Shown here: one piece after another, positions 1 through 64,000 of the stretch
Position numbering within the stretch: the first letter of the stretch is position 1
Layout of the letters: each line of letters opens with the position of its first letter
NCBI RefSeq assembly: GCF_014205165.1
Contig: NZ_JACHMZ010000001.1
Span: forward strand, 4,694,501 to 4,758,500
DNA length: 64,000 bases
Direction: 5' to 3'
Source: Micromonospora carbonacea
GTDB taxonomy: Bacteria > Actinomycetota > Actinomycetes > Mycobacteriales > Micromonosporaceae
Notes under the pieces: model-generated
Databases searched by the model: none
What the model was told of the DNA's origin: nothing
What the model saw: only the letters and a program-made list of their open reading frames with translations
Translations under genes and position numbers: made by a program

Positions 1-637
1 CGAGGGACCAGCCCACCTCGACCGGCGAGAGTCCGGGGTTGTCCTGGACGTGCCCGGCCAGGCGGGACGCCTGCCCCGCCAGGGCCTCCGCCGAACGCGC
101 CGACACCAACCACGGCACCACCGGCAACCCCACCGGCCCGGACCCCTCGGCCTCCACCGGCTCCGCCTGCTCCACGATCACGTGCGCGTTCGTCCCGGAG
201 ATCCCGAACGACGACACCGCCGCCCGACGCGGCCGGTCCACCACCGGCCACGGGATCGACTCCGTCACCAACTCGACCGCACCGGAGGACCAGTCCACCT
301 TCGACGACGGCGCATCCACGTGCAGGGTCGCCGGCACCACACCGTGCCGCATCGCCTGGATCAGCTTGATCACACCGGCCACGCCCGCCGCCGCCTGCGT
401 GTGACCCAGATTCGACTTGATCGATCCCAGCAGCAGCGGCGTCTCCCGCCCCTGCCCGTACGTCGCCAGGAGCGCCTGCGCCTCGATCGGGTCACCCAAC
501 GTCGTGCCCGTGCCGTGGCCCTCCACCACGTCCACGTCGGCCGGCGACAACCGCGCGTTGGCGAGGGCCTGCCGGATCACCCGCTGCTGCGACGGACCAT
601 TCGGCGCGGTCAACCCGTTCGACGCACCGTCCTGGTT
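1..637. repeat. Intergenic-module duplicate: copy A of near-identical KS C-terminus/linker DNA
   Basis: Matches 5571-6217 in the same orientation. Stretches 190-327 versus 5770-5907 and 541-636 versus 6121-6216 show no mismatch by eye. Between them lie patches where the other copy has switched to different synonymous codons, and there is one 15-bp length difference near 140. The alternating pattern suggests gene conversion between adjacent modules. Confidence 0.85.
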
Positions 638-1537
638 CACCGCGCTGCCCCGCACCAGCGCGAGGACACGGTGGCCGAGCCGACGGGCGTCGGAGAGGCG
701 TTCCACGACGAGCACGCCGACGCCCTCGGACCAGCCGGTGCCGTCGGCGCCCTCGGCGTACGACTTGCACCGCCCGTCGGGGGCCAGGCCGCGCTGCCGG
801 CTGAAGTCGACGAACGTCTCCAGGGTGGTCATCACGGTCACGCCGCCGGCCAGCGCGAGGGTGCACTCGCCGGAGCGCAGCGACTGCACGGCGAGGTGCA
901 GCGCGACGAGCGACGACGAGCAGGCGGTGTCGACGGTGAGGGCGGGCCCCTCGAACCCGAACGTGTAGGCGACCCGGCCGGAGAGCACGCTGCTGGCGGT
1001 GCCGCCGCCGATGAACGCGTCCAGGGGCTCGGGCACCTCGGCCAGCCCGGCGGCGTAGTTGTGGTACATCATGCCGGCGAACACGCCGACACGGCTGCCG
1101 CGCAGGGACAGCGGGTCGATCCGGGCGTCCTCGATCGCCTCCCAGGACGCCTCCAGCATGAGCCGCTGCTGCGGGTCCATGGCGAGGGCCTCGTACGGCG
1201 AGACCTTGAACAGCTCCGGGTCGAAGTCGCCGGCGTCGTGCAGGAACCCGCCCTCGCGGGCGTACGTGCTGCCCCGCCGCTGCCCGGTCGGGTCGTACGC
1301 GGCGTCGGTGTCCCAGCCCCGGTCGGTGGGGAAGCCGGTGACGCCGTCGGTGGCGGTGGCGACGAGTTCCCACAGCTGCTCGGGGGAGCGGACGCCGCCC
1401 GGGTAGCGGCAGCTCATCCCGACGATGGCGATGGGCTCGTGGTTCCTGGCGTCGGCGGCCTTGAGGCGTTCGCTGGTCTCGGCGAGGTCGGCGGTGACGC
1501 GCTTGAGGTACTCACGGAGCTTGGCTTCGTTCGCCAT
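1..1537 (-). CDS. Modular type I PKS, N-terminal part (docking helix + KS), runs off left edge
   Basis: The ATG is at 1537, with a GGTGA ribosome site 8 bp upstream; 512 codons are visible. Residues 1-32 form a charged helix ([15 protein letters not shown]) typical of N-terminal docking domains that receive a chain from an upstream PKS subunit. A ketosynthase follows from about residue 35 ([15 protein letters not shown]), with the active-site Cys in VDTACSSSL near residue 205, HGTGT near residue 340 and the conserved Lys/His in KSNLGHTQ, so it looks catalytically complete. The HGTGT motif is preceded by VEG instead of the usual VEA. The window ends in the KS-AT linker, so the AT specificity and reductive domains are unknown. 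It lies 45 bp after the stop of the preceding PKS gene on the same strand and is probably the next extender, module 4 if gene order follows chain order. Its first 640 bp mirror the matching part of the neighbouring module almost exactly. Confidence 0.93.
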
Positions 1538-1582
1538 CGGGATTCACCTGTCGCGTTGGTCGGCAAGCGGGCGGTACGCCGG

Positions 1583-4500
1583 TCAGGAACGACCGAACGT
1601 GCTGTCGATGAAGTCGAAGAGTTCGTCGTCGCTGGCGTCGTCGATCACCTGGGCGACGCCGGCGGTGTCACCGGTGTCGCCGCCCCAGCGGGTGAGCAGC
1701 GCCCGGAGCCGGGCGGTGACGGCGGCGCGGGTCTCCTCGTCGGCGGTGAGTTCGGCGAGGTCGTCGGCCGGGGTCGCGGCGAACGCCGCCTCCAACCGGT
1801 CCAGTTCGTCGAGGATGGTCGGCGCGGACCGGCCGGGGCCGAGCTGTGCCACCAGGTGCCCGGTGAGCGCCTCCGGGGTGGGGTGGTCGAAGACGAGGGT
1901 CGCCGGCAGCGTCAGCCCGGTGCGGGCGGTGAGCCGGTTGCGCAGGTCCACGGCGGTCAGCGAGTCGAAGCCCAGTTCAGTGAAGGACTGGCCGGGGCCG
2001 ACGGCGGCGGCCGTGGCGTACCCGAGGACCTCGGCGACCTGGCCGGTGACGAGTTCCTCCACGAGCCGCCGGCGGTCGGCGTCGGGGGCGGCGGCGATCC
2101 GGTCGCGGAAGCCGCCCGCCGGGGCGGCGGTCCCGGCGGCGCTGCGCCGCGCGCCGACGCCGGCCAGGCCACGCAGCGGCGCGGGCAGGTGGTCGACTGT
2201 GGTGAGGGCACGCAGCGCGGCGACGTCGAGGCGGACGGGCAGCAGTAGCGGCTGCCGGCTGCTGCGGCTGGCGTCGAAGAGGGCGAGCGCCTGGTCGGTG
2301 CCGAGGGGGGCGATGCCCTGGCGGGCCATCCGTTCCCGGCGGGCGGCCCCCAGGTCTCGGGTCATGCCGCTGGCGGCCTCCCACAGCCCCCAGGCCAGGG
2401 AGGTGGCGGCGAGGCCGGCGGCGCGCCGGTGCTGGGCGAGCCCGTCGAGGAACGCGTTGGCCGCCGCGTAGTTGCCCTGCCCGGGGCCGCCGAGGGGGCC
2501 GGCGATGGAGGAGAACAGCACGAACATCGGCAGGTCCAGGTGCCGGGTGAGGTCGTGCAGGTGCCAGGCGGCGTCGGCCTTGGGGCGCAGCGCGGCGGTG
2601 ATCCGTTCGGGGGTGAGCGCGGTGACGGTCGCGTCGTCGAGGATCCCGGCGGCGTGCACGACGCCGGTGAGGGGATGTTCGGCGGCGACGGTGGCGAGCA
2701 GCGCGGCGACCTGGTCGCGGTCGGCGACGTCGCAGGCGACGAAGCGGGCGTGCGCGCCGAGGCGGGTGAGGTCGGCGAGGAGGTCGGCGGCCCCGGGGGC
2801 GTCGCCGCCGCGCCGGCCGGCGAGGAGCAGGTGCCGGACCTTGTGGGCGGTGACGAGGTGGCGGGCGAGGAGTCCACCGAGGGTGCCGGTGGCACCGGTG
2901 ACGAGCACTGTGCCGTCGGGGAGGAGGTCGACGGCCCCCGTGGGGTCGGGTTCGGCGGGGGCGAGCCGGGGCGCGAGGAGCCGGCCGGCGCGGAGGGCGA
3001 GCTGGGGTTCGTCGCTGGCCAGGGCCCGGCCGAGCAGGTCGACCTCGCCGTCGGGGCGGCCGGTGTCGGGGTCGAGGTCGACCAGCACGAACCGGCCGGG
3101 GTGTTCCAGTTGCGCGGAGCGCACCAGGCCCCAGACGGCCGCGCCGGGCAGGTCGGTCACGTCGCCGGTGGCGTCGGCGGGGACCGCGCCGCGGGTGAGC
3201 ACGACGAGCCGGCGGTCGGCGTGCCGGTCGTCGGCCAGCCAACCCTGGACTGCGGCGAGGGTGGCGGCGAGCCGGGCACGGGTGGCGTCGAGGGGGTCGC
3301 CGGGCGGGGTGTCGGCGGCGGGCAGCAGCACGAACCGGGGGTCGAGCCGGCCGGCGTCGACGGCGGCGGCGAGCGCGGGGAGCCCGCCGGGGGCCAGCGC
3401 GGGGGCGTCGAGCGCGACGATGCCGCTCGCCGGGCGGGGCGGCAGGGGCAGCGCGGTCCAGCGCAGGTCGAACAGGGGCAGGTCGGCGGGGCCGGTCGCG
3501 TCGAGCTGGTCGGCGGCGACGGGCCGGGAGACGAGCGAGCCGATCCGGGCGACGGGCGCGCCGGTGGCGTCGGCGAGGGCGAGGGCGACGGCCGAGCCGG
3601 CGCGGGTGACGCGTACCCGCAGGTGGGTCGCGCCGACGGCGGCGAGCGCGACGCCCGACCAGGCGAACGGGAGTCGGGCCCCGGCGGTCTCGTCGGCGGT
3701 GTCGGCGTCGGTGAGGCCGACGACGTGCAGCGCCGCGTCCAGCAGCGCGGGGTGCAGACCGAACCCGTCGGCGGTGACGCCGTCGGGCAGCGCGACCTCC
3801 GCGAACACGGCATCGGGGGTACGCCATGCGGCGCGCAGCCCCCGGAAGGTCGGCCCGTGGTCGACGCCGAGGCGGTGGAGCTGGGCGTAGATCGGTTCGA
3901 CGGGCACGGTGGTGGCGTCGGCGGGCGGCCACTCGGTGAGCGCCTCGGGCGCGTCGCCGCCGCCGGGGGCGAGGACGCCGTCGGCGTGCCGGGTCCAGTC
4001 GCCGCGCGGATCGTCGGCGGGCCGGGAGTGGATGGCGACCTGGCGGCGGCCGTGTTCGTCGGGGGCGGCGAGGCTGAGCTGCACCGCGCGGGCGCCCTGC
4101 TCGGGCAGGACGAGCGGGGCGGCGAGGGTCAGTTCCTCCAGGGTGTCGCAGGCGGCCTGCGCCCCGGCGTGCAGGGCCAGCTCCACGAGCGCCGTGCCCG
4201 GCACGACGACGGAGCCCCACACGACGTGGTCGGCCAGCCAGGGCTGGGTACGCACCGACAGCCGGCCGCCGTACAGGCGGGTGTCGGCGTCGGCGGTGAC
4301 GAGTTCGGCGGTGAGCAGGGGGTGCCCGGCGCTGCGGACCCCGAGGCCGGAGGCGTCGGCACCGGACGGGGCGGCGTCGAGCCAGTAGCGCTGGTGGTGG
4401 AAGGCGTAGGTGGGCAGGTCCACGGTGCGGGGCCGCCCACCGGTGTGGGTGAACCACGCCGCCCAGTCCACGGGCGTGCCGGTGACGTGCAGCCGGGCCA

Positions 4501-7117
4501 GGGCGGTGACCAGCGCCATCGTGTCGGGCTGGTCGCGGCGCAGTGCCGTGATCAGGTGCACCGGCCGCTCCGCCGGGGTGTCGGCCGCCAGCGCCGTCAA
4601 CGTCGCATCCGGCCCCACCTCCACAAACGACGTCACCCCCAACCCTTGCAGGGTGGTGACCGCGTCGCCGAACCGCACCGCCTCCCGCACATGCCGCACC
4701 CAATACCCGGGGTCGGTGATCTCCCCCGCCTCAACAAGCTTCCCGGTCAGGTTCGACACGACCGGCAACCTCGGCGTCTGCCAAGCCAACCCATCGAGCA
4801 CCACGCGGAACCCGGCCAGCATCGGCTCCATCAACCGCGAATGGAACGCATGACTCACCGACAGCCGCTTCACCCGCCAACCCCGCTCGGCACACCGCTG
4901 GGCGATCACATCCAGATCGGCCACAGATCCCGACAACACCACCGACCGAGGACCGTTCACCGCCGCCACATCCACACCGCCACCGGCAAGCGCCCGCACC
5001 TCAGCCTCAGCCGCACCCACCGCCAACATCCCGCCACCAGCAGGCAACCCCTGCATCAACGAACCCCGCGCCACCACCAACGCGCACGCATCCTCCAACG
5101 ACAACACACCCGCCACATGCGCAGCCGTCACCTCACCGATCGAATGACCCACCAGATAGTCAGCCGTCACCCCGAACGAGGCCAGCAACTCGTACAGCGC
5201 CACCTCCACCGCGAACAGACCCGCCTGCGTATAAGCCGTCTCATCCAACAACCCCGCCAGATCCGAACCCAGCTCCGCGAACACCACCTCCCGCAACGGA
5301 CGGCCGAGGCGACCCACGAACAGCGCACACACCCGGTCGAACGCCTCCGCATACACCGGGAACCGGTCATACAGTTCACGACCCATCCCCGACCGCTGCG
5401 CACCCTGACCCGCGAACAACAACGCCCGACGACCCGAGGTCACCTCACCGGTGAACACACCCGGGGCGGTCTCGCCAGCGGCCAGCGACTCCAGGCCGGA
5501 CAGCAGGTCGGCGCGGTCGGTGCCGAGGAGCACCGCCCGGTGGTCGAGGGCCGCCCGCGACGTCGCCAGGGACCAACCCACGTCGACCGGCGAGAGTCCG
5601 GGGTTGTCCCGGACGTGCCCGGCCAGGCGGGACGCCTGCCCCGCCAGGGCCTCCGCCGAACGCGCCGACACCAACCACGGCACCACCGGCAACTCCACCG
5701 GCCCGGACGACCCGACCCCGGCCTCCCCGGCCTCCACCGGCTCCGCCTGCTCCACGATCACGTGCGCATTCGTCCCGGAGATCCCGAACGACGACACCGC
5801 CGCCCGACGCGGCCGGTCCACCACCGGCCACGGGATCGACTCCGTCACCAACTCGACCGCACCGGAGGACCAGTCCACCTTCGACGACGGCGCATCCACG
5901 TGCAGGGTGGCGGGGACGAGGCCATGCCGCATCGCCTGCACCATCTTGATCACACCGGCCACGCCGGCGGCGGCCTGGGGGTGGCCGAGGTTCGACTTGA
6001 TCGATCCCAGCAGCAGCGGCGTGGCGCGGTCCTGGCCGTAGGTGGCGAGCAGCGCCTGCGCCTCGATCGGGTCGCCCAGCGTCGTGCCGGTACCGTGCGC
6101 CTCCACCACGTCCACGTCCGCCGGCGACAACCGCGCGTTGGCGAGGGCCTGCCGGATCACCCGCTGCTGCGACGGACCATTCGGCGCGGTCAACCCGTTC
6201 GACGCACCGTCCTGGTTGACGGCGGAGCCGCGCACCACCGCGAGGACGCGGTGGCCAAGCCGGCGGGCGTCGTCGAGGCGTTCCACGAGGAGGATGCCGA
6301 CGCCCTCGGCGAGGGCGGTGCCGTCGGCGCCGTCGGCGAACGCCTTGCACCGGGCCGACATGGACAGGTTGCCCTGCCGGGTGAAGTCGACGAAGACGGC
6401 GGGGGTGGGCATCACGGTGACGCCGCCGGCCAGGGCCAGGTCGGATTCGCCGGAGCGCAGCGACTGCGCCGCGAGGTGCAGGGCGACGAGCGACGACGAG
6501 CAGGCGGTGTCGACGGTGACGGCCGGGCCCTCGAACCCGAGGGCGTACGCCACCCGGCCGGAGCTGATGCTGCCGGCGTTGCCGAGGCCGAGGTAGTCGA
6601 CGACGCCGTCGGGCACGTCGGCGGCCCCGGCGGCGTAGTCGCCGTGGGTGAGGCCGGCGAACACGCCGACGCGGCCGCCGCGCAGCCCGGTCGGGTCGAT
6701 GCCGGCGGACTCGAACGCCTCCCAGGACACCTCCAGCAGCAGCCGCTGCTGCGGGTCCATGGCGAGGGCCTCGCGGGGGGAGATGCCGAAGAACCGGGGG
6801 TCGAAGTCACCGGCGTCGTGGACGAAGCCGCCCTCGGCGACGCAGGAGGTGCCGGGGCGTTCCCGGGTCGGGTCGTGCAGGTCGGTGAGGTCCCAGCCCC
6901 GGTCGGCGGGGAAGGGGCCGACGGCGTCGCCGGAGGCCGCGACGAGGTCCCACAGCGCGTCGGGTGAGGTGATCCCGCCGGGGAAGCGGCACGCCATCCC
7001 GACGATGGCGATCGGCTGCCCGGCGGCGTCCTCGACGTCGCGCAGGCGTTGCCGGGTCCGCCGCAGGTCGGTGGTGACCCTCTTCAGATACTCCCGGAGC
7101 TTCTCTTCGGTGTCCAT
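1583..7117 (-). CDS. Modular type I PKS, one module: KS-AT(malonyl)-DH-KR-ACP
   Basis: 1844 residues from ATG 7117 behind AGGTTG; a TTG one codon upstream (7120) is less likely. It has an N-terminal docking helix (about 1-33), KS (38-460, active Cys near 206 in [14 protein letters not shown] present), AT (570-860, GHSIGE near 660 and HAFH near 756, the malonyl-CoA signature), DH (930-1200, [10 protein letters not shown] giving HxxxGxxxxP, and LDAALH), KR (from about 1405, GATGTLG, AGILDDA giving a B-type LDD motif, with Ser and Tyr/Asn in FSSIAG and GNYAAAN), ACP (Ser near 1717 in LGFDSLTAV) and a C-terminal docking tail ending in an acidic helix. No ER is present. Predicted product step: malonyl extension to a trans-enoyl unit. 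It is encoded on the same strand as the AHBA-loading PKS and is most simply module 3. The AT region (about 4570-5460) has noticeably more A/T in third positions than its surroundings. Confidence 0.95.
5571..6217. repeat. Intergenic-module duplicate: copy B of near-identical KS C-terminus/linker DNA
   Basis: The partner of 1-637 (see that entry). From position 5731 onward the two copies align with a constant offset of 5580 bp. Within this copy, 5909-5990 and 6025-6090 have the GGC/GCG-heavy codon style of the rest of the gene, whereas the shared stretches have more A and T in third positions. Confidence 0.85.
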
Positions 7118-7253
7118 CAACCTGACCCATCGCGGTGGCCGGCGGAGACCTGACGCAGGCGACGGGACGAATGCGCGAATTCCTCAGGCCAGATCGGTTC
7201 TACGTCCTTTGCACAATGCGGCCGGCAGCCCCGGGTCCCCTCTGCCGGGGAAA

Positions 7254-7287
7254 GTTATGGCGTCGCGATGACCTGCGACAACCCCTA
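7254..7287 (-). promoter_or_regulatory. Predicted promoter of the module-3 PKS gene with TAGGGGT box
   Basis: Reading the minus strand, TAGGGGT (7287-7281) is followed after 21 bp by CATAAC (7259-7254), a plausible -10. The same box-spacing arrangement recurs for the divergent thioesterase and for the AHBA synthase gene. The box may replace a -35 element and be bound by a pathway activator; no regulator gene is in view. Confidence 0.5.
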
Positions 7288-7305
7288 ACCCGCGCGGCGG
7301 TCCGC

Positions 7306-7340
7306 TAGGGGTGGCCGCCCCCGGTGGATCCGATTAGCGT
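7306..7340 (+). promoter_or_regulatory. Predicted thioesterase promoter with TAGGGGT box
   Basis: TAGGGGT at 7306-7312 is followed after exactly 21 bp by TTAGCGT at 7334-7340. It faces away from the inverted copy at 7281-7287, so the divergent PKS and thioesterase genes each have their own box. The sequence TTAGCGTCC is repeated at the AHBA synthase promoter (32316-32308, minus strand). Confidence 0.5.
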
Positions 7341-7402
7341 CCATTTGATCGCACCGGTGCCGGCGGATCCCGGCACCACCGCTGGAAGGACCGCGTGTAC
7401 GC

Positions 7403-8161
7403 ATGACCGACTCAGACAACGGCCTGTGGGTCCGCCGGTTCCACCCGGCGCCGGCCGGGGCGCGGCGGCTGGTGTGCCTGCCGCACGCCGGTGGGTCCGC
7501 GAGCTTCTACTTCCCCGTGTCGCGGGCGCTGTCGCCGGCCGTGGAGGTGCTCGCCATCCAGTATCCGGGGCGGCAGGACCGCCGCCAGGAGCCGTGCGTG
7601 GACAACCTGCCGGAGCTGGCCCGGCAGGTGTTCGGGGTGCTGCGGCCGTGGCTGGACCAGCCGTTGGCGATCTTCGGGCACAGCATGGGCGCGACGCTGG
7701 GCTTCGAGGTGGCGCGGCTGATCGAGGCGGAGACGGGCGCTCCGGCGGCGCACCTGTTCCCGTCCGGGCGGCGGGCCCCGTCGTGCCCCCGGCACGAGAC
7801 GGTGCACCTGCTCGACGACGAGGGGCTGCTCGCCGACGTGCGCAAGCTCAGCGGCACGGACCTGGCGGTGCTCGGCGACGCGGAGCTGCTGCGGGCGGCG
7901 CTGCCGGCGATCCGCAACGACTACCGGGCGGCGGAGACGTACGAGTACACGCCGGGGCCGAAGCTGGGCTGCCCGGTGACGGTGTTCACGGGCGACGCCG
8001 ACCCGAAGACGACGGTCGACGAGGCGCGGGCGTGGGAGCGGCACACCACGGGCGCGTTCGACCTTCAGGTGTTCCCGGGCGGGCACTTCTTCCTGGCGCA
8101 GCACCAGCCGGCGATCCTGCGGACGATCTCGGCGGCTCTGGCGCGTACGCCGGTGTCCTGA
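7403..8161 (+). CDS. Type II thioesterase (RifR-like editing hydrolase)
   Basis: 252 residues, the usual length for stand-alone type II thioesterases of PKS/NRPS clusters. The alpha/beta-hydrolase nucleophile elbow GHSMG is at about residues 92-96, CLPHAGG near residue 25 is the family's oxyanion-side motif, and the catalytic His sits in FPGGHFF near residue 225; the catalytic Asp is probably in FTGDAD. These cytosolic enzymes remove stalled or mis-primed acyl groups from carrier-protein arms. The gene is transcribed divergently from the module-3 PKS and converges with the methyltransferase, with a strong hairpin between them. The ATG at 7403 is the only reasonable start; a GGAAGGA stretch lies 12 bp upstream, farther than usual. 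RifR of the rifamycin cluster is the nearest named equivalent by role. Confidence 0.92.
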   Translation: MTDSDNGLWVRRFHPAPAGARRLVCLPHAGGSASFYFPVSRALSPAVEVLAIQYPGRQDRRQEPCVDNLPELARQVFGVLRPWLDQPLAIFGHSMGATLGFEVARLIEAETGAPAAHLFPSGRRAPSCPRHETVHLLDDEGLLADVRKLSGTDLAVLGDAELLRAALPAIRNDYRAAETYEYTPGPKLGCPVTVFTGDADPKTTVDEARAWERHTTGAFDLQVFPGGHFFLAQHQPAILRTISAALARTPVS

Positions 8162-8177
8162 CCGCGGTGGTTCGTGG

Positions 8178-8210
8178 CGCGGCCCCCGCCGGACACCGGC
8201 GGGGGCCGCG
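8178..8210. terminator. Bidirectional hairpin between convergent thioesterase and methyltransferase genes
   Basis: Perfect 15-bp GC-rich arms (8178-8192 and 8196-8210) enclose a 3-nt loop in the 55-bp gap between two convergent stop codons. There is no T-tract, as is common for actinomycete terminators. Confidence 0.7.
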
Positions 8211-8216
8211 TCGCTG

Positions 8217-9104
8217 TCACGGCTTGTGCGCGACGGCGATGACGTAGTCGAGCAGCGCGAGTTCCTTCTTGATGAGGGTCTCGTCGCGCCAGTGGTTGGC
8301 CATGCCCTTGACGGCGCTGCGGTCGGCCTCGGCCTGGAACGCGGGGTCGGACGGGCGGCTGGCCTGGAACCGCCGCCAGCCCTCCCAGGTGCGGTCCTGG
8401 ATGGACTGCACGTCGACGTTGCCGAAGCCGGCGGCGGTGAGCTGCTCGGCGTAGACCGCGCGGTCGTGCCAGTTCTCGTCGGGGATGCTGAACTTGATGA
8501 AGCTCAGCGGTCCCGAGCTGATCGACATGCGGGCGGTGTCGTTGCTGAGCGGGATGATGTCGGCGGTGGCGAGGGTGCCGCCGGGCTTGAGCACCCGGAA
8601 CGCCTCGGCGAAGAAGGCGCTGCGCGGATAGAAGTGGAACGCCGACTCCAGGGCGACGACCCGGTCGAAGGTGCCGTCGGCGAAGGGCAGCGCGAGGGCG
8701 TTGCCGAGCTGGAACTCGGCCTGCTCGGCGAGGCCCTCGCGGCGGGCCCGCTGCTGGGCGTGCTCGACGTGGCGGGGGGTGACGTTGATGCCGTGCACCT
8801 TGGCGATGCGGCGCTCGCGCAGCCAGGCGAAGTCCTGGTCGCCGTAGCCGAAGCCGACGTCGAGGACGGTGTCGTCGGGCTTGAAGCCGGCCGCGTCGGC
8901 CAGCTTCGCGGCCAGCGCCTCGCCGGCCACGTCGAGGCTGGTGACGCCGTCCTCCCAGTAGCCGACGTTCATGTAGCGGGTGGTGCGGGCGGCGAACTCC
9001 ACGTTCGGGGACTGGATCTCGTAGAAGCGGCGGACCCGGGTCACCGGGTCCTTCGTGGCCAGGGTGCGGATGACCCGGCCGAGGGTGCGGATGTTCTCCA
9101 GCAT
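8217..9104 (-). CDS. SAM-dependent methyltransferase (small-molecule tailoring type)
   Basis: 295 residues. A class I Rossmann methyltransferase: motif I VLDVGFGYGDQ near residue 82, an acidic/post-I segment around VHGINVTP, and LKPGGTLATADI near residue 165. The N-terminal TRYMNVGYW motif is shared by natural-product methyltransferases that act on sugars, prenyl and polyketide scaffolds, such as the Rif ORF14 27-O-methyltransferase and MitM families. Its start is well supported by AAGGAG 7 bp upstream. It begins 23 bp after the FAD monooxygenase stop and is the last gene of the minus-strand run that begins with the loading PKS, so a role in tailoring the ansamycin (O- or N-methylation of the aromatic ring or ansa chain) is likely. 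The actual acceptor cannot be read from the sequence. Confidence 0.85.
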   Translation of the reverse strand: MLENIRTLGRVIRTLATKDPVTRVRRFYEIQSPNVEFAARTTRYMNVGYWEDGVTSLDVAGEALAAKLADAAGFKPDDTVLDVGFGYGDQDFAWLRERRIAKVHGINVTPRHVEHAQQRARREGLAEQAEFQLGNALALPFADGTFDRVVALESAFHFYPRSAFFAEAFRVLKPGGTLATADIIPLSNDTARMSISSGPLSFIKFSIPDENWHDRAVYAEQLTAAGFGNVDVQSIQDRTWEGWRRFQASRPSDPAFQAEADRSAVKGMANHWRDETLIKKELALLDYVIAVAHKP

Positions 9105-9127
9105 GTCACTCCTTGCGCAGCAGGTGG

Positions 9128-10747
9128 TCAGGGTTGCGGCACCCGGGCGGCGACCTGCTGGCGCAGGTCGTCCACCAGGGCGGCCAGGCCGGTGGGGCCG
9201 GCGGCGACGCCGAAGACGTAGAAGTCGGGCCGGATCAGCACGGCGTCGGCGGCCGCGCCGGCCAGGTAGCCGAGGTGGACGCCGTCGAGGTCGACCACGT
9301 CGGTGCCGGCCGCGTCGGCGTCGGCGGGCATCGCGGGGGCGGCGGCGTCGGCGGGGCGGACGGTGACCCGGCGGACGCCGAGGGCGTCGAGGAACGCGGC
9401 GGCGTCGGCGTCGAGGGCGGCGGCCGGGTCACCGTCGGCGGTCGGGTCGGCGCGGGTGACGAGCACGAAGCCGCCGCCGACGACGTCGTCGAAGCGCCCG
9501 GTGCGCCCGCCGGCGGCCACCCGCCCCTGGGGCGCGGGGTCGCCGGCGTGGGGGGCGGGCGTGCCGTCGGGGCGGCGGTGCAGCACCCCGTCGACGATGG
9601 CCTCGCGCAGCGACCGGGCGTGCTTGGCCTGGGTGCGGCGGCGCAGCGCGGCGAGCATCACCGAGTCGCGGCCGGCGGCCTGCTTCGGGTCGGTCTCGCA
9701 GATCACCCTGCCGGAGTCGATGGACATCCGGATGGCGTGCTGCACGTGCGCCTTGCGTTCCACCTCGTACGTGTCGAGCAGGGTGGCGTCGGCGAGCCCC
9801 CGACGCACCAGGTCCAGCTTCCAGGCCAGGTTGATCACGTCGCGGAAGCCGGAGCTCATGCCCTGGCCGAGGAAGGGCGGCATGACGTGGGCGGCGTCCC
9901 CGGCGAGGAACACCCGGCCGGAGCGCCAGGTGTCGGCGTAGCAGGCCTGGGTGGTGTAGACGCCGTACCGGTCGAGCCGGGCGGTGTCGGGGGTGATGTC
10001 GAACAGGCCGAGCAGCCGCCACACGCTGGCCTCGGTCTGGAACTCCGCCAGGGTCTCCCCCGGCACCCGCATGAACTCCCAGCGCCGGTGGTCGGGGCCG
10101 GCGGAGACGGCGGTGCGGGGGCGGGCCGGGTCGCAGATCTGGAGGTTGTTGGGCTTGAACTCGACGGGCTCGTTCAGCACCACGTCGCAGACCAGCCAGT
10201 CGTAGCCGAACCCGAGGTCGGTGACGGTCGCGCCGAGCCAGCGGCGGACGAAGCTGTTCGCGCCGTCGCAGCCGAGCACCCAGTCGGCGGTGAAGGCGTG
10301 GGGCGTGCCGTCGGCGTCGACGGCGGCCACCTCGACGTGGTCGCCGTGGTCGGCGAGGTCGGTCACCTCGACGCCGCGCAGCACCCGCACGCCGGGCAGG
10401 GCCGCGCCGCGTGCGGCGAGGGCGGCCTCCAGGCCGGGCTGGTAGAAGGAGATCGAGTCGGGCCAGCCCGTCGGGCCGTCCTCGGCGACCTTGACGTGCA
10501 GCAGGGTGCGGCCGAAGCCGTTCTTCCAGGTGTATTCGCCGGACAGCTCGCACACCGGGTCGAGGGTGTCGCCGAGGTCGCAGGCGGCGAGGATGCGGCT
10601 GGCCTCGCCGTCGTAGGACACGGCGCGGGGCATGCTGTACGGGGTGGCCCACTTCTCCACCACCTGCACGGTGAAGCCGCGCTGGGCGAGCAGGATCGCC
10701 GCCACCTGGCCCACCGGGCCGTAGCCCACGATCAGTACGTCGGTCAT
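9128..10747 (-). CDS. FAD-dependent aromatic monooxygenase (Rif-Orf19 / GdmM-like)
   Basis: 539 residues, a class A flavoprotein monooxygenase of the MhpA / 3-(3-hydroxyphenyl)propionate hydroxylase type. It has the N-terminal GxGxxG in GYGPVGQ (residues 8-14), the NAD(P)H/FAD DG motif in LGCDGANS near residue 165, and the second FAD motif LAGDAAHVMPP near residue 285, followed by a C-terminal thioredoxin-like extension (about 420-539). In ansamycin clusters such enzymes hydroxylate the AHBA-derived ring, in rifamycin while the chain is still on the PKS. The gene starts 34 bp after the stop of the loading PKS behind GGGGGGA, so it is almost certainly co-transcribed with it. This fits an early, possibly on-line, ring oxidation. 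Exact regiochemistry and the choice between hydroxylation and Baeyer-Villiger chemistry cannot be decided here. Confidence 0.88.
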   Translation of the reverse strand: MTDVLIVGYGPVGQVAAILLAQRGFTVQVVEKWATPYSMPRAVSYDGEASRILAACDLGDTLDPVCELSGEYTWKNGFGRTLLHVKVAEDGPTGWPDSISFYQPGLEAALAARGAALPGVRVLRGVEVTDLADHGDHVEVAAVDADGTPHAFTADWVLGCDGANSFVRRWLGATVTDLGFGYDWLVCDVVLNEPVEFKPNNLQICDPARPRTAVSAGPDHRRWEFMRVPGETLAEFQTEASVWRLLGLFDITPDTARLDRYGVYTTQACYADTWRSGRVFLAGDAAHVMPPFLGQGMSSGFRDVINLAWKLDLVRRGLADATLLDTYEVERKAHVQHAIRMSIDSGRVICETDPKQAAGRDSVMLAALRRRTQAKHARSLREAIVDGVLHRRPDGTPAPHAGDPAPQGRVAAGGRTGRFDDVVGGGFVLVTRADPTADGDPAAALDADAAAFLDALGVRRVTVRPADAAAPAMPADADAAGTDVVDLDGVHLGYLAGAAADAVLIRPDFYVFGVAAGPTGLAALVDDLRQQVAARVPQP

Positions 10748-10781
10748 CGCCGTCCCCCCGGGTCCGCGCGTCGGTCGGGCG

Positions 10782-13700
10782 TCACAGCCCGAGTTCCGTG
10801 TCGATCAGGCTGAAGATCTCGTCGTCGCTGGCCTGGTCGAGGTCCAGGTCCAGGTCGTGATCGGTGGCGGACGCGCCGCGCATGGTGCGCCATTTGGCGA
10901 CCAGCACCTCCAGCCGGGCCGCGACCTGGGTGTGCAGCTCCGCCTCGACGACCGTCTCGGCGAGGGACCGTTCCAGGTTCTCCAGCTCGGCGAGGATGGC
11001 CGGCGCGGCCTGGCCGCCGTCGGGCACGAGCTGGGCGCGCAGGAAGCCGGCCAGCGCGGTCGGGTCCGGGTAGTCGAAGATCGCGGTGGCGGGCAGCCGG
11101 TGCCCGGTGGCCTCGGTGAGGCGGTTGCGCAGCTCGACGGCGGTCAGCGAGTCGAAGCCGATCTCGTTGAACGCCTGGGCGGGTCTGACGGCGTCGGGGC
11201 TGGCGTGGCCGAGGACGGTGGCCGCCTCGGCGCGGACCAGGTCCAGCAGCAGGGCGGACTGCTCGCCGGCGGTGAGCGCGCGCAGCCGGTCGGCGAGGTC
11301 CCGGCCGCCGGCGGCGGCCTCGGCGCGGGCGCGGGGGCGGACGCGTCGGACGAGTCCGCGCATCAGCGCGGGCACGGTGGCCCGGCCGGCGAGGGCGGTC
11401 ACGTCGACCCGGGTGGGCACGAGGTGTTCCTCGGGGGCGGCCAGCCCGGCGTCGAACAGCGCCATGCCGAGGTCGGTGCCGATGGCGAGCTGCCCGTCGC
11501 GGGCGGTGATCCGGGGGTCGGCGCGGTCCAGCTTCGCGGTCATGGCGCTGGCCTGTTCCCACAGGCCCCACGCGTACGACTGGGCGGGCAGGCCCGCGCC
11601 GCGCCGCCGGGTGGCGAGGGCGTCGAGGTAGGCGTTGGCGGCGGCGTAGTTGCCCTGGCCGGGCACGCCGAACACCCCGGCGCCGGAGGAGAACAGCACG
11701 AACCCCGCGAGGTCGAGGTGGCGGGTGGCCTCGTCGAGGTGCCGGGCGGCGTCGACCTTGGGCGCGAAGACGGTGTCGAGGCGGTCGGGGGTGAGGGCGG
11801 TGACGACGCCGTCGTCGAGGACCCCGGCGAGGTGCACGACGGCGGTGAGCGGACGCTCGGCGGGCACGGCGGCGACGAGCCGGGCCACGGCGGCGCGGTC
11901 GGCGACGTCGGCGGCGGCCACGGTGACGGTGGCGCCGAGGGCGGTCAGCTCGGCGGTCAGCTCGGCCGCGCCGGGCGCGTCGGGGCCGCCCCGGCTGGCG
12001 AGCAGCAGGTGCCGCACGCCGTGGCCGGTGACGAGGCGGCGGGCGACGAGGCCGCCGAGCAGGCCGGTGCCGCCGGTGAGCAGGACGGTGCCGGCGGGGT
12101 CCCACGGGGTCGGCACGGTGAGCACCACCTTGCCGACGTGCCGGGCCTGCTGGACGTGGCGGAACGCGTCGGGGGCCTGCCGGACGTCCCAGGCGCGCAC
12201 CGGCAGCGGGGTCAGCTTCCCGGCGGCGAACAGGCCCATCAGCTCGACGAGCATCCGTTGGATCCGGTCGGGGTCGACGGCGGTCAGGTCGTACGCCTGG
12301 TAGGCGACGCCGGGGTGGTCGGCGGCGACGCGGCCGGGGTCGCGCAGGTCGGTCTTGCCCATCTCGACGAACCGGCCGCCGCGGGGCAGCAGCCGCAGGG
12401 ACGCGTCGACGAACTCCCGGGCGAGGGAGTCGAGGACGACGTCGACGCCGCGCCCGCCGCTGGTGGCGAGGAAGTGCGGTTCGAAGTCGAGGGTGCGCGA
12501 CGACGCGAGGTGGCTGTCGGGGATGCCCATCGCGCGCAGGGCGGGCCACTTGGCGGGGCTGGCGGTGGCGTAGACGGTCGCGCCGAGGTGGCGGGCGAGT
12601 TGCACGGCGGCCATGCCGACGCCACCGGCGGCGGCGTGCACCAGCACGGACTCGCCGGCCCGCAGCCCGGCCAGGTCGACGAGCCCGTGGTAGGCGGTGA
12701 GGAACACCACCGGCACGGACGCGGCCTGGGCGTACGTCCAGCCGTCGGGCATCGGCGCGAGCAGCCGGCGGTCGGTGACGGCGACGGGGCCGAAGCAGCC
12801 GACGAAGACGCCGAGGACGCGGTCGCCGGGGCGCAGGTCGGTGACGTCCGCGCCGACCTCGGTGACGACGCCGGCGGCCTCGCCGCCGGGCGGCCCGGGG
12901 TCGCCGGGGTAGAGGCCGAGCGCGTTGAGCACGTCGCGGAAGTTGAGGCCGGCGGCGCGGACCCGCACCCGCACGTCGCGGGGGCCGAGGGGGGCGTCGG
13001 CGGCGTCGGTGGGCGCGAGGGTGAGGTTCTCCAGGCTGCCGCGCGCCGTGGTGTCGAGCCGCCAGGCGGTCGCGCCGGCCGGCGGGGTGAGCGTCGCGGC
13101 CTCGACGCGGCGGGCCAGCCGGGGGGCGTACGGGGTGCCGGCGCGCAGCGCCACCTGGGGTTCCGCGGCGGCGAGGACGGCGGTCAGCTCGGCGTCGGTG
13201 GGCGGGGCGTCGGCGTCGAGCAGGACGAACCGGTCGGGGTGTTCGGACTGGGCGGCGCGGACCAGTCCCCAGGCGGTGGCGGCGTCGGGGTCGTCGACCT
13301 CGGCGGGGCTGTGCACGCCGACCGCGCCCCGGGTGAGCAGCACCAGCGGGGTGGCCGCCCAGCGGGGTTCGGCCAGCCACGCCTGGACGAAGGCGAGCGC
13401 CTCGGCGGCGACGGCCCGCGCCCGGTCGGGCTCCCCCGTGGACGCGCCGGGCACGCCGGGCACGTTGGACGCGCCGGGCACTTTGGACGCGGCGGGCGCG
13501 GGGGCGTCGGCCCCGCCCAGCGGGGCGAGGACGGCGTCGGGCGGGGCCGCGCCGCCGTCGACGGCGCGGGCGAGCGCCGCCGGGTCGGCGTGGTGCGGGA
13601 ACGCGCCGACGGCCCGGCCGAGCGCGACCACGCGGGCCGGGGCGGGGGTCTCCGGCGCGGCCAGGGGCTGCCAGTCGAGGCGGAACAGGGCGTCGTCGAC

Positions 13701-16700
13701 GGCGGCGTCGCGGGTGCCGAGTTCGGCGCGGGAGATGGGGCGCATCGCCAGCGACGCCACCTCGGCCACGGGCGCGCCGGTGGCGTCGGCGACGGTCAGG
13801 GCGATCGCGTGCGGGGCGACCCGGGTGAGCCGGACCCGCAGCGCGGACGCCCCGGCGGCGTGCAGGGCGACGCCGTTCCAGGCGAACGGCAGCAGCAGCC
13901 GGTCGGGGCCGGCGTCGCCGATGCCGCCGAAGTGCGCGGCGTGCAGGGCGGCGTCGAGCAGGGCCGGGTGCAGGTTGTACCGGTCGGCGTCGGCGCGCTG
14001 CCCGGCGGGCAGCTCCACCTCGGCGTACACCTCGTCGTCGCCGGTCCACACGGCGCGCAGCCCCTGGAACGCCGGCCCGTACGCGTAGCCGTCGGCGGCG
14101 AGCCTGGCGTAGAAGCCGGTGAGGTCGGCGGGGCGGGCGTGCGGCGGGGGCCAGGCGGTGAGGCCGGTGGGCGGGGCGGGCGGGGCGGCGGAGAGGGTCG
14201 CGCTGGCGTGCCGCGTCCACGGGGTGCCGGGCGGGGCGTCGGCGGGGCGGGAGTGCACGGCGACGTGGCGGCGGCCGGTGTCGTCGGGCGCGCCGACGGT
14301 GAGCTGCACCTGGGTCGCGGCGTGCCCGGGGCCCGGGGTGCCGGCGGCCTCGGCCGGGCCGGTTCCCGGGGCCTGCGCGGCGGCGGGCAGCGCGAGCGGG
14401 GCCTCGATGACCAGCTCGTCGAGGACGGGGCAGCCCACCTCGTCGCCGGCCCGCAGGCACAGCTCGACCAGGCCGGTGCCGGGCACCAGCACCGTCTCGC
14501 CGACCCGGTGGTCGGCCAGCCACGCCGGTGCGCCGGCGGCGATCCGGCCGGTGAACAGGTGCCCGCGCGCCTCGGCCAGCGCCACGGACGCGCCGAGCAG
14601 CGGGTGCCCGGCGGCGTCGAGGCCGGCCGCGCCGACGTCGCCGGGGCCGGTGGCGGGCCGGGGCCAGTAGCGGCGGTGGTCGAACGCGTAGGTGGGCAGG
14701 TCGACGCGCCGGCCCCCGGCCAGCGCGGGCCGCCAGTCGACGGCGACGCCCCGCACGTGCAGCTGGGCGGCGGAGAGCAGGAACCGGGCCCGGTCGCCCT
14801 GGTCGCGTTGCACGGAGCCGACGACGACGTGCGGGGCGTCGTGCTCGGCGAGGGTCTCGGCGATGCCGACGGTGAGCACCGGGTGGGGGCTGCACTCGAC
14901 GTACGTGTCGTGGCCGAGCGCGGCCAGCTCCGCCACGGCCCGGTGCAGCTCGACGGGCTGGCGCAGGTTGCGGTACCAGTAGTCGGGGCCCAGCTCCGGC
15001 CCGTCGAGCCAGCGCAGGTCGGTGGTGGAGAACAGCGGCACGGCGGCCGGGCCGGGGGTGATGCCGGCCAGCGCCCCGGCCAGGTCGGCGCGGATCCGTT
15101 CCACCTGGGCGGAGTGGGAGGCGTAGTCGACGGCGATGCGGCGCACCCGGGCCCCGTCGGCGGCCAGCTCGGCGAGCACCTCCTCGACGGCCGCCTCCGC
15201 GCCGGAGACGACGACGGCGGCGGGCCCGTTGACGGCGGCGACGGCGACGGCGTCGCCGTGGCGGGCGATGCGGTCGCGGACCACGTCGGCGGGCAGCGCC
15301 ACGGACGCCATCGCCCCGTGCCCGGCCAGGGCCCGGATCGCGCGGCTGCGCAGCGCCACCACCTGCGCCGCGTCGGGCAGGGAGAGCACCCCGGCGACGC
15401 AGGCGGCGGCGATCTCGCCCTGCGAGTGGCCGACGACGGCGGCGGGCCGCACGCCGTGGGAGCGCCACAGCTCGGCCAGCGACACCATCGTCGCGAACAG
15501 GGCCGGCTGCACCACGTCGACCCGGTCGAGGCTCGGCGCGCCAGGGGCCTGGCGCAGCACGTCGAGCACCGAGAAGCCCAGGTGGGGGCGCAGGGCCGCG
15601 TCGCAGGCGGCCATCCGCTCGGCGAACACGGGGGCCTGGTCGAGCAGGTCGAGGCCCATGCCGGGCCACTGGGAGCCCTGACCGGGGAAGACGAACACGG
15701 CCTTGCCGGCGGCGGTGGCGTCGCCGCGTACCAGGTCGGGGTGGGGGCGGCCGGCGGCGAGCGCGTCGAGGGCGGCGGCGACCCGGTCGGGTTCGGCGGC
15801 GACGACCACGGCCCGGGAGTCGAACGCGGCCCGGGTGGTGGCCAGCGACCAGGCCACGTCGCGGTGCGGCTGGTCGGGGTGGTCGGCGAGGTGGTCGCGC
15901 AGCCGGCGGGCCTGCCCGGCCAGCGCGTCGGCGCTGCGCGCGGAGAGCAGCCACGGCAGGGCGGCGGGGTCGGTGGGCGGGGCGGGGTCGGGCTGCGGCT
16001 CGGCGGCGACGGCCTCGACGACGACGTGGGCGTTGGTGCCGCTGATGCCGAACGAGGAGATCCCGGCGCGGGCGGGCCGGTCGGCGCGCGGCCACGGGCG
16101 GGCCTCGGTGAGCAGCTCCACGGAGCCGGCGGCCCAGTCGACGCGGGTGGTGCGTTGCTGGGCGTGCAGGGTGCGGGGCAGGACGCCGTGCCGCATGGCG
16201 AGGACCATCTTCAGCACCCCGGCGACGCCGGCGGCGGCCTGGGTGTGGCCGAGGTTGGACTTGACGGAGCCGAGCAGCAGCGGCGGGGCGTCGGCGGGGC
16301 GCTGGCCGTAGGTGGCGAGGATCGCCTCGGCCTCGATCGGGTCGCCCAGCGGGGTGCCGGTGCCGTGCGCCTCGACGGCGTCCACGTCGGCCGGGGTGAG
16401 GCCGGCGGCGGCCAGCGCGGCCCGGATGACCCGCTCCTGGGAGGGCCCGTTGGGGGCGGTCAGCCCGTTGGACGCCCCGTCGGAGTTGACGGCGGTGCCC
16501 CGGATCAGCGCGAGCACGGGGTGGCCGCGGCGGCGGGCGTCGGAGAGGCGTTCGACGACGAGGACGCCGACGCCCTCGGACATGCCGAACCCGTCGGCGT
16601 CCTCGGCGAACGCCTTGCACCGGCCGTCGGCGGCGAGGCCGCGCTGGCGGCTGAACCCGGTGAGCCCGGCGGGGCTGGACAGCACCGACACGCCGCCGGC

Positions 16701-17320
16701 GAGGGCCAGGTCGCAGTCGCCGGCGCGCAGCGCCTGCGCGGCCAGGTGCAGCGCGACCAGCGACGCCGAGCAGGCGGTGTCGACGGTGACGGCGGGCCCC
16801 TCCAGCCCGAGGGCGTACGCGACCCGCCCGGACAGGACGCTGGCGGCGGTGCCGGTGAGCAGGTGCCCCTCGTCGGCGGTGGTCTCCCCGTCGTCGGAGG
16901 CGACGCCGGGGGCGATCCGGTCGGTGTAGTCCTGGCCGTGGGTGCCGGCGAACACGCCGGTGCGGCTGCCGCGCAGGGTCCCGGGGTCGATGCCGGCGCG
17001 TTCCAGGGCCTCCCAGGAGGTCTCCAGCAGCAGCCGGTGCTGGGGGTCCATGGCCAGGGCCTCGCGGGGGCTGATGCCGAAGAACGCGGCGTCGAAGTCG
17101 GCGATGCCGGCGAGGAACCCGCCGGAACGCACGTAGGTGCGGCCGGGGGTGCCGGGGACCGGGTCGTACAGGTCGGGCCAGCCCCGGTCGGTGGGCAGGT
17201 CGCCGATGACGTCGCCGCCGTCGTCGAGCAGCCGCCACAGTTGCTCGGGCGAGCCGATGCCGCCGGGGAACCGGCAGGCCATGGCGACGACGGCGACGGG
17301 TTCGTCGGCGGCGACGGTGG
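10782..17320 (-). other. PKS module 2: KS-AT(methylmalonyl)-DH-ER-KR-ACP
   Basis: AT has GHSQGE and YASH, the methylmalonyl-CoA signature. DH has DHRVGETVLVPG and LDAALH; the usual Gly after the HxxV is Glu here, which may still be functional. ER has the NADPH motif HAAAGGVGM and LGLYPG, where Tyr is usually associated with a 2S methyl. KR has GTGLLG, AGVLDDG (B-type) and GNYAAAN. Predicted outcome: a fully reduced CH2-CH(CH3) unit. Confidence 0.87.
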
Positions 17321-20300
17321 TGGCGTCGGCGACCTCGGTGGCGGTGGTGCCGAGGAGCCGGGCGTGCAGGTGCGCGGCGAGCAGCTCCGGGGTGGGGTGG
17401 TTGAACACGGCGTGCGGGGCGAGCCGGACGCCGGTGGCGGCGGAGAGCCGGTTGCTCAGCTCCACGGCCATCAGCGAGTCGAAGCCGAGGTCCTTGAACG
17501 GGCGGCGCGGCTCGATCTGCTCGCCGCCGGCGTGTCCGACGACGGTGGCGCACCGGGCGCGCACCAGGTCGAGCAGCGCGGCGGCCCGTTCGGGTTCGGT
17601 GCGGCCGGCGAGCCGGTCGGCGAAGCCGGCGGCGGAGGCGGGCGCGGGGTCGGCGTTGACGGCCCGGCGCGGCGGCGGGGGCAGCAGGGCCCGCAGCAGG
17701 GCGGGCACCTCCCCGGCGGCGCGGACGGCGGCCAGGTCCAGGCCGATCGGCACCAGCGCGGGCCGGTCGGCGTGCAGGGCGGCGTCGAACAGGGCCAGGC
17801 CGGCGGCGGTGTCCAGGGGGCGGGTGCCGCCCCGGGCGAGACGGGCCAGGTCGGCGGCGGTGAGCGCGCCGGCCATCCCCTCCGGCGTGGCCCACAGGCC
17901 CCAGGCGAGGGCGGTGGCGGGCAGGCCGTGGGCGCGGCGGTGCGCGGCGAGGGCGTCGAGGAACGCGTTGCCGGCGGCGTAGTTGCCCTGCCCGGGGCTG
18001 CCGAACACGGCCGACGCGGAGGAGAACAGCACGAACGCGGCCAGGTCGAGGCCGGCGGTCAGCTCGTGCAGGTGCCACGCGCCGTGCACCTTGGACCGCA
18101 GGGCCCGCTCCCAGCGGGCGGCGTCGAGGCCGGTGAGCAGGGCGTCGTCGGTGGCCCCGGCGGCGTGCACGACGGCGGTGAGCCGGCCGGCGAGCGGGGC
18201 GAGCACCGCGGCGAGGGCGGCCCGGTCGGCGACGTCGGCGGCGACGACCCGCACGGTCGTCCCGGCGGCGGTGAGCGCGTCCATCCAGTCGGCATGCCGG
18301 CCGGTCCGGCTGACCAGCACCAGCTCGGCGACGCCGTGGACGGTGGCGAGGTGGGTGGCGACGTGCCGGCCGATCCCGCCGGTGCCGCCGGTGACGAGGA
18401 CGGTCCCGCCGGCCAGCGCGGGCAGCGGCCCGGCGGCGGTCGGGCCGGCCGGCAGCGAACCGGGAGCGGTCAAGCCGGCCGCCGGCAGCGGGCCGGGAGC
18501 GGTCGCCGGCAGCGGCCCTGCGGCGGGCGCGGGCGCGGGCGCGCCACCGGTCGGGGCCGGGGGCGGCGGGCCGGCGGCGGGGGGCTCGACGGGGCGCAGC
18601 CGGGGCAGCAGGGCCCGGCCGTCGCGGACGGCGACCTCCGGCTCGTCGGGGCCGGCGGCCAGGGCCGTGCGGATCCCCGCGTCGTCGGCCGCGTCGAGGC
18701 GCAGCAGCAGGAACCGGTCGGGGTGCTCGGCCTGGGCGACGCGGACCAGCCCGGCGACGGTCGCGTGCGCGGGGTCGCCGTCGCGGACGGCCACCGCCAG
18801 CCGGGTGCCCTCGGCGCGGGGGTCGGCCAGCCAGCGCTGGAGCACGCCGAGGGTGTCCAGGCCGGCGGCGTGCGCCCGGTCGGGCACCGGGGCGGCCGGG
18901 TCACCGTCGCCGACCCGCAGCACCAGCAGCGGCGGCAGCGGGCCGGCGGGCGGCGCGCCGTCGGCGAGCGCCCAGGCGGGCACCGGCGTCGCCGGGGCGG
19001 CGGCGGGCAGCCACTCCACGGCGTACAGGCCGGCGGGGGCGGTCGGGGCGGGGGCCGGGCCGGCGGGGACCGGGGCGGTCACGGCGCGCAGCACCACCCG
19101 CTCCGCGTCGAGCACGGGTGCGCCGGCGTCGTCGACGGCGGACAGGGTGACCGCGTCGGCCCCGGCGGGGGCCAGCACGACCCGCAGGGCGTGCGCGCCG
19201 GTGGCGTGCACCCGCACGCCCGCCCAGTCGGTCGCGGTCGGCCGGGCCGCCCCGGCGGCGGGGGCGAAGCCGGCGAGCGGGAGCAGGCGCAGGGCCGCGT
19301 CCAGCACCAGCGGGTGCACCGCGTACCGCTCGGCGTCGGCGTCCCGGGCGTCCTCCGGCAGGCGTACGTCGACGCAGAGCCGGTCCCCCGCGACCCAGGC
19401 GGCCCGGGCCAAGTCGCCGGCGAGCGCCCGCCGCTGCGGGGTGTCCAGGTCGACGGGCCGGGCCCCGGTGGGCGGCCACACCGCCGGCGCGGCGGCTGCG
19501 GGCTGGTGGTCGGCGGGGGCGAGGACGGCCTCGGCGACCTCCCGCCACGGCTGGCCGTCGGCGGCGCGCACGTGGCAGCGGGCCACCCGGCGCGGGTGCT
19601 CGTCGGGCGCGTCAACGGTGACCTGCACGTCGACGGAGAGGCCGGCGGGCAGCGGCACCGGCGCGGGGACGCGCAGCCGCTCGACGGTGGGCAGGTCGAG
19701 CAGCACGCCGAGGTGCGCGAACAGGTCCAGCAGGGCGGTGGCGGGCAGCAGCGCCGGCCCGTCGGCGTCGGGCGCGACGAGCCACGGGTGGGTGGCGGCG
19801 GCGACCCGGCCGGTGCAGACGACCTGGCCGGTGCCGGCGACGGGCAGCACCGCGCCGAGCAGCGGGTGCCCGGCGTCGGCCAGCCCCACGTCGGCCGGCC
19901 CGCCGGCCACCGCCGAGTACGGCAGCCAGTAGTGCCGGCGCTGGAACGCGTAGGTGGGCAGGTCGACCCGGCGGCGCGGCCCGGGGCCGGCGACGACGGC
20001 GGGGTCCACGGCGACGCCGCGCACGTGCAGCCGCGCCACGGCGGCGACCAGCGCGTCCGGTTCGCCGTCGACGGTCCGCACGGCCGGCACGAAGGCCAGC
20101 TCGTCGGCGGTGTCGTCGGCGAGGCAGTCCTGGGCCATCGCGGTGAGCACCCCGCCGGGGCCGACCTCCAGGAACGTGGTGACCCCCAGCCCGCGCAGGG
20201 CGCGCATCCCGTCGAGGAAGCGGACGGTGCCGCGCACGTGGTCCACCCAGTGCTCCGGCGAGCAGAGCCGGGCCGGGTCGACCGGCCGACCGGTCAGGTT

Positions 20301-23300
20301 GGACACCACGGGCAGGTGCGGGGTGCGGTAGGTGAGGCCGGCGGCCACGGCGCGGAACGCGTCGAGCATCGGCTCCATGCGCGGCGAGTGGAACGCGTGC
20401 GACACCCGCAGCCGGCTGGTGCGCCGGCCGGCGGCGCGCAGGGTCGCGGCGGCGGCCAGCACCGCGTCGGTGTCGCCGGAGAGGACGACGCTGCGCGGCC
20501 CGTTGACGGCGGCGAGGCCCACCCGGTCGGTGAGGTGGGCGGCCACCTCCGCCTCGTCGGCCTCCACGGCGACCATCGCGCCGCCGTCGGGGAGCTGCTG
20601 CATCAGCCGGGCGCGGGCGGCCACCAGCGCCGCCGCGTCCGCGAGGGAGAACACCCCGGCGACGTGCGCGGCGGCCAGCTCGCCGACGGAGTGGCCGAGC
20701 AGCGCGTCGGGGCGGACGCCCCAGGACTCCAGCAGCCGGTGGAGGGCCACCTCGAAGGCGAACAGGGCCGGCTGGGTGTAGAGGGTGTCGTCGAGCCGGG
20801 CGGCGAGGTCGCTGCCGTCGGCGGCGGCGACCACGTCGGCGACGGGGTGCGGGGCGTGCCCGGCGAGGCAGCGGTCCAGCTCGGCGCAGGCGGCGTCGAA
20901 CGCCTCCGCGAAGACCGGGTACGCGGCCCGCAGCCCGCGGCCCATCCGGGGGCGCTGGCCGCCCTGCCCGCCGAAGAGCAGGCCGAGCCGGCCGTCGACG
21001 ACGCGGCCGGTCAGCACGGCGGCCGGGTCGGGTTCCGCCTCGCCCCGGGTCAGCGCGGTCAGCCCGGCGCGGGCGGTGGTCGGGTCGCCGGCCAGCACCA
21101 CGGCCCGGTGCTCCAGGGCGGCGCGGGTGGTGGCCAGGGCGTGTCCGACGTCGGCGGGGTCGGCGTCCGCGCCGGGGCCGTCGAGCCAGGCGAGCAGGCG
21201 GGCCGCCTGGTCGCGCAGCGCCTCGCCGGTGGCGGCGGACAGCGGCCACGGCACCGGCCCGCGACGGGCGGCGTCGACGGCGGGCCCCGGGGCGGCGGTC
21301 TCCTCGTCGGCGGCGGGGGCCGCCTCGATGACGACGTGGGCGTTGGTGCCGCTGATGCCGAACGACGAGATGCCGGCCCGCCTCGGCCGGTCCACCGCCG
21401 GCCACGGGCGCGCCTCGGTGAGCAGCTCCACCGCGCCGCCGGCCCAGTCCACCTCGGACGTCGGGGCGTCCACGTGCAGGGTCGCCGGCAGCGTGCCGTG
21501 CCGCATGGCGAGGACCATCTTGATCACCCCGGCGGCCCCGGCGGCGGCCTGGGTGTGGCCGAGGTTCGACTTCAGCGAGCCCAGCCGCAGCGGCTCGGCG
21601 TCGCCACGCCCCGCCCCGTACGTGGCCAGCAGCGCCTGCGCCTCGATCGGGTCGCCGAGCCGGGTGCCGGTGCCGTGCGCCTCGACGGCGTCCACGTCGG
21701 CTCCGGTGAGCCCGGCGTTGGCGAGGGCGCGGCGGATGACCCGTTCCTGGGCGGGGCCGTTGGGGGCGGTCAGCCCGTTGGACGCCCCGTCGGAGTTGAC
21801 CGCGCTGCCGCGCAGCACGGCGAGCACCGGATGGCCGTTGCGGCGGGCGGCGGAGCGGCGTTCCAGCAGCAGCACGGCGACGCCCTCGGACCAGCCCGTG
21901 CCGTCGGCGGCGTCGGCGAACGCCTTGCACCGGCCGTCGGGGGCGAGCCCGCGCTGCCGGCTGAACTCGACGAACGCCTGCGGGGTGCCCATCACCGCCA
22001 CGCCGCCGGCGACCGCGAGGTCGCAGTCCCCGGCGCGCAACGCCTGGGCGGCCAGGTGCAGCGCCACCAGCGACGACGAGCAGGCCGTGTCCACGGTGAC
22101 CGCCGGCCCCTCCAGGCCCAGCGCGTACGCGACGCGGCCGGAGACGACGCTGCCGGCGGTGCCGACGCCCAGGTAGCCCTCGGTGCCGGGCGGGGCCTGG
22201 CGCAGGTTGGCGGCGTAGTCGTGGTGCATGACGCCGGTGAAGACGCCGGTGGCGCTGCCCCGCAGCGAGGTGGGGTCGATGCCGGCACGCTCGAACAGCT
22301 CCCAGGAGGTCTCCAGCAGCAGCCGCTGCTGCGGGTCCATGGCCAGGGCCTCGCGGGGGCTGATCGAGAACAGGGTGGCGTCGAAGTCCGCCGCGTCGGG
22401 CAGGAACCCGCCGACGCGCACGTACGAGGTGCCGGGAGCGTCGGGGTCGTCGGAGAACAGGTGCGCCAGGTCCCAGCCCCGGTCGGTGGGGAACCCGGTC
22501 AGCCCCTCCCGGCCCTCGGCGACCAGGTCCCACAGCTCCTGCGGGGAGCCCACCCCACCGGGCAGGCGGCAGGCCATCGCGACGATGACCACGGGATCGT
22601 CGGCGTCGGGCGCGGCGGCCGCCCCGGTCGGGGCGGCGGGGGCTCCCGGGCCGCCGCGCAGCCGGGCGGCGACGTGCCGGGCGAGGGCGTCGGGGCTCGG
22701 GTGGTCGAACGCGGCCGTGGCGGACAGCCGTACCCCGGTGGCCCGGGCCAGCCGGTCGCGCAGGGCGACCGCGCCGACGGAGGTGAAGCCCAGCTCCTTG
22801 AACGCGCGACCGGGGCGGACGGCGGCCGGGCCGGGCAGGCCGGCGACGTCGGCGGTGGCGGCGCGGACCAGGTCGAGCAGGAGCCGGTCGCCCTCGGCGG
22901 TGGTCAGGCCGGCGAGCCGGCGGCGCAGCTCGGCGGCGTCCGGCGCGTCGCCGGCCTCGCCGGCCGCACGGGCGGGGGGCCGCCAGGCCGGGTGGGGCGC
23001 GTCGGCCGGCACGGCGAGCAGCACGGGGTCGTCGCCGTCGTGGGCGACGTCGAAGGCGGCCAGGTCGGCGGCGGTCCCGCCCGCCGGGGCGGCGGCGTCG
23101 CCCGCGTGCGGCGGCGCGGCGGGGGCGACCGGCCGGCCGGCGGCGTCGGTCGGCTGCGCCGGCGCGGCGGGACCGGCCGACGGCGTGGATCCGGCCGGAT
23201 CGGCCCACGGCGCGGACAGGGCCGGGTCGGTCGTGCCGATCAGCCGGGCGGGCAGGCCCGCCGCGCGGCGGCGGGCGACGAGGGCGTGCAGGGCCGCCAC

Positions 23301-25970
23301 GGCCGCCGCCGCCCGCTCCCGGCCGGGCGCGCCGAGCAGCAGGGCTGCCGGGACGGCGACGGTGAACGCCGTGGCGGCGGCGTGCCGGGTCCGGGCGTCG
23401 AGCGCCTCGGCGGAGGCCAGCAGCGCGGCGACGGCGGCGTCGTCGGCGAGGTCGGCGGCGGAGGGGCAGAGCAGGACCGCACCGACCGGCCCGGCGGCGG
23501 GCGCGGCGTCGGTGGGCCCGGACCCGGCGTGGGTGTCGGCGGGCGCGGCGAACGCGGTGTCGGCGGGCGCGGAACCGGCATCGGCGGCGGCGTCCAGCGG
23601 GGTCACCGTCGCGCCCGCGTCGGTCAGGTCCGCGACGAGTCGCCGCAGGGCGGCGTCGTCGGTCGGGCCGGCGGGCGCCAGCAACAGCCGGCGGGCGCCG
23701 TGCGCGGCGACCAGGTGCCGGGCCAGCGCCGCACCGGTCGGCCCGTCGACCCCGGTCACCACCGCCGGGGCGGCCGGGTCGACCACCGTCGCCGGCAGGC
23801 GGGGCGCGCGGGCGGGGGCCGGGCCGAGAGCCGGGTGCCGGGCCGCGCCGGCGCGCAGCGCGACCTGCGCGACACCGGCGGCCACGGCCGCCGGCACCAG
23901 GGCCAGCGACAGGTCGTCGGCGTCTCGGTCGACAAGCACGACCCGGTCCGGGTACGCGGCGCGCAGGCAGCGCCCCCACGCCCACGCCGCCACGGCCGCC
24001 GGCACCAGGTCGGGGTCGTCGGGCCGGTCAGAAGTGGACGCGTCGACGGCGCCGGTGGTCAGCAGCGCCAGCCGGGTGCCGGCGTACCGGGCGTCGGCGA
24101 GCAGGTCGCCCAGCCGCCCGGCGAGGTCCGGCGGGTCGGCGACGCCGGCCGGCAGCAGCGCCACGTCGGGCGCGTCCGGGTCGTCGTCGAGGGCGGCGAG
24201 CTCGGGGTACGCCCGGAACACGTCGCCCGCCGAGGCCACGGCCAGCGCCTCGACGAGGGCCGCGCCGCCCGGCCCGACGACCGCCCAGCGGCGCGGCCCG
24301 GGGGCGAAGTCGGCGGCGGCGGGGTCGGCGGTGCTCTCCGCTGCGGCGGCGGCCAGGTCCAGCGGTTGCCAGGTGACCCGGCTCAGCGCCTCGTGGTGTC
24401 CCCCGTTGACGGCGCGCAGCCGGGCCGGCCGGGCCAGCAGCAGCCGGCGGGTGACCTTGCCGGACGCGGTGCGGGGCACCTGGTCGATCTCGTACAGCGC
24501 GTCGGGGACCTTGTAGTAGGACAGCCGCTCCCGGCAGGCCGCGTACGCGGCGGCGGGGTCGAACCCGTCGGGGCCGGGGACGACGAACGCCACCGGCACC
24601 TCGCCGAGCACCTCGTGCGGTCGGCCGGTGACCGCCACGTCGGCGACGCCGGGCACCGACCGCAGCGCCTCCTCCACCTCGGCCGGGTGGATCTTCTCGC
24701 CGCCCCGGATGATCAGCTCCTGGTGCCGGCCGGTGACGAAGAGGTTGCCGCCGGCGTCGCGGCGGGCCAGGTCCCCGGTGCGGTACCAGCCGTCGCGCAG
24801 CGCGGCGGCGGTCACCTCCGGCAGGCCGTGGTAGCCGAGCATCACGCTCGGGCCGCGTACCCACACCTCGCCCTCGCCGCCGACCGGGACGTCCACCCCG
24901 GTCTGCGGGCTGACCAGACGCACCTCGACGCCGGGCACGGGCTGCCCGCAGGAGCCCTCGACCCGGGGCCGGTCCGGCCGGGTGATCGCGATCGACCCGC
25001 AGGTCTCGGTGCTGCCGTACGCGTCGAGCAGCGGCGCGTCGAAGACCTCCTCGAACGCCCGACGCAGCGCCCCCGTGGTGATCGCCCCGCCGACCAGGCA
25101 CACCCGCAGGTCGGGGGCGCGGAAGCCGGTGCTGCGGGCGGCGGTGACCAGGTGGTGGTACATGGCGGGCACCCCGGCCAGCACCGTCGCGGAGTCCTCG
25201 GCGACGGCGGCCAGCACGTCGTCGGCGGAGAAGCCGTCGACGAGCCGGGCGCTCGCGCCGACCGCGGTGACGCTGAGCACGCAGCCGATGTGGGACAGGC
25301 TGTGGAACAGCGGCAGCGGCCACACGACCCGGTCGTCGCCGGTGAGGCCGGGGATCGGCACGTAGCAGGACGCCACCGACCACAGGCAGGTGCGCTGCGT
25401 GGAGAGCACGCCCTTGGGCCGGCCCGTCGTGCCCGAGGTGTAGAGCATCCAGGCGACCTCGTCGAGGCCCAGGTCGTCCCGGGCCGCCACGCCCGGGTCG
25501 GTGTCGACCAGCTCGCCCCAGGCGGCCACGGGTTCGCCGGGCACGCCGTCACCGGGCACGCCGTCGCCGGTGACCCAGAGGCGCAGGGCGGGGCGGTCGG
25601 CGCGCAGCCGCAGCAGCTGGTCGAGGTGTTCCGGGTCGGTGACGACCAGCACCGCGCCGGAGTCGTCCAGCAGGTGCGCCAGCTCCGCGTCGGTGCAGCG
25701 CGGGTTCAGCGGCACGCCGACCGCGGCGGCCCGGGTGACCGCCAGCCAGGTCTCGACCGTCTCCACCCGGTTGCCCAGACAGAACGCGACCCGCTCGCCC
25801 CGGCCCACCCCCGCCGCCGCCAGGTGCCCGGCCAGCCGGGCGGTACGCGCCGCCAGCTCGGCGTACCGGACCGCGCGGCGGTCGTCGCGGAACGCGACCC
25901 GGTCCCCGAACTCCTCCGCGTGCGCCCTCAGCAGACCGGGCAACGGCTGGACCAGGTCGCTCCGAAGCAT
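10782..25970 (-). CDS. AHBA-primed modular type I PKS: loading (A-KR0-ACP) + module 1 + module 2
   Basis: 5062 residues from ATG 25970. An in-frame upstream ATG at 26003 is possible, but MLRSDLVQPLPGLLRRH-like starts are typical of the ansamycin loading family. Domain order by approximate residue: A/CoA ligase 1-520, inactive KR-like 560-990, ACP Ser 1063; KS 1123-1545, AT 1655-1960, DH-like 2030-2300, KR 2510-2700, ACP Ser 2832; KS 2887-3310, AT 3425-3720, DH 3785-4050, ER 4290-4600, KR 4620-4820, ACP Ser 4940, then an acidic C-terminal docking tail. With AHBA genes next door, the starter is very probably 3-amino-5-hydroxybenzoate. Predicted intermediate after module 2: aryl-CH(OH)-CH2-CH2-CH(CH3)-CO-ACP. 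No thioesterase is fused, in keeping with ansamycins, where a separate amide synthase releases the chain. It is divergent from the SpaB_C-like/aminoDHQ synthase operon. Confidence 0.96.
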   Translation of the reverse strand: MLRSDLVQPLPGLLRAHAEEFGDRVAFRDDRRAVRYAELAARTARLAGHLAAAGVGRGERVAFCLGNRVETVETWLAVTRAAAVGVPLNPRCTDAELAHLLDDSGAVLVVTDPEHLDQLLRLRADRPALRLWVTGDGVPGDGVPGEPVAAWGELVDTDPGVAARDDLGLDEVAWMLYTSGTTGRPKGVLSTQRTCLWSVASCYVPIPGLTGDDRVVWPLPLFHSLSHIGCVLSVTAVGASARLVDGFSADDVLAAVAEDSATVLAGVPAMYHHLVTAARSTGFRAPDLRVCLVGGAITTGALRRAFEEVFDAPLLDAYGSTETCGSIAITRPDRPRVEGSCGQPVPGVEVRLVSPQTGVDVPVGGEGEVWVRGPSVMLGYHGLPEVTAAALRDGWYRTGDLARRDAGGNLFVTGRHQELIIRGGEKIHPAEVEEALRSVPGVADVAVTGRPHEVLGEVPVAFVVPGPDGFDPAAAYAACRERLSYYKVPDALYEIDQVPRTASGKVTRRLLLARPARLRAVNGGHHEALSRVTWQPLDLAAAAAESTADPAAADFAPGPRRWAVVGPGGAALVEALAVASAGDVFRAYPELAALDDDPDAPDVALLPAGVADPPDLAGRLGDLLADARYAGTRLALLTTGAVDASTSDRPDDPDLVPAAVAAWAWGRCLRAAYPDRVVLVDRDADDLSLALVPAAVAAGVAQVALRAGAARHPALGPAPARAPRLPATVVDPAAPAVVTGVDGPTGAALARHLVAAHGARRLLLAPAGPTDDAALRRLVADLTDAGATVTPLDAAADAGSAPADTAFAAPADTHAGSGPTDAAPAAGPVGAVLLCPSAADLADDAAVAALLASAEALDARTRHAAATAFTVAVPAALLLGAPGRERAAAAVAALHALVARRRAAGLPARLIGTTDPALSAPWADPAGSTPSAGPAAPAQPTDAAGRPVAPAAPPHAGDAAAPAGGTAADLAAFDVAHDGDDPVLLAVPADAPHPAWRPPARAAGEAGDAPDAAELRRRLAGLTTAEGDRLLLDLVRAATADVAGLPGPAAVRPGRAFKELGFTSVGAVALRDRLARATGVRLSATAAFDHPSPDALARHVAARLRGGPGAPAAPTGAAAAPDADDPVVIVAMACRLPGGVGSPQELWDLVAEGREGLTGFPTDRGWDLAHLFSDDPDAPGTSYVRVGGFLPDAADFDATLFSISPREALAMDPQQRLLLETSWELFERAGIDPTSLRGSATGVFTGVMHHDYAANLRQAPPGTEGYLGVGTAGSVVSGRVAYALGLEGPAVTVDTACSSSLVALHLAAQALRAGDCDLAVAGGVAVMGTPQAFVEFSRQRGLAPDGRCKAFADAADGTGWSEGVAVLLLERRSAARRNGHPVLAVLRGSAVNSDGASNGLTAPNGPAQERVIRRALANAGLTGADVDAVEAHGTGTRLGDPIEAQALLATYGAGRGDAEPLRLGSLKSNLGHTQAAAGAAGVIKMVLAMRHGTLPATLHVDAPTSEVDWAGGAVELLTEARPWPAVDRPRRAGISSFGISGTNAHVVIEAAPAADEETAAPGPAVDAARRGPVPWPLSAATGEALRDQAARLLAWLDGPGADADPADVGHALATTRAALEHRAVVLAGDPTTARAGLTALTRGEAEPDPAAVLTGRVVDGRLGLLFGGQGGQRPRMGRGLRAAYPVFAEAFDAACAELDRCLAGHAPHPVADVVAAADGSDLAARLDDTLYTQPALFAFEVALHRLLESWGVRPDALLGHSVGELAAAHVAGVFSLADAAALVAARARLMQQLPDGGAMVAVEADEAEVAAHLTDRVGLAAVNGPRSVVLSGDTDAVLAAAATLRAAGRRTSRLRVSHAFHSPRMEPMLDAFRAVAAGLTYRTPHLPVVSNLTGRPVDPARLCSPEHWVDHVRGTVRFLDGMRALRGLGVTTFLEVGPGGVLTAMAQDCLADDTADELAFVPAVRTVDGEPDALVAAVARLHVRGVAVDPAVVAGPGPRRRVDLPTYAFQRRHYWLPYSAVAGGPADVGLADAGHPLLGAVLPVAGTGQVVCTGRVAAATHPWLVAPDADGPALLPATALLDLFAHLGVLLDLPTVERLRVPAPVPLPAGLSVDVQVTVDAPDEHPRRVARCHVRAADGQPWREVAEAVLAPADHQPAAAAPAVWPPTGARPVDLDTPQRRALAGDLARAAWVAGDRLCVDVRLPEDARDADAERYAVHPLVLDAALRLLPLAGFAPAAGAARPTATDWAGVRVHATGAHALRVVLAPAGADAVTLSAVDDAGAPVLDAERVVLRAVTAPVPAGPAPAPTAPAGLYAVEWLPAAAPATPVPAWALADGAPPAGPLPPLLVLRVGDGDPAAPVPDRAHAAGLDTLGVLQRWLADPRAEGTRLAVAVRDGDPAHATVAGLVRVAQAEHPDRFLLLRLDAADDAGIRTALAAGPDEPEVAVRDGRALLPRLRPVEPPAAGPPPPAPTGGAPAPAPAAGPLPATAPGPLPAAGLTAPGSLPAGPTAAGPLPALAGGTVLVTGGTGGIGRHVATHLATVHGVAELVLVSRTGRHADWMDALTAAGTTVRVVAADVADRAALAAVLAPLAGRLTAVVHAAGATDDALLTGLDAARWERALRSKVHGAWHLHELTAGLDLAAFVLFSSASAVFGSPGQGNYAAGNAFLDALAAHRRAHGLPATALAWGLWATPEGMAGALTAADLARLARGGTRPLDTAAGLALFDAALHADRPALVPIGLDLAAVRAAGEVPALLRALLPPPPRRAVNADPAPASAAGFADRLAGRTEPERAAALLDLVRARCATVVGHAGGEQIEPRRPFKDLGFDSLMAVELSNRLSAATGVRLAPHAVFNHPTPELLAAHLHARLLGTTATEVADATTVAADEPVAVVAMACRFPGGIGSPEQLWRLLDDGGDVIGDLPTDRGWPDLYDPVPGTPGRTYVRSGGFLAGIADFDAAFFGISPREALAMDPQHRLLLETSWEALERAGIDPGTLRGSRTGVFAGTHGQDYTDRIAPGVASDDGETTADEGHLLTGTAASVLSGRVAYALGLEGPAVTVDTACSASLVALHLAAQALRAGDCDLALAGGVSVLSSPAGLTGFSRQRGLAADGRCKAFAEDADGFGMSEGVGVLVVERLSDARRRGHPVLALIRGTAVNSDGASNGLTAPNGPSQERVIRAALAAAGLTPADVDAVEAHGTGTPLGDPIEAEAILATYGQRPADAPPLLLGSVKSNLGHTQAAAGVAGVLKMVLAMRHGVLPRTLHAQQRTTRVDWAAGSVELLTEARPWPRADRPARAGISSFGISGTNAHVVVEAVAAEPQPDPAPPTDPAALPWLLSARSADALAGQARRLRDHLADHPDQPHRDVAWSLATTRAAFDSRAVVVAAEPDRVAAALDALAAGRPHPDLVRGDATAAGKAVFVFPGQGSQWPGMGLDLLDQAPVFAERMAACDAALRPHLGFSVLDVLRQAPGAPSLDRVDVVQPALFATMVSLAELWRSHGVRPAAVVGHSQGEIAAACVAGVLSLPDAAQVVALRSRAIRALAGHGAMASVALPADVVRDRIARHGDAVAVAAVNGPAAVVVSGAEAAVEEVLAELAADGARVRRIAVDYASHSAQVERIRADLAGALAGITPGPAAVPLFSTTDLRWLDGPELGPDYWYRNLRQPVELHRAVAELAALGHDTYVECSPHPVLTVGIAETLAEHDAPHVVVGSVQRDQGDRARFLLSAAQLHVRGVAVDWRPALAGGRRVDLPTYAFDHRRYWPRPATGPGDVGAAGLDAAGHPLLGASVALAEARGHLFTGRIAAGAPAWLADHRVGETVLVPGTGLVELCLRAGDEVGCPVLDELVIEAPLALPAAAQAPGTGPAEAAGTPGPGHAATQVQLTVGAPDDTGRRHVAVHSRPADAPPGTPWTRHASATLSAAPPAPPTGLTAWPPPHARPADLTGFYARLAADGYAYGPAFQGLRAVWTGDDEVYAEVELPAGQRADADRYNLHPALLDAALHAAHFGGIGDAGPDRLLLPFAWNGVALHAAGASALRVRLTRVAPHAIALTVADATGAPVAEVASLAMRPISRAELGTRDAAVDDALFRLDWQPLAAPETPAPARVVALGRAVGAFPHHADPAALARAVDGGAAPPDAVLAPLGGADAPAPAASKVPGASNVPGVPGASTGEPDRARAVAAEALAFVQAWLAEPRWAATPLVLLTRGAVGVHSPAEVDDPDAATAWGLVRAAQSEHPDRFVLLDADAPPTDAELTAVLAAAEPQVALRAGTPYAPRLARRVEAATLTPPAGATAWRLDTTARGSLENLTLAPTDAADAPLGPRDVRVRVRAAGLNFRDVLNALGLYPGDPGPPGGEAAGVVTEVGADVTDLRPGDRVLGVFVGCFGPVAVTDRRLLAPMPDGWTYAQAASVPVVFLTAYHGLVDLAGLRAGESVLVHAAAGGVGMAAVQLARHLGATVYATASPAKWPALRAMGIPDSHLASSRTLDFEPHFLATSGGRGVDVVLDSLAREFVDASLRLLPRGGRFVEMGKTDLRDPGRVAADHPGVAYQAYDLTAVDPDRIQRMLVELMGLFAAGKLTPLPVRAWDVRQAPDAFRHVQQARHVGKVVLTVPTPWDPAGTVLLTGGTGLLGGLVARRLVTGHGVRHLLLASRGGPDAPGAAELTAELTALGATVTVAAADVADRAAVARLVAAVPAERPLTAVVHLAGVLDDGVVTALTPDRLDTVFAPKVDAARHLDEATRHLDLAGFVLFSSGAGVFGVPGQGNYAAANAYLDALATRRRGAGLPAQSYAWGLWEQASAMTAKLDRADPRITARDGQLAIGTDLGMALFDAGLAAPEEHLVPTRVDVTALAGRATVPALMRGLVRRVRPRARAEAAAGGRDLADRLRALTAGEQSALLLDLVRAEAATVLGHASPDAVRPAQAFNEIGFDSLTAVELRNRLTEATGHRLPATAIFDYPDPTALAGFLRAQLVPDGGQAAPAILAELENLERSLAETVVEAELHTQVAARLEVLVAKWRTMRGASATDHDLDLDLDQASDDEIFSLIDTELGL
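17330..22610 (-). other. PKS module 1: KS-AT(malonyl)-DH0-KR-ACP
   Basis: KS has [14 protein letters not shown] and [10 protein letters not shown] has GHSVGE and HAFH, which predict malonyl-CoA. The DH-like segment lacks the catalytic His (WLVAPDADGPALLP where HxxxGxxxxP is expected) and has LDAALR where the second site normally ends in H or Q, so it should be inactive. KR has GTGGIG, TDD at the LDD position (B-type), and intact Ser, Tyr and Asn. Predicted outcome: a beta-hydroxy unit next to the aromatic ring. Confidence 0.85.
22640..25970 (-). other. Loading module: adenylation/CoA-ligase - degenerate KR - ACP
   Basis: The A domain shows A3 LYTSGTTGRPKG, A5 DAYGSTETCG, A7 YRTGDL and A10 PRTASGK, so it should activate an aryl acid. 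The following KR-like block keeps only a damaged nucleotide motif (TGVDGPTG) and has no recognisable Ser/Tyr/Asn triad; it also carries a Pro/Ala-rich stretch (about 23060-23240). The ACP has GFTS instead of GFDS around the phosphopantetheine Ser. A-KR0-ACP starters are the arrangement described for AHBA-loading ansamycin PKSs. Confidence 0.85.
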
Positions 25971-26065
25971 GTCACCATCCGTCCGCTCGGCGAGACTCCC
26001 CATCCGCGGCGTAGACCTCGCTCGCCGTAACGGCACAAGTCTTCCGAGGGCCGTGGCGGCGACCT

Positions 26066-26083
26066 ACCCCTGTCGCACCCCTA
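26066..26083. promoter_or_regulatory. Paired TAGGGGT/CAGGGGT boxes in the divergent promoter region of the loading PKS
   Basis: On the minus strand TAGGGGT (26083-26077) and CAGGGGT (26072-26066) are direct repeats 11 bp apart, one helical turn, pointing at the loading PKS gene. The 166-bp gap 25971-26136 between the PKS and the 26137 gene contains no other feature I can support. A -10 at the conserved 21-bp spacing is weak here (GAAGAC, 26044-26039). Confidence 0.45.
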
Positions 26084-26136
26084 ACCCGTCCCCAGTTCCG
26101 GCCGCCGATCGACCGGCGCGACCTGCGGCGGGGGCG

Positions 26137-27012
26137 ATGATGGGCGGGCCCGCGCAGACCGTCGTGCCCATGCCCCACCTTCCGTCAGTCGAGGTGTCGT
26201 CGTTGGAACGCTCGTGGTTGTTCGCCCGCCTGCCCGTGCCGGCCGGCGGCTGCCCGGACGCCGGGGCGGCCGAGCTGGTCGGCACCGTCGTCGCCGGGCT
26301 GGTCGCCGCCGTCCGCCGCGCCGACCCGGGGTCCGGCTGGTTCTACGACCGGCTCGGCCCCACCGGCGTCCCCGTCGCCCCGGCCGCCGGGCAGCGGCTG
26401 CGCCTCGGCTTCTGCGCGTCGGCGGCGGGGCTCGACGCGGTCCGGGCCGGGCTGCGCGCGTACGACCAGGGGTGTTTTCTGGTCGACGAGCCGCACGCGG
26501 TCCGCGACGCCGCCCGGGGTGGGCCCCTCGCGCAGGCCGGCAGCGACCTGGCGCTGGCCCTGCTCGCCGGGGACGGGCCGTGGCTGCCCGGCGCGGAGCT
26601 GCCGCTGGCCGTCGCGCACCTGCGGCACCTGGCCGGGCTGCTGCCGGCGGCCGACCGGCCGGCGTTCCTCTTCCTGCACTGGCAGGACCGTGCGACGGCG
26701 CTCACCGGGGCGCACCGGCGGGAACTGGCCGCGCAGGCCGCCGCCGGGGCGGACAAGATCGTCCTGACGGCGGGCGACCTGCCGCCGGGCGGGGCGGCCG
26801 GGGTCGCGTGGCGGCGCTACCTTGACCGGGTCGCCGACGTGGCCGGGCGGGACCACCCCGGCGCGCCGCGCGGCTTCCTGTTGGCCCACCACGCCCAGCT
26901 CAGCCACGACCGGTGGGGCATCGCGCCGGACGTCGACGCGCTGGCCGCGCTGGCGCTGCGGCTGACGCTGGTCCGCCGCCCCACCGGTGCAGAGGAGAAG
27001 ACAGCCACATGA
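26137..27012 (+). CDS. Stand-alone protein resembling the SpaB_C / thiopeptide-type domain of lantibiotic dehydratases
   Basis: 291 residues from ATG 26137 (GGCGGGGG just upstream); ATG 26170 is the alternative. The order of features follows the C-terminal elimination domain of LanB enzymes: an opening ERSWLFARL strand, GSGWFYDRLGP where the family has its WFF-R-Y-P block, QRLRLGF (HLRLRF in the family), then DEPHAVRDAARGGPLAQAG in place of the Glu/Tyr-GG-AMxxAE segment, and a C-terminal AHHAQLSHDRWGI resembling the HMHxNRLGI end block. The family includes glutamate-eliminating domains and the pyridine synthases of thiopeptides. No full-length LanB, LanC or precursor peptide is visible nearby. 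Its stop overlaps the start of the aminoDHQ synthase (ATGA at 27009-27012), so the two are translationally coupled and this protein probably belongs to the ansamycin pathway. The assignment is by eye and its function is unknown. Confidence 0.55.
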   Translation: MMGGPAQTVVPMPHLPSVEVSSLERSWLFARLPVPAGGCPDAGAAELVGTVVAGLVAAVRRADPGSGWFYDRLGPTGVPVAPAAGQRLRLGFCASAAGLDAVRAGLRAYDQGCFLVDEPHAVRDAARGGPLAQAGSDLALALLAGDGPWLPGAELPLAVAHLRHLAGLLPAADRPAFLFLHWQDRATALTGAHRRELAAQAAAGADKIVLTAGDLPPGGAAGVAWRRYLDRVADVAGRDHPGAPRGFLLAHHAQLSHDRWGIAPDVDALAALALRLTLVRRPTGAEEKTAT

Positions 27013-28019
27013 CGACGGAGCATCCCGCACGGATCGAGGTGGCGCTCGGCGAGCGCGCGTACCCGGTGCTGATCGGGCCGGGCGTGCGCCACCGCCTGCC
27101 GGCGGAGGTGGCGCGGATCGGCGCGCGGCGGGTCGTCGTGGTGTCGGCCCGGCCGCCGGAGTGGACGCCCGACCCGGGCGTGCCGCACCGGGTGGTGCCG
27201 GCCCGCGACGGCGAGCACGACAAGACCCTCGCCACGGTGGAGCACCTGTGCCGGGCGTTCGCCGAGTTCGGGCTGACCCGCACCGACGCGGTGGTCTCCT
27301 GCGGCGGCGGCACCACCACCGACGTGGTGGGGCTGGCCGCCGGCCTCTACCACCGGGGGATCGCCGTCATCCACCTGCCGACGTCGCTGCTGGCCCAGGT
27401 CGACGCCAGCGTCGGCGGGAAGACGGCGGTGAACCTGCCGGAGGGCAAGAACCTCGTCGGCGTCTACTGGCAGCCCCGCGCGGTGCTCTGCGACACCGAA
27501 CACCTGACGACCCTGCCGGAGCGGGAACGGCGCAACGGGTACGGGGAGATCGCCCGCGCCCACTTCATCGGCGCGGGCGACCTGCGCGGCCGGCCCGTCG
27601 CCGAGCAGATCGCCGCCTGCGTGGCGCTCAAGGCGCGGGTCGTCGCCGCCGACGAGCGCGACGGCGGGCTGCGGCACATCCTCAACTACGGCCACACCCT
27701 CGGGCACGCCCTGGAGGTCGCCACCGGCTTCCGGCTGCGCCACGGCGAGGCCGTCGGCGTCGGCACGGTCTTCGCGGGCCGGCTCGCCGGTGTCCTGGGC
27801 CGGATCGGCCCCGAGCGGGTCGCCGAGCACCGCGAGGTGGTCGCCGGCTACGGCCTGGACCCGGAGCTGCCCGCCGGGGTGGACCACGACGAGCTGGTCG
27901 CGCTCATGCGGCGCGACAAGAAGGCCACGGCGGGCCTGTCGTTCGTCCTCGACGGCCCGGCCGGGCCGGAGCTGGTGGCGGACGTCCCCCCGGAGGCCGT
28001 CCACACCGCACTGAGGTGA
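27009..28019 (+). CDS. rifG-like: Aminodehydroquinate synthase (RifG-like, AHBA pathway)
   Basis: 336 residues from ATG 27009, which overlaps the preceding stop, with GAGGAGAAG upstream. The dehydroquinate-synthase fold is clear: GGGTTTDVVGLAAGLYHRG near 95-113, PTSLLAQVDASVGGKT near 122-138, EGKNLVG, and the Zn-binding HILNYGHTLGHALE near 220-233. TTTDVVG in place of the VVGDLAG of housekeeping AroB, together with the neighbouring AHBA synthase, kinase and dehydroquinase genes, indicates the amino-variant enzyme. That enzyme converts aminoDAHP to 5-deoxy-5-amino-3-dehydroquinate. It is somewhat shorter than typical AroB (about 350-365). It could in principle serve primary shikimate metabolism, but no other aro gene accompanies it. 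Confidence 0.88.
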   Translation: MTTEHPARIEVALGERAYPVLIGPGVRHRLPAEVARIGARRVVVVSARPPEWTPDPGVPHRVVPARDGEHDKTLATVEHLCRAFAEFGLTRTDAVVSCGGGTTTDVVGLAAGLYHRGIAVIHLPTSLLAQVDASVGGKTAVNLPEGKNLVGVYWQPRAVLCDTEHLTTLPERERRNGYGEIARAHFIGAGDLRGRPVAEQIAACVALKARVVAADERDGGLRHILNYGHTLGHALEVATGFRLRHGEAVGVGTVFAGRLAGVLGRIGPERVAEHREVVAGYGLDPELPAGVDHDELVALMRRDKKATAGLSFVLDGPAGPELVADVPPEAVHTALR

Positions 28020-28075
28020 AAGGAAGGGCACCTTGTTAACGCTTTCTGTTGTACAGGGGCCCCCTCCTAACAAGC
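28018..28075. repeat. Low-GC imperfect palindrome after aminoDHQ synthase
   Basis: CTTGTTA (28032-28038) pairs with TAACAAG (28068-28074) around a core containing AGGGGCCCCCT. It is markedly more AT-rich than its surroundings and starts at the rifG-like stop codon. It resembles the AGGAAGGGCACCTT...TAACAAG type of dispersed intergenic repeat that I associate with Micromonosporaceae genomes; that link is from memory. It could also act as a terminator. Confidence 0.5.
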
Positions 28076-28120
28076 CGTAATCCGGTGGACAGCGCGCACC
28101 CCGGGGACGACTGTCGGCTC

Positions 28121-28856
28121 ATGCGACAAGAGGACATCTGGGACGCCGACGCCGCCGAGCGCTACGACACGCCGGGGGTCGGCATGTTCGCCCCCGAGGT
28201 GCTGGGGCCGACCGTCGACCGGCTCGCCACGCTCGCGGGCGACGGGGCGGCGCTGGAGTTCGCCGTCGGCACCGGCCGGGTGGCCGTGCCGCTCGCCGAG
28301 CGCGGGGTGCCCGTCACCGGCATCGAGCTGTCCACCGCCATGCTCGACAGGCTGCGGACCAAGGTGGACGAGGCCACGCTGCCCGTGGTCGTGGGGGACA
28401 TGGCCACCGCCGTCGCGCCGGGGGCGTACTCGCTCGTCTACCTGGTCTTCAACACGATCGCCAACCTGCTCACCCAGGCCGAGCAGGTCGCCTGCTTCCG
28501 CAACGCGGCCCGCCACCTCGGCCCGGGGGGGCCGGTTCGTGATCGAGCTTTGGGTGCCGGAGCTGCGCCAGCTCCCGCCGGGCCGGCAGGCCACGGTCTG
28601 GCACTGCGAGCCCGGCTACCTCGGCCTGGACACCTACGACGTGTTGCGTCAGCGCGTCGTGTCGCACCACTTCAGGTTCGGCGAGGGCACCGAGGCGCGC
28701 CTGTTCCGCACCCCGCACCGCTACGTCTGGCCGGCGGAGCTCGACCTGATGGCGCAGTTGGCCGGCTTCGAGCTGGAGTCGCGGCACGCGGACTGGGCCG
28801 GCGGCGAGTTCACCGCCGAGTCGCGCAGCCACGTGTCCGTATACCGGCTCCCCTGA
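28121..28856 (+). pseudogene. SAM-dependent methyltransferase with a +1 frameshift in a G-run
   Basis: The ATG at 28121 opens a class I methyltransferase: IWDADAAERYD, then motif I LEFAVGTGRVAVPLAERG at about 45-62, ELSTAMLDRL, and LVFNTIANL. The frame is lost in the run of seven Gs at about 28525-28531, where the family expects GPGGRFVIELWVPE. The expected continuation resumes in another frame at about 28539 and ends normally at 28856 with SRSHVSVYRLP. Removing one G restores a protein of about 244 residues. This is either a genuine mutation or a homopolymer sequencing error, and the otherwise intact second half favours a recent event or an error. Without repair the first frame runs on to 29248. 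The gene sits between two AHBA genes, but this methyltransferase type is widespread and its substrate is unknown. Confidence 0.8.
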
Positions 28857-28885
28857 CCGGCCGCCGGGCCGGTCAGGGGAGCCGG
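28844..28885. terminator. Very long hairpin overlapping the methyltransferase stop codon
   Basis: Perfect 19-bp arms (28844-28862 and 28867-28885) enclose the 4-nt loop GCCG. The stop codon 28854-28856 lies inside the left arm. It sits between convergent transcription units (28121-28856 and 29124-29822) and probably terminates both. Confidence 0.75.
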
Positions 28886-28946
28886 GCCGGCGGGGTCCCT
28901 GGCCGACGGGCCACCGGCCCGCCGGGGTCGGGGTCGGGGGTCGCCG

Positions 28947-28967
28947 CGCCATGTCGGCGACATGGCG
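28947..28967. repeat. Perfect palindrome in the methyltransferase/rifM intergenic region
   Basis: GCCATGTC-GGC-GACATGGC with one further paired base on each side. A related half (TGTCGCCGACATGGCG) follows about 25 bp later. The 267-bp gap 28857-29123 holds this element, the hairpin at 28844-28885 and the tandem repeat at 29051-29101, and no gene. Confidence 0.6.
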
Positions 28968-29050
28968 GTATCGAGCCGACCCGGACCCCGCGGTGTCGCC
29001 GACATGGCGGGGCGCACCGCCGCGCCCGGCCGCGCACCGCCACGCCGGCC

Positions 29051-29101
29051 CGAGACGGGCCGGCGGGCGAGACGGGCCGGCGGGCGAGACGGGCCGGCGG
29101 G
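29051..29101. repeat. Three tandem 17-bp repeats
   Basis: The unit CGAGACGGGCCGGCGGG occurs three times in perfect tandem at 29051, 29068 and 29085, with a truncated fourth copy after 29101. It lies just beyond the 3' end of the rifM-like gene. No function is evident. Confidence 0.8.
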
Positions 29102-29123
29102 CGAGGACGGCGGGGCGCGCAGG

Positions 29124-29822
29124 TCAGGGGACCAGGGCCGCCGGGCAGTACGCCAGCAGGTCCGTCGGCGCGTGGGCGACCACGTCCGGGCCGGCGGCGA
29201 GCAGGGCGGCGACATCGCCGCCGTGCCAGGTGGTGGCGACCGTGGTGACGCCGGCGTCCCGGCCGCTGAGCAGGTCGATCACCGCGTCGCCGACCATCAT
29301 GGCCTGCTCCGGTGGCACGTCGAGGTGGCCCAGGGCGGCGAGGACGATGTCCGGGGCCGGCTTCGGCCGGGCCACCTCGTCGGAGCCGAGCACCCGGTCG
29401 AACAGGCCGAGCACGCCGAGCGTGTCGAGCAGCGAGCGGGCCCGGGGGCCGCTCTTGCCGGTGGCGATGGCCATCCGGACGCCCCGGCCGTGCAGCTCCT
29501 CCAGGGTCTGGCGTACGCCGGGGAACAGCGGCACCAGGTGCGCCATCCGGTAGCTCTCCCGGACGAACGGCTCCTCCATCTCCAGCGGCAGCCCCATCAG
29601 CCGCATGATGTCCGGGAAGTACCGGCCCATGTGCCGGTTGTACTCCTCGAACGGCGCGGGCCCGTCCCCCACCACCTCGGCGTACGCGATGCTGAACGCC
29701 TCGCGCATGACGGCCGAGCTGTCGACCACGACGCCGTCGAGGTCGAACACGACCGCGCGGATCGGGCCCCGGGCGGACGGCGGCGGGAGGGTGACGTCGA
29801 CGGTGGACGGTGGATGGGTCAT
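29124..29822 (-). CDS. rifM-like: HAD-family phosphatase (RifM-like, AHBA pathway)
   Basis: 232 residues from ATG 29822, with GGGGAGC 6 bp upstream. It is a haloacid-dehalogenase phosphatase of the CbbY/Gph type: motif 1 VVFDLDGVVVDS near residues 24-35 (nucleophile and acid/base Asp), motif 2 IATGKSG, motif 3 Lys in RPKPAPD and motif 4 VGDAVIDLLSG. In the AHBA pathway RifM, together with RifL and RifK, is needed to form kanosamine from UDP-glucose. The gene lies 37 bp after rifL-like and is the third gene of the rifK-rifL-rifM operon. Its identity as RifM rests on this conserved order plus the fold; the phosphatase signature alone would not distinguish it from phosphoglycolate phosphatase. 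Confidence 0.88.
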   Translation of the reverse strand: MTHPPSTVDVTLPPPSARGPIRAVVFDLDGVVVDSSAVMREAFSIAYAEVVGDGPAPFEEYNRHMGRYFPDIMRLMGLPLEMEEPFVRESYRMAHLVPLFPGVRQTLEELHGRGVRMAIATGKSGPRARSLLDTLGVLGLFDRVLGSDEVARPKPAPDIVLAALGHLDVPPEQAMMVGDAVIDLLSGRDAGVTTVATTWHGGDVAALLAAGPDVVAHAPTDLLAYCPAALVP

Positions 29823-29859
29823 GGCTGCTCCCCGGAGCGAGTGAGGTCGCCGGTGGTTC

Positions 29860-31047
29860 TCACCGGTCGCGTTGGCCCGCCAGCGCGTGCTCCCGCTCCG
29901 GCTCGGTGGGCCGGGCGGTGCGGTAGATCCGTTCGATGATGTCGATGGTGCGGTGTGCCTCGGCGACGGCCGCGCCCCGGCTGGCCGGTGCGGCGAGCAG
30001 GTCGGGCAGGGCGTCGAGCTGGCGGTCGTACTCGGCGCCGATCGGCTCGGTGGGCAGCGGCAGCGCGACGGTCCGGCCGTCGCGGGTGCGGGTGAGCACC
30101 GGCGTCGGCTCCCGGTTCGGGCTGAACCCGAACGTGCAGCGCAGGGTGGCCGTGCCGGCGACGCCGTGCACGGTGATGGTGGTGCGGTCCAGCGCCTCGT
30201 GCGACGCCCAGCAGGCGTGCACGGCGACGGACGCCCCGTCGGCGGTGAGCAGGAATCCCCGGGCGGTGTCCTCGACGTCGCCCCGCGACCCGCCGACCGA
30301 ACCGTCGCCCCGTGGCGCGGCTGCGGCACCGACGGAACCGGCGGGGTCGCGCCAGACGGCGTGCGCGGCGGCGTCGTTGACGAAGTCGGCGGAGACGCTG
30401 CCGACGGCGTGGGTGATGCGGGTGGCCGGGCCGAGCAGCGGCAGCACCGTGTCGAGCAGGTGCCAGCCGAGGTCGACGAGCGCGCCGCCGCCGGAGAGGT
30501 CGCGGCGGGTGAACCAGCCGCCCGCGTCGGGCACCCCCCGGGCGCGGACCCACGCCACGTCGACGTGCCGGATCGGGCCGAGTCCGGCGGCGGCGTCGGC
30601 GAGGGCCCGCACGTCGGCGCGCCACCGGGCGGCGCTGCCCGCGAGCAGCACCGCGCCGCCGGCGCGCTCCGCGTCGGCCAGCAGCGTCGCCTCGGCGGCG
30701 CTGAGGCAGACGGGCTTCTCCAGGAACACGGGTACGCCCCGGCGCAGCAGCCGGGCGGCGACGGCGGCGTGCAGGTGGTTGGGCACGGCCACCACCACCA
30801 GGTCCGCCGCGCCGACGGGCAGGTCGTCGACGTCGGCGTACGCGAAGGGCACCGCGTGGGTGTCGCGGGCGGTGTCCCGGACGGCCGGCTGGGGGTCGAC
30901 CAGGGCCGTCACCTCGAACGCCGGGTGCGCGGCGAGCCGGGGCAGCCAGATCTCCCGCCCGGCCCAGCCGAGGCCGACCACGGCGATCCGGATGGGGCCG
31001 CCGGGCGGCACGGCGACGCCGGAGACGGCCGGCGGCGGGGTGGTCAT
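29860..31047 (-). CDS. rifL-like: Gfo/Idh/MocA oxidoreductase (RifL-like, AHBA pathway)
   Basis: 395 residues from ATG 31047, which overlaps the rifK-like stop as ATGA (31044-31047). The N-terminal NAD(P)-binding Rossmann motif VVGLGWAGR is near residue 22, EKPVCLS near residue 105 contains the family's catalytic Lys, and GGGALVDLGWHLLD near residue 195 carries the conserved catalytic-site Asp/His. In the rifamycin pathway RifL is the dehydrogenase partner of RifK, proposed to make the 3-keto nucleotide sugar that RifK then aminates. An Ala/Gly-rich insertion (about 245-270) makes it a little longer than typical relatives. The tight coupling to the aminotransferase supports the assignment. 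Confidence 0.9.
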   Translation of the reverse strand: MTTPPPAVSGVAVPPGGPIRIAVVGLGWAGREIWLPRLAAHPAFEVTALVDPQPAVRDTARDTHAVPFAYADVDDLPVGAADLVVVAVPNHLHAAVAARLLRRGVPVFLEKPVCLSAAEATLLADAERAGGAVLLAGSAARWRADVRALADAAAGLGPIRHVDVAWVRARGVPDAGGWFTRRDLSGGGALVDLGWHLLDTVLPLLGPATRITHAVGSVSADFVNDAAAHAVWRDPAGSVGAAAAPRGDGSVGGSRGDVEDTARGFLLTADGASVAVHACWASHEALDRTTITVHGVAGTATLRCTFGFSPNREPTPVLTRTRDGRTVALPLPTEPIGAEYDRQLDALPDLLAAPASRGAAVAEAHRTIDIIERIYRTARPTEPEREHALAGQRDR

Positions 31048-32207
31048 CCGGCGAGGACGTCGGCCAGCACGGCGGCGATGTCGTGCATCTGCTGTTCGGT
31101 GCCGAGCAGGGTGCGGTGGTGCAGCCAGACGCAGTCGGAGTGGATCTGCTCGACGTTGGGGCAGCGGGCGGCGATCTGCTCGACGGTCTCGTCGGGGGCG
31201 CCGGCCTTCCAGAACCCCTCGCACCGGTAGATGGCCCGGAACGCCACGAACGCGGGCACGCCCCGGGCGATGAGCGCGTCGACCACGGCGCGGCGACGCT
31301 CCGGGGTGATCCCCGGGATGCGGAACATGGCCATGTAGTGCGGGTTGCGGTCGGTGCGCGGGTCGATGGTCTGCGGGACGACGCCGGGGATCTCGGCGAG
31401 CAGCCCGGCCAGCAGCGGCCAGCGCTGCTCGCGTACGTCGATCTGGCCGGCGAGGCGGGCGAGTTGCGCGCGCAGCACGGCGGCGGTGAACTCGCCCATC
31501 CGGTAGTTGGAGCCGGTGGTGCGGTGCAGGTAGTCGCGGTCGGTGCGCGGCCGGCCGCAGCTGTGCACGAGGAAGGCGCGCTCGCGGGTCTCCTCGTCGG
31601 GGAAGAGCACCGCGCCGCCCTCGCCGGCGGTCATCAGCTTGCCGTTCTGGAAGCTGAACGCGGCGATCGAGCCGAGCTCGCCGACCCGGCGGCCCTGCCA
31701 CTGCGCGCCGTGGGCGTGCGCGGCGTCCTGGAGCAGCGCCACCCCGGCGTCGGCGGCGATCTTGTCGAGCGCGTCCATGTCGGCGAACTGCCCGGCCATG
31801 TGCACCGGCATGATCACCTTGGTGCGGTCGGTGACGGCGGCGGCGACGGCGGCCGGGTCGACGCAGTAGGTGTCGAGGTCGACGTCGACCGGCACGGCGA
31901 CCGCGCCGAGGCGCTGCGCCGCGAGCGACGACGAGATGAAGGTGAAGGCCGGGACGATGACCTCGGTGCCGGGCCCGACGCCGAGCACCTCGAGGGCCAC
32001 CTCCAGGGCGTGGGTGCCGTTGGTGACGGCGAGGGCGTGCGGGGTGCCGTGGTACGCCCCGAACTCCGCCTCGAAGGTGTCGACCTCGCTCCCGCCCATC
32101 CGCCACCACTGGCCCTGTTCGAGGGCGCGGATCAGGCCGGCTCGTTCCTCGTCACCGAACTGCGGCCACTCGGGGAACTCCGGCACCGTCGACGGCTGAC
32201 CACTCAT
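31044..32207 (-). CDS. rifK-like: 3-amino-5-hydroxybenzoate (AHBA) synthase, PLP-dependent
   Basis: 387 residues, the length of known AHBA synthases. It is a DegT/DnrJ/EryC1 aminotransferase-fold protein with the PLP-Lys in FQNGKLMTAGEGG near residue 188, a motif essentially diagnostic for AHBA synthases. Other matching segments are GTHALEVAL, QDAAHAHGA and HSCGRPR. The enzyme aromatises 5-amino-5-deoxy-3-dehydroshikimate to AHBA and, in complex with RifL, also acts as the transaminase that makes the kanosamine precursor. It is first in an operon with rifL- and rifM-like genes, reading away from the dehydroquinase. The upstream TAGGGG-type promoter suggests control together with the PKS genes. 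This gene is the best single marker that the cluster makes an AHBA-derived product. Confidence 0.97.
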   Translation of the reverse strand: MSGQPSTVPEFPEWPQFGDEERAGLIRALEQGQWWRMGGSEVDTFEAEFGAYHGTPHALAVTNGTHALEVALEVLGVGPGTEVIVPAFTFISSSLAAQRLGAVAVPVDVDLDTYCVDPAAVAAAVTDRTKVIMPVHMAGQFADMDALDKIAADAGVALLQDAAHAHGAQWQGRRVGELGSIAAFSFQNGKLMTAGEGGAVLFPDEETRERAFLVHSCGRPRTDRDYLHRTTGSNYRMGEFTAAVLRAQLARLAGQIDVREQRWPLLAGLLAEIPGVVPQTIDPRTDRNPHYMAMFRIPGITPERRRAVVDALIARGVPAFVAFRAIYRCEGFWKAGAPDETVEQIAARCPNVEQIHSDCVWLHHRTLLGTEQQMHDIAAVLADVLAG

Positions 32208-32309
32208 GACTTCCCACTTCCCAATCCAGGAGGACCAGCGGTTCCCCGGCCGTCCCGCGGCGGCTGGACGCAGCGGTCTCCAGCTGGCAACGTCATCGGC
32301 TCGCGGTGG

Positions 32310-32366
32310 ACGCTAACCGACCCGGCAGCCTGCTCACTTCCCCTAGCGGGCCCCTACCCACCCCTT
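32310..32366 (-). promoter_or_regulatory. AHBA synthase promoter with three phased TAGGGG-type boxes
   Basis: On the minus strand AAGGGGT (32366-32360), TAGGGGC (32356-32350) and TAGGGGA (32345-32339) lie 10 and 11 bp apart. The last is followed after 22 bp by TTAGCGT (32316-32310), the same -10-like sequence used before the thioesterase. The 267-bp gap 32208-32474 otherwise holds only the start region of the dehydroquinase gene. Confidence 0.55.
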
Positions 32367-32474
32367 AGTTCGCCGGTCGGGCGGCGGTGCCCGGCCCGTG
32401 GTCGGCGGGTGGCGTAGTAAGACTGCGGGGAATCTGTCGCCGGCCCCGCCGGGTCGCCCCACGCGAGGTGAGCT

Positions 32475-32906
32475 GTGTCCGACGTGCTCCTGCTGAACGG
32501 CCCGAACCTGGGCATCCTCGGTCGACGCCAGCCGGAGATCTACGGCACCGACACCCTCGCCGACATCGAGCGGGCGGTCGGCGAGGAGGTCGCCGCGCGG
32601 GGCTGGAACGTGGTGGCCGTCCAGCACGACTGCGAGGGCGCGCTGGTGCGCACGGTGCAGGAGCACTACGACACGGTGGGCGCGATCGTGAACCCGGGGG
32701 CGTTGATGATCGCGGGCTGGAGCCTGCGCGACGCCCTCGCCAACTACCCCCGGCCGTGGATGGAGGTCCACCTGTCCAACGTGTGGGCCCGGGAGAGCTT
32801 CCGGCACGACTCGGTGCTCGCCCCGCTGGCCAGCGGGGTCATCGTCGGGCTCGGCCCGCTGGGCTACCGGCTGGCGGCCCGCGCCCTCGTCGCCACGGTC
32901 GGCTGA
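32475..32906 (+). CDS. rifJ-like: Type II 3-dehydroquinate dehydratase (RifJ-like, aminoDHQ dehydratase)
   Basis: 143 residues from GTG 32475, with GAGGTGAG 3-4 bp upstream. Type II dehydroquinase motifs are all present: LLNGPNLGILGRRQPEIYG at the N-terminus with the active-site Tyr and Arg, VNPGAL near residue 74, and EVHLSN with the catalytic His near residue 98. RESFRH near residue 106 takes the place of the usual REEFRH. In AHBA biosynthesis this enzyme dehydrates aminoDHQ to aminodehydroshikimate. It is divergent from AHBA synthase and followed by a DoxX-like gene and the ROK kinase, so it probably forms the start of a small operon. A housekeeping AroQ role cannot be excluded from sequence alone. 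Confidence 0.9.
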   Translation: MSDVLLLNGPNLGILGRRQPEIYGTDTLADIERAVGEEVAARGWNVVAVQHDCEGALVRTVQEHYDTVGAIVNPGALMIAGWSLRDALANYPRPWMEVHLSNVWARESFRHDSVLAPLASGVIVGLGPLGYRLAARALVATVG

Positions 32907-32965
32907 GCCCGGCAGCCCGATAGGGTCGCCGGCGACCCGTCACCCCCTCCACTAAGGATGTTTCC

Positions 32966-33319
32966 GTGCGGACTCCCACCATCACCCTCAGCATCATCCT
33001 GGCCGCCGTGTTCATGGCCACGGGCGTGCAGAAGCTCCTCGGTGAGCGCAAGACCCGCGAGCGGATGGACCACCTCGGCGTCTCCGCCGGCCTCACCCGG
33101 GTCATCGGGGCGTTGGAGCTGGCGGCCGTCGTCGGCCTGCTCGTCGGGCTGTACTGGTCGCCGGCCGGGCTCGCGGCGGCGGTCGGCCTCGTCCCGCTGA
33201 TGATCGGCGCGGCCGTCTACCACGTGCGCGCCCGGGACCCGTTCGCGGTGACGGTGATGCCGCTCGCGTTCGGGGTGGCGGCCGCCGCGCTCGCGGTGCT
33301 GCACGTGCTCCAGGGCTGA
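32966..33319 (+). CDS. Small DoxX-like membrane protein
   Basis: 117 residues from GTG 32966, with AAGGATG 5 bp upstream. Four hydrophobic segments are visible (about 5-22, 43-63, 68-84 and 97-114), separated by a basic loop KLLGERKTRERMDHLG, the pattern of DoxX-like family proteins. The family has no firmly established reaction; members are found in redox and respiratory contexts. It lies 59 bp after the dehydroquinase and 5 bp before the ROK kinase, so it is probably co-transcribed with both. Whether it contributes to the ansamycin pathway or is a passenger cannot be told. Confidence 0.75.
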   Translation: MRTPTITLSIILAAVFMATGVQKLLGERKTRERMDHLGVSAGLTRVIGALELAAVVGLLVGLYWSPAGLAAAVGLVPLMIGAAVYHVRARDPFAVTVMPLAFGVAAAALAVLHVLQG

Positions 33320-33324
33320 CCCCG

Positions 33325-34329
33325 GTGACCGGGGGCAGCGGCGGCGACGGGGCGGGCCTCGGCGTCCTCGGCGTCGACATCGGCGGCACCAAGGTCGCGC
33401 TGCGCGCCGAGCAGGTCGCGGCGGACCCGCGGGAGGTCGCGGCCGGGCCCGCGGAGGTCCCCCGCGCCGGGGAGGGCCGGGCCGCGCCGACGGCGGGCGG
33501 GCGGGCGTACGAGCGGGTGCTGACCTGGCCCGGCGGCGGCGTCGACGCCGACGTGGCGGCGCTGGCCGACGCGGTGGGCGCGCTGCGCGCGGAGTCGGGG
33601 CTGCGGTTCGCGGCCGTCGGGGTGGCGATGCCCGGCACCACCGGCCCGACCGGCCGGGTGGTCGTGTGGCCGGGCCGGCCGAGCTGGGCGGGGCTGCCCT
33701 TCGACGAGACGCTGCGTCGTCTCTTCCCGGGCAGCCGCACCGCCTGGGCCGACGACGGTGACCTGGCGGCGCTGGCCGAGGCCCGGCACCTGGGCGCGCA
33801 GGACGTCGTCTACCTGGGGGTCGGCACCGGCGTGGGCGGCGGCGTGGTGCTCGGCGGCCGGGCCCTGCCGACGCCGGGGCGGGGCTCCCCCGAGGTCGGC
33901 CACCTGGTCGTCGACGTCGACGGGCCCCGGTGCGACTGCGGTCGGCACGGCTGCCTCCAGGCGGTCGCCTCCGGGCCGGCGACGCTGCGCCGGGCCGGCG
34001 CGGCCCGGGGCGGCGAGGTGGGCTTCGGCGAGCTGCGCGACGGGCTGGAGCGGGGCCGGCCGTGGGCCCACGACGCGGTCCGGCCGGCGGCCACGGCCCT
34101 CGCGGCGGCCGTGGTCAGCCTGGGCGAGCTGCTCGACCCGGCGGTGGCGGTGCTGGGCGGCGGCTTCGCCGCCGGGCTGCCCGGCTTCGTCGACCTGGTC
34201 GGCCGGGAGGTGGTCCGGCTCGCCCGGCCGGGCCGTCCGGCCCCCGCCGTGCGGGCCGCCGCCCTGGGCGGGCTCTCCTCGCTGCACGGCGCGGTGGCGT
34301 TGGCCCGGGACCTGGCCGCGCCCCACTGA
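33325..34329 (+). CDS. rifN-like: ROK-family sugar kinase, probable kanosamine 6-kinase (RifN-like)
   Basis: 334 residues from GTG 33325, 5 bp after the DoxX-like stop. ROK hallmarks: the phosphate-binding GVDIGGTKVAL near residue 15, the second glycine-rich block GVGTGVGGGVVL near residue 168, EVGHLVVD, and the zinc motif CDCGRHGC near residue 200. The usual Glu after the last Cys is Gln (CLQAVASG). RifN of the rifamycin pathway is a kanosamine-specific kinase, and this gene's position beside rifJ- and rifK-like genes makes that role more likely than general glucose phosphorylation. An insertion rich in Ala/Pro/Gly (about 30-55) is unusual for the family. It is the last gene on the right that I would place in the cluster. 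Confidence 0.75.
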   Translation: MTGGSGGDGAGLGVLGVDIGGTKVALRAEQVAADPREVAAGPAEVPRAGEGRAAPTAGGRAYERVLTWPGGGVDADVAALADAVGALRAESGLRFAAVGVAMPGTTGPTGRVVVWPGRPSWAGLPFDETLRRLFPGSRTAWADDGDLAALAEARHLGAQDVVYLGVGTGVGGGVVLGGRALPTPGRGSPEVGHLVVDVDGPRCDCGRHGCLQAVASGPATLRRAGAARGGEVGFGELRDGLERGRPWAHDAVRPAATALAAAVVSLGELLDPAVAVLGGGFAAGLPGFVDLVGREVVRLARPGRPAPAVRAAALGGLSSLHGAVALARDLAAPH

Positions 34330-34423
34330 AGCCGCACCGGCCCGGGTCGCCCGTCCCACCGCCCCCGGGCTGCCCGTCCCGCCGGCCCAGGTGGGCTTAG
34401 ACTGCGGGCATGGGGCGGCACCG

Positions 34424-35254
34424 GTGAGCGGCGACGGCTGCCCTGCGCTGCCCACCGACCACGTCTGCTGGCGGCGCGACGACCCGGCCGCCTTCGAGGT
34501 CGCCGCCCGCGCGTTCCTCGCCGCCGGCCTCTCCGCCGACGAGCAGGTGTGGTATGTGACGGAGCGGGATCCGGCCGAGGTCCGCGCGTGGCTGGCCGCC
34601 GGTCCGGTGCTGGCCGACGCCCTGCGCGACGGGGCCGCCCGGGTCGTCCCGCTCGGCGACACCTACGTCGACGACCGCGTCGCCGACCCGGCCGCCCAGG
34701 TGCGGGCCTACGCGGAGGCGACCGAGGCGGCCCTGGCCGCCGGCCGCACCGGGCTGCGGGTGGTCGCGGAGGCCACCGGGCTGGTCCGCACGCCCCGGCA
34801 GCGGGCGGCCTTCACCCGTTACGAGCACCTGATCGACGGCTACATGCGGGCCCACCCGTTCTCCGCCATGTGCGTCTACGATCCCCGCGAGCTGGGCGCG
34901 GCGGCGGTCGCCGAGCTGGCCTGCCTGCACCCGGCGGGCAACACCGACGACGTGCTGTTCCGGCTCTACGCGGCGGGCCGGGGCCGGGCGGGGCTGGCCG
35001 GCGAGCTGGACCGGTCGGCCCGCGACCTGCTCGCCACGGCGCTGGAGCGGGCCGCGCCCCGCCCGGTCGACGGGCGGGTGGTGTTCGAGGCGGGCCGGTT
35101 GCGCTTCGCCGACCACCGCTGCCTGCTGCTGCTGGGCGAGTACGCCCGCGGCCTGGGCGCCGTGGCGGTGCTGCGCGGCCTGCCCGGCGTCGGCGTGGCC
35201 CACATCGTCGACCTGCTGGGCCTGCCCGGGCTACGCGTGGAGGCCGCGCGATGA
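34424..35254 (+). CDS. MEDS-domain protein with C-terminal STAS-like domain
   Basis: 276 residues from GTG 34424. Residues 1-175 match the MEDS (DcmR sensory) fold: TDHVCWRR at the start, FLAAGLSADEQVWYVT, and AFTRYEHLIDGYMRAHPFSAMCVYDPRELG. The C-terminal part (about 185-276, VVFEAGRLRFADHRCLLLLGEYARGLG) looks like a STAS/anti-sigma-antagonist domain with the order strand, helix, strand. Its stop overlaps the start of the next gene (ATGA, 35251-35254), a MEDS protein fused to an anti-sigma kinase domain. The two are therefore likely to be partners in one switch. MEDS domains are thought to sense small organic ligands; the ligand here is unknown. Confidence 0.78.
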   Translation: MSGDGCPALPTDHVCWRRDDPAAFEVAARAFLAAGLSADEQVWYVTERDPAEVRAWLAAGPVLADALRDGAARVVPLGDTYVDDRVADPAAQVRAYAEATEAALAAGRTGLRVVAEATGLVRTPRQRAAFTRYEHLIDGYMRAHPFSAMCVYDPRELGAAAVAELACLHPAGNTDDVLFRLYAAGRGRAGLAGELDRSARDLLATALERAAPRPVDGRVVFEAGRLRFADHRCLLLLGEYARGLGAVAVLRGLPGVGVAHIVDLLGLPGLRVEAAR

Positions 35255-36213
35255 GGACGGGCGCGGCGGCGGGCCACCGGGGCTACTTCCACGAGGCGGT
35301 CTGCTACTCCTCCGAGGATGAGCTGCTGGCGGTCGTGGTGCCGTTCCTGCTCGGCGGGGTCGCCGCCGGGGAGCCGACCGTGGTGTCGCTGGGCGCGCGC
35401 AACGCGGCCCTGGTGCGGGGCGCCCTGCCCACCGGCTGCGGGGTCACCTTCCTGCCCGGCGGCGACGTCTACGCCCGGCCGACCGCCGCCATCCGCTCCT
35501 ACCGGGAGATGCTCGCCGGGCACGTGGCCGACGGGGCCCGGCAGATCCGGATCGTCGGGGAGCTGCCGCCGAGCGCCCTGGGGGTGACCTGGGACTGGTG
35601 GGCCCGCTACGAGTCGGCGATCAACCACGCCTACGACGAGTTCCCGCTGTGGAGCATGTGCGCGTACGACGCGCGCAGCACGCCCGCGTCGGTGCTGCGG
35701 GACGTGGCGCGCACCCATCCCCGGCACGCCACCCCCGACGGGCGGCACGTGCCGAGTCCCGACTACACGGAGCCGACCACCTACCTGCGGGAGAACCGGC
35801 CGGCCCCGCCGGACCCGCTCCAGTCGACGCCGCCGGTGGTCGAGTTGTCCGCGCCCACGGCCGCGCAGGCCCGCGCCGCCGTGTATTCCGTCGACGGGGG
35901 CCGGCTGCCGGCCGACGACGTCGAGGATCTGGTGGTGGCGGTCAGCGAGACGGTGACCAACGCGCTGCGCCACGGCCTGCCGCCGGTGTGCGTACGGCTG
36001 TGGGTGGGGCCCGACCGGCTGGTGGTGACGGTCTCCGACGGCGGCGACGGGCCGAAGGACCCGTTCGCGGGCCTGCTCCCGGCCGGCGACGGCGCCGACG
36101 GCGGCCTCGGCCTGTGGATCACCCACCAGTCCTGCAACCACGTGTCGGCGCACCGGGGGCCGGGCGGCTGGACGCTGCGGCTGACGGCGGGCAACCCGCA
36201 CTTCGCCGCGTGA
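35251..36213 (+). CDS. MEDS-domain / HATPase_c anti-sigma-type kinase
   Basis: 320 residues, start ATG 35251 overlapping the preceding stop. The N-terminal half repeats the MEDS pattern (YFHEAVCYSSEDELLAVVVPFL, then WWARYESAINHAYDEFPLWSMCAYDAR). The C-terminal half (about 205-320) is a GHKL ATPase of the RsbW/anti-sigma type: the N-box is DLVVAVSETVTNALRHG, and VTVSDGGDGPKDPF and GLGLWITHQSCN form the G1/G2 boxes. Such proteins bind sigma factors or phosphorylate STAS antagonists. Combined with the STAS-like MEDS protein next door, it suggests a ligand-controlled partner switch, but no sigma-factor gene is in the vicinity. Confidence 0.82.
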   Translation: MRTGAAAGHRGYFHEAVCYSSEDELLAVVVPFLLGGVAAGEPTVVSLGARNAALVRGALPTGCGVTFLPGGDVYARPTAAIRSYREMLAGHVADGARQIRIVGELPPSALGVTWDWWARYESAINHAYDEFPLWSMCAYDARSTPASVLRDVARTHPRHATPDGRHVPSPDYTEPTTYLRENRPAPPDPLQSTPPVVELSAPTAAQARAAVYSVDGGRLPADDVEDLVVAVSETVTNALRHGLPPVCVRLWVGPDRLVVTVSDGGDGPKDPFAGLLPAGDGADGGLGLWITHQSCNHVSAHRGPGGWTLRLTAGNPHFAA

Positions 36214-36232
36214 GGCCGCCCGGCCCGCCGGC

Positions 36233-37102
36233 TCAGGGGATCGTCACCCCGTACGCGCTGAGGATCTCGGCGATCGGCTGGTAGTAGGTGGTGCCGCCGG
36301 TGGCGCAGTTGCCGCTGCCGCCGGAGAGGATGCCGACGATCCTGCCGGTGGCGGCGACGTAGAGCGGGCCGCCGCTGTCGCCGGGCTCGGCGCAGATGTT
36401 GGTGCGGATCAGGCCGGTGACGGAGCCCTGGGCGTAGTTGACGGTGGCGTTGAGCGCGGTGATCGAGCCGCACCGCACGCCGGTGGTGGCGCCGCTGCGG
36501 CAGACGGCCATGCCGACGACGGGCGTGGCGGTGCCGGTGATGGTCAGCGTGCCGGGGTAGGTGTGGACGGCGCTGGGGTGGGCGATGGTGGTGGAGGTGT
36601 AGCGGACGATGCCGTAGTCGTTGCCGGGGAAGCTGCTGCCGGCGCGGGAGCCGAGCACGCTGCTGCCGGCGCTGTCGGCGTACCAGGTGGCGGCGGTCGT
36701 CGTGCAGTGGCCGGCGGTCACGAAGTAGGAGACGCTGCCGCTGCGGACGTTCGCGCCGAGCGAGCAGCGCCCGCCGCCGCTGCCGTAGATGGCCTGCCCG
36801 CCGGCGATGAGGGTGCTCAGCCGCCCGGGTTCGCGGCGGACCACGGCGTCGGTGCCGGCGAGCCGGGCGCGCAGCGCGGCCAGCCGGCTCTCGCTGACGG
36901 TGTCGTCGGCGGTGACGGTGGTCCGGCCGGTGGCCGGGTCGACGGTCCACGCGGTGCCGGCGGGGGCGTGGGCGGCGACGGCCGGCGCGTCGGCGACGAC
37001 GGCCGGGGCGGGGGCGACGACGGCCGGGGCGGCGTGGGCGGTCGCCGGTGGCGCGAGCAGGGGTGCGGCGAGCAGGAGGGCGAGCAGGGGGAAGCGGCGC
37101 AT
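36233..37102 (-). CDS. Secreted streptogrisin-like serine protease (S1 family)
   Basis: 289 residues from ATG 37102. An ATG at 37114 is in frame, but the bases ATGGAGGTTCGG between the two contain the ribosome site for 37102, which decides the start. It has a signal peptide ([14 protein letters not shown]...AHAAP), a pro-region (to about 105), then a chymotrypsin-fold domain with His in FVTAGHC, Asp in GNDYG and Ser in AEPGDSGGP, plus paired Cys typical of streptogrisins A/B. The enzyme is expected to be exported as a zymogen and to cleave itself. It converges with the MEDS/HATPase gene with only 19 bp between stops. Confidence 0.92.
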
Positions 37103-37165
37103 CCGAACCTCCATGTATCGGCGTGCGTGGATGCGTTACAGCTTCCCTGTCCGGGCCCGCCCGGA

Positions 37166-37933
37166 TCAAGTGCCCTGACGGTCGTCGACCACCACGGAGA
37201 TGCCGTCGAGCACCCGTTGCAGGCCGAACTCGAACGCGTGCTCCGGCCCGTACGCCGCGCCGTGCGCCGCGCCGGCCGCCGCGCCGACCCGGGCGGCCGT
37301 CGGGTAGCTGCCCGACTTCATGAACCGCTCCAGCCAGGGCGCGTGCGACTGCCACCACTGGCCGTCGGTCAGGCCCGTCTCGCGCTCCAGGTCGACCACG
37401 TCCAGCTCGGCCCGCGCCGCGCTCCGGACGTGGCCGAGGAGCAGGGTGAGCACCGCGTCCATCTCGACGTCGTCGAGGCCGGTGTCGGCCACCGCACCCA
37501 GCTCGTAGTCGTACTTGGCGAGCAGGTTCGGGCCGAGGACCGGCCGGGTCGTCTCCGCGCGCAGCAGCCACGGGTGGGCGCGGTAGAGGCGCAGGTTCTC
37601 CCGGGCGATCTGCTCCAGCCGGGCCCGCCAACCGCCGGGCACGTCGGCCGGGCGGCTCATCTCGCCGTAGAGGGTGTCGACCATGACGTCGAGCAGCTCG
37701 GCCTTGCCGGGCACGTACGTGTAGACCGACATGGTGCCGACGCCCAGCGCCTCGCTGACCCGGCGCATGGTCAACGCGTCGATGCCCTCGGCGTCGGCGA
37801 TCTCGATCGCCGCCCGGACGATCCGGTCGACGCTGAGGCCGGGCCCGGCGCTGCGGCTCGCCGGCTCCCGGGTGCGCCAGAGAATCGCCAGGCTGCGGGC
37901 GGGGTCGACCTTGCCCTTGCGCGCGTTCGACAT
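37166..37933 (-). CDS. TetR-family transcriptional repressor
   Basis: 255 residues. The N-terminal helix-turn-helix (about 35-80) reads VDRIVRAAIEIADAEGIDALTMRRVSEALGVGTMSVYTYVPGKAELLDVM, and the remainder is an all-helical ligand domain of the TetR C-terminal class found with drug-efflux regulators. A perfect palindrome (37960-37974) 27 bp upstream overlaps its likely -35 region (with TAGGAT as -10 at 37948-37943, minus strand), so autoregulation is likely. Related palindromes precede the SNF2 and ABC-exporter genes further upstream on the same strand. The inducer is unknown; an exported drug-like molecule is a reasonable guess. Confidence 0.9.
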   Translation of the reverse strand: MSNARKGKVDPARSLAILWRTREPASRSAGPGLSVDRIVRAAIEIADAEGIDALTMRRVSEALGVGTMSVYTYVPGKAELLDVMVDTLYGEMSRPADVPGGWRARLEQIARENLRLYRAHPWLLRAETTRPVLGPNLLAKYDYELGAVADTGLDDVEMDAVLTLLLGHVRSAARAELDVVDLERETGLTDGQWWQSHAPWLERFMKSGSYPTAARVGAAAGAAHGAAYGPEHAFEFGLQRVLDGISVVVDDRQGT

Positions 37934-37959
37934 AGTGCCGCCATCCTATCGGCGCGATA

Positions 37960-37974
37960 CCGTACCTCGTACGG
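37960..37974. promoter_or_regulatory. Predicted TetR operator CCGTAC-CTC-GTACGG
   Basis: Perfect 6-bp inverted repeat with a 3-bp centre, 27 bp upstream of the TetR start codon. It is the best match among three related sites (others at 42197-42211 and 44070-44084). Confidence 0.65.
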
Positions 37975-37995
37975 GCAGGCGGCGGGCCGACGGCG

Positions 37996-39351
37996 TCAGC
38001 CCTGGGGCAGGTCGAGCAGCGCGTCCGCCGGGTCCGGGCCGGGCGGCCCCGCCGGCCACCACTGCCCCGAGCGCCTGCGGAACGGATACCACCGGCCGTC
38101 GCGGCCGTAGCGCACCTGCGCGTCGCGGCCGACCGTCCACCGGTTGCGCCAGTTGCGCACCTCGGGCGCGGCCCCGTCGACCCCGCCCGCCTCGCGCAGC
38201 GCTTCGGTAGCCCGGGCGACCAGCTCCCTCGGCGGGCTGAACACCGCGTCGACCACGTCCACGCCGGCCGCGCCCGCGTACTCCCAGGCCCTGACGGCCC
38301 GGGGCAGCTCGGCGGCCCGGCCGCTGGCCTCGCCCAGCCGCTTCACTGCCGGGGAGCGTGGCAGCCGGGCGGCCAGCCGCACCGCGTCGCACCAGGCGTC
38401 GGCCTCGGGGGCGAGCGGCACCTCCCCGGTCGCGCCCGGCATCGACGCCCCCGTCGGCGCGACGCCCGCGAGCAGGTCCCGGGCCCGGTGCGCCGCGTCG
38501 GCGGCGAGCGCCCCGAGCGCCTCGGCGTCGATGCCGGCCGCCTCGTGCCCGGCGAGCAGCGGGGCGAGCGCGAGGGGCTCGCCGGTCACCGGCCCCGGCG
38601 GCGCGGGCAGGGCGACGGGCGGCGCGGCGTACGCCTCCTCGGCCGGCGTGCCGGCCTGGTCGGCGGCGGCGACGGCGGCGACGGACCGGCGGGCGTTGCG
38701 CCGACGCAGGTCCTCCGTCAGCTCCGCCTCGCCCCGGCCGCGCATCAGCAGCAGCACGAACGGGTCCCGGTCGAGCAGCCACGCCGCCTGGTACGCCAGC
38801 GCGGCGGCGTGCCGGCACGGGTGGTCCCAGGACGGGCAGTCGCACTCGGGTTCGAGGTCGCCGTAGCCGGGCAGCAGGCGCACCCCGGCGTCGTCGGCGG
38901 TCTGCGCCAGGTCGTGCGGCATGTCCCGGTCGAGCAGGGCGGCGATGTGCCCGGCCTTCGCGGCGACCCGGTCGAGCAGCCGGTCCCACTCGGCCGCGGC
39001 GAGGGTGCCGACGCGCACGATGGTGTCGTGCGGGGTGTACTGGTCGCCGTCGTGCACGGCGGCGGAGATCCGGCCGGGGCTGACGGTGATCGACCCGACC
39101 TGCCCGGCGAAGGCGTACCGGCGGCCCTTCCTGAGCTGCTCCTGGTCGAGGGCGGTGCGCTCCATCGACTCGATCCAGGCGTTGCCCCACCAGGTGTCGG
39201 CGAACTTCCTGCCGATCCGCCGGCCGGGGCCGAACCTGGGGAAGCTGCGCGCCCGCCGCTCGTCGGCGGACAGCTCCGTGTCGTCGTCGGGGTCCCGCTC
39301 GTCGTCGGCGGCGTCGAAGTCCAGGTCGAAGTCCACGTCGCGGCCCCTCAT
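37996..39351 (-). CDS. SWIM zinc-finger protein
   Basis: 451 residues from ATG 39351, which overlaps the SNF2 helicase stop (ATGA, 39348-39351). The SWIM motif CDCPSWDHPCRHAAAL (CxCxnCxH) is near residue 160. The N-terminus is strongly acidic (DFDLDFDAADDERDPDDD), followed by a conserved WWGNAWIESMER block. Proteins of this type are usually paired with the adjacent SNF2-type ATPase in actinomycetes and are presumed to work with it on nucleic acid. The mechanism is not established. The C-terminal half is Ala/Pro-rich with a WYPFRRRSGQWWP segment. Confidence 0.88.
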   Translation of the reverse strand: MRGRDVDFDLDFDAADDERDPDDDTELSADERRARSFPRFGPGRRIGRKFADTWWGNAWIESMERTALDQEQLRKGRRYAFAGQVGSITVSPGRISAAVHDGDQYTPHDTIVRVGTLAAAEWDRLLDRVAAKAGHIAALLDRDMPHDLAQTADDAGVRLLPGYGDLEPECDCPSWDHPCRHAAALAYQAAWLLDRDPFVLLLMRGRGEAELTEDLRRRNARRSVAAVAAADQAGTPAEEAYAAPPVALPAPPGPVTGEPLALAPLLAGHEAAGIDAEALGALAADAAHRARDLLAGVAPTGASMPGATGEVPLAPEADAWCDAVRLAARLPRSPAVKRLGEASGRAAELPRAVRAWEYAGAAGVDVVDAVFSPPRELVARATEALREAGGVDGAAPEVRNWRNRWTVGRDAQVRYGRDGRWYPFRRRSGQWWPAGPPGPDPADALLDLPQG

Positions 39352-42137
39352 CCCTCGTGGCGCAGCCGCACGAGCCGGAGCAGCTCGGCGTCGGAGAGTT
39401 CGGTCAGGGCGGTCTCGCCGCCGGTGAGCACCGCGTCGGCCAGCTCCCGCTTGGACTCCAGCAGGGCGGCGATCCGCTCCTCCAGGGTGCCCTGGGCGAT
39501 CAGCCGGTGCACCTGCACCGGCCGGGTCTGCCCGATCCGGTACGCGCGGTCGGTGGCCTGCTCCTCCACGGCCGGGTTCCACCACCGGTCGTAGTGGACG
39601 ACGTGGTCGGCCCGGGTCAGGTTGAGGCCGGTGCCGGCCGCCTTGAGCGAGAGCAGGAACACCGGCACCTCGCCGGCCTGGAACCGGCGCACCATCTCCT
39701 CCCGCTGCGGCACGGGCGTGCCGCCGTGCAGCAGTTGCGCCGGCACGCCCCGCTCGGCCAGGTGCCGCTGGAGCAGCCGGGCCATCCGGACGTACTGGGT
39801 GAAGACCAGCGCCGCGCCGCCCGCGGCGAGGATGGTCTCCAACAGGTCGTCGAGGAGTTGCAGCTTCTCCGACCGGCCGGTGAGCTGGCCGTGCGGCTCC
39901 TTCAGGTAGTGCGCGGGGTGGTTGCAGACCTGCTTGAGGCCGACGAGCAGCTTGAGCACCAGGCCGCGCCGGGCGATGGTGGTGGCGCTGGCGCGGATCT
40001 CGGCCAGCACGTCGGCGACGACCCGCTGGTAGAGGTCCACCTGCTCACCGGTGAGCGGCACGAGGTGGTCGGTGACGGTCTTCGGCGGGAGTTCGGGGGC
40101 GATGCCGGGGTCGGACTTGCGCCGCCGCAGGAGGAAGGGGCGCACCAGCCGGGACAGCCGCGCCACGGCGGCACCGTCGCGGTCCACCTCGATCGGCCGG
40201 GCCCAGGTGGCCCGGAACGCGCCGACGGAGTCGAGCAGGCCGGGGGTGGTCCAGTCGAGGATCGCCCACAGCTCGGAGAGGTTGTTCTCCACCGGCGTTC
40301 CGGTGAGCGCGACCCGGGCGCGGGCGGGGATCGCCCGCAGGGCCTTCGCGGTGCCGCTGAGCCGGTTCTTGACGTACTGCGCCTCGTCGGCGACCACCAG
40401 GCCCCACCCGTGCCCGGCGAGGCTGCCCGCGTCGACGCGCATGGTGCCGAAGCTGGTCAGCACGAACCCGCCGGTCAGCCCGTCGAGGGACCGGGCGGCG
40501 CCGTGGAACCGGCGGACGGCGACGTCGGGGGCGAACCGGCGGATCTCCCGCTCCCAGTTGCCGAGCACCGACGCGGGGCAGACGACCAGGGTGGCCCCGG
40601 TGGTGGCCGCGTCCGCCTGGCGGCGCAGGTGCAGCGAGATGACGGTGACGGTCTTGCCGAGGCCCATGTCGTCGGCGAGGCAGCCGCCGAAGCCGAGCGA
40701 GGTCGTCCGCTCCAGCCAGCGCAGGCCGCGTAGCTGGTATTCGCGCAGCGTGCCGTGGAGCCCGGCCGGCGGCTCCAGCGGCTCGGGGCCGCCGTCGGGT
40801 TCGGCGATCCGCTCGCGCAGCGCGCCCAGCCAGCCGTCGGCGACCGCCTCGACCCGCTCCCCCTCGACCTCGGTGCTGGCGATCAACGTCGCGGCCAGGG
40901 CGTCGTACGCCCTGCGCGGCGGGAGCTGCCGCTCGCGGGCCCGGCGGGCCAGCTCCGGCCCGACCGCCACCCACCGGTCCCGCAGCCGCACGATCGGCCG
41001 GGACTTCGCCACCAGGTCCATCTCGGCGTCGGTCAGCGCGTCGCCGGCCAGGGTGAGCTGCCAGCTCAGCGGCAGCGCGGCGGCGGACCGGAAGAACCCC
41101 GCCACGTCGGCGGGCTGCTCCGGCGGCGAGCTGACCAGCACCCGGGCGGCCAGCTCGCGGGACAGCCCGGACGGCCACTCGACGTCGATGCCGGCGGCGG
41201 CGAGCCGCGCCTCGGCCCCGCCGAGCAGGTCGACCAGGTCCTCGTCGAGCAGCTCCAGCTCGACCGGCGCGGCGTGGTCGAGGAGCCGCTCCAGCGGCGG
41301 CCACGTGGCGGCGGCGCGGCGCACGGCACGCATCGCCTCGAAGGTGGCCTGCTCGCCGAGGCCGTGCCCGTCGCCCTCCCACAGGACCCCCGCGTCGGCG
41401 ACCAGCGTCGGGTCGGCGAGGCTGCGCAGCCGCACCACCGCGACGAACGGCGTGCCGCCCAGGTCGCCCCGGCCCTCCAGCCGCAGCGCCACCCGCAGGC
41501 CGGTGTCGACGCCGACGGAGACCTCCCGGGCCCAGTCGCGCAGGTCGTCCACCGGCTCCGGGTCCAGGCCGGTGAACCGGGCGTCGCCGGTCAGCCACGT
41601 CGCGGCCGGGCTGCGCGGCAGGGTGTCGGCCACCGCGTCGAGGAAGGCGCGGACCAGCCCCTCCGGCTCGGGCAGGGCGAGGCGTTCGGCGGCGGCGTCG
41701 AGCGGTATCGCCCGGGCCTCGGGCGGCATCGCCGCCGCGAGGGCCCGGATGCGTGCCACGTCGGCGACGTCGAGGGGGCCCACCCGCCAGGCGTCCCAGC
41801 CCTGCGGGGAGACGCCGGGCAGGATCCGCCCCCGGGCGGCCAGGTGCAGGCCGGTGATCGCCACCGCCGACCAGAACGCGGCGGCCGGGGTGAGGTCGTC
41901 GGCGTCGCGCAGCGCGGCGAGCTGCCGGACCGCGTCGCCGACCGGCACGGCGCAGGCGGGCACCGTCCAGGCCGCCACGGGACCGTCGAGCCGGAGGGCG
42001 AGGTCCAACTCGACGTGCTCCCCCAGCGCGTCGAACCCCTCGGGCAGCGCGTGCCCGGCGGGGTCGTAGAAGCCGACCGTGCCGGTCCGGGGCGGGTCGC
42101 CCGGCTCGAAGACGACCGCGAACCGGCCGAGTCGCAC
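39348..42137 (-). CDS. SNF2-family DNA-dependent ATPase/helicase
   Basis: 929 residues from GTG 42137, which has AGGAGG 5 bp upstream. Longer in-frame readings lack a ribosome site and cross the predicted promoter. The N-terminal 470 residues are a bacterial SNF2-associated region. The helicase core follows: motif I DDMGLGKT near residue 485, Ia VVCPASVLGNW, motif II VADEAQ (DEAQ in place of DEAH/DEXH), III ALTGTPVEN, then motif V SLKAAGTGLNLT and VI DRAYRIGQTRPV. It couples ATP hydrolysis to movement on DNA or displacement of proteins. It is translationally coupled to the SWIM gene, a conserved actinobacterial pair. Confidence 0.93.
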   Translation of the reverse strand: MRLGRFAVVFEPGDPPRTGTVGFYDPAGHALPEGFDALGEHVELDLALRLDGPVAAWTVPACAVPVGDAVRQLAALRDADDLTPAAAFWSAVAITGLHLAARGRILPGVSPQGWDAWRVGPLDVADVARIRALAAAMPPEARAIPLDAAAERLALPEPEGLVRAFLDAVADTLPRSPAATWLTGDARFTGLDPEPVDDLRDWAREVSVGVDTGLRVALRLEGRGDLGGTPFVAVVRLRSLADPTLVADAGVLWEGDGHGLGEQATFEAMRAVRRAAATWPPLERLLDHAAPVELELLDEDLVDLLGGAEARLAAAGIDVEWPSGLSRELAARVLVSSPPEQPADVAGFFRSAAALPLSWQLTLAGDALTDAEMDLVAKSRPIVRLRDRWVAVGPELARRARERQLPPRRAYDALAATLIASTEVEGERVEAVADGWLGALRERIAEPDGGPEPLEPPAGLHGTLREYQLRGLRWLERTTSLGFGGCLADDMGLGKTVTVISLHLRRQADAATTGATLVVCPASVLGNWEREIRRFAPDVAVRRFHGAARSLDGLTGGFVLTSFGTMRVDAGSLAGHGWGLVVADEAQYVKNRLSGTAKALRAIPARARVALTGTPVENNLSELWAILDWTTPGLLDSVGAFRATWARPIEVDRDGAAVARLSRLVRPFLLRRRKSDPGIAPELPPKTVTDHLVPLTGEQVDLYQRVVADVLAEIRASATTIARRGLVLKLLVGLKQVCNHPAHYLKEPHGQLTGRSEKLQLLDDLLETILAAGGAALVFTQYVRMARLLQRHLAERGVPAQLLHGGTPVPQREEMVRRFQAGEVPVFLLSLKAAGTGLNLTRADHVVHYDRWWNPAVEEQATDRAYRIGQTRPVQVHRLIAQGTLEERIAALLESKRELADAVLTGGETALTELSDAELLRLVRLRHEG

Positions 42138-42196
42138 CGTGCCTCCTGCGGTGATCGGGCGGGCGGCGACCGCCCGCCGAGGGAAGGACAACCCTA

Positions 42197-42211
42197 GCGT
42201 ACGTCGTACCG
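42197..42211. promoter_or_regulatory. Degenerate TetR-type operator before the SNF2 gene
   Basis: GCGTACGTCGTACCG keeps the GTAC-N3-GTAC core of the 37960 site with the same 3-bp centre. It lies 60 bp upstream of the SNF2 start; TAGGGT (42196-42191, minus strand) next to it could be the -10. Confidence 0.4.
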
Positions 42212-42235
42212 TAAGCGGCACGATCGGGGCGGACG

Positions 42236-43069
42236 TCAGCGGCCCAGCGCCCGGTACCTGCGCACCGACAGCGGCAGGAAGACGGCGACCAGCGCGACCG
42301 GCCAGATCAGCGCCAGCTCCGGCGCGTGCTGGACGGCCCAGGAGTCGCCGCCCCAGCCGGGGTTGCCGAAGAGCTCCCGGGTCGCGCCGACGGTCGCCGA
42401 CAGCGGATTCCACTCGGCGACCGCGCCGAGCCAGCCGGGCATGGTGGCCGGGGCGACGAACGCGCTGGACAGGAAGCCGAGCGGGAACTCCAGCGTCTGC
42501 ACCCCGGCCACGGCCTGCTGGCCCTTCAGCACGAGGCCGAGGAAGACGCCCACCCAGACCAGGGCGAAGCGCAGCAGCAGGATCAGCCCGAACGCCGCGA
42601 CGGTGTCGCCGACGCCGCCGTGCGCCCGCCAGCCGACCGCGAGGCCGGCGAGCAGCATCACCGCGAGGGTGAGCACCGCGAAGAGCAGGTCGGCCGCCGC
42701 CCGGCCGACCAGCGGGGCCAGCGGGGAGACCGGCATCGAGCGGAGCCGGTCGGTGACCCCCCGGTCCAGGTCGGTGGAGACGGCGAGCGTGGTGAGGCTG
42801 ATGCCGAACACCATGGTCATGGCGAACATGCCGGGCATCAGGAACTCCCGGTAGTCGCCGCCACCGGGCACCCGCAACGCGCCGCCGAACAGGTAGGCGA
42901 ACATCAGCACCATGACGATGTCGAACCCGAGGGACGCGACCAGCGGCCCCGGGTCGCGACGCCAGTGGGCCAGGCTGCGCCGGGTCAGCGTGACGCTGTC
43001 GGCCAGCAGGGCGGAGCGGCCGGGCGCCACGTGCGGGGACGCGGTGTCGGGCAGGGTCGCGCTGGTCAC
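42236..43069 (-). CDS. ABC-2 type transporter permease (DrrB-like)
   Basis: 277 residues from GTG 43069, overlapping the ATPase stop (43066-43069). About six membrane segments are visible, including VASLGFDIVMVLMFAYLF, MFAMTMVFGISLTTLAV, LLFAVLTLAVMLLAGLAV and LILLLRFALVWVGVFLGLVL, with the ABC-2 family segment DRGVTDRLRSMPVSP near residue 105. With its ATPase it should form a two-component exporter of the daunorubicin-resistance class. The cargo is unknown; export of the cluster product is possible but the gene lies about 8 kb beyond the last AHBA gene. Confidence 0.9.
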   Translation of the reverse strand: MTSATLPDTASPHVAPGRSALLADSVTLTRRSLAHWRRDPGPLVASLGFDIVMVLMFAYLFGGALRVPGGGDYREFLMPGMFAMTMVFGISLTTLAVSTDLDRGVTDRLRSMPVSPLAPLVGRAAADLLFAVLTLAVMLLAGLAVGWRAHGGVGDTVAAFGLILLLRFALVWVGVFLGLVLKGQQAVAGVQTLEFPLGFLSSAFVAPATMPGWLGAVAEWNPLSATVGATRELFGNPGWGGDSWAVQHAPELALIWPVALVAVFLPLSVRRYRALGR

Positions 43070-44037
43070 GCGGGAACCTCCTCGGCGGTCTCGGTGCGGC
43101 GGCCGGTCAGGTGCAGGAACACCTCGTCCAGGGTCGGCCGGCGCAGCGCCACGTCCTCGACGGCGACATCCGCGGCGTCGAGCGCCCGCAGCACCTCGGT
43201 CAGCGCGCCGGCCCGGTGCTCCACCCGGGCGCTGACGAGCCGCCGGTCCGGGTCGACCTCCGGCTCGCCGCCGGCCACCCGGCCGAGCTGGGCGCCGGCC
43301 GCGGCCAGGTCGGCGGCGTCGCGGACGACGAGGTCGATCCGGTCGCCGCCGAGCCGGGCCTTCAGGTCGTCGGGGGTGCCCTCGGCGATGACCCGCCCGC
43401 TGTCGAGCACCGAGATCCGGTCGGCGAGCCGGTCGGCCTCGTCGAGGTACTGGGTGGTGAGCAGGACGGTGGTCCCCGCGCGGACCAGCTCGCGGACCGC
43501 CTCCCACACCTCGTTGCGGCTGCGCGGGTCCAGCCCGGTGGTCGGCTCGTCGAGGAAGAGCACCGCCGGGGCCAGGATCATCCCGGCGGCCAGGTCGAGC
43601 CGTCGGCGCATGCCACCGGAGTACGCCCTGACCGGCTTGCCGCCCGCGTCGGCGAGCCCGAACCGGTCGAGCAGTTCGCCGGCGCGCTGCCGGGCGCGCC
43701 TCGCGCCGAGGTGGCACAGCCGGCCGAAGATGACCAGGTTCTCGTGGCCGCTGAGCACCTCGTCCACGGCGGCGCGCTGCCCGACCAGGCCGATGCGGTG
43801 GCGCACCTGGTCGGCCTGGCGGGCCACGTCGAAGCCGGCGACCTCGACGCGGCCGGAGTCGTGGCGCAGCAGGGTCGACAGGATCCGCACGGCGGTGGTC
43901 TTCCCCGCCCCGTTCGGGCCGAGCAGGCCGCACACCGTTCCCGGCCGGACCCGCAGGTCGAAGCCGTCCAGGGCCGGGGTGTCCCCGTACCGCTTGCGCA
44001 GCCCTTCCGCCGCGATCGCGTATCCGCCCACCGTCAC
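43066..44037 (-). CDS. ABC transporter ATP-binding protein (DrrA-like)
   Basis: 323 residues from GTG 44037, chosen because GGAGAGG sits just upstream; ATG 44064 is in frame but lacks a site. Walker A is GPNGAGKTT near residue 38, the Q-loop follows, the signature is YSGGMRRRLDLA near residue 130, Walker B is AVLFLDEPTTGLD and the switch His is in LLTTQYLDEADRL. A C-terminal DUF4162-like extension (LDEVFLHLTGRRTE) is typical of the DrrA subfamily. It forms an operon with the overlapping permease gene. Two TetR-type palindromes lie 33-60 bp upstream, so repression by the 37166-37933 regulator is plausible. Confidence 0.93.
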   Translation of the reverse strand: MTVGGYAIAAEGLRKRYGDTPALDGFDLRVRPGTVCGLLGPNGAGKTTAVRILSTLLRHDSGRVEVAGFDVARQADQVRHRIGLVGQRAAVDEVLSGHENLVIFGRLCHLGARRARQRAGELLDRFGLADAGGKPVRAYSGGMRRRLDLAAGMILAPAVLFLDEPTTGLDPRSRNEVWEAVRELVRAGTTVLLTTQYLDEADRLADRISVLDSGRVIAEGTPDDLKARLGGDRIDLVVRDAADLAAAGAQLGRVAGGEPEVDPDRRLVSARVEHRAGALTEVLRALDAADVAVEDVALRRPTLDEVFLHLTGRRTETAEEVPA

Positions 44038-44069
44038 GTCACCCTCTCCGCCGCACCCGACCAACGCTG

Positions 44070-44096
44070 CCGTACAAGATACGGTAACAGGTACGG
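44070..44096. promoter_or_regulatory. Tandem TetR-type operators before the ABC exporter
   Basis: CCGTAC-AAG-ATACGG (44070-44084) matches the 37960 palindrome with one arm mismatch. CGGTAA-CAG-GTACGG (44082-44096) is a weaker second copy 12 bp further on. Both lie in the 79-bp gap upstream of the ATPase gene. Confidence 0.55.
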
Positions 44097-44116
44097 AGCG
44101 GGCGATGGCGACGCCG

Positions 44117-45115
44117 CTACCGGCCGATCGCCGCGTAGCGGGCCTCCGTGGCGGCCTTCTGCGGCCCCCACCACCACTCGTTGCGGCGGTACCAGTCGAT
44201 GGTGGCGACCAGCCCGTCGGCCAGGTCCGGGTGGCGGGGCCGCCAGCCCAGCTCCCGGCGGAGCTTGGAGCTGTCGCAGGCGTACCGCAGGTCGTGGGCG
44301 GGGCGGTCCGGCACGTGGTCGAAGTCGTCGGCGGGCCGGCCGAGCAGCGTCAGGGTCAACTCCAGCAGGGCCCGGTTGCTCCACTCGGCCCCGGAGCCAA
44401 TCAGGTACGTCTCCCCGCACACCCCCGCGTCGAGGATCAGCAGCACGGCGTCGTTGTGGTCGTCGACGTGGGTCCACTCCCGCACGTTCGCGCCCGTGCC
44501 GTAGAGCTTGGGCCGCTGCCCGCGCAGCACGTTGGTGATCTGCCGGGGCAGGAACTTCTCCACGTTCTGGTACGGCCCGTAGTTGTTCGCGCAGTTCGAT
44601 GTCGTCGCCCGCACCCCGTACGACCGGACCCACGCCCGGACCAGCAGGTCCGAGGCCGCCTTCGTCGCCGAGTACGGGCTGGACGGGTCGTAGCGGCTCT
44701 GTTCGGTGAACGCCCCGCCGCCGTGCAGCGGCAGGCTGCCGAACACCTCGTCGGTGGAGACGTGGTGCAGCCGCCGGTCGTGCCGGCGAACCGCCTCCAG
44801 CAGCACGAACGTGCCCTCGACGTTGGTCCGCAGGAACGGCGTCGGATCCTGCAACGAGTTGTCCACGTGGGACTCGGCGGCGAAGTGGACCACCGTGTCG
44901 CAGTCCGAGACGAGGGCGTCGACCAGGTCGCCGTCGCAGACGTCGCCGCGGACGAAGGTGATCCGGTCGGCGACCTCGGCGAGGCTGTCCCGGCTCCCGG
45001 CGTAGGTGAGCGCGTCGAGGACGGTCAGCCGCAGGCCCGGCCGGGCGGCCAGCGCCCGGCGCACGAAGTTGGTGCCGACGAACCCCGCACCCCCGGTGAC
45101 CAGCATGTGTTCCAT
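44117..45115 (-). CDS. rmlB-like: dTDP-glucose 4,6-dehydratase
   Basis: 332 residues, an extended SDR. The NAD motif GGAGFVGTN is at residues 8-16, the catalytic Thr-Asp-Glu in STDEVFG near residue 118, and the Tyr/Lys pair in YSATKAA near residue 148, followed by NNYGPYQ and a C-terminal sugar-binding region. The enzyme makes dTDP-4-keto-6-deoxyglucose, the branch point to deoxysugars. No rmlA, rmlC, rmlD or glycosyltransferase lies beside it, so it may complement genes elsewhere or supply a sugar for cell envelope or natural product. ATG 45106 is an alternative start. Confidence 0.93.
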   Translation of the reverse strand: MEHMLVTGGAGFVGTNFVRRALAARPGLRLTVLDALTYAGSRDSLAEVADRITFVRGDVCDGDLVDALVSDCDTVVHFAAESHVDNSLQDPTPFLRTNVEGTFVLLEAVRRHDRRLHHVSTDEVFGSLPLHGGGAFTEQSRYDPSSPYSATKAASDLLVRAWVRSYGVRATTSNCANNYGPYQNVEKFLPRQITNVLRGQRPKLYGTGANVREWTHVDDHNDAVLLILDAGVCGETYLIGSGAEWSNRALLELTLTLLGRPADDFDHVPDRPAHDLRYACDSSKLRRELGWRPRHPDLADGLVATIDWYRRNEWWWGPQKAATEARYAAIGR

Positions 45116-45230
45116 GCCGCGACGCTAACCGACGCGGCCCGCAGCGGGGTCGGACCCGGCCACTCGGCTGCCCTGCCTAGGCTCCCTGCCGGGCGGACTG
45201 TCCACCCGGCACACGGCGCGGAGGTGCGGA

Positions 45231-46253
45231 ATGAGCGGGCCGAGCCCCACCCAACGATCCCTCACCCGGGACGACGTGGCCTGGTACGTCCGGGCCTCCC
45301 TCGGCGCCGGGCGGAGCGTGGCCGATTGCGGGCCGCTCGGCGGGGGCGGCTTCGCGACCGTGTGGTGGCTGGCGCTGGACGACGGCGGCGCGGCCGTGCT
45401 GAAGGTGGCGCCGCCGCCCGGGGCGCGCCTGCTGCGCTACGAGCGCGGCCTGGCGGCGGCGGAGGCGCGCTACTTCCGGCTGGTGGCCGCGCACGCGCCG
45501 CAGGTGCCCGTGCCCCGGGTGCTGCACCACGGCCGGGACCCGGAGCGCGGCGAGTGGCTGCTCACCGACCGGCTGCCCGGGCGGCCCCTCGCCGAGCTGC
45601 CGGGGGACGCCGAAGCCGGCCCGGCCCGCGCCGACTTCGGCGCCGCCATCGTCGCGCTGCACCGGATCACCGGTGACCGGTACGGCTACGACGGCGGCCG
45701 GGCCGGCGCGTCGACGTGGTCGCGCGCGTTCGCCGCGATCATCGACGACCTGCTCGCCGACGCGGCGGACTGGGGCGTCGCCCCGCCCGGCGGGCCACGG
45801 CTGATCCGGGAGCTGGTGCGCCACCACGCGGGGACGCTGGACCAGGTGCGCCGCCCCGCCCTGCTGCACTTCGACGGCTGGGACGGCAACGTGCTCGCCG
45901 CGCCGGACGCGACCGGCGCGTACCGGATGTGCGGGCTGGTGGACGGCGAGCGCTACCTGTGGGGTGACCCGCTGCTGGACCTGGTCTCGCCGCTGCTGTT
46001 CCGGCGGGCCGAGGACGAGCCGGACCACCCCTTCGTGCGCGGCTGGCGGGCGGCCGGCGGGCAGCCGGCGGTGTTCGACCCGGCGGCCCGGGTGCGCCTC
46101 GGCCTCTACCGGCTGCATCTCTACCTGCTGATGGTCGTGGAGATGCCCAGCCGGGGGATGACCCCGGAGAACGCCTCTGACCGCTCCGCGTTCCTGGCCG
46201 AGCTGCTCGACCGGGAGCTGGCCGACCTCGGCCGGGGCCGGCCCCGCCCCTGA
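45231..46253 (+). CDS. Aminoglycoside-phosphotransferase-fold kinase
   Basis: 340 residues from ATG 45231, with GGAGGTG 5 bp upstream. APH/choline-kinase fold: a Gly-rich loop near residue 38 (GGGGFATVW), Lys in AVLKVAP near residue 60, the hinge WLLTDRLPGRPL, the catalytic loop LLHFDGWDGNVL near residue 218 (HxDxxxxN), and the metal-binding Asp in GLVDGERYLWGDP, where DGE replaces the usual DWE/DFE. Family members phosphorylate aminoglycosides, macrolides, homoserine, fructosamine and other metabolites. The substrate here is not identifiable. It might be a self-resistance enzyme but nothing in its position requires that. Confidence 0.85.
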   Translation: MSGPSPTQRSLTRDDVAWYVRASLGAGRSVADCGPLGGGGFATVWWLALDDGGAAVLKVAPPPGARLLRYERGLAAAEARYFRLVAAHAPQVPVPRVLHHGRDPERGEWLLTDRLPGRPLAELPGDAEAGPARADFGAAIVALHRITGDRYGYDGGRAGASTWSRAFAAIIDDLLADAADWGVAPPGGPRLIRELVRHHAGTLDQVRRPALLHFDGWDGNVLAAPDATGAYRMCGLVDGERYLWGDPLLDLVSPLLFRRAEDEPDHPFVRGWRAAGGQPAVFDPAARVRLGLYRLHLYLLMVVEMPSRGMTPENASDRSAFLAELLDRELADLGRGRPRP

Positions 46254-46277
46254 GCCGGGGCCCGCCGACGGTGCCGG

Positions 46278-46508
46278 TCACTCGGTGGGCATCGGGGCCG
46301 GTTCGGCGCTGCCCATCCGGCCCGGGTCCCAGTAGGAGCCGTCCGGCGACGGCAGGCGGCTGCTCGACGCGCCGGTGTCCCCGACGGACGTCGGGGCCGC
46401 CGGCCGCTCCCCCGGCCCGGAGCGGCGGGCCACCACCCCGGTCACCACGACGGCGACCACCACCACGGCGACGGCCACCGCCACCGCCGCACCCCAGCCC
46501 TGCCTCAT
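46278..46508 (-). CDS. Small single-pass membrane protein, unknown function
   Basis: 76 residues. One hydrophobic helix (about 5-28, AAVAVAVAVVVVAVVVTGVV) is followed by a basic and then Ser/Pro-rich tail ending in AEPAPMPTE. No family recognised. It converges with the APH-fold kinase. The very skewed composition means it could be a chance reading frame, but the helix-plus-tail layout is a common actinomycete pattern. Confidence 0.5.
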   Translation of the reverse strand: MRQGWGAAVAVAVAVVVVAVVVTGVVARRSGPGERPAAPTSVGDTGASSSRLPSPDGSYWDPGRMGSAEPAPMPTE

Positions 46509-46592
46509 CCCGCGCTCCTCTCCGCCGCCCCGGCGGCGACGCGGGACCGGGGTCCGACGCCCCGGCCCACGACCACGCCCTTTGGACGCGCG

Positions 46593-46632
46593 CCGCCCCC
46601 GACCGGATCCGTCGGATCTCGGCCGGGGGCGG
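46593..46632. terminator. Hairpin downstream of the secreted protease gene
   Basis: CCGCCCCCG (46593-46601) pairs with CGGGGGCGG (46624-46632), with further partial pairing (GGATCCG/CGGATC) in the interior. It lies 21 bp beyond the minus-strand stop at 46653. Confidence 0.6.
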
Positions 46633-46652
46633 GCTTCACCCGATCGGATGAC

Positions 46653-47678
46653 TCAGACGCGGGCCGCGACCGAGTTGTAGACGTCCATGACCGCGGTGTC
46701 GAAGTAGGAGCTCTTGTTCACCCCGGCGCTGTTCAGTGTGCTCATGATTCCGTTGACGTAGCCGTACACGTCGTTGTAGAGGCGCAACCAGACCGAGCCG
46801 CTGGAGCCGCCCGTGAAGCCGCAGTTGAGGGCGATCTTGTTCTCGCTGCCGGGCCGGTACGTCGTGCCCTGGCAGTACTGCTGCCACCCGCCGTCGTACG
46901 GCGGGGCCGCCGGGTAGGCGAGGATGGTGACGGCCTGGGTGTAGCTGTAGTTGACCGAGAGCCCGTTGCCGCCGACCCGGTCGACGAGCCGCTGGCCCGA
47001 CGCGTTCGGGTACACGGTGATGTACGAGACGTCCCGGTCGAGATTGCTGTCGTTGATCCACGCGTTGAACGCGGTCAGGTACTTGGCCGACCACCGGCCG
47101 TACGGCTCCGCGCCGTAGTTGTAGAGCGGCACGAAGATCCAGTTCTGCATCCACTGGCCGCCCCGGCCGCCGTGCACGCAGTGCCCGGCGCTCATGACGA
47201 GCAGCTTGGAGGTGCTGTTCACGGCACCGGCCGAGCAGACGTAGTTCTTGCCGTCCACGGGGTTGTAGAAGAAGACCTTGCCGACGGTGGCGGACGCGGC
47301 GACGTAGGCGCTGATGTCCCCACCGGCCTGCGACGCGACGCTGGAGGCGGCCGTCACGGTGGGCGCGGCCGGCGGCACGGAGCGGGCCGGCCCGGTCGGC
47401 TTCAGGCCCTTGCCGGCCACGGCTCCCGCCTTCTTGACCAGCACGTCCGCCGAGATCGCGGTGCGCATCCGCTCCGTGGTCCAGTAGTCGCCCGCCTGCT
47501 GGGCGGCGGTCAGCCCGCTGCGGGCCGCAGTGGTGGAGGTGGTCGCCGCCACCGTGGTGGCCGACGCTCCGCCGACGGGGGCTGCCTGCGCGGGCCCGGT
47601 GCCCACCAGCACCGTCGCCGCGACGAGCGCGGCGGACGCGGTGACCGTGACCACCCGCCGGATGTCCGGAAAGTGCAT
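46653..47678 (-). CDS. Secreted trypsin/V8-like serine protease
   Basis: 341 residues from ATG 47678, which has GGAGGAG 6 bp upstream; longer in-frame extensions lack a site. Signal peptide MHFPDIRRVVTVTASAALVA..AQA, then a Ser/Thr/Ala-rich pro-region to about 120. Catalytic domain: His in VMSAGHCVH, Asp in DRDVSYI, Ser in GFTGGSSGSVW. The His and Ser surroundings resemble trypsin-like peptidases of the glutamyl-endopeptidase group rather than streptogrisins. It is divergent from the NB-ARC regulator, and two palindromes sit in the shared 207-bp region. Confidence 0.87.
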   Translation of the reverse strand: MHFPDIRRVVTVTASAALVAATVLVGTGPAQAAPVGGASATTVAATTSTTAARSGLTAAQQAGDYWTTERMRTAISADVLVKKAGAVAGKGLKPTGPARSVPPAAPTVTAASSVASQAGGDISAYVAASATVGKVFFYNPVDGKNYVCSAGAVNSTSKLLVMSAGHCVHGGRGGQWMQNWIFVPLYNYGAEPYGRWSAKYLTAFNAWINDSNLDRDVSYITVYPNASGQRLVDRVGGNGLSVNYSYTQAVTILAYPAAPPYDGGWQQYCQGTTYRPGSENKIALNCGFTGGSSGSVWLRLYNDVYGYVNGIMSTLNSAGVNKSSYFDTAVMDVYNSVAARV

Positions 47679-47704
47679 TCGTTCTCCTCCCACCAAATAC
47701 ATCG

Positions 47705-47720
47705 GCGCTTGTCTAAGCGC
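47705..47720. promoter_or_regulatory. Palindrome in the protease/regulator divergent region
   Basis: GCGCTT-GTCT-AAGCGC, perfect 6-bp arms, 27 bp upstream of the protease start codon. A possible operator. Confidence 0.45.
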
Positions 47721-47775
47721 TCGGCACAGCATGCAAGGCCGGGAATGGGCAGCGGAAGCGTCGGCGGCCGTCAAA

Positions 47776-47790
47776 ACTGTCGCTGACAGT
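47776..47790. promoter_or_regulatory. Second palindrome in the protease/regulator divergent region
   Basis: ACTGTC-GCT-GACAGT, perfect 6-bp arms around a 3-bp centre, 95 bp upstream of the regulator start codon. Different in sequence from the 47705 site, so the two may bind different proteins. Confidence 0.45.
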
Positions 47791-47885
47791 GTGTCCGCGA
47801 CCTGACTGACCGCGAGGTTTCGACATCGGAAGGTAGTGAGGCTCGGAGGCTTCCGGGCCAGCGCCAAGATGTGGGGAGAACGCCA

Positions 47886-49046
47886 ATGGGCCGGCTCACC
47901 CGCCCTCTCGTGCCAGCAGGTCCCCTCGCCGACTTCTACGACCGACTACACGCCCTGCACCTCGCCGCCGGTCAGCCCAGCGTGCGCCGGCTGCAACAGC
48001 TCACCCGCGCCGAGCGGCGGCCCCGGGGCATCAACCCGACGTCGATCCACGCGGTCTTCACGCGTCCCCGCCTGGCCCGGTGGGAGGTGGTGGGCGAGAT
48101 CGTCCGGGTGCTCGGCGGCGACGTCGAGGAGTTCGCGGCGTTGTGGCGTCGGGCCAACCGCTGCCGGTCCCACGACGACAGCCTGGTCGACCCTCCGCCC
48201 CACACCCGGCCGTGGGCGTCGGCCGACGCCGCCTGCGTCCCGCACGAGCTGCCGCCGGACGTGGTGCCGTTCACCGGGCGCGGCCCGGTCCGCGCCGCGC
48301 TCGACGCCCTGCTCGCCGAGGGCGCCACCCGCGCCGCGATGATGACCGCGCTGCTGACCGGCTCGACCGGGATCGGCAAGAGCGCGCTGGCCGTGCACTG
48401 GGCGCACCGGGTCGCCGGCCGCTTCCCCGACGGCCAGCTCTACGCCGACCTGCGCGGCGAGAGCCCCGGCCAGCCGCCGACGCCGGTCGAGGTGCTCACG
48501 GCCTTCCTCAACGCCCTCGGCGTCGCCACCGCCGACCTGCCCGCCACGCCGGCCGCCCTGGCCGCCCGCTACCGCACCCGGATGTCGGGCCGCCGGATGC
48601 TGGTGGTGCTCGACAACGCCAGCGCCGTCGGGCAGGTGCGCCCCCTGCTGCCCGGCTCGCCCGGCTGCCTGGTCCTGGTGACCAGCCGGGACGACCTGGC
48701 CGAGCTGGTCGTGCGGCACGGCGCGCGCCGGCTGGAGCTGGGTCCGCTGAGCGCCGAGGCGGGCGTCGAGCTGCTGCGCGGGCTGATCGGCGACCGGGTC
48801 GACGCCGACCCCGAGTCCGCCTACGACCTGGTCCGGCGCTGCGGCGGTCGGCCGCTGGCCCTGCGGGTCGCGGCGGAGCGGATGACCGCCCACCGCCCGA
48901 CCGCCCTGGTCACGCCCGCCCTGACCACCACACCCACCCTGGTCACTCCCGCCCTGACCACGACCGCCCGGTCAGGGTCGGCCCTGGCACCGGCGCGGGT
49001 GGTGGACCATCCCCGGCTGTGCGTACAGCGGTCGACGGCGCAGTAG
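47886..49046 (+). CDS. Short NB-ARC (STAND) ATPase with N-terminal helix-turn-helix
   Basis: 386 residues from ATG 47886, preceded by GGGGAGAA; GTG 47871 is possible. Residues 1-85 form a helical DNA-binding-like region (SVRRLQQLT, TSIHAVFTRPRLARWEVVGEIVRVLGGD). An NB-ARC ATPase follows: Walker A LTGSTGIGKSA near residue 158, Walker B RMLVVLDNAS near residue 238, LVTSRD sensor, and GGRPLALRV, the GxP(L) motif, near residue 320. AfsR-type relatives then carry a winged-helix and TPR repeats; here they are missing and the protein ends in an 11-residue repeat, TALVTPALTTT twice, and a short tail. It may be a truncated regulator. Confidence 0.75.
   Translation: MGRLTRPLVPAGPLADFYDRLHALHLAAGQPSVRRLQQLTRAERRPRGINPTSIHAVFTRPRLARWEVVGEIVRVLGGDVEEFAALWRRANRCRSHDDSLVDPPPHTRPWASADAACVPHELPPDVVPFTGRGPVRAALDALLAEGATRAAMMTALLTGSTGIGKSALAVHWAHRVAGRFPDGQLYADLRGESPGQPPTPVEVLTAFLNALGVATADLPATPAALAARYRTRMSGRRMLVVLDNASAVGQVRPLLPGSPGCLVLVTSRDDLAELVVRHGARRLELGPLSAEAGVELLRGLIGDRVDADPESAYDLVRRCGGRPLALRVAAERMTAHRPTALVTPALTTTPTLVTPALTTTARSGSALAPARVVDHPRLCVQRSTAQ
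48904..48969. repeat. Two tandem 33-bp repeats inside the NB-ARC regulator gene
   Basis: The 33-bp unit starting CCCTGGTCAC at 48904 is repeated at 48937 with few changes, giving two 11-residue repeats (LVTPALTTTPT) in frame. They lie where the helical domains of related regulators would begin. Confidence 0.75.
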
Positions 49047-49086
49047 GTGTCCGCCCCCGCGCATCGACGACGCGCCACGCGCTGCG

Positions 49087-50526
49087 TCACGCCTGCGGGG
49101 CGGCCTCCGGGGCGACGCCGGGGGCGGGCGCGATCGGCAGCAGCACGCGGAACACCGTCCGGCCGGGCTCGCTCGTCACCCGGATGTCCCCGTGGTGCTT
49201 GTTGACCACGATCCGGTACGAGATGTCCAGCCCCAGCCCCGTCCCCTCGCCGACCGGCTTCGTGGTGAAGAACGGCTCGAAGATGCGCGGGCGCACGGCC
49301 GCCGGGATGCCGGGGCCGGTGTCGGCCACCTCGACGGTCAGCTGGCCGTCGACCCGGCCGGTGCGGACGGTCAGCGTGCCCTCGTCGCCCATCGCGGCGA
49401 GCGCGTTGTCGATCAGGTTGGTCCACACCTGGTTCAGCTCGGCCGCGTACGCGGGGATCGGGGGCAGCGCCGGGGCGTACTCCCGGACCATGCGGATCCC
49501 CGGCGGGAGCTTGCCCTTGAACATCACCAGCGTCGCGTCGAGCAGCTCGTGCACGTCCACCACCTGGTAGGGGGCCCGGTCGAGCTGGGAATATTGTTTG
49601 GCCGCGCCGACCAGCTTGGAGACCCGGGTGGCCGCGTCGGCGATCTCCCGCATGAGCAGCTCGGTGTCCACGGTGTAGGTGAGCCACCGCACCGCCGGCT
49701 CCAGGTCGTCGGCCCCGAGCTCCGCGTGGACCCGGTCCAGCCAGGCGACGTCCAGCCCGCCGGCGACCAACGTCGGGGCCAGCTCCCAGCCGGCGGCGAT
49801 CCCCTGGTCGTCCAGCCAGTCGGTCAGCTCGTCCTCGGCGTCGCTGGTGGCCAGGGGCGACAGCGCGCACGCCTTCGCCGCCCGCTCGACCGCCTCCTCC
49901 TGCAACGCCACGAGGGCGTGCAGCCGCCGCCCGTCGAGCCGGCCGTCGGCGATCATCGCCAGCTTGTGCCGCATCCCGGCGACCCGGTCCCGCAGCGCGG
50001 ACGTGGCCCGCACCGCCGCGCTCGCCGGGTTGTTCAGCTCGTGGGTCAGGCCCGCCGACAGGGCGCCCAGGGCCACCAGGCGTTCCCGCTCCCCGACGAC
50101 CGTCTGGGTGTCCCGCATCCCGATGAACAGCCCCTCCAGCAGGTGCATCGCCATCGGGAACCAGGACCGCACCGCGTGCGCGAACGTCTCGGCGGGCAGC
50201 ACGAAGAACTCCGTGTCGGTGACCGCCCACATCCCGTTGCGGTAGATCTGCTGGTCGTCCAGGTACGCCTGGGTGGCCCCGCCGTACACCCCGCGCTGCG
50301 CCGAGCGCAGGATCTCCACCTCCTCGCCGTGGATCGTCCGGCACAGCCGCACCTCGCCGGCGAGCAGCACGAAGAAGCAGGTCGCCGGCTCGCCCTCGGT
50401 GTAGACGGCCTCCCCGGCCGTGCGGTGCTCGACCCGGCCGTGCTCGGCCAACCAGGCGACCTGCTGGTCGTCGAGCGACTCGAACAGGAACAGCGTCCGC
50501 ACCTCGGCGGGAGTCAGGCCGCTCAC
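49087..50526 (-). CDS. Sensor histidine kinase with N-terminal cyclic-nucleotide-binding-type domain
   Basis: 479 residues from GTG 50526, whose GTGA overlaps the stop of the upstream gene (50523-50526). Residues 10-135 form a cNMP-binding/CRP-like sensor barrel (LFESLDDQQVAWLAEHG, EGEPATCFFVLLAGEVRL). There is no transmembrane helix, so it is cytosolic. The phosphoacceptor His is in LTHELNNP near residue 170, the N-box in QVWTNLIDNALAAMG near residue 365, and the G boxes are VADTGPGIP and EGTGLGLDISY. About 150 residues between the H-box and N-box hold a helical insertion. It pairs with the response-regulator fusion encoded just upstream. Confidence 0.9.
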   Translation of the reverse strand: MSGLTPAEVRTLFLFESLDDQQVAWLAEHGRVEHRTAGEAVYTEGEPATCFFVLLAGEVRLCRTIHGEEVEILRSAQRGVYGGATQAYLDDQQIYRNGMWAVTDTEFFVLPAETFAHAVRSWFPMAMHLLEGLFIGMRDTQTVVGERERLVALGALSAGLTHELNNPASAAVRATSALRDRVAGMRHKLAMIADGRLDGRRLHALVALQEEAVERAAKACALSPLATSDAEDELTDWLDDQGIAAGWELAPTLVAGGLDVAWLDRVHAELGADDLEPAVRWLTYTVDTELLMREIADAATRVSKLVGAAKQYSQLDRAPYQVVDVHELLDATLVMFKGKLPPGIRMVREYAPALPPIPAYAAELNQVWTNLIDNALAAMGDEGTLTVRTGRVDGQLTVEVADTGPGIPAAVRPRIFEPFFTTKPVGEGTGLGLDISYRIVVNKHHGDIRVTSEPGRTVFRVLLPIAPAPGVAPEAAPQA

Positions 50527-52181
50527 TGCGCCTCCAGGTAGCGGTGCACCAGCGACACGGCCATCGCGCCCTCGCCGACGGCGGAGGCGACCCGCTTGAC
50601 CGAGGCCGCGCGCACGTCGCCGGCCGCGAACACGCCGGGCAGGCTGGACTCCAGGTGGTAGGGGTCGCGGGGCAGCGACCAGCCGGGCGGCCGGCTCCCA
50701 CCGGCCACCAGGTCCGGCCCGGTGACGACGTAGCCCCGCTCGTCGCGGGCCACGACCCCCGCCAACCATTCGGTACGCGGCTCCGCCCCGATGAACACGA
50801 ACAGCCACGACGCGTCGACGTCGCGCCGCTGCCCGGTGCGGGTGTCGCGCAGGGTCAGCCGTTGCAGGTGCTCCTCCCCCGCGCCGGCCACCACCTCGGT
50901 GTGCGGGTGCACGGTGATGCGGTCGATGCGGTCGAGCTGGTCGATCAGGTAGCTCGACATGGACGCCGTGAGGTCCGCGCCCCGGATCAGCACGTGCACC
51001 CGGGCGGCGTACCGGGAGAAGTAGACGGCCGCCTGGCCCGCCGAGTTCGCCCCGCCGACGATGTAGACGTCCTGGTCGACGCAGCTCGGCGCCTCGGTGG
51101 CGGCCGAGCCGTAGAAGACGCCCCGGCCGGTGAGGTCGGCCAGGCCGGGGGCGTCGAGCATCCGGTACGACACGCCGGTGGCCAGCACCACCGCGTGCGC
51201 GGCGAGGGTGGAGCCGTCGTCGAAGCGCAGCAGCCGCGCCGAGCCGGCCTCCGCCAGGCCGACGACCTCCCGGGTGGTCAGCAGCTCCGCGCCGAACTTC
51301 AGCGCCTGCCGGCGGGCCCTGTCGGTGAGCTGCGCCCCGGAGACGCCGTCGGGGAAGCCCAGGTAGTTCTCGATCCGGCTGCTCTGCCCAGCCTGCCCGC
51401 CGGTGGCCCGCCGCTCCACGAGCACCGTGCGCAGCCCCTCCGACGCCCCGTAGACGGCCGCGCCCAGCCCCGCCGGCCCGCCGCCGACGACCACCAGGTC
51501 GTAGAAGTCCGCCGCCGGGACGACGTTGAGGCCGACGAGGCCGGCCAGCTCCGTCTCCGTGGGCGCCACCAGGGCCTTGCCGTCGGCGGTGACGACCACC
51601 GGCACGTCGGCGGCGCTCGCCCCGGCCGCCGCGAGCAGCCGCCCGCCCTCGGGCTCGTCGGCCAGCAGCCAGCGGTACGGCACCAGGTTGCGGGCCAGGA
51701 AGTCGCGCACCGCGAAGGACGGGGCGGACCAGCGGTGCCCGACCACCCGGATCTCCGTGGTGGCGGCCTCGGGGCTGGCCGTCCACGCCTCCAGCAGCGC
51801 GTCGACGACCGGGTAGAGCTTCTCCTCCGGCGGGTGCCACGGCTTGAGCAGGTAGTGGTCGAGGTCGACCAGGTTGATCGCGTCGATGGCCGCGCCGGTG
51901 TCCGCGTACGCGGTGAGCAGCACCCGGCGCGCGGCGGGGAAGAGGTCCATCGCGGCCTCGAGGAACTCGATGCCGTTCATCTCGGGCATCCGGTAGTCGG
52001 CGACCAGCACCGCCACCTGCTCGCCGCGCAGCTTGATCTCGCGCAGCGTGTCGAGGGCCTCCGGGCCGGAGCCGGCGCGCACCACCCGGTACCGGTCGCC
52101 GTAGCGGCGGCGGATGTCGCGGGCGACCGCGCGGGAGACCGCCGGGTCGTCGTCGATCGAGAGGATCACCGGGTGCGCCAT
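50523..52181 (-). CDS. Response regulator fused to a thioredoxin-reductase-like flavoprotein
   Basis: 552 residues. The receiver domain (1-130) has the acidic pocket IDDDP, phosphoacceptor Asp in VADYRMP near residue 61, Thr in LLTAYAD and Lys in LLKPW. A short linker (about 140-225) with a thioredoxin/glutaredoxin-like RWLLADEP segment follows. Then comes a pyridine-nucleotide flavoprotein: FAD motif VVVGGGPAGLGAA near residue 232, ATGVSYR, NADPH motif IVGGANSAGQAA near residue 372 and GVFAAGDVR near residue 525. The redox-active CxxC of thioredoxin reductase is absent: the matching place reads APSCVDQDV with one Cys. The output is therefore likely to be a flavin-based redox activity gated by phosphorylation. 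Confidence 0.9.
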   Translation of the reverse strand: MAHPVILSIDDDPAVSRAVARDIRRRYGDRYRVVRAGSGPEALDTLREIKLRGEQVAVLVADYRMPEMNGIEFLEAAMDLFPAARRVLLTAYADTGAAIDAINLVDLDHYLLKPWHPPEEKLYPVVDALLEAWTASPEAATTEIRVVGHRWSAPSFAVRDFLARNLVPYRWLLADEPEGGRLLAAAGASAADVPVVVTADGKALVAPTETELAGLVGLNVVPAADFYDLVVVGGGPAGLGAAVYGASEGLRTVLVERRATGGQAGQSSRIENYLGFPDGVSGAQLTDRARRQALKFGAELLTTREVVGLAEAGSARLLRFDDGSTLAAHAVVLATGVSYRMLDAPGLADLTGRGVFYGSAATEAPSCVDQDVYIVGGANSAGQAAVYFSRYAARVHVLIRGADLTASMSSYLIDQLDRIDRITVHPHTEVVAGAGEEHLQRLTLRDTRTGQRRDVDASWLFVFIGAEPRTEWLAGVVARDERGYVVTGPDLVAGGSRPPGWSLPRDPYHLESSLPGVFAAGDVRAASVKRVASAVGEGAMAVSLVHRYLEAQ

Positions 52182-52232
52182 CGGACCATCAAACCACCCC
52201 GGCGTTACGGCTCCGCTGCCTGCGGCCCGGCG

Positions 52233-52724
52233 TCAGGCCGGCGGGGCCACGGGAGGCGCGGCGGCCCGCCACCGGTCGAGCGTGGCGAGCAGGTCGGCGT
52301 AGGGCCCGGCGGCGAGGGCCGTGCCGCCGTCGCGCAGGGTGACCGGCCCGGGCCGACGCGGGCGCACCGGGGTACGCAGCTCGGTGCCGTCGCTCAGCGC
52401 GATCCAGAGCCGGTCGGCGACCAGCCGGTCGGGCCCGGTACGGAAGCCGCCCACCCGCTCCCACGGGACCGTCCGCGTCGCCCACAGCCACCGCACCCGC
52501 ACCCCGGCGGGGCTGACCACCAGCGCGGTGCGGTGCAGCCGCCATGCGATGGTGAGCCACACCGAGAAGAACACGGCGACCGGCAGCACCTGGATCGGGG
52601 CGATCCGCTCCCAGTGCGTGACGATCTGGAGCCCGACGAAGAGGCACACCATCGTGCCGGCCGAGGCGACCGCCCCGGTGAACCACCGCGTCGGGTCCGC
52701 GTACGGCCGGGTCCACGTCCTCAC
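52233..52724 (-). CDS. PH-domain-like membrane protein
   Basis: 163 residues from GTG 52724; longer in-frame readings have no ribosome site. Two membrane helices (about 15-35 and 42-62) precede a soluble domain with TALVVSPAGVRVRWLWATRTVPWERVGGF, the strand pattern of the bacterial PH-like domain of small actinobacterial membrane proteins. Its role is unknown. It stands alone between the response-regulator fusion and the sulfur operon. Confidence 0.7.
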   Translation of the reverse strand: MRTWTRPYADPTRWFTGAVASAGTMVCLFVGLQIVTHWERIAPIQVLPVAVFFSVWLTIAWRLHRTALVVSPAGVRVRWLWATRTVPWERVGGFRTGPDRLVADRLWIALSDGTELRTPVRPRRPGPVTLRDGGTALAAGPYADLLATLDRWRAAAPPVAPPA

Positions 52725-52783
52725 GGGGCCATCCTGGCAGCCGGGGTCCAGCCGCGCCGACGCCGGACGTCCCTGCGGCGGGG

Positions 52784-53692
52784 TCAGGCGGGCGGGCCGG
52801 CGTGCGCCACCTCGGCCTCGGTCGCCGGCGGCCCTTCCGCCGGGGCGGCCCGGCGACCGTGGGTGGCGGTGACGGTGACCGCCGCGGCGACGGCGATGCC
52901 GAGGGCGATCCACAGCGCCGGGTTGGTGCGCAGCCCGGCGGGCAGTTGCTGGGCCAGGACGAAGACGCCCATCACCACCACGAACCACCCGAACGCCCGG
53001 CGCAGCACCGCCTCGGGGATGCGCCCGGCGAGCCGGCCGCCGGCGAGGCTGCCGACCACGGCGGCGGCGGTGACGGCGGCGGCCAGCCCCCAGTCGATGC
53101 CGACGGTGGAGAGGTAGCCGGCCAGGCCGGCGAACGACTTCATGGCGATGACCACCAGCGAGGTGCCGACGGCTACCGGCATCGGCAGGCCGCCGAGCAG
53201 CGCCAGCGCGGGCACCACGAGGAACCCGCCGCCCGCGCCGACCAGGCCGGTGACCAGCCCGACCACGATCCCGTCGAGGATCACCCGCGGCACGGCGAGC
53301 TCGTGCGGCACGGGCCGGTCCCCGGTGTCGCGCCGGCCCCGGATCATGGCGACCGCCGTGGCGAGCATCATCAGCGCGAAGCCGGTGAGCAGGACGGCGG
53401 CCGGGACGTACGCGGCGAGCCGGCCGCCGGCGTACGCGCCGGTCATGCCGGCGAGGCCGAACACCAGGCCGGTGCGCCAGCGCACCCGGTGCGCGCGGGC
53501 GTGCGGCAGGACGCCGACGGCGCTGGTGACGCCGACGACGAGCAGCGAGGTGGCGATGGCCTCCTTCGCCGGCAGGTCGGCGACGTAGACGAGCAGCGGC
53601 ACGGCGAGGATGGAGCCGCCGCCGCCGAGCAGCCCGAGGCTGACGCCGATGAGGACGGCCAGCCCGACCGTCAGGGCCAGGGTGCCGGTCAC
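52784..53692 (-). CDS. TauE/SafE-family sulfite/sulfur-compound exporter
   Basis: 302 residues from GTG 53692, whose GTGA overlaps the rhodanese stop (53689-53692). About eight membrane helices are visible. The two family repeats start with LGLLGGGGSILAVPLLVYVADLP and GLVGAGGGFLVVPALALLGGLP, both with the G-GGG-PxL signature. The transporter would move sulfite, thiosulfate or a related sulfur species across the membrane. It is the last gene of a three-gene operon with a rhodanese and a metallo-beta-lactamase/rhodanese protein, downstream of CsoR/CstR-type operators, which supports a sulfane-sulfur detoxification role. Confidence 0.9.
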   Translation of the reverse strand: MTGTLALTVGLAVLIGVSLGLLGGGGSILAVPLLVYVADLPAKEAIATSLLVVGVTSAVGVLPHARAHRVRWRTGLVFGLAGMTGAYAGGRLAAYVPAAVLLTGFALMMLATAVAMIRGRRDTGDRPVPHELAVPRVILDGIVVGLVTGLVGAGGGFLVVPALALLGGLPMPVAVGTSLVVIAMKSFAGLAGYLSTVGIDWGLAAAVTAAAVVGSLAGGRLAGRIPEAVLRRAFGWFVVVMGVFVLAQQLPAGLRTNPALWIALGIAVAAAVTVTATHGRRAAPAEGPPATEAEVAHAGPPA

Positions 53693-54318
53693 GGCCGCCG
53701 CCCGGCGGTCGAGCCCTCGCGGAGCTGGCCGACGATGGTGTCGAGGTCGCAGCTCGCGCCCCGGTTGTAGGGCAGCCTGCCCAGCAGCATGCCCATCGCG
53801 CAGGTGTTGGTGAGGGCGGCGAAGGTGAGGCCCGCGCCGATGGCCGCCGCGACCCACTTGAGGCCGGGGACGAGCACCGAACCCAGGACGGCGGCCAGGA
53901 CGATCGAGCCGGCGACGAGGCGGACCTGCCGTTCGAGGTCCCAGCGCGGGACGCCCTGCCGGACGGGCGCGTGCGCGGCCTGCCAGGCCAGCATCCCGCC
54001 GTCGAGGACCTTGAGGTGGGGCAGTCCGACCCCGGCGAGGGTCTGCCCGGCCTGGGTGGCGCGGGCGCCGGAGCGGCAGATCAGCACCACGTCCTCGTCG
54101 AGGTGGTTGCGCAGTTCCTCGCGGTGCTCCCGCAGCAGGTCGAGCGGGACGTTGTACGCGCCGGGGATGTGCGCGGTCTCGAACTCGGCGGGGGTGCGCA
54201 CGTCGAGCAGGCGGGGCGCGCGGCCGGAGTCGATCAGCTCGCGCAGGCCGGCGGCGTCGAGCGTGGCGGGCCGGGCGGCGTCGGGCGTGGCCGGGCGGGT
54301 GTTCTCGGAAGTGCTCAT
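53689..54318 (-). CDS. Rhodanese-domain protein with C-terminal DUF2892-type membrane anchor
   Basis: 209 residues from ATG 54318, overlapping the upstream stop (54315-54318). The rhodanese domain (about 20-110) has the active-site Cys loop CRSGARATQ near residue 81, preceded by LLDVRTPAEFETAHIPGA. Two hydrophobic helices follow (VRLVAGSIVLAAVLGSVLV and WVAAAIGAGLTFAALTNTCAMG), a layout common in sulfur operons. It should carry sulfane sulfur as a Cys persulfide at the membrane, close to the TauE exporter encoded next. Confidence 0.9.
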   Translation of the reverse strand: MSTSENTRPATPDAARPATLDAAGLRELIDSGRAPRLLDVRTPAEFETAHIPGAYNVPLDLLREHREELRNHLDEDVVLICRSGARATQAGQTLAGVGLPHLKVLDGGMLAWQAAHAPVRQGVPRWDLERQVRLVAGSIVLAAVLGSVLVPGLKWVAAAIGAGLTFAALTNTCAMGMLLGRLPYNRGASCDLDTIVGQLREGSTAGRRP

Positions 54319-55724
54319 GTCTCCTCGGTCCTGTTGTCGGTCTCGGTCGGTAGGGTCTGGGCCCGCTCGAACCGGTCGTCGATGACGACGACCTCCCGGC
54401 CGGCGTTGGCCAGCAGGGACGCGGCGACGGTGGCGCGGTAGCCGGAGCCGCAGTGCACCCAGACGGTGCCGGCGGGCACGTCGGCGAGGCGGTTCGGCAG
54501 CTCGGGCAGGGGGACGTGCACCGCGCCGTCGAGGTGGCCGGCGGTCCACTCGTTGGTCATCCGGACGTCGAGCACGACGTCCGGCGCGGGCAGACCGGCG
54601 GGCGGGTGTCCGGCGCGGGCGGCGGCGAGCGCGGGGAAGTCGGCCACGGGCAGCCGCCGTAGCTGCTCCGGCCGGGCCGCCCACCGCTCGGGCGCGCCCG
54701 TGGCCTGGGCGGTGGGCCGGTCGATGCCGATGCGCGCCAGTTCCCGCTGGGCGTCGGCGACCTGCTCGGGGGTCTCGGCGAGCAGGGTGAGCGGGGCGCC
54801 CCAGTCGATCAGCCAGCCGAGCCAGGTCGACATCGGCCCGTCGAGGCCGAGGGCGACGGTGCCGGCCAGGTGTGATTCGGCGTACGCCTTGCGGTGGCGC
54901 AGGTCGACGACCCACTGCCCGGCGGCGAGCCGGTCGCGCAGCTCGGCGGCGTCGGCGCGGGCGACCGGGGTGAGGTCGACCGGCGCGGGTCCGGCGGCGT
55001 TGGCCGCGCCCAGGTGGGCGTAGTAGGCGGGGTAGGCGTCGAGCCCGGCGAGGGTCTCGGCGACGAAGTCGTCGGCGGCGAGCCGCAGCACGGGGTTGAC
55101 CCGCCGTTCGCGGCCGATGGTGGAGTCGGGCGCGTCGGCCTGGCTGGCCGAGCAGAAGCTGCCGAAGCCGTGGGTGGGCCACACCTGCGTCCCGTCGGGG
55201 AGCAGGTCGGCCAGCCGGCGGGCCGAGTCGTGCTGGCGGTGGGCGAGGTCGTGGGCGTGCCGCCGGCCGAGCAGGTCGGTGCGGCCGGTGGTGCCGAACA
55301 GCAGGGAGCCGCCGGTGAAGACGCCCACGGGCCGCCACCCGCCGGCGGCGGCTTCGTCGAGGACGTACGACAGGTGGTGGAAGGTGTGGCCCGGCGTGGC
55401 CACGGCCCGCAGCCGCAGGGTGTCGGAGATGGCGACGGTGTCGCCGTCGGCGACCGGGTCCCGGTCGAACCGGACGTCGTCGTCGGCGGCGACCAGGTAT
55501 CGCGCGCCGGTCAGGCGGGCCAGTTCCAGGCCACCGGAGACGTAGTCGTTGTGCAGGTGGGTCTCGACCACGTGGGTGATCCGCACGCCCTTCGTGCCGG
55601 CGAGGTACAGGATGCGGTCGACGTCGCGTTGCGGGTCGACGACGACCGCCACCCGGCCGTCGGAGGCCAGGTAGCTGCGGTCGCCCAGCGACGAGGTCCC
55701 GATGACGGACACGTCGGGCGTCAT
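54315..55724 (-). CDS. Metallo-beta-lactamase / double rhodanese protein (persulfide dioxygenase-like)
   Basis: 469 residues from ATG 55724, with GAAGGGAG upstream. The N-terminal metallo-beta-lactamase domain (1-245) has THLHNDY with the metal ligands near residue 55, ATPGHTFHH near residue 110 and the ligand-bearing THGFGSFCS near residue 185, the pattern of ETHE1-like Fe(II) persulfide dioxygenases. Two rhodanese-like domains follow: the first (about 260-355) lacks an active-site Cys, the second (about 375-460) has WVHCGSGYRATV. The gene begins just beyond a CsoR/CstR-type operator and heads the minus-strand sulfur operon. Confidence 0.9.
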   Translation of the reverse strand: MTPDVSVIGTSSLGDRSYLASDGRVAVVVDPQRDVDRILYLAGTKGVRITHVVETHLHNDYVSGGLELARLTGARYLVAADDDVRFDRDPVADGDTVAISDTLRLRAVATPGHTFHHLSYVLDEAAAGGWRPVGVFTGGSLLFGTTGRTDLLGRRHAHDLAHRQHDSARRLADLLPDGTQVWPTHGFGSFCSASQADAPDSTIGRERRVNPVLRLAADDFVAETLAGLDAYPAYYAHLGAANAAGPAPVDLTPVARADAAELRDRLAAGQWVVDLRHRKAYAESHLAGTVALGLDGPMSTWLGWLIDWGAPLTLLAETPEQVADAQRELARIGIDRPTAQATGAPERWAARPEQLRRLPVADFPALAAARAGHPPAGLPAPDVVLDVRMTNEWTAGHLDGAVHVPLPELPNRLADVPAGTVWVHCGSGYRATVAASLLANAGREVVVIDDRFERAQTLPTETDNRTEET

Positions 55725-55742
55725 GGCGCGCTCCCTTCGTAT

Positions 55743-55758
55743 ATACCCCGGGGGGTAT
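55743..55758. promoter_or_regulatory. CsoR/CstR-type operator 1
   Basis: ATACCCC-GG-GGGGTAT, a perfect palindrome 19 bp upstream of the 54315-55724 gene. This G/C-tract palindrome is typical of operators bound by CsoR-family (Cu- or persulfide-responsive) repressors. Confidence 0.8.
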
Positions 55759-55847
55759 GATGTCGACGGACTGCGCCCGGGACCGGGCGCACCCCACACG
55801 TACCCGCGCCCGCCGTCGCCATGCGGGCCGCGGCCACCGGGTCGAAC

Positions 55848-55863
55848 ATACCCCTAGGGGTAT
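55848..55863. promoter_or_regulatory. CsoR/CstR-type operator 2
   Basis: ATACCCC-TA-GGGGTAT, perfect palindrome midway in the 255-bp divergent region 55725-55979. Confidence 0.8.
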
Positions 55864-55914
55864 CCGGTCCACCACCGGGCCACCCCGGGAAGGGCGGGAC
55901 CTTCGGCCTGGAAC

Positions 55915-55930
55915 ATACCCCCGGGGGTAT
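55915..55930. promoter_or_regulatory. CsoR/CstR-type operator 3
   Basis: ATACCCC-CG-GGGGTAT, perfect palindrome 50 bp upstream of the plus-strand gene at 55980. Sites 1 and 3 face the two divergent genes; site 2 may support looping or cooperative binding. Confidence 0.8.
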
Positions 55931-55979
55931 GCGCTACAGTCGGTGTACCGCCGACCATCACCGCAGAGGAGACCGGCCC

Positions 55980-57359
55980 ATGTTGTTCACGCAGTACTAC
56001 CTCGACTGCCTGTCCCAGGCGTCCTACCTCGTGGCCGACGAGCGCACCGGCCGGGCCGTGCTGGTCGACCCCCGCCGCGACATCGGCGAATACCTCGCCG
56101 ACGCGCGGGCGCACGGGCTGACCATCGAGGGAGTGGTCAACACGCACTTCCACGCCGACTTCCTCGCCGGCCACCTGGAGGTCGCCGCCGCCACCGGCGC
56201 GTGGATCGGCTACGGCCGGCGCGCCGAGACCGAGTACCCGATCCGCAAGCTCGCCGACGGCGAGCGGATCAGCCTCGGCGACGTCACCCTGGAGATCATG
56301 GAGACCCCGGGCCACACCCCGGAGTCGATCAGCGTGCTGGTCTACGAGCACGCCGCCGACCCGGTGCCGCACGGCGTCCTCACCGGCGACGCCCTGTTCA
56401 TCGGCGACGTCGGCCGCCCCGACCTGCTCGCGTCCCTCGGCGTCACCGCCGAGGAGCTCGGCGCGATGCTCTACGACAGCGTGCAGCGCAAGCTGATGGG
56501 CCTCCCCGACGAGGTGCGGGTCTTCCCCGCCCACGGGGCGGGCTCCGCGTGCGGCAAGAACCTCTCCACCGAGCGGCAGTCCACCATCGGCGAGCAGCGC
56601 CGCACCAACTACGCCTGCGCGCCGATGAGCCAGGAGCAGTTCCTCGCCCTGGTCACCGGCGGCCAGCCGGCCGCGCCGGGCTACTTCGCGTTCGACGCCG
56701 TGCTCAACCGGCGGGCGCACGAGCTGTTCGACTCCCGCGCCACGGCCCGCCCGCTCACCGCCGCCGAGTTCACCGGGGCCCGCGCCGACGGCGCGGTCGT
56801 CGTCGACGCCCGCGACCCCCACGAGTTCGCCGCCGGGCACGTCGCCGGGGCGATCAACATCCCGGCCGACGGCCGGTTCGCCGAGACCGCCGGCAGCGTG
56901 GTGGCCCCCGACCGCGCGGTGCTCGTCGTGGCCCCGGAGGGCCGCGAGGAGGAGATCGTCGTACGGCTCGCCCGCATCGGCTTCGACCGGGTCCTCGGCC
57001 ACCTGCGTGACGCGGGGGCGACCCTGGCCGAGCTGGCGTCCGAGACGAGCCGGGCCAGCCGGGTCACGGCGACGGAGCTGCGCGCCGCGCTCGACCGCGC
57101 CGAGCCGCCGGTGGTGCTCGACGTCCGCAACGTCGGGGAGCGGGAGCAGGGGGCCGTCGACGGTTCGCTGCACATCCCGCTGGCCGAGCTGACCCGCCGC
57201 CTCGACGAGGTGCCCGCCGACCGGCCCGTGGTCGTGCACTGCGCCGGGGGCTACCGCTCCTCGGTCGCGGCGAGCCTGCTGCGCAGCGCCGGCCGGCGGG
57301 ACGTCTCCGACCTGCTCGGCGGCTACGGCGCCTGGCGGGCCGCGTACGCGCAGGTCTGA
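55980..57359 (+). CDS. Metallo-beta-lactamase / double rhodanese persulfide dioxygenase-like protein
   Basis: 459 residues from ATG 55980 behind GAGGAG. The N-terminal metallo-beta-lactamase domain has THFHADF near residue 56, ETPGHTPES near residue 105, LTGDALFIGDVGRPDL near residue 138 and PAHGAGSACGK near residue 182, the ETHE1-like layout. Two rhodanese domains follow: the first (about 255-345) has no catalytic Cys (VVAPEGRE), the second (about 365-455) has VVHCAGGYRSS. It is a paralogue in layout of the divergent 54315-55724 gene; the two share the operator region. It probably oxidises glutathione- or mycothiol-type persulfides to sulfite for export by TauE. Confidence 0.92.
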   Translation: MLFTQYYLDCLSQASYLVADERTGRAVLVDPRRDIGEYLADARAHGLTIEGVVNTHFHADFLAGHLEVAAATGAWIGYGRRAETEYPIRKLADGERISLGDVTLEIMETPGHTPESISVLVYEHAADPVPHGVLTGDALFIGDVGRPDLLASLGVTAEELGAMLYDSVQRKLMGLPDEVRVFPAHGAGSACGKNLSTERQSTIGEQRRTNYACAPMSQEQFLALVTGGQPAAPGYFAFDAVLNRRAHELFDSRATARPLTAAEFTGARADGAVVVDARDPHEFAAGHVAGAINIPADGRFAETAGSVVAPDRAVLVVAPEGREEEIVVRLARIGFDRVLGHLRDAGATLAELASETSRASRVTATELRAALDRAEPPVVLDVRNVGEREQGAVDGSLHIPLAELTRRLDEVPADRPVVVHCAGGYRSSVAASLLRSAGRRDVSDLLGGYGAWRAAYAQV

Positions 57360-57380
57360 CCGCCGGTGGGAGCGGCCACG

Positions 57381-57421
57381 GGCCGGGCCGCCCCCGACAT
57401 TGGATCGGGGGCGGCCCGGCC
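57381..57421. terminator. Bidirectional hairpin between persulfide dioxygenase-like and LPMO genes
   Basis: Perfect 17-bp arms (57381-57397 and 57405-57421) around a 7-nt loop, in the 67-bp gap between convergent stop codons. Confidence 0.75.
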
Positions 57422-57426
57422 GCCGG

Positions 57427-58527
57427 TCAGGCCGTCGCGGCGCAGCTCAGCGTCGGGGTGCTGGCCGCCCCCGAGCCGGTGAAGCCGAAGCTGGCCTTCC
57501 CCCCGGCCGCCAGCGTGCCGTTGTAGGCGACGTTGCGGGCGGTCACGGTCGACCCGCTGGTGGTGACCGTGGCGCTCCAGGAGGACGCGATCTGCTGCCC
57601 GCCGGGCCACGTCCAGGTGACCGTCCAGCCCCGGATCGGGCTGCTGCCGGCGGTCACCTCGACCTCGCCCTGGAAGCCGCCGGACCACTGCCCGGTGGGC
57701 TTGTAGACGGCCGAGCAGCCGGCGGTGGCCGGCGGCGTGGTCGCGGGCGGGGTCGTCGCGGGCGGGGTGGTCGGCGGAGCCGTGGTCGGCGTGGTGGTCG
57801 GCGGCGGGGTGGTCGGCGGGGTGGTGGTGCCGCCGAAGTTCACGTCGCTGCACAGGTAGTAGGACTGGTCGGAGTGGCTGGCCTGCCAGATCGTGTAGAC
57901 GATGTGCCGGCCGGTGCGGCCCGGCGCGTTCGCCGGGACCTGGATCGACACGCCCTGGCTCTCCTTGGTCGGCCACTGCGACGCCGGGGTGTTGCCGATC
58001 TGGCCGACCAGCTCCAGGTCACTCCACGCCAGCGGCTTGGTCAGGGCGTTGAAGCCCTGCTTGGTGACGTACACCCGGATGTAGTCGGCGCCGTGGCTGG
58101 CCTGGTCCCACAGCTTGACCTTGAAGCTGTTGGCGACGTTGGTGGTCTTCCACGCGCCGAGCGCGTCGAGCGAGTTGTACTTGCCGTCGCTGGTGTGGCC
58201 GGCGCTGCACAGCTGGCCGTCGGGGATGGCGGCCTGGTGGTTGCCGGCGACGCCCTCGCGGAACAGGCCGTTCCAGTTCCACATGGCCGAGCTGTCGTAC
58301 TGCCAGGCCTGCCAGCACATCGGATCCTCGGTGGCCATCGCCGGGTTCTGGAAGTCGCTGCCCCACCGGGCCCAGCAGCCGTAGTTGCGCGACGCCGGGT
58401 CGACGGTGGAGCCGTGGGCGGCGGCCGGGTTGGCCAGCGCGGTGGTCAGCAGCAGCGTGGCGGCCGCGCCGACGGCGAGCAGCCACGCCACGAGGGGGAT
58501 GCGACGTGGTCGGACGAGATGGGACAC
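57427..58527 (-). CDS. AA10 lytic polysaccharide monooxygenase with C-terminal CBM2
   Basis: 366 residues from GTG 58527, preceded by GGAGGG; the longer in-frame ATG (58638) has no site and would spoil the signal peptide. The signal peptide ends ANPAAA, exposing the copper-binding N-terminal His in HGSTVDPASRNYGCW, which with the His in WQASHSDQSYY forms the histidine brace. The catalytic domain runs to about residue 225. A Pro/Thr-rich linker of repeated TPPAT units follows, then a family 2 carbohydrate-binding module (GCSAVYKPTGQWSGGFQGEVEV to the end, with its conserved Trp). The enzyme is secreted and oxidatively cleaves chitin or cellulose. It is unrelated to the ansamycin genes. Confidence 0.94.
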   Translation of the reverse strand: MSHLVRPRRIPLVAWLLAVGAAATLLLTTALANPAAAHGSTVDPASRNYGCWARWGSDFQNPAMATEDPMCWQAWQYDSSAMWNWNGLFREGVAGNHQAAIPDGQLCSAGHTSDGKYNSLDALGAWKTTNVANSFKVKLWDQASHGADYIRVYVTKQGFNALTKPLAWSDLELVGQIGNTPASQWPTKESQGVSIQVPANAPGRTGRHIVYTIWQASHSDQSYYLCSDVNFGGTTTPPTTPPPTTTPTTAPPTTPPATTPPATTPPATAGCSAVYKPTGQWSGGFQGEVEVTAGSSPIRGWTVTWTWPGGQQIASSWSATVTTSGSTVTARNVAYNGTLAAGGKASFGFTGSGAASTPTLSCAATA

Positions 58528-58901
58528 GGAGCCCTCCAGGGAAAGGTCGGACGACGACACCCGGACGGTCGGGAGTTGCCCGCTCCCGCGCCTGCTCGCG
58601 TGGCTCCCGCTGCGGCTCTGCCTGGCAGACTCCCACATGCATAGAACACAGTCAATCTTAACCGGTTCGGTGCGAAGCTCCAGGACACCTTCCGGCCGCT
58701 GATCGGCACCGTCGCGGCGGTGACGGGGACGTCGGCCGGGAAGCCGTCGTTCCCCCGGGCGGGGCCCTCGCCGTGGTCGGACCAGGCTCGGGTGCCGCAG
58801 ATCGACTCGCCGAACCGCTTAAGGTGGCCACCGACGCAGCGCCCGCGACGCCCGGAGTCCTCGCGGTCAGCGACGACTCCGGGCGGTGCCGACCCGGCGG
58901 A
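58528..58901. other. 374-bp intergenic region; LPMO promoter side and LPxTG-gene terminator
   Basis: Holds no convincing gene. Near 58640-58665 it contains an AT-richer stretch that is the likely LPMO promoter region. At 58850-58884 GCCCGGAGTC and GACTCCGGGC form a 10-bp stem with a 15-nt loop, a plausible terminator for the minus-strand LPxTG gene ending at 58902. Confidence 0.6.
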
Positions 58902-60434
58902 TCAGGCGACGAAGCGGGTGCGGCGACGGCGGGCCAGCAGGTAGCCCCCCGCGCCGGCGGCGACCAGCAGCCCGCCGAGGCCGGCGATCAGGCCGGTGGG
59001 CACACCGGTGATCGGCAGCGAGCCGTCGTCACCGCCCCCGGTGCCGCCGGCCTGCCCGACCGTGATCTTCGCGGTGTCGTTGGTCGGGTCGAGGTCCTTG
59101 ACCGGGCCGTCGCCGTCGAAGGTGTGCAGCTTCACCGTGCCGGTCCGGCTGCCGGCCCGGTCGATCCGCAGCGCGAACTCGAACGTCACCCGCCCGCCCT
59201 CGGGGATCGTGCCCCGGGCGGAGCACTCGTAGACCCGCGCGCCGGGCTTGCCGGGCTGCCACTCGTCCTCGTCCGGGTCCACGCAGGACTTCGACACCGT
59301 CACGGCCGTGACGCCGTCGGGCAGGGTCACGATGGTGGCGACGTTGAGCCCGCGCTGGCCGTTGGGCCCGACGCGCGCCGGGCCGTTGTTGCGGTAGCCG
59401 ACGGTCATCGGCACGGTTGCCCCGACCGCGCCGGTGACGGTGGTGCCCTGGGCAGCGGCGTCGCCGCGCTGGTCACCGGCGACGGTCAGCGCGACCCGGG
59501 TCTCGTTGTCGACGGGGCCGGTGTCGGTCTGGCCGGCCGCGCGGGCCTGCGCGCCGCCGGCCGGCACCAGTTCGAGGGCCGCGTCGGCGCCCTTGCGGCC
59601 GAACGGCTCGGCCGGACCGTACTGGGCCCGGAACTCCGCCCAGTCGGCCGGGGTGAACCACACGGCGAAGCTGTGGTGCAGGTTCGGGGCCCACGCGTCG
59701 ACCGGGATCGTCCCGCCGAACGTCGGGTCCACCCGGACCGTCGCGCCGGGGGCCAGCTCGTCGTCGAAGGTGCAGGCGAAGCTGCTGTCGTCGAGGGCCG
59801 GGTCGGCGTACTCGCAGTTGCGGTAGCGCTTGCCCGGGGTGAACCCGTAGGAGCCCGAGAGGTACAGCACCGCGCCGCGCGCGGTCGTCGTGCCGCGGTT
59901 CGTCACCGCCAGCGGGACGTCGACCCGGGAGCCGGGCCGACCGTCGAGCGAGAGCTGCCGTTCGGCGACGAGGTCGACCCCCTCGCCCGTGCTGACGGTC
60001 GACTCGTACGTCGCCGGGCCCAGGCCGGGCGCGGTCACCGTGAACGCCAGGGTGCCCTGCCGGCCCTGCTCCGCGCCCGCCCGCGCCTTCACCGCGAGGC
60101 TGACCAGGCTCGAATCCTCGCCGTCGTCGGTGATCGAGCAGGTGATGACGTCGCCCGCCGTGGTGCAGGAGCCCCGGTCGTCCTCGGCGACCTCGGCGAA
60201 CGCGGCGACCGCGCTGCGGTTCACCCGCACCGTGTACGTGCCGAAGGCCCGGTCGGGCAGCGCGCGCAACGAGACCCACTTCTGCGGGCCACCGGGGGCG
60301 ACGGTCACGTCGTTGGCGTAGAGCGCCACCTCGTCGGCCGGCGCCGCGGCGACGGCGGTGCCGGCGGAGGTCGCGACGAGCGCGCCGGCCACGGCCAGCC
60401 CGGCGAGCCAGCGTCGGGCGGGGTGCGGGTGCAT
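58902..60434 (-). CDS. LPxTG-type cell-wall-anchored surface protein
   Basis: 510 residues from ATG 60434, with CGGAGG upstream. Signal peptide MHPHPARRWLAGLAVAGALV..AVAAAP. The body has beta-rich segments of DUF11/CARDB style (DVPLAVTNRGTTTARGAVL, TVPMTVGYRNNGPARVG, FEFALRIDRAGS) with scattered Cys pairs. A Gly/Asp spacer follows, then LPITG, a hydrophobic helix (LIAGLGGLLVAAGAGGYLL) and an Arg-rich tail, a complete sortase sorting signal. It should be covalently attached to peptidoglycan. Ligand or function unknown. No sortase gene is nearby. Confidence 0.88.
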   Translation of the reverse strand: MHPHPARRWLAGLAVAGALVATSAGTAVAAAPADEVALYANDVTVAPGGPQKWVSLRALPDRAFGTYTVRVNRSAVAAFAEVAEDDRGSCTTAGDVITCSITDDGEDSSLVSLAVKARAGAEQGRQGTLAFTVTAPGLGPATYESTVSTGEGVDLVAERQLSLDGRPGSRVDVPLAVTNRGTTTARGAVLYLSGSYGFTPGKRYRNCEYADPALDDSSFACTFDDELAPGATVRVDPTFGGTIPVDAWAPNLHHSFAVWFTPADWAEFRAQYGPAEPFGRKGADAALELVPAGGAQARAAGQTDTGPVDNETRVALTVAGDQRGDAAAQGTTVTGAVGATVPMTVGYRNNGPARVGPNGQRGLNVATIVTLPDGVTAVTVSKSCVDPDEDEWQPGKPGARVYECSARGTIPEGGRVTFEFALRIDRAGSRTGTVKLHTFDGDGPVKDLDPTNDTAKITVGQAGGTGGGDDGSLPITGVPTGLIAGLGGLLVAAGAGGYLLARRRRTRFVA

Positions 60435-60526
60435 GACGGATGCCTCCGGTCGGGGGAAGACGGGACGAGGTGCGGCCAGGCTCTCACGGATGCGCACGGC
60501 GTGGGGACCCGTTCCGAGCTGCGGGA

Positions 60527-61333
60527 TCACCGCAGCTGGATGCGGTTGCCGCTGATCAGGGCGGCGGCGTCGGAGACGAGCTGGCAGATCACCTCGGCGA
60601 CCTGCTCCGGGCTGGCCACGCGGGTGCCGCTGTCCGCGACGTACCGCCGGACGGAGTCGGTGATCCAGCCGGTGTCGGTCACCGGCGGGTGGACCATGTT
60701 CGCGGTGATCCCGAGCGGGGCCAGCTCCGCCGCCGCCGACATCGTGTAGTTCTCCTGCGCGGCCTTGGCCGCGCCGTAGGAGACCTCCTGCGGGAAACCG
60801 CCGCTGCCGCCGGAGGTCAGCCCGACGATCCGCCCCCAGCGCGCGCCGCGCGCCGCGTGCCGGCGGGCGAACTCGCCGATCAGCAGCGCCGGCGCCATCG
60901 CGTCGACGGCGAACTGCTGCGACCAGGAGGCCGCGGTGACCGGTTGCAGCGCCCGGCCGTGCCGGTCGGCCGGGGCCGGGGCGAAGCTGTCGGCGACCCA
61001 GCCGGTCGCGTTGTTGATCAGAATGTCGACCGGCCCGAACGCCTCCTCGGCGGCGTCGAAGAGGAGGCCGGCGGCCTCCGGGGCCCGCAGGTCCTGCGCG
61101 ACGGCGAGCGCCCGGCCGCCGGCCTGGTGGATCGCCGACACCACCGCCCCGGCGTCGCGGGCCCGGCTCCGGCGGTACTCGTCGGGCAGGCCGGCGTCGG
61201 CCGGGTCGTGCACCGGCCAGTACGCGCAGAGCACCGCGCAGCCCTCCCGGGCGAGCGCCCGGGCGACCGCCGCGCCGATGCCGTGGTTGGCTCCCGTGAC
61301 GATCGCGACGTGACCGTCCTGCGTGCCGCTCAC
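60527..61333 (-). CDS. Short-chain dehydrogenase/reductase
   Basis: 268 residues from GTG 61333, behind GGAGGG. Classical SDR: TGANHGIG cofactor motif (residues 14-21), LINNATG near residue 108, catalytic Ser in GLTSGGSGG near residue 172 and YGAAK near residue 188. Residues 45-65 carry an insertion (DPADAGLPDEYRRSRAR) between the second and third strands, seen in some FabG-like proteins. It lies between the LPxTG gene and the TetR gene. Substrate not identifiable. Confidence 0.88.
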   Translation of the reverse strand: MSGTQDGHVAIVTGANHGIGAAVARALAREGCAVLCAYWPVHDPADAGLPDEYRRSRARDAGAVVSAIHQAGGRALAVAQDLRAPEAAGLLFDAAEEAFGPVDILINNATGWVADSFAPAPADRHGRALQPVTAASWSQQFAVDAMAPALLIGEFARRHAARGARWGRIVGLTSGGSGGFPQEVSYGAAKAAQENYTMSAAAELAPLGITANMVHPPVTDTGWITDSVRRYVADSGTRVASPEQVAEVICQLVSDAAALISGNRIQLR

Positions 61334-61400
61334 CGTTCGCCCTCCGATCCGGTCGGTCGCCTGCCGACCGCCGGCAGCATGTCCCGGGGCGACGGGCCGG

Positions 61401-61976
61401 TCAACCGGATTGACCGCCGGGGCGAAGGCCGTCGAGGAGGACCCGCAGGTAGCGTTCGGCCCGTTCGTCGGGCCCGTCGCCGATGCGCAGGGCGAAGGCC
61501 GTGCCGCAGACGAGGTGCCGCAGGTCGTCGTCGGTGAGGTCGGCGCGCAGCGCGCCGGCCCGCCGGGCGTCGCCGAGCACGGCGTGGGCCAGCGCGCCGA
61601 GCTCGGCGCGACGGGCGGTGGTGGCGGGGTCGGCGTCCTGCGCCGGGTCGGTGGCGATCACCTCGGCGAACGCCGGGTCGGCCAGTTGTCGCGCCAGCAG
61701 CGCCCGCAGGAGGATCTCGACGCCGGTGGCGGGGTCGGCGTGCCGGCTCGCGGCGCGGGCGGCGTCGAGCAGCGCGGCGAAGCCGTCGTCGGCGAGGGCC
61801 TCCAGCAGCGCGCGGCGGGTCGGGAAGTGCCGGTAGACCGTGCCGACCCCGATGCCGGCCCGGCGGGCGAGGTCGTTGTGTTGCAGGGACAGGTCGCCTG
61901 CGGCCACCGCGGCGCGGGCGGTCGCCAGCACCCGGTCGCGGTTGCGGGCGGCGTCGGCGCGACGTGGCGTGGTCAC
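61401..61976 (-). CDS. TetR-family repressor
   Basis: 191 residues from GTG 61976. The N-terminal helix-turn-helix (about 15-60) contains LQHNDLARRAGIGVGTVYRHFPTRRALLEAL; the C-terminal helical domain ends in GTAFALRIGDGPDERAERYLRVLLDGL, the class that regulates adjacent oxidoreductases. It is divergent from the SDR and aldo-keto reductase genes, and the two palindromes between them are its likely operators. The ribosome site is weak (GGTAGG), suggesting low expression. Confidence 0.9.
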   Translation of the reverse strand: MTTPRRADAARNRDRVLATARAAVAAGDLSLQHNDLARRAGIGVGTVYRHFPTRRALLEALADDGFAALLDAARAASRHADPATGVEILLRALLARQLADPAFAEVIATDPAQDADPATTARRAELGALAHAVLGDARRAGALRADLTDDDLRHLVCGTAFALRIGDGPDERAERYLRVLLDGLRPGGQSG

Positions 61977-61994
61977 CCCGACAGCCTACCGAAC

Positions 61995-62042
61995 CGGATT
62001 GACAATCCGCTTCGGGTCGCCTTGAATCGGATAGGTAATCCA
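61995..62042. promoter_or_regulatory. SDR promoter covered by tandem TetR operators
   Basis: CGGATT-GAC-AATCCG (61995-62009) is a perfect palindrome. CGGATA-GGT-AATCCA (62028-62042) is a near copy 33 bp away, about three helical turns. Between and within them lies a promoter for the plus strand: TTGACA (61999-62004), 17-bp spacer, TTGAAT (62022-62027). Bound repressor would cover both promoter elements. Confidence 0.7.
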
Positions 62043-62061
62043 CTTAACCCCGGAGGGACCC

Positions 62062-62985
62062 ATGACCCGCACCGCCGCCTGGAATCTCACCGACCTGCGC
62101 GACCAGACCGGCCGCACCGTCGTCGTCACCGGGGCCAGCAGCGGCCTCGGCGTCGCGATCACCCGCCACCTCGCCGCACGCGGCGCCCGCGCGATCATGG
62201 CGGTCCGCGACACCGGCAAGGGCCGGCGCGTACGCGACCGGCTGCGCGCCGAGCACCCGAAGGCGGACCTCGACGTCCGCCACCTGGACCTGCTCGACCT
62301 CGACACCGTGCACCGGTTCGCCGACGGTCTGCGCGCCGAACGGGTCGCCGTCGACGCACTCGTCAACAACGGCGGCATCGGCAACGTGCCCCGACGCCTG
62401 GGCCCGCAGGGCGTGGAGAGCCAGCTCGCCACCAACCACCTGGGACACTTCGCGCTCACCGGCCTGCTCCTGGACCGGTTGGCCGAGGGGCGCGACCCGG
62501 CCGTGGTCACCGTCGCCTCCGGCCTCTACCGGCTCGGCCGCCTCGACCTCGACGACCTCGCCGCCGAACGCCGCTACTCACCGGGCCGCGCGTACGCCAC
62601 CTCCAAGCTCGCCAACGTGCTCTTCGCCCTGGAGCTCGACCGCCGGCTGCGCGCCGCCGGCTCCCCGGTGCGCAGCCTGCTCGCCCATCCCGGCGTGGCC
62701 AGGACCGACCTGAACCGCGAGGCGCCGCTGCTGGACCGGGTCGTCGGCAGGCTGCTGGGGCTCCTCCTGGGCCGGCCGGTCGACGACGCCGTGACGTCGA
62801 TCCTCTACGCCGCCACCGAGCCTGCGGCGCCCACCGGCCGGCACCTCGGCCCGGGTCGGCCGCCACGCCCGGCCCGGCCGACGTTCGAGACGCTCACCGG
62901 GGCGGCCACCGACCCCGACCTCGCGGCGCGGCTGTGGGCCCGCTCCGCGCAGCTCACCGGAGTGGACGTCGCGCCGGCGTGTTAG
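62062..62985 (+). CDS. Short-chain dehydrogenase (protochlorophyllide reductase/retinol dehydrogenase-like)
   Basis: 307 residues from ATG 62062, with CGGAGGG upstream. NADP motif VTGASSGLG near residue 22, basic residues RDTGKGRR in the second-strand region indicating NADPH, NNGGIG (NNAG position) near residue 111, and catalytic Ser in VASGLYR with YATSK near residue 173. The overall order follows the WWOX/retinol dehydrogenase type of SDR. It is the first gene of a two-gene operon with the aldo-keto reductase, apparently repressed by the divergent TetR protein. Confidence 0.9.
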   Translation: MTRTAAWNLTDLRDQTGRTVVVTGASSGLGVAITRHLAARGARAIMAVRDTGKGRRVRDRLRAEHPKADLDVRHLDLLDLDTVHRFADGLRAERVAVDALVNNGGIGNVPRRLGPQGVESQLATNHLGHFALTGLLLDRLAEGRDPAVVTVASGLYRLGRLDLDDLAAERRYSPGRAYATSKLANVLFALELDRRLRAAGSPVRSLLAHPGVARTDLNREAPLLDRVVGRLLGLLLGRPVDDAVTSILYAATEPAAPTGRHLGPGRPPRPARPTFETLTGAATDPDLAARLWARSAQLTGVDVAPAC

Positions 62986-63915
62986 ATGGGGGCCATGGAC
63001 ATCGTCGAGCGGCTGGCCGGGGCCTCGCGCATCGGGCTGGGGCTGGCGGCCGTCGGCCGGCCGGGCTACATCAACCTCGGCCGGGCCACGGACCTGCCGG
63101 CCGAACGCTCCGTCGAGGCCATGCGGGCCCGCGCCCACGAGCTGCTCGACCGGGCGTACGCGGCCGGCGTCCGCTATGTCGACGTCGCCCGCTCCTACGG
63201 CCGGGCGGAGGAGTTCCTCGCCCAGTGGCTGCACGCCCGGCCGGACGCGGACGACGTCGTCGTCGGCAGCAAGTGGGGCTACACCTACACGGCCGGGTGG
63301 CGGGTCGACGCCGAGGTGCACGAGACCAAGGACCACGGCGTCGCCACGTTCACCCGGCAGCTCGGCGAGACACGCGCGCTGCTCGGCGACCGCCTCGACC
63401 TCTACCAGATCCACTCGGTCACCCCGGACAGCCCCGCGCTGCACGACACGGGCCTGCACCGGCGGCTCGCCGACCTCTCCGCCGCAGGCACGGTCGTCGG
63501 GCTGTCGACCAGCGGCCCGGCGCAGGCCGAGACGGTCCGGGCAGCGCTCGGCGTGCGGGTCGACGGTCGGCCGCTGTTCCGCAGCGTGCAGGCCACCTGG
63601 AACCTCCTGGAGCCCAGCGCCGGCCCGGCGCTGGCCGCGGCGCACGCAGCCGGCTGCCTGGTGATCGTGAAGGAGGCGCTGGCCAACGGCCGCCTCGCCG
63701 TGGGCGGGCACGCGCCCGGCGACGCCGCCGCCCTCGCCGCCGCGCTGCGCCAGCCGTGGGCGACCGTCGTGCTCTCCGGGGCCGCGACCGCCGACCAGTT
63801 GGCCTCGAACCTGCGGGCGGAGGAGGAGCCCACCGGCGACCCCGCCCGGTGGGCGGGCCTGGCGGTGCCCGCCGACCGTTACTGGGCCGACCGGTCGCGG
63901 CTGCCCTGGACGTAG
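62986..63915 (+). CDS. Aldo/keto reductase family protein
   Basis: 309 residues from ATG 62986, directly after the SDR stop; ATG 62995 is a possible alternative behind GATGGGGG. TIM-barrel aldo/keto reductase features: VRYVDVARSYGRAEEFL near residue 60 (catalytic Asp and Tyr), VVGSKWGY near residue 88 (Lys), and LYQIHSVTPDSP with the His near residue 138. It is co-transcribed with the SDR and therefore probably acts in the same detoxification or carbonyl-reduction response. Substrate unknown. Confidence 0.88.
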   Translation: MGAMDIVERLAGASRIGLGLAAVGRPGYINLGRATDLPAERSVEAMRARAHELLDRAYAAGVRYVDVARSYGRAEEFLAQWLHARPDADDVVVGSKWGYTYTAGWRVDAEVHETKDHGVATFTRQLGETRALLGDRLDLYQIHSVTPDSPALHDTGLHRRLADLSAAGTVVGLSTSGPAQAETVRAALGVRVDGRPLFRSVQATWNLLEPSAGPALAAAHAAGCLVIVKEALANGRLAVGGHAPGDAAALAAALRQPWATVVLSGAATADQLASNLRAEEEPTGDPARWAGLAVPADRYWADRSRLPWT

Positions 63916-64000
63916 CCCCGGGCCCGCGTGGCCTAGCCCCGGGCCTCGCGCGGCCCAGCCCCGGGCCCGCGTGGCTGCGGGCGGCCTAGCCCCGGGCCTC
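63913..64000. repeat. Imperfect tandem repeats at right edge
   Basis: Units beginning YAGCCCCGGGCC start at 63913, 63934, 63956 and 63987, each followed by a GCGTGGC-like stretch. They begin at the stop codon of the aldo-keto reductase and run off the window. Confidence 0.65.

Follow-up and report, generated by a model that had tools for sequence, protein, structure and literature searches.

The protein encoded at positions 26137–27012 (+ strand) of the 64,000-nucleotide stretch of Micromonospora carbonacea DNA analysed here (the window) is, by profile comparison, a stand-alone and strongly divergent member of the SpaB_C superfamily (Lant_dehydr_C, PF14028). Its gene directly precedes that for aminoDHQ synthase in a cluster for AHBA, the starter unit of ansamycins, and its family has lost residues that NisB-type domains use for glutamate elimination. 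Together, these features suggest that a descendant of a RiPP dehydration enzyme acquired a new role in the synthesis of this starter unit. The reading we favor, with a probability of roughly 0.4, is that the protein is a recruited, non-eliminating accessory partner of aminoDHQ synthase, which could hold or pass on intermediates of the pathway.

The open reading frame is confirmed as real. Within an open frame spanning 25501–27012 on the + strand, translation from ATG 26137 yields 291 residues; ATG 26170 and GTG 26194 are alternative starts, and the choice among the three is uncertain because several relatives can begin solely near 26194–26203. The sequence blocks on which the original prediction based its SpaB_C assignment (WFYDRLGP, QRLRLGF, RGGPLAQAG and HHAQLSHDRWGI) occur in the protein in that order. 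The TGA stop codon (27010–27012) overlaps the ATG (27009) of the following DHQ synthase-family gene as ATGA at 27009–27012, and the gene is, as had been proposed, stand-alone and coupled to aminoDHQ synthase.

The AHBA setting was also correctly recognized, as profile matches to the core genes and a PKS with an AMP-binding-like start indicate. The downstream partner (27009–28019, + strand; 336 residues) is an aminoDHQ synthase of the RifG type, matching PF01761 (E = 2e-41) and PF24621 (E = 1.5e-30), with an aroB-like match below cut-off. Three genes on the − strand follow: a RifM-type HAD phosphatase (29124–29822; NCBIfam TIGR01454, AHBA_synth_RP, 334.8 bits versus a cut-off of 246.65 bits), a RifL-type Gfo/Idh/MocA oxidoreductase (29860–31047; PF01408) and a RifK-type AHBA synthase of the DegT aminotransferase family (31044–32186; PF01041, E = 4.1e-116), which served as the query in our surveys. 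Beyond these, on the + strand, are a RifJ-type type II DHQ dehydratase (32475–32906; PF01220, with NF003807 over its cut-off) and a RifN-type ROK kinase (33325–34329; PF00480). Divergent from the SpaB_C gene, a type I PKS occupies 10782–25970 on the − strand and begins with an AMP-binding-like loading domain, as judged from the gene call and its translation, with domains assigned by eye. PKS frames continue for ~40 kb beyond the left edge of the window, interrupted by a single other gene, and the idea of a pentaketide-ansamycin marker is unsupported. RifG-, J-, K-, L-, M- and N-type genes are common to this cluster and to rifamycin-type AHBA gene sets, whereas the SpaB_C gene is additional, and no RifH (type II DAHP synthase) was found near the AHBA cluster of the window genome. 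The two type II DAHP synthases of this genome lie ~3.2 Mb and ~0.9 Mb from the cluster. The second (G000:C1:5652972) shares 41–49% identity in its C-terminal part with DAHP synthases of other AHBA regions; given its distance of ~0.9 Mb and its different neighborhood, we ruled it out as RifH.

Searched alone, the window protein has no match to the Pfam SpaB_C profile PF14028 at E ≤ 10 and none in NCBIfam or in PDB sequences; its superfamily membership emerges from its relatives and from profile–profile comparison. Among ten family members scanned with PF14028, three exceed the curated cut-off of 24.4 bits (L009, 50.1 bits, E = 5.4e-13; L165, 31.1 bits, and L167, 28.0 bits, the latter two with E-values of 3.5e-7 and 3.1e-6), and three more (L003, L026 and L030) reach E < 1e-3 below the cut-off; L034, L037 and L038, the last present in part only, have no match. 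Moreover, hhalign aligns the family profile with SpaB_C, the family of the NisB elimination domain, over its full length (242 columns) with a Prob of 95.9 and a one-on-one E-value of 6.3e-9, compared with Prob values of 0.03–0.33 for 20 column-shuffled control profiles. The predicted SpaB_C assignment is thus upheld, with the qualification that relatives and profiles detect it and the single sequence does not. A PDB profile search with the family returned no SpaB_C entry, and a PDB sequence search with the relative L164, discussed below, returned MadB (E = 1.6e-4) and NisB (E = 0.25). Structural comparison gives a similarly mixed answer: near the top of the rankings from Foldseek and VIA stand NisB; MadB, TsrL, NisB, an aza-cyclase and MibB; and TbtD and MibB, so that both NisB and TbtD, the predicted counterparts, appear there, yet both AlphaFold models used as queries are of low confidence (pLDDT 45.9 and 51.7) and, for this reason, we draw no residue claim from them. 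The family keeps the Ser of the DS motif in 31/34 members and the Arg of the C-terminal NR motif in 34/34, the latter being conserved in all 65 aligned rows. By contrast with the SpaB_C domains of LanB proteins, its members stand alone in an AHBA/PKS operon, and their YxPE segment is missing or altered.

Equivalence to the domains that remove glutamate in lanthipeptide dehydratases or build pyridines in thiopeptides, as originally proposed, is not borne out by a joint alignment of 34 family members with 31 other SpaB_C domains. Residue counts omit L007 and L008 (an ambiguous base and a partial copy, respectively) and include the copy from genome G157 as L169; NisB numbers, including E823, were placed on the alignment motifs in a way that fits the spacing. 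Arg at the R786 column is present in 0/34 members and 29/31 other domains. Glu at E823 (0/34 versus 29/31) and Arg at R826 (0/34 versus 18/31) are likewise lost from the family, with the caveat that alignment near these two columns is uncertain, as this segment is shorter in most members. His at H961 occurs in two members (L165 and L166) and 20/31 others, with Gln in 28 members, and Arg at R784 in 13/34 versus 29/31. Taken alone, the losses at H961 and R826 are indecisive because 11 and 13, respectively, of the 31 other SpaB_C rows show the same lack. PMC4979651 reports that NisB variants R786A, R826A and H961A carry out glutamylation without elimination; PMC4341554 reports that H961A abolishes dehydration and that R784A decreases it only slightly. 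Because the residues used for it are lost, glutamate elimination is most likely gone from the family.

The genomic context points the same way. LanB is absent around the gene, as had been claimed, and the Lant_dehydr_N glutamylation domain that accompanies NisB-type elimination lies far off, the nearest Lant_dehydr_N and Lant_dehydr_C matches in the genome, the protein itself excepted, being ~1.5 Mb away. Thiopeptide pyridine synthases (TbtD, TsrL-type proteins and [4+2] aza-cyclases) differ from the window protein, which has no neighboring LanB by profile search of the window; inspection of the window's gene calls by eye revealed no precursor peptide, YcaO or cyclase gene. For TIGR03891, the best of five members scores 27.9 bits against a cut-off of 48.45 bits, and the other four have no match. 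A separate region of the same genome (G000:C1:2673989-2678208) contains two adjoining Lant_dehydr_N matches in frames of >2000 aa, with no Lant_dehydr_C among the matches listed nearby; these frames may be overlong and read through gene borders.

What the family has kept is distinctive. W27, H161, W182, Q183, R194, R259 and R275 are invariant in 34/34 members, whose identity to the window protein falls to about 30%, and His is found at both 252 and 257 in 33/34. H161 occurs in 3/31 other SpaB_C rows, R275 in 17/31 and R259 in all. The gene is under purifying selection (dN/dS 0.21–0.58, below 1 in 11/11 chosen pairs), mostly weaker than that on its aminoDHQ synthase partner (0.03–0.22).

Phylogeny offers a possible source for the protein. 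Sixteen family members form one clade on a long branch (support 100), and the nearest of 31 outside rows is L164, from genome G785, contig C41 (support 99). Like the window protein, L164 is encoded by a stand-alone gene of similar size; in contrast to the family, it is a canonical SpaB_C protein that keeps the equivalents of R784, R786, E823 and H961 and resides in a thiocillin-like/TOMM RiPP cluster, with a Lant_dehydr_N protein (making a split LanB), a SagD-type YcaO, a SagB dehydrogenase and two thiocillin-type precursor peptides as neighbors. The ranking of L164 as nearest relative carries a sampling bias, since the family's own profile was used to find it and outside rows were few, which makes L164 a lead on the origin, short of proof. 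From these sequence comparisons, the family was probably recruited once, from the elimination subunit of a RiPP split LanB into the aminoshikimate (AHBA) module.

Linkage to AHBA genes is conserved well beyond the window, as had been anticipated. We count 36 distinct AHBA-linked loci in Micromonosporaceae, actinobacterial family f21 and one Streptomyces plasmid, and in 36/36 the gene lies directly upstream of, and on the same strand as, aminoDHQ synthase. Of 354 genomes surveyed in the family to which the window's genome belongs, 30 are carriers, all of them among the 42 with an AHBA synthase (E ≤ 1e-120). A class sample of 394 genomes yielded at least 3 carriers, with 3/3 among the 25 that have an AHBA synthase, and 229 genomes from the family of G475 yielded at least 6 matches, five of them in genomes that belong to the 19 with an AHBA synthase; the sixth is L164. 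These surveys overlap in genomes (G000 and G234, for example), and distant copies may be missed because the profile searches scored only part of the candidates in each genome. Four draft assemblies (G186, G245, G157 and G201) have the AHBA synthase on a different contig from the SpaB_C gene.

The gene is nonetheless a subset trait, since 31 AHBA regions with an aminoDHQ synthase have no copy; counts of AHBA regions exclude duplicate rows (L002=L091, L005=L099, L006=L044, L103=L118). Only one of 11 Streptomyces plasmids with an AHBA synthase (71–77% identity) carries it, and on a 63-row tree of aminoDHQ synthases the presence/absence label needs at least six changes, of which well-supported branches force two. 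The two frames overlap in 21/31 loci measured and show no plain overlap in 10/31. Micromonospora rubida goes further: the SpaB_C gene and aminoDHQ synthase (L006 10001–12070) form a single open frame with no stop between them, because what was the stop now lies out of frame, and a ribosome-binding site and ATG are still present. On its other side, the gene is flanked variously by PKS, RifH or ROK kinase genes. Gene order kept in all 36 loci, combined with dN/dS below 1 in every chosen pair, indicates more than chance. Because the constant neighbor is a precursor gene while the other side alternates, the tailoring or condensation step considered in the original prediction is disfavored.

How might such a protein assist AHBA synthesis? 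According to PMC8788734, aminoDHQ synthase acts just after an imino-sugar condensation. By analogy with this pathway chemistry, a protein made in step with the synthase from a bicistronic message could act as its dedicated, non-catalytic partner, presumably in physical contact with it, and could hold or channel labile amino-sugar intermediates (imino-E4P/aminoDAHP to aminoDHQ), with a possible effect on AHBA supply. An accessory partner is favored because the presence of the SpaB_C gene coincides neither with the loss of a core AHBA gene nor with a corresponding change in the synthase. The idea that it replaces a core gene was rejected: RifG, J, K, L and M occur in carriers wherever the sequence analyzed extends to them, and RifN occurs in most; RifH is present in carriers G155, G475, G879 and G908, G338 has a gene that looks RifI-like by eye, and AHBA regions lacking the SpaB_C gene have a similar gene content. 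We likewise rejected the idea that it makes up for a defective aminoDHQ synthase: the synthase alignment has 116 columns invariant in 62/62 rows, and the lineages are told apart by a single weak column. With no clear residue difference between clusters with and without the gene, aminoDHQ synthase seems able to work alone.

The evidence for an accessory partner has to be weighed against other readings. It is extremely improbable that the protein has an unrelated fold with chance likeness to SpaB_C motifs: the silence of PF14028, NCBIfam and PDB sequence searches with the window protein, the PDB profile search and the low pLDDT values would fit such a fold, but three members pass a curated cut-off, the hhalign match far exceeds its shuffled controls, NCBI annotation of a Streptomyces homologue agrees, and so do the Foldseek and VIA rankings. 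We consider it very unlikely that SpaB_C chemistry, whether glutamate elimination or cycloaddition/aromatization, is retained on an AHBA-derived or peptidyl substrate with a LanB supplied from elsewhere in the genome. Common superfamily membership, LanB-type loci elsewhere in the window genome and the His kept by L165 and L166 are compatible with retained chemistry; the missing R786, E823 and R826 equivalents, in light of the NisB variants, and a window free of LanB are not, and PF14028 matches nothing in carrier genomes G231 and G093, which therefore yielded no standard LanB C-domain. A translational-coupling or regulatory leader gene, setting the dose of aminoDHQ synthase while its protein does little, would explain why the gene comes first in the pair, often overlaps its partner and mostly evolves faster. 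The purifying selection, the seven residues invariant among members as distant as ~30% identity and the loci without plain overlap all oppose a leader gene, which we regard as improbable.

A stronger competitor to the accessory-partner reading, still on the unlikely side in our estimation, is an enzyme with a remodeled active site acting on an aminoshikimate intermediate or on AHBA itself, for example in kanosamine 6-phosphate isomerization or amine handling. H161, Q183, His252 and His257, polar residues that the family conserves and that few other SpaB_C rows share, might form a new active site and not an interface, and the strict linkage to AHBA genes is what a pathway enzyme would show. Moreover, the accessible text of PMC8788734 names a kanosamine 6-phosphate isomerase without assigning it to a rif gene. 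If so, a RiPP dehydratase fold may have been rewired into a small-molecule enzyme for an amino-sugar or aminoDHQ intermediate, with a site built from H161, Q183, H252, H257 and the ancestral R259, a specific version that we hold to be doubtful. By contrast, the 31 AHBA regions that have aminoDHQ synthase and no copy imply that any such step is optional or otherwise catalyzed there; dN/dS mostly exceeds that of the partner, and no core gene is missing in step.

More broadly, if the proposed recruitment is true, the LanB elimination fold, used for peptide dehydration and pyridine formation, has been taken into another metabolism and, should the small-molecule enzyme reading be true, this would be, to our knowledge, the first SpaB_C protein outside peptide chemistry. 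Because it travels with aminoDHQ synthase in some AHBA clusters, the gene also provides a direct handle on the imino-sugar steps from kanosamine 6-phosphate to aminoDHQ, the least defined part of the pathway as we understand it and as the accessible part of PMC8788734 presents it. We found no SpaB_C- or lantibiotic-dehydratase-like gene tied to an AHBA cluster in the open PMC literature searched, including passages of papers that mention both AHBA and lantibiotics and the accessible parts of PMC13000494 and PMC13302746. The fold is already known; within the literature searched, neither its occurrence in an AHBA setting nor the loss of its active site has a precedent.

Several other features of these clusters deserve mention. 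Right after aminoDHQ synthase in the window, a methyltransferase-like gene (28121–28856, recognized by eye) is broken by a frame change, whereas its relatives in L091 and L094 are each one uninterrupted frame. Between the DHQ dehydratase and ROK kinase genes, 32966–33319 encodes a DoxX-like small membrane protein, which recurs in the Micromonospora-clade regions that span this stretch and in G338. After the AHBA genes, 34424–36213 holds a gene for a MEDS-domain protein that matches STAS weakly, then a second gene resembling it, whose ATPase-like tail was recognized by eye. Elsewhere, the RifL-type oxidoreductase and RifM-type phosphatase are joined in one frame in G475 (L104 10491–12248, 585 aa) and G155 (L085 11065–12795, 576 aa), and a further HAD-like gene of G155 lies at L085 15688–16362. 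Finally, Micromonospora halophytica, the host of locus L003 and is a producer of the ansamycin halomicin according to PMC5765111; its genome, apparently G186, carries AHBA synthase at two loci, with 94% and 73% identity to that of the window, and its SpaB_C gene may thus belong to the halomicin cluster.
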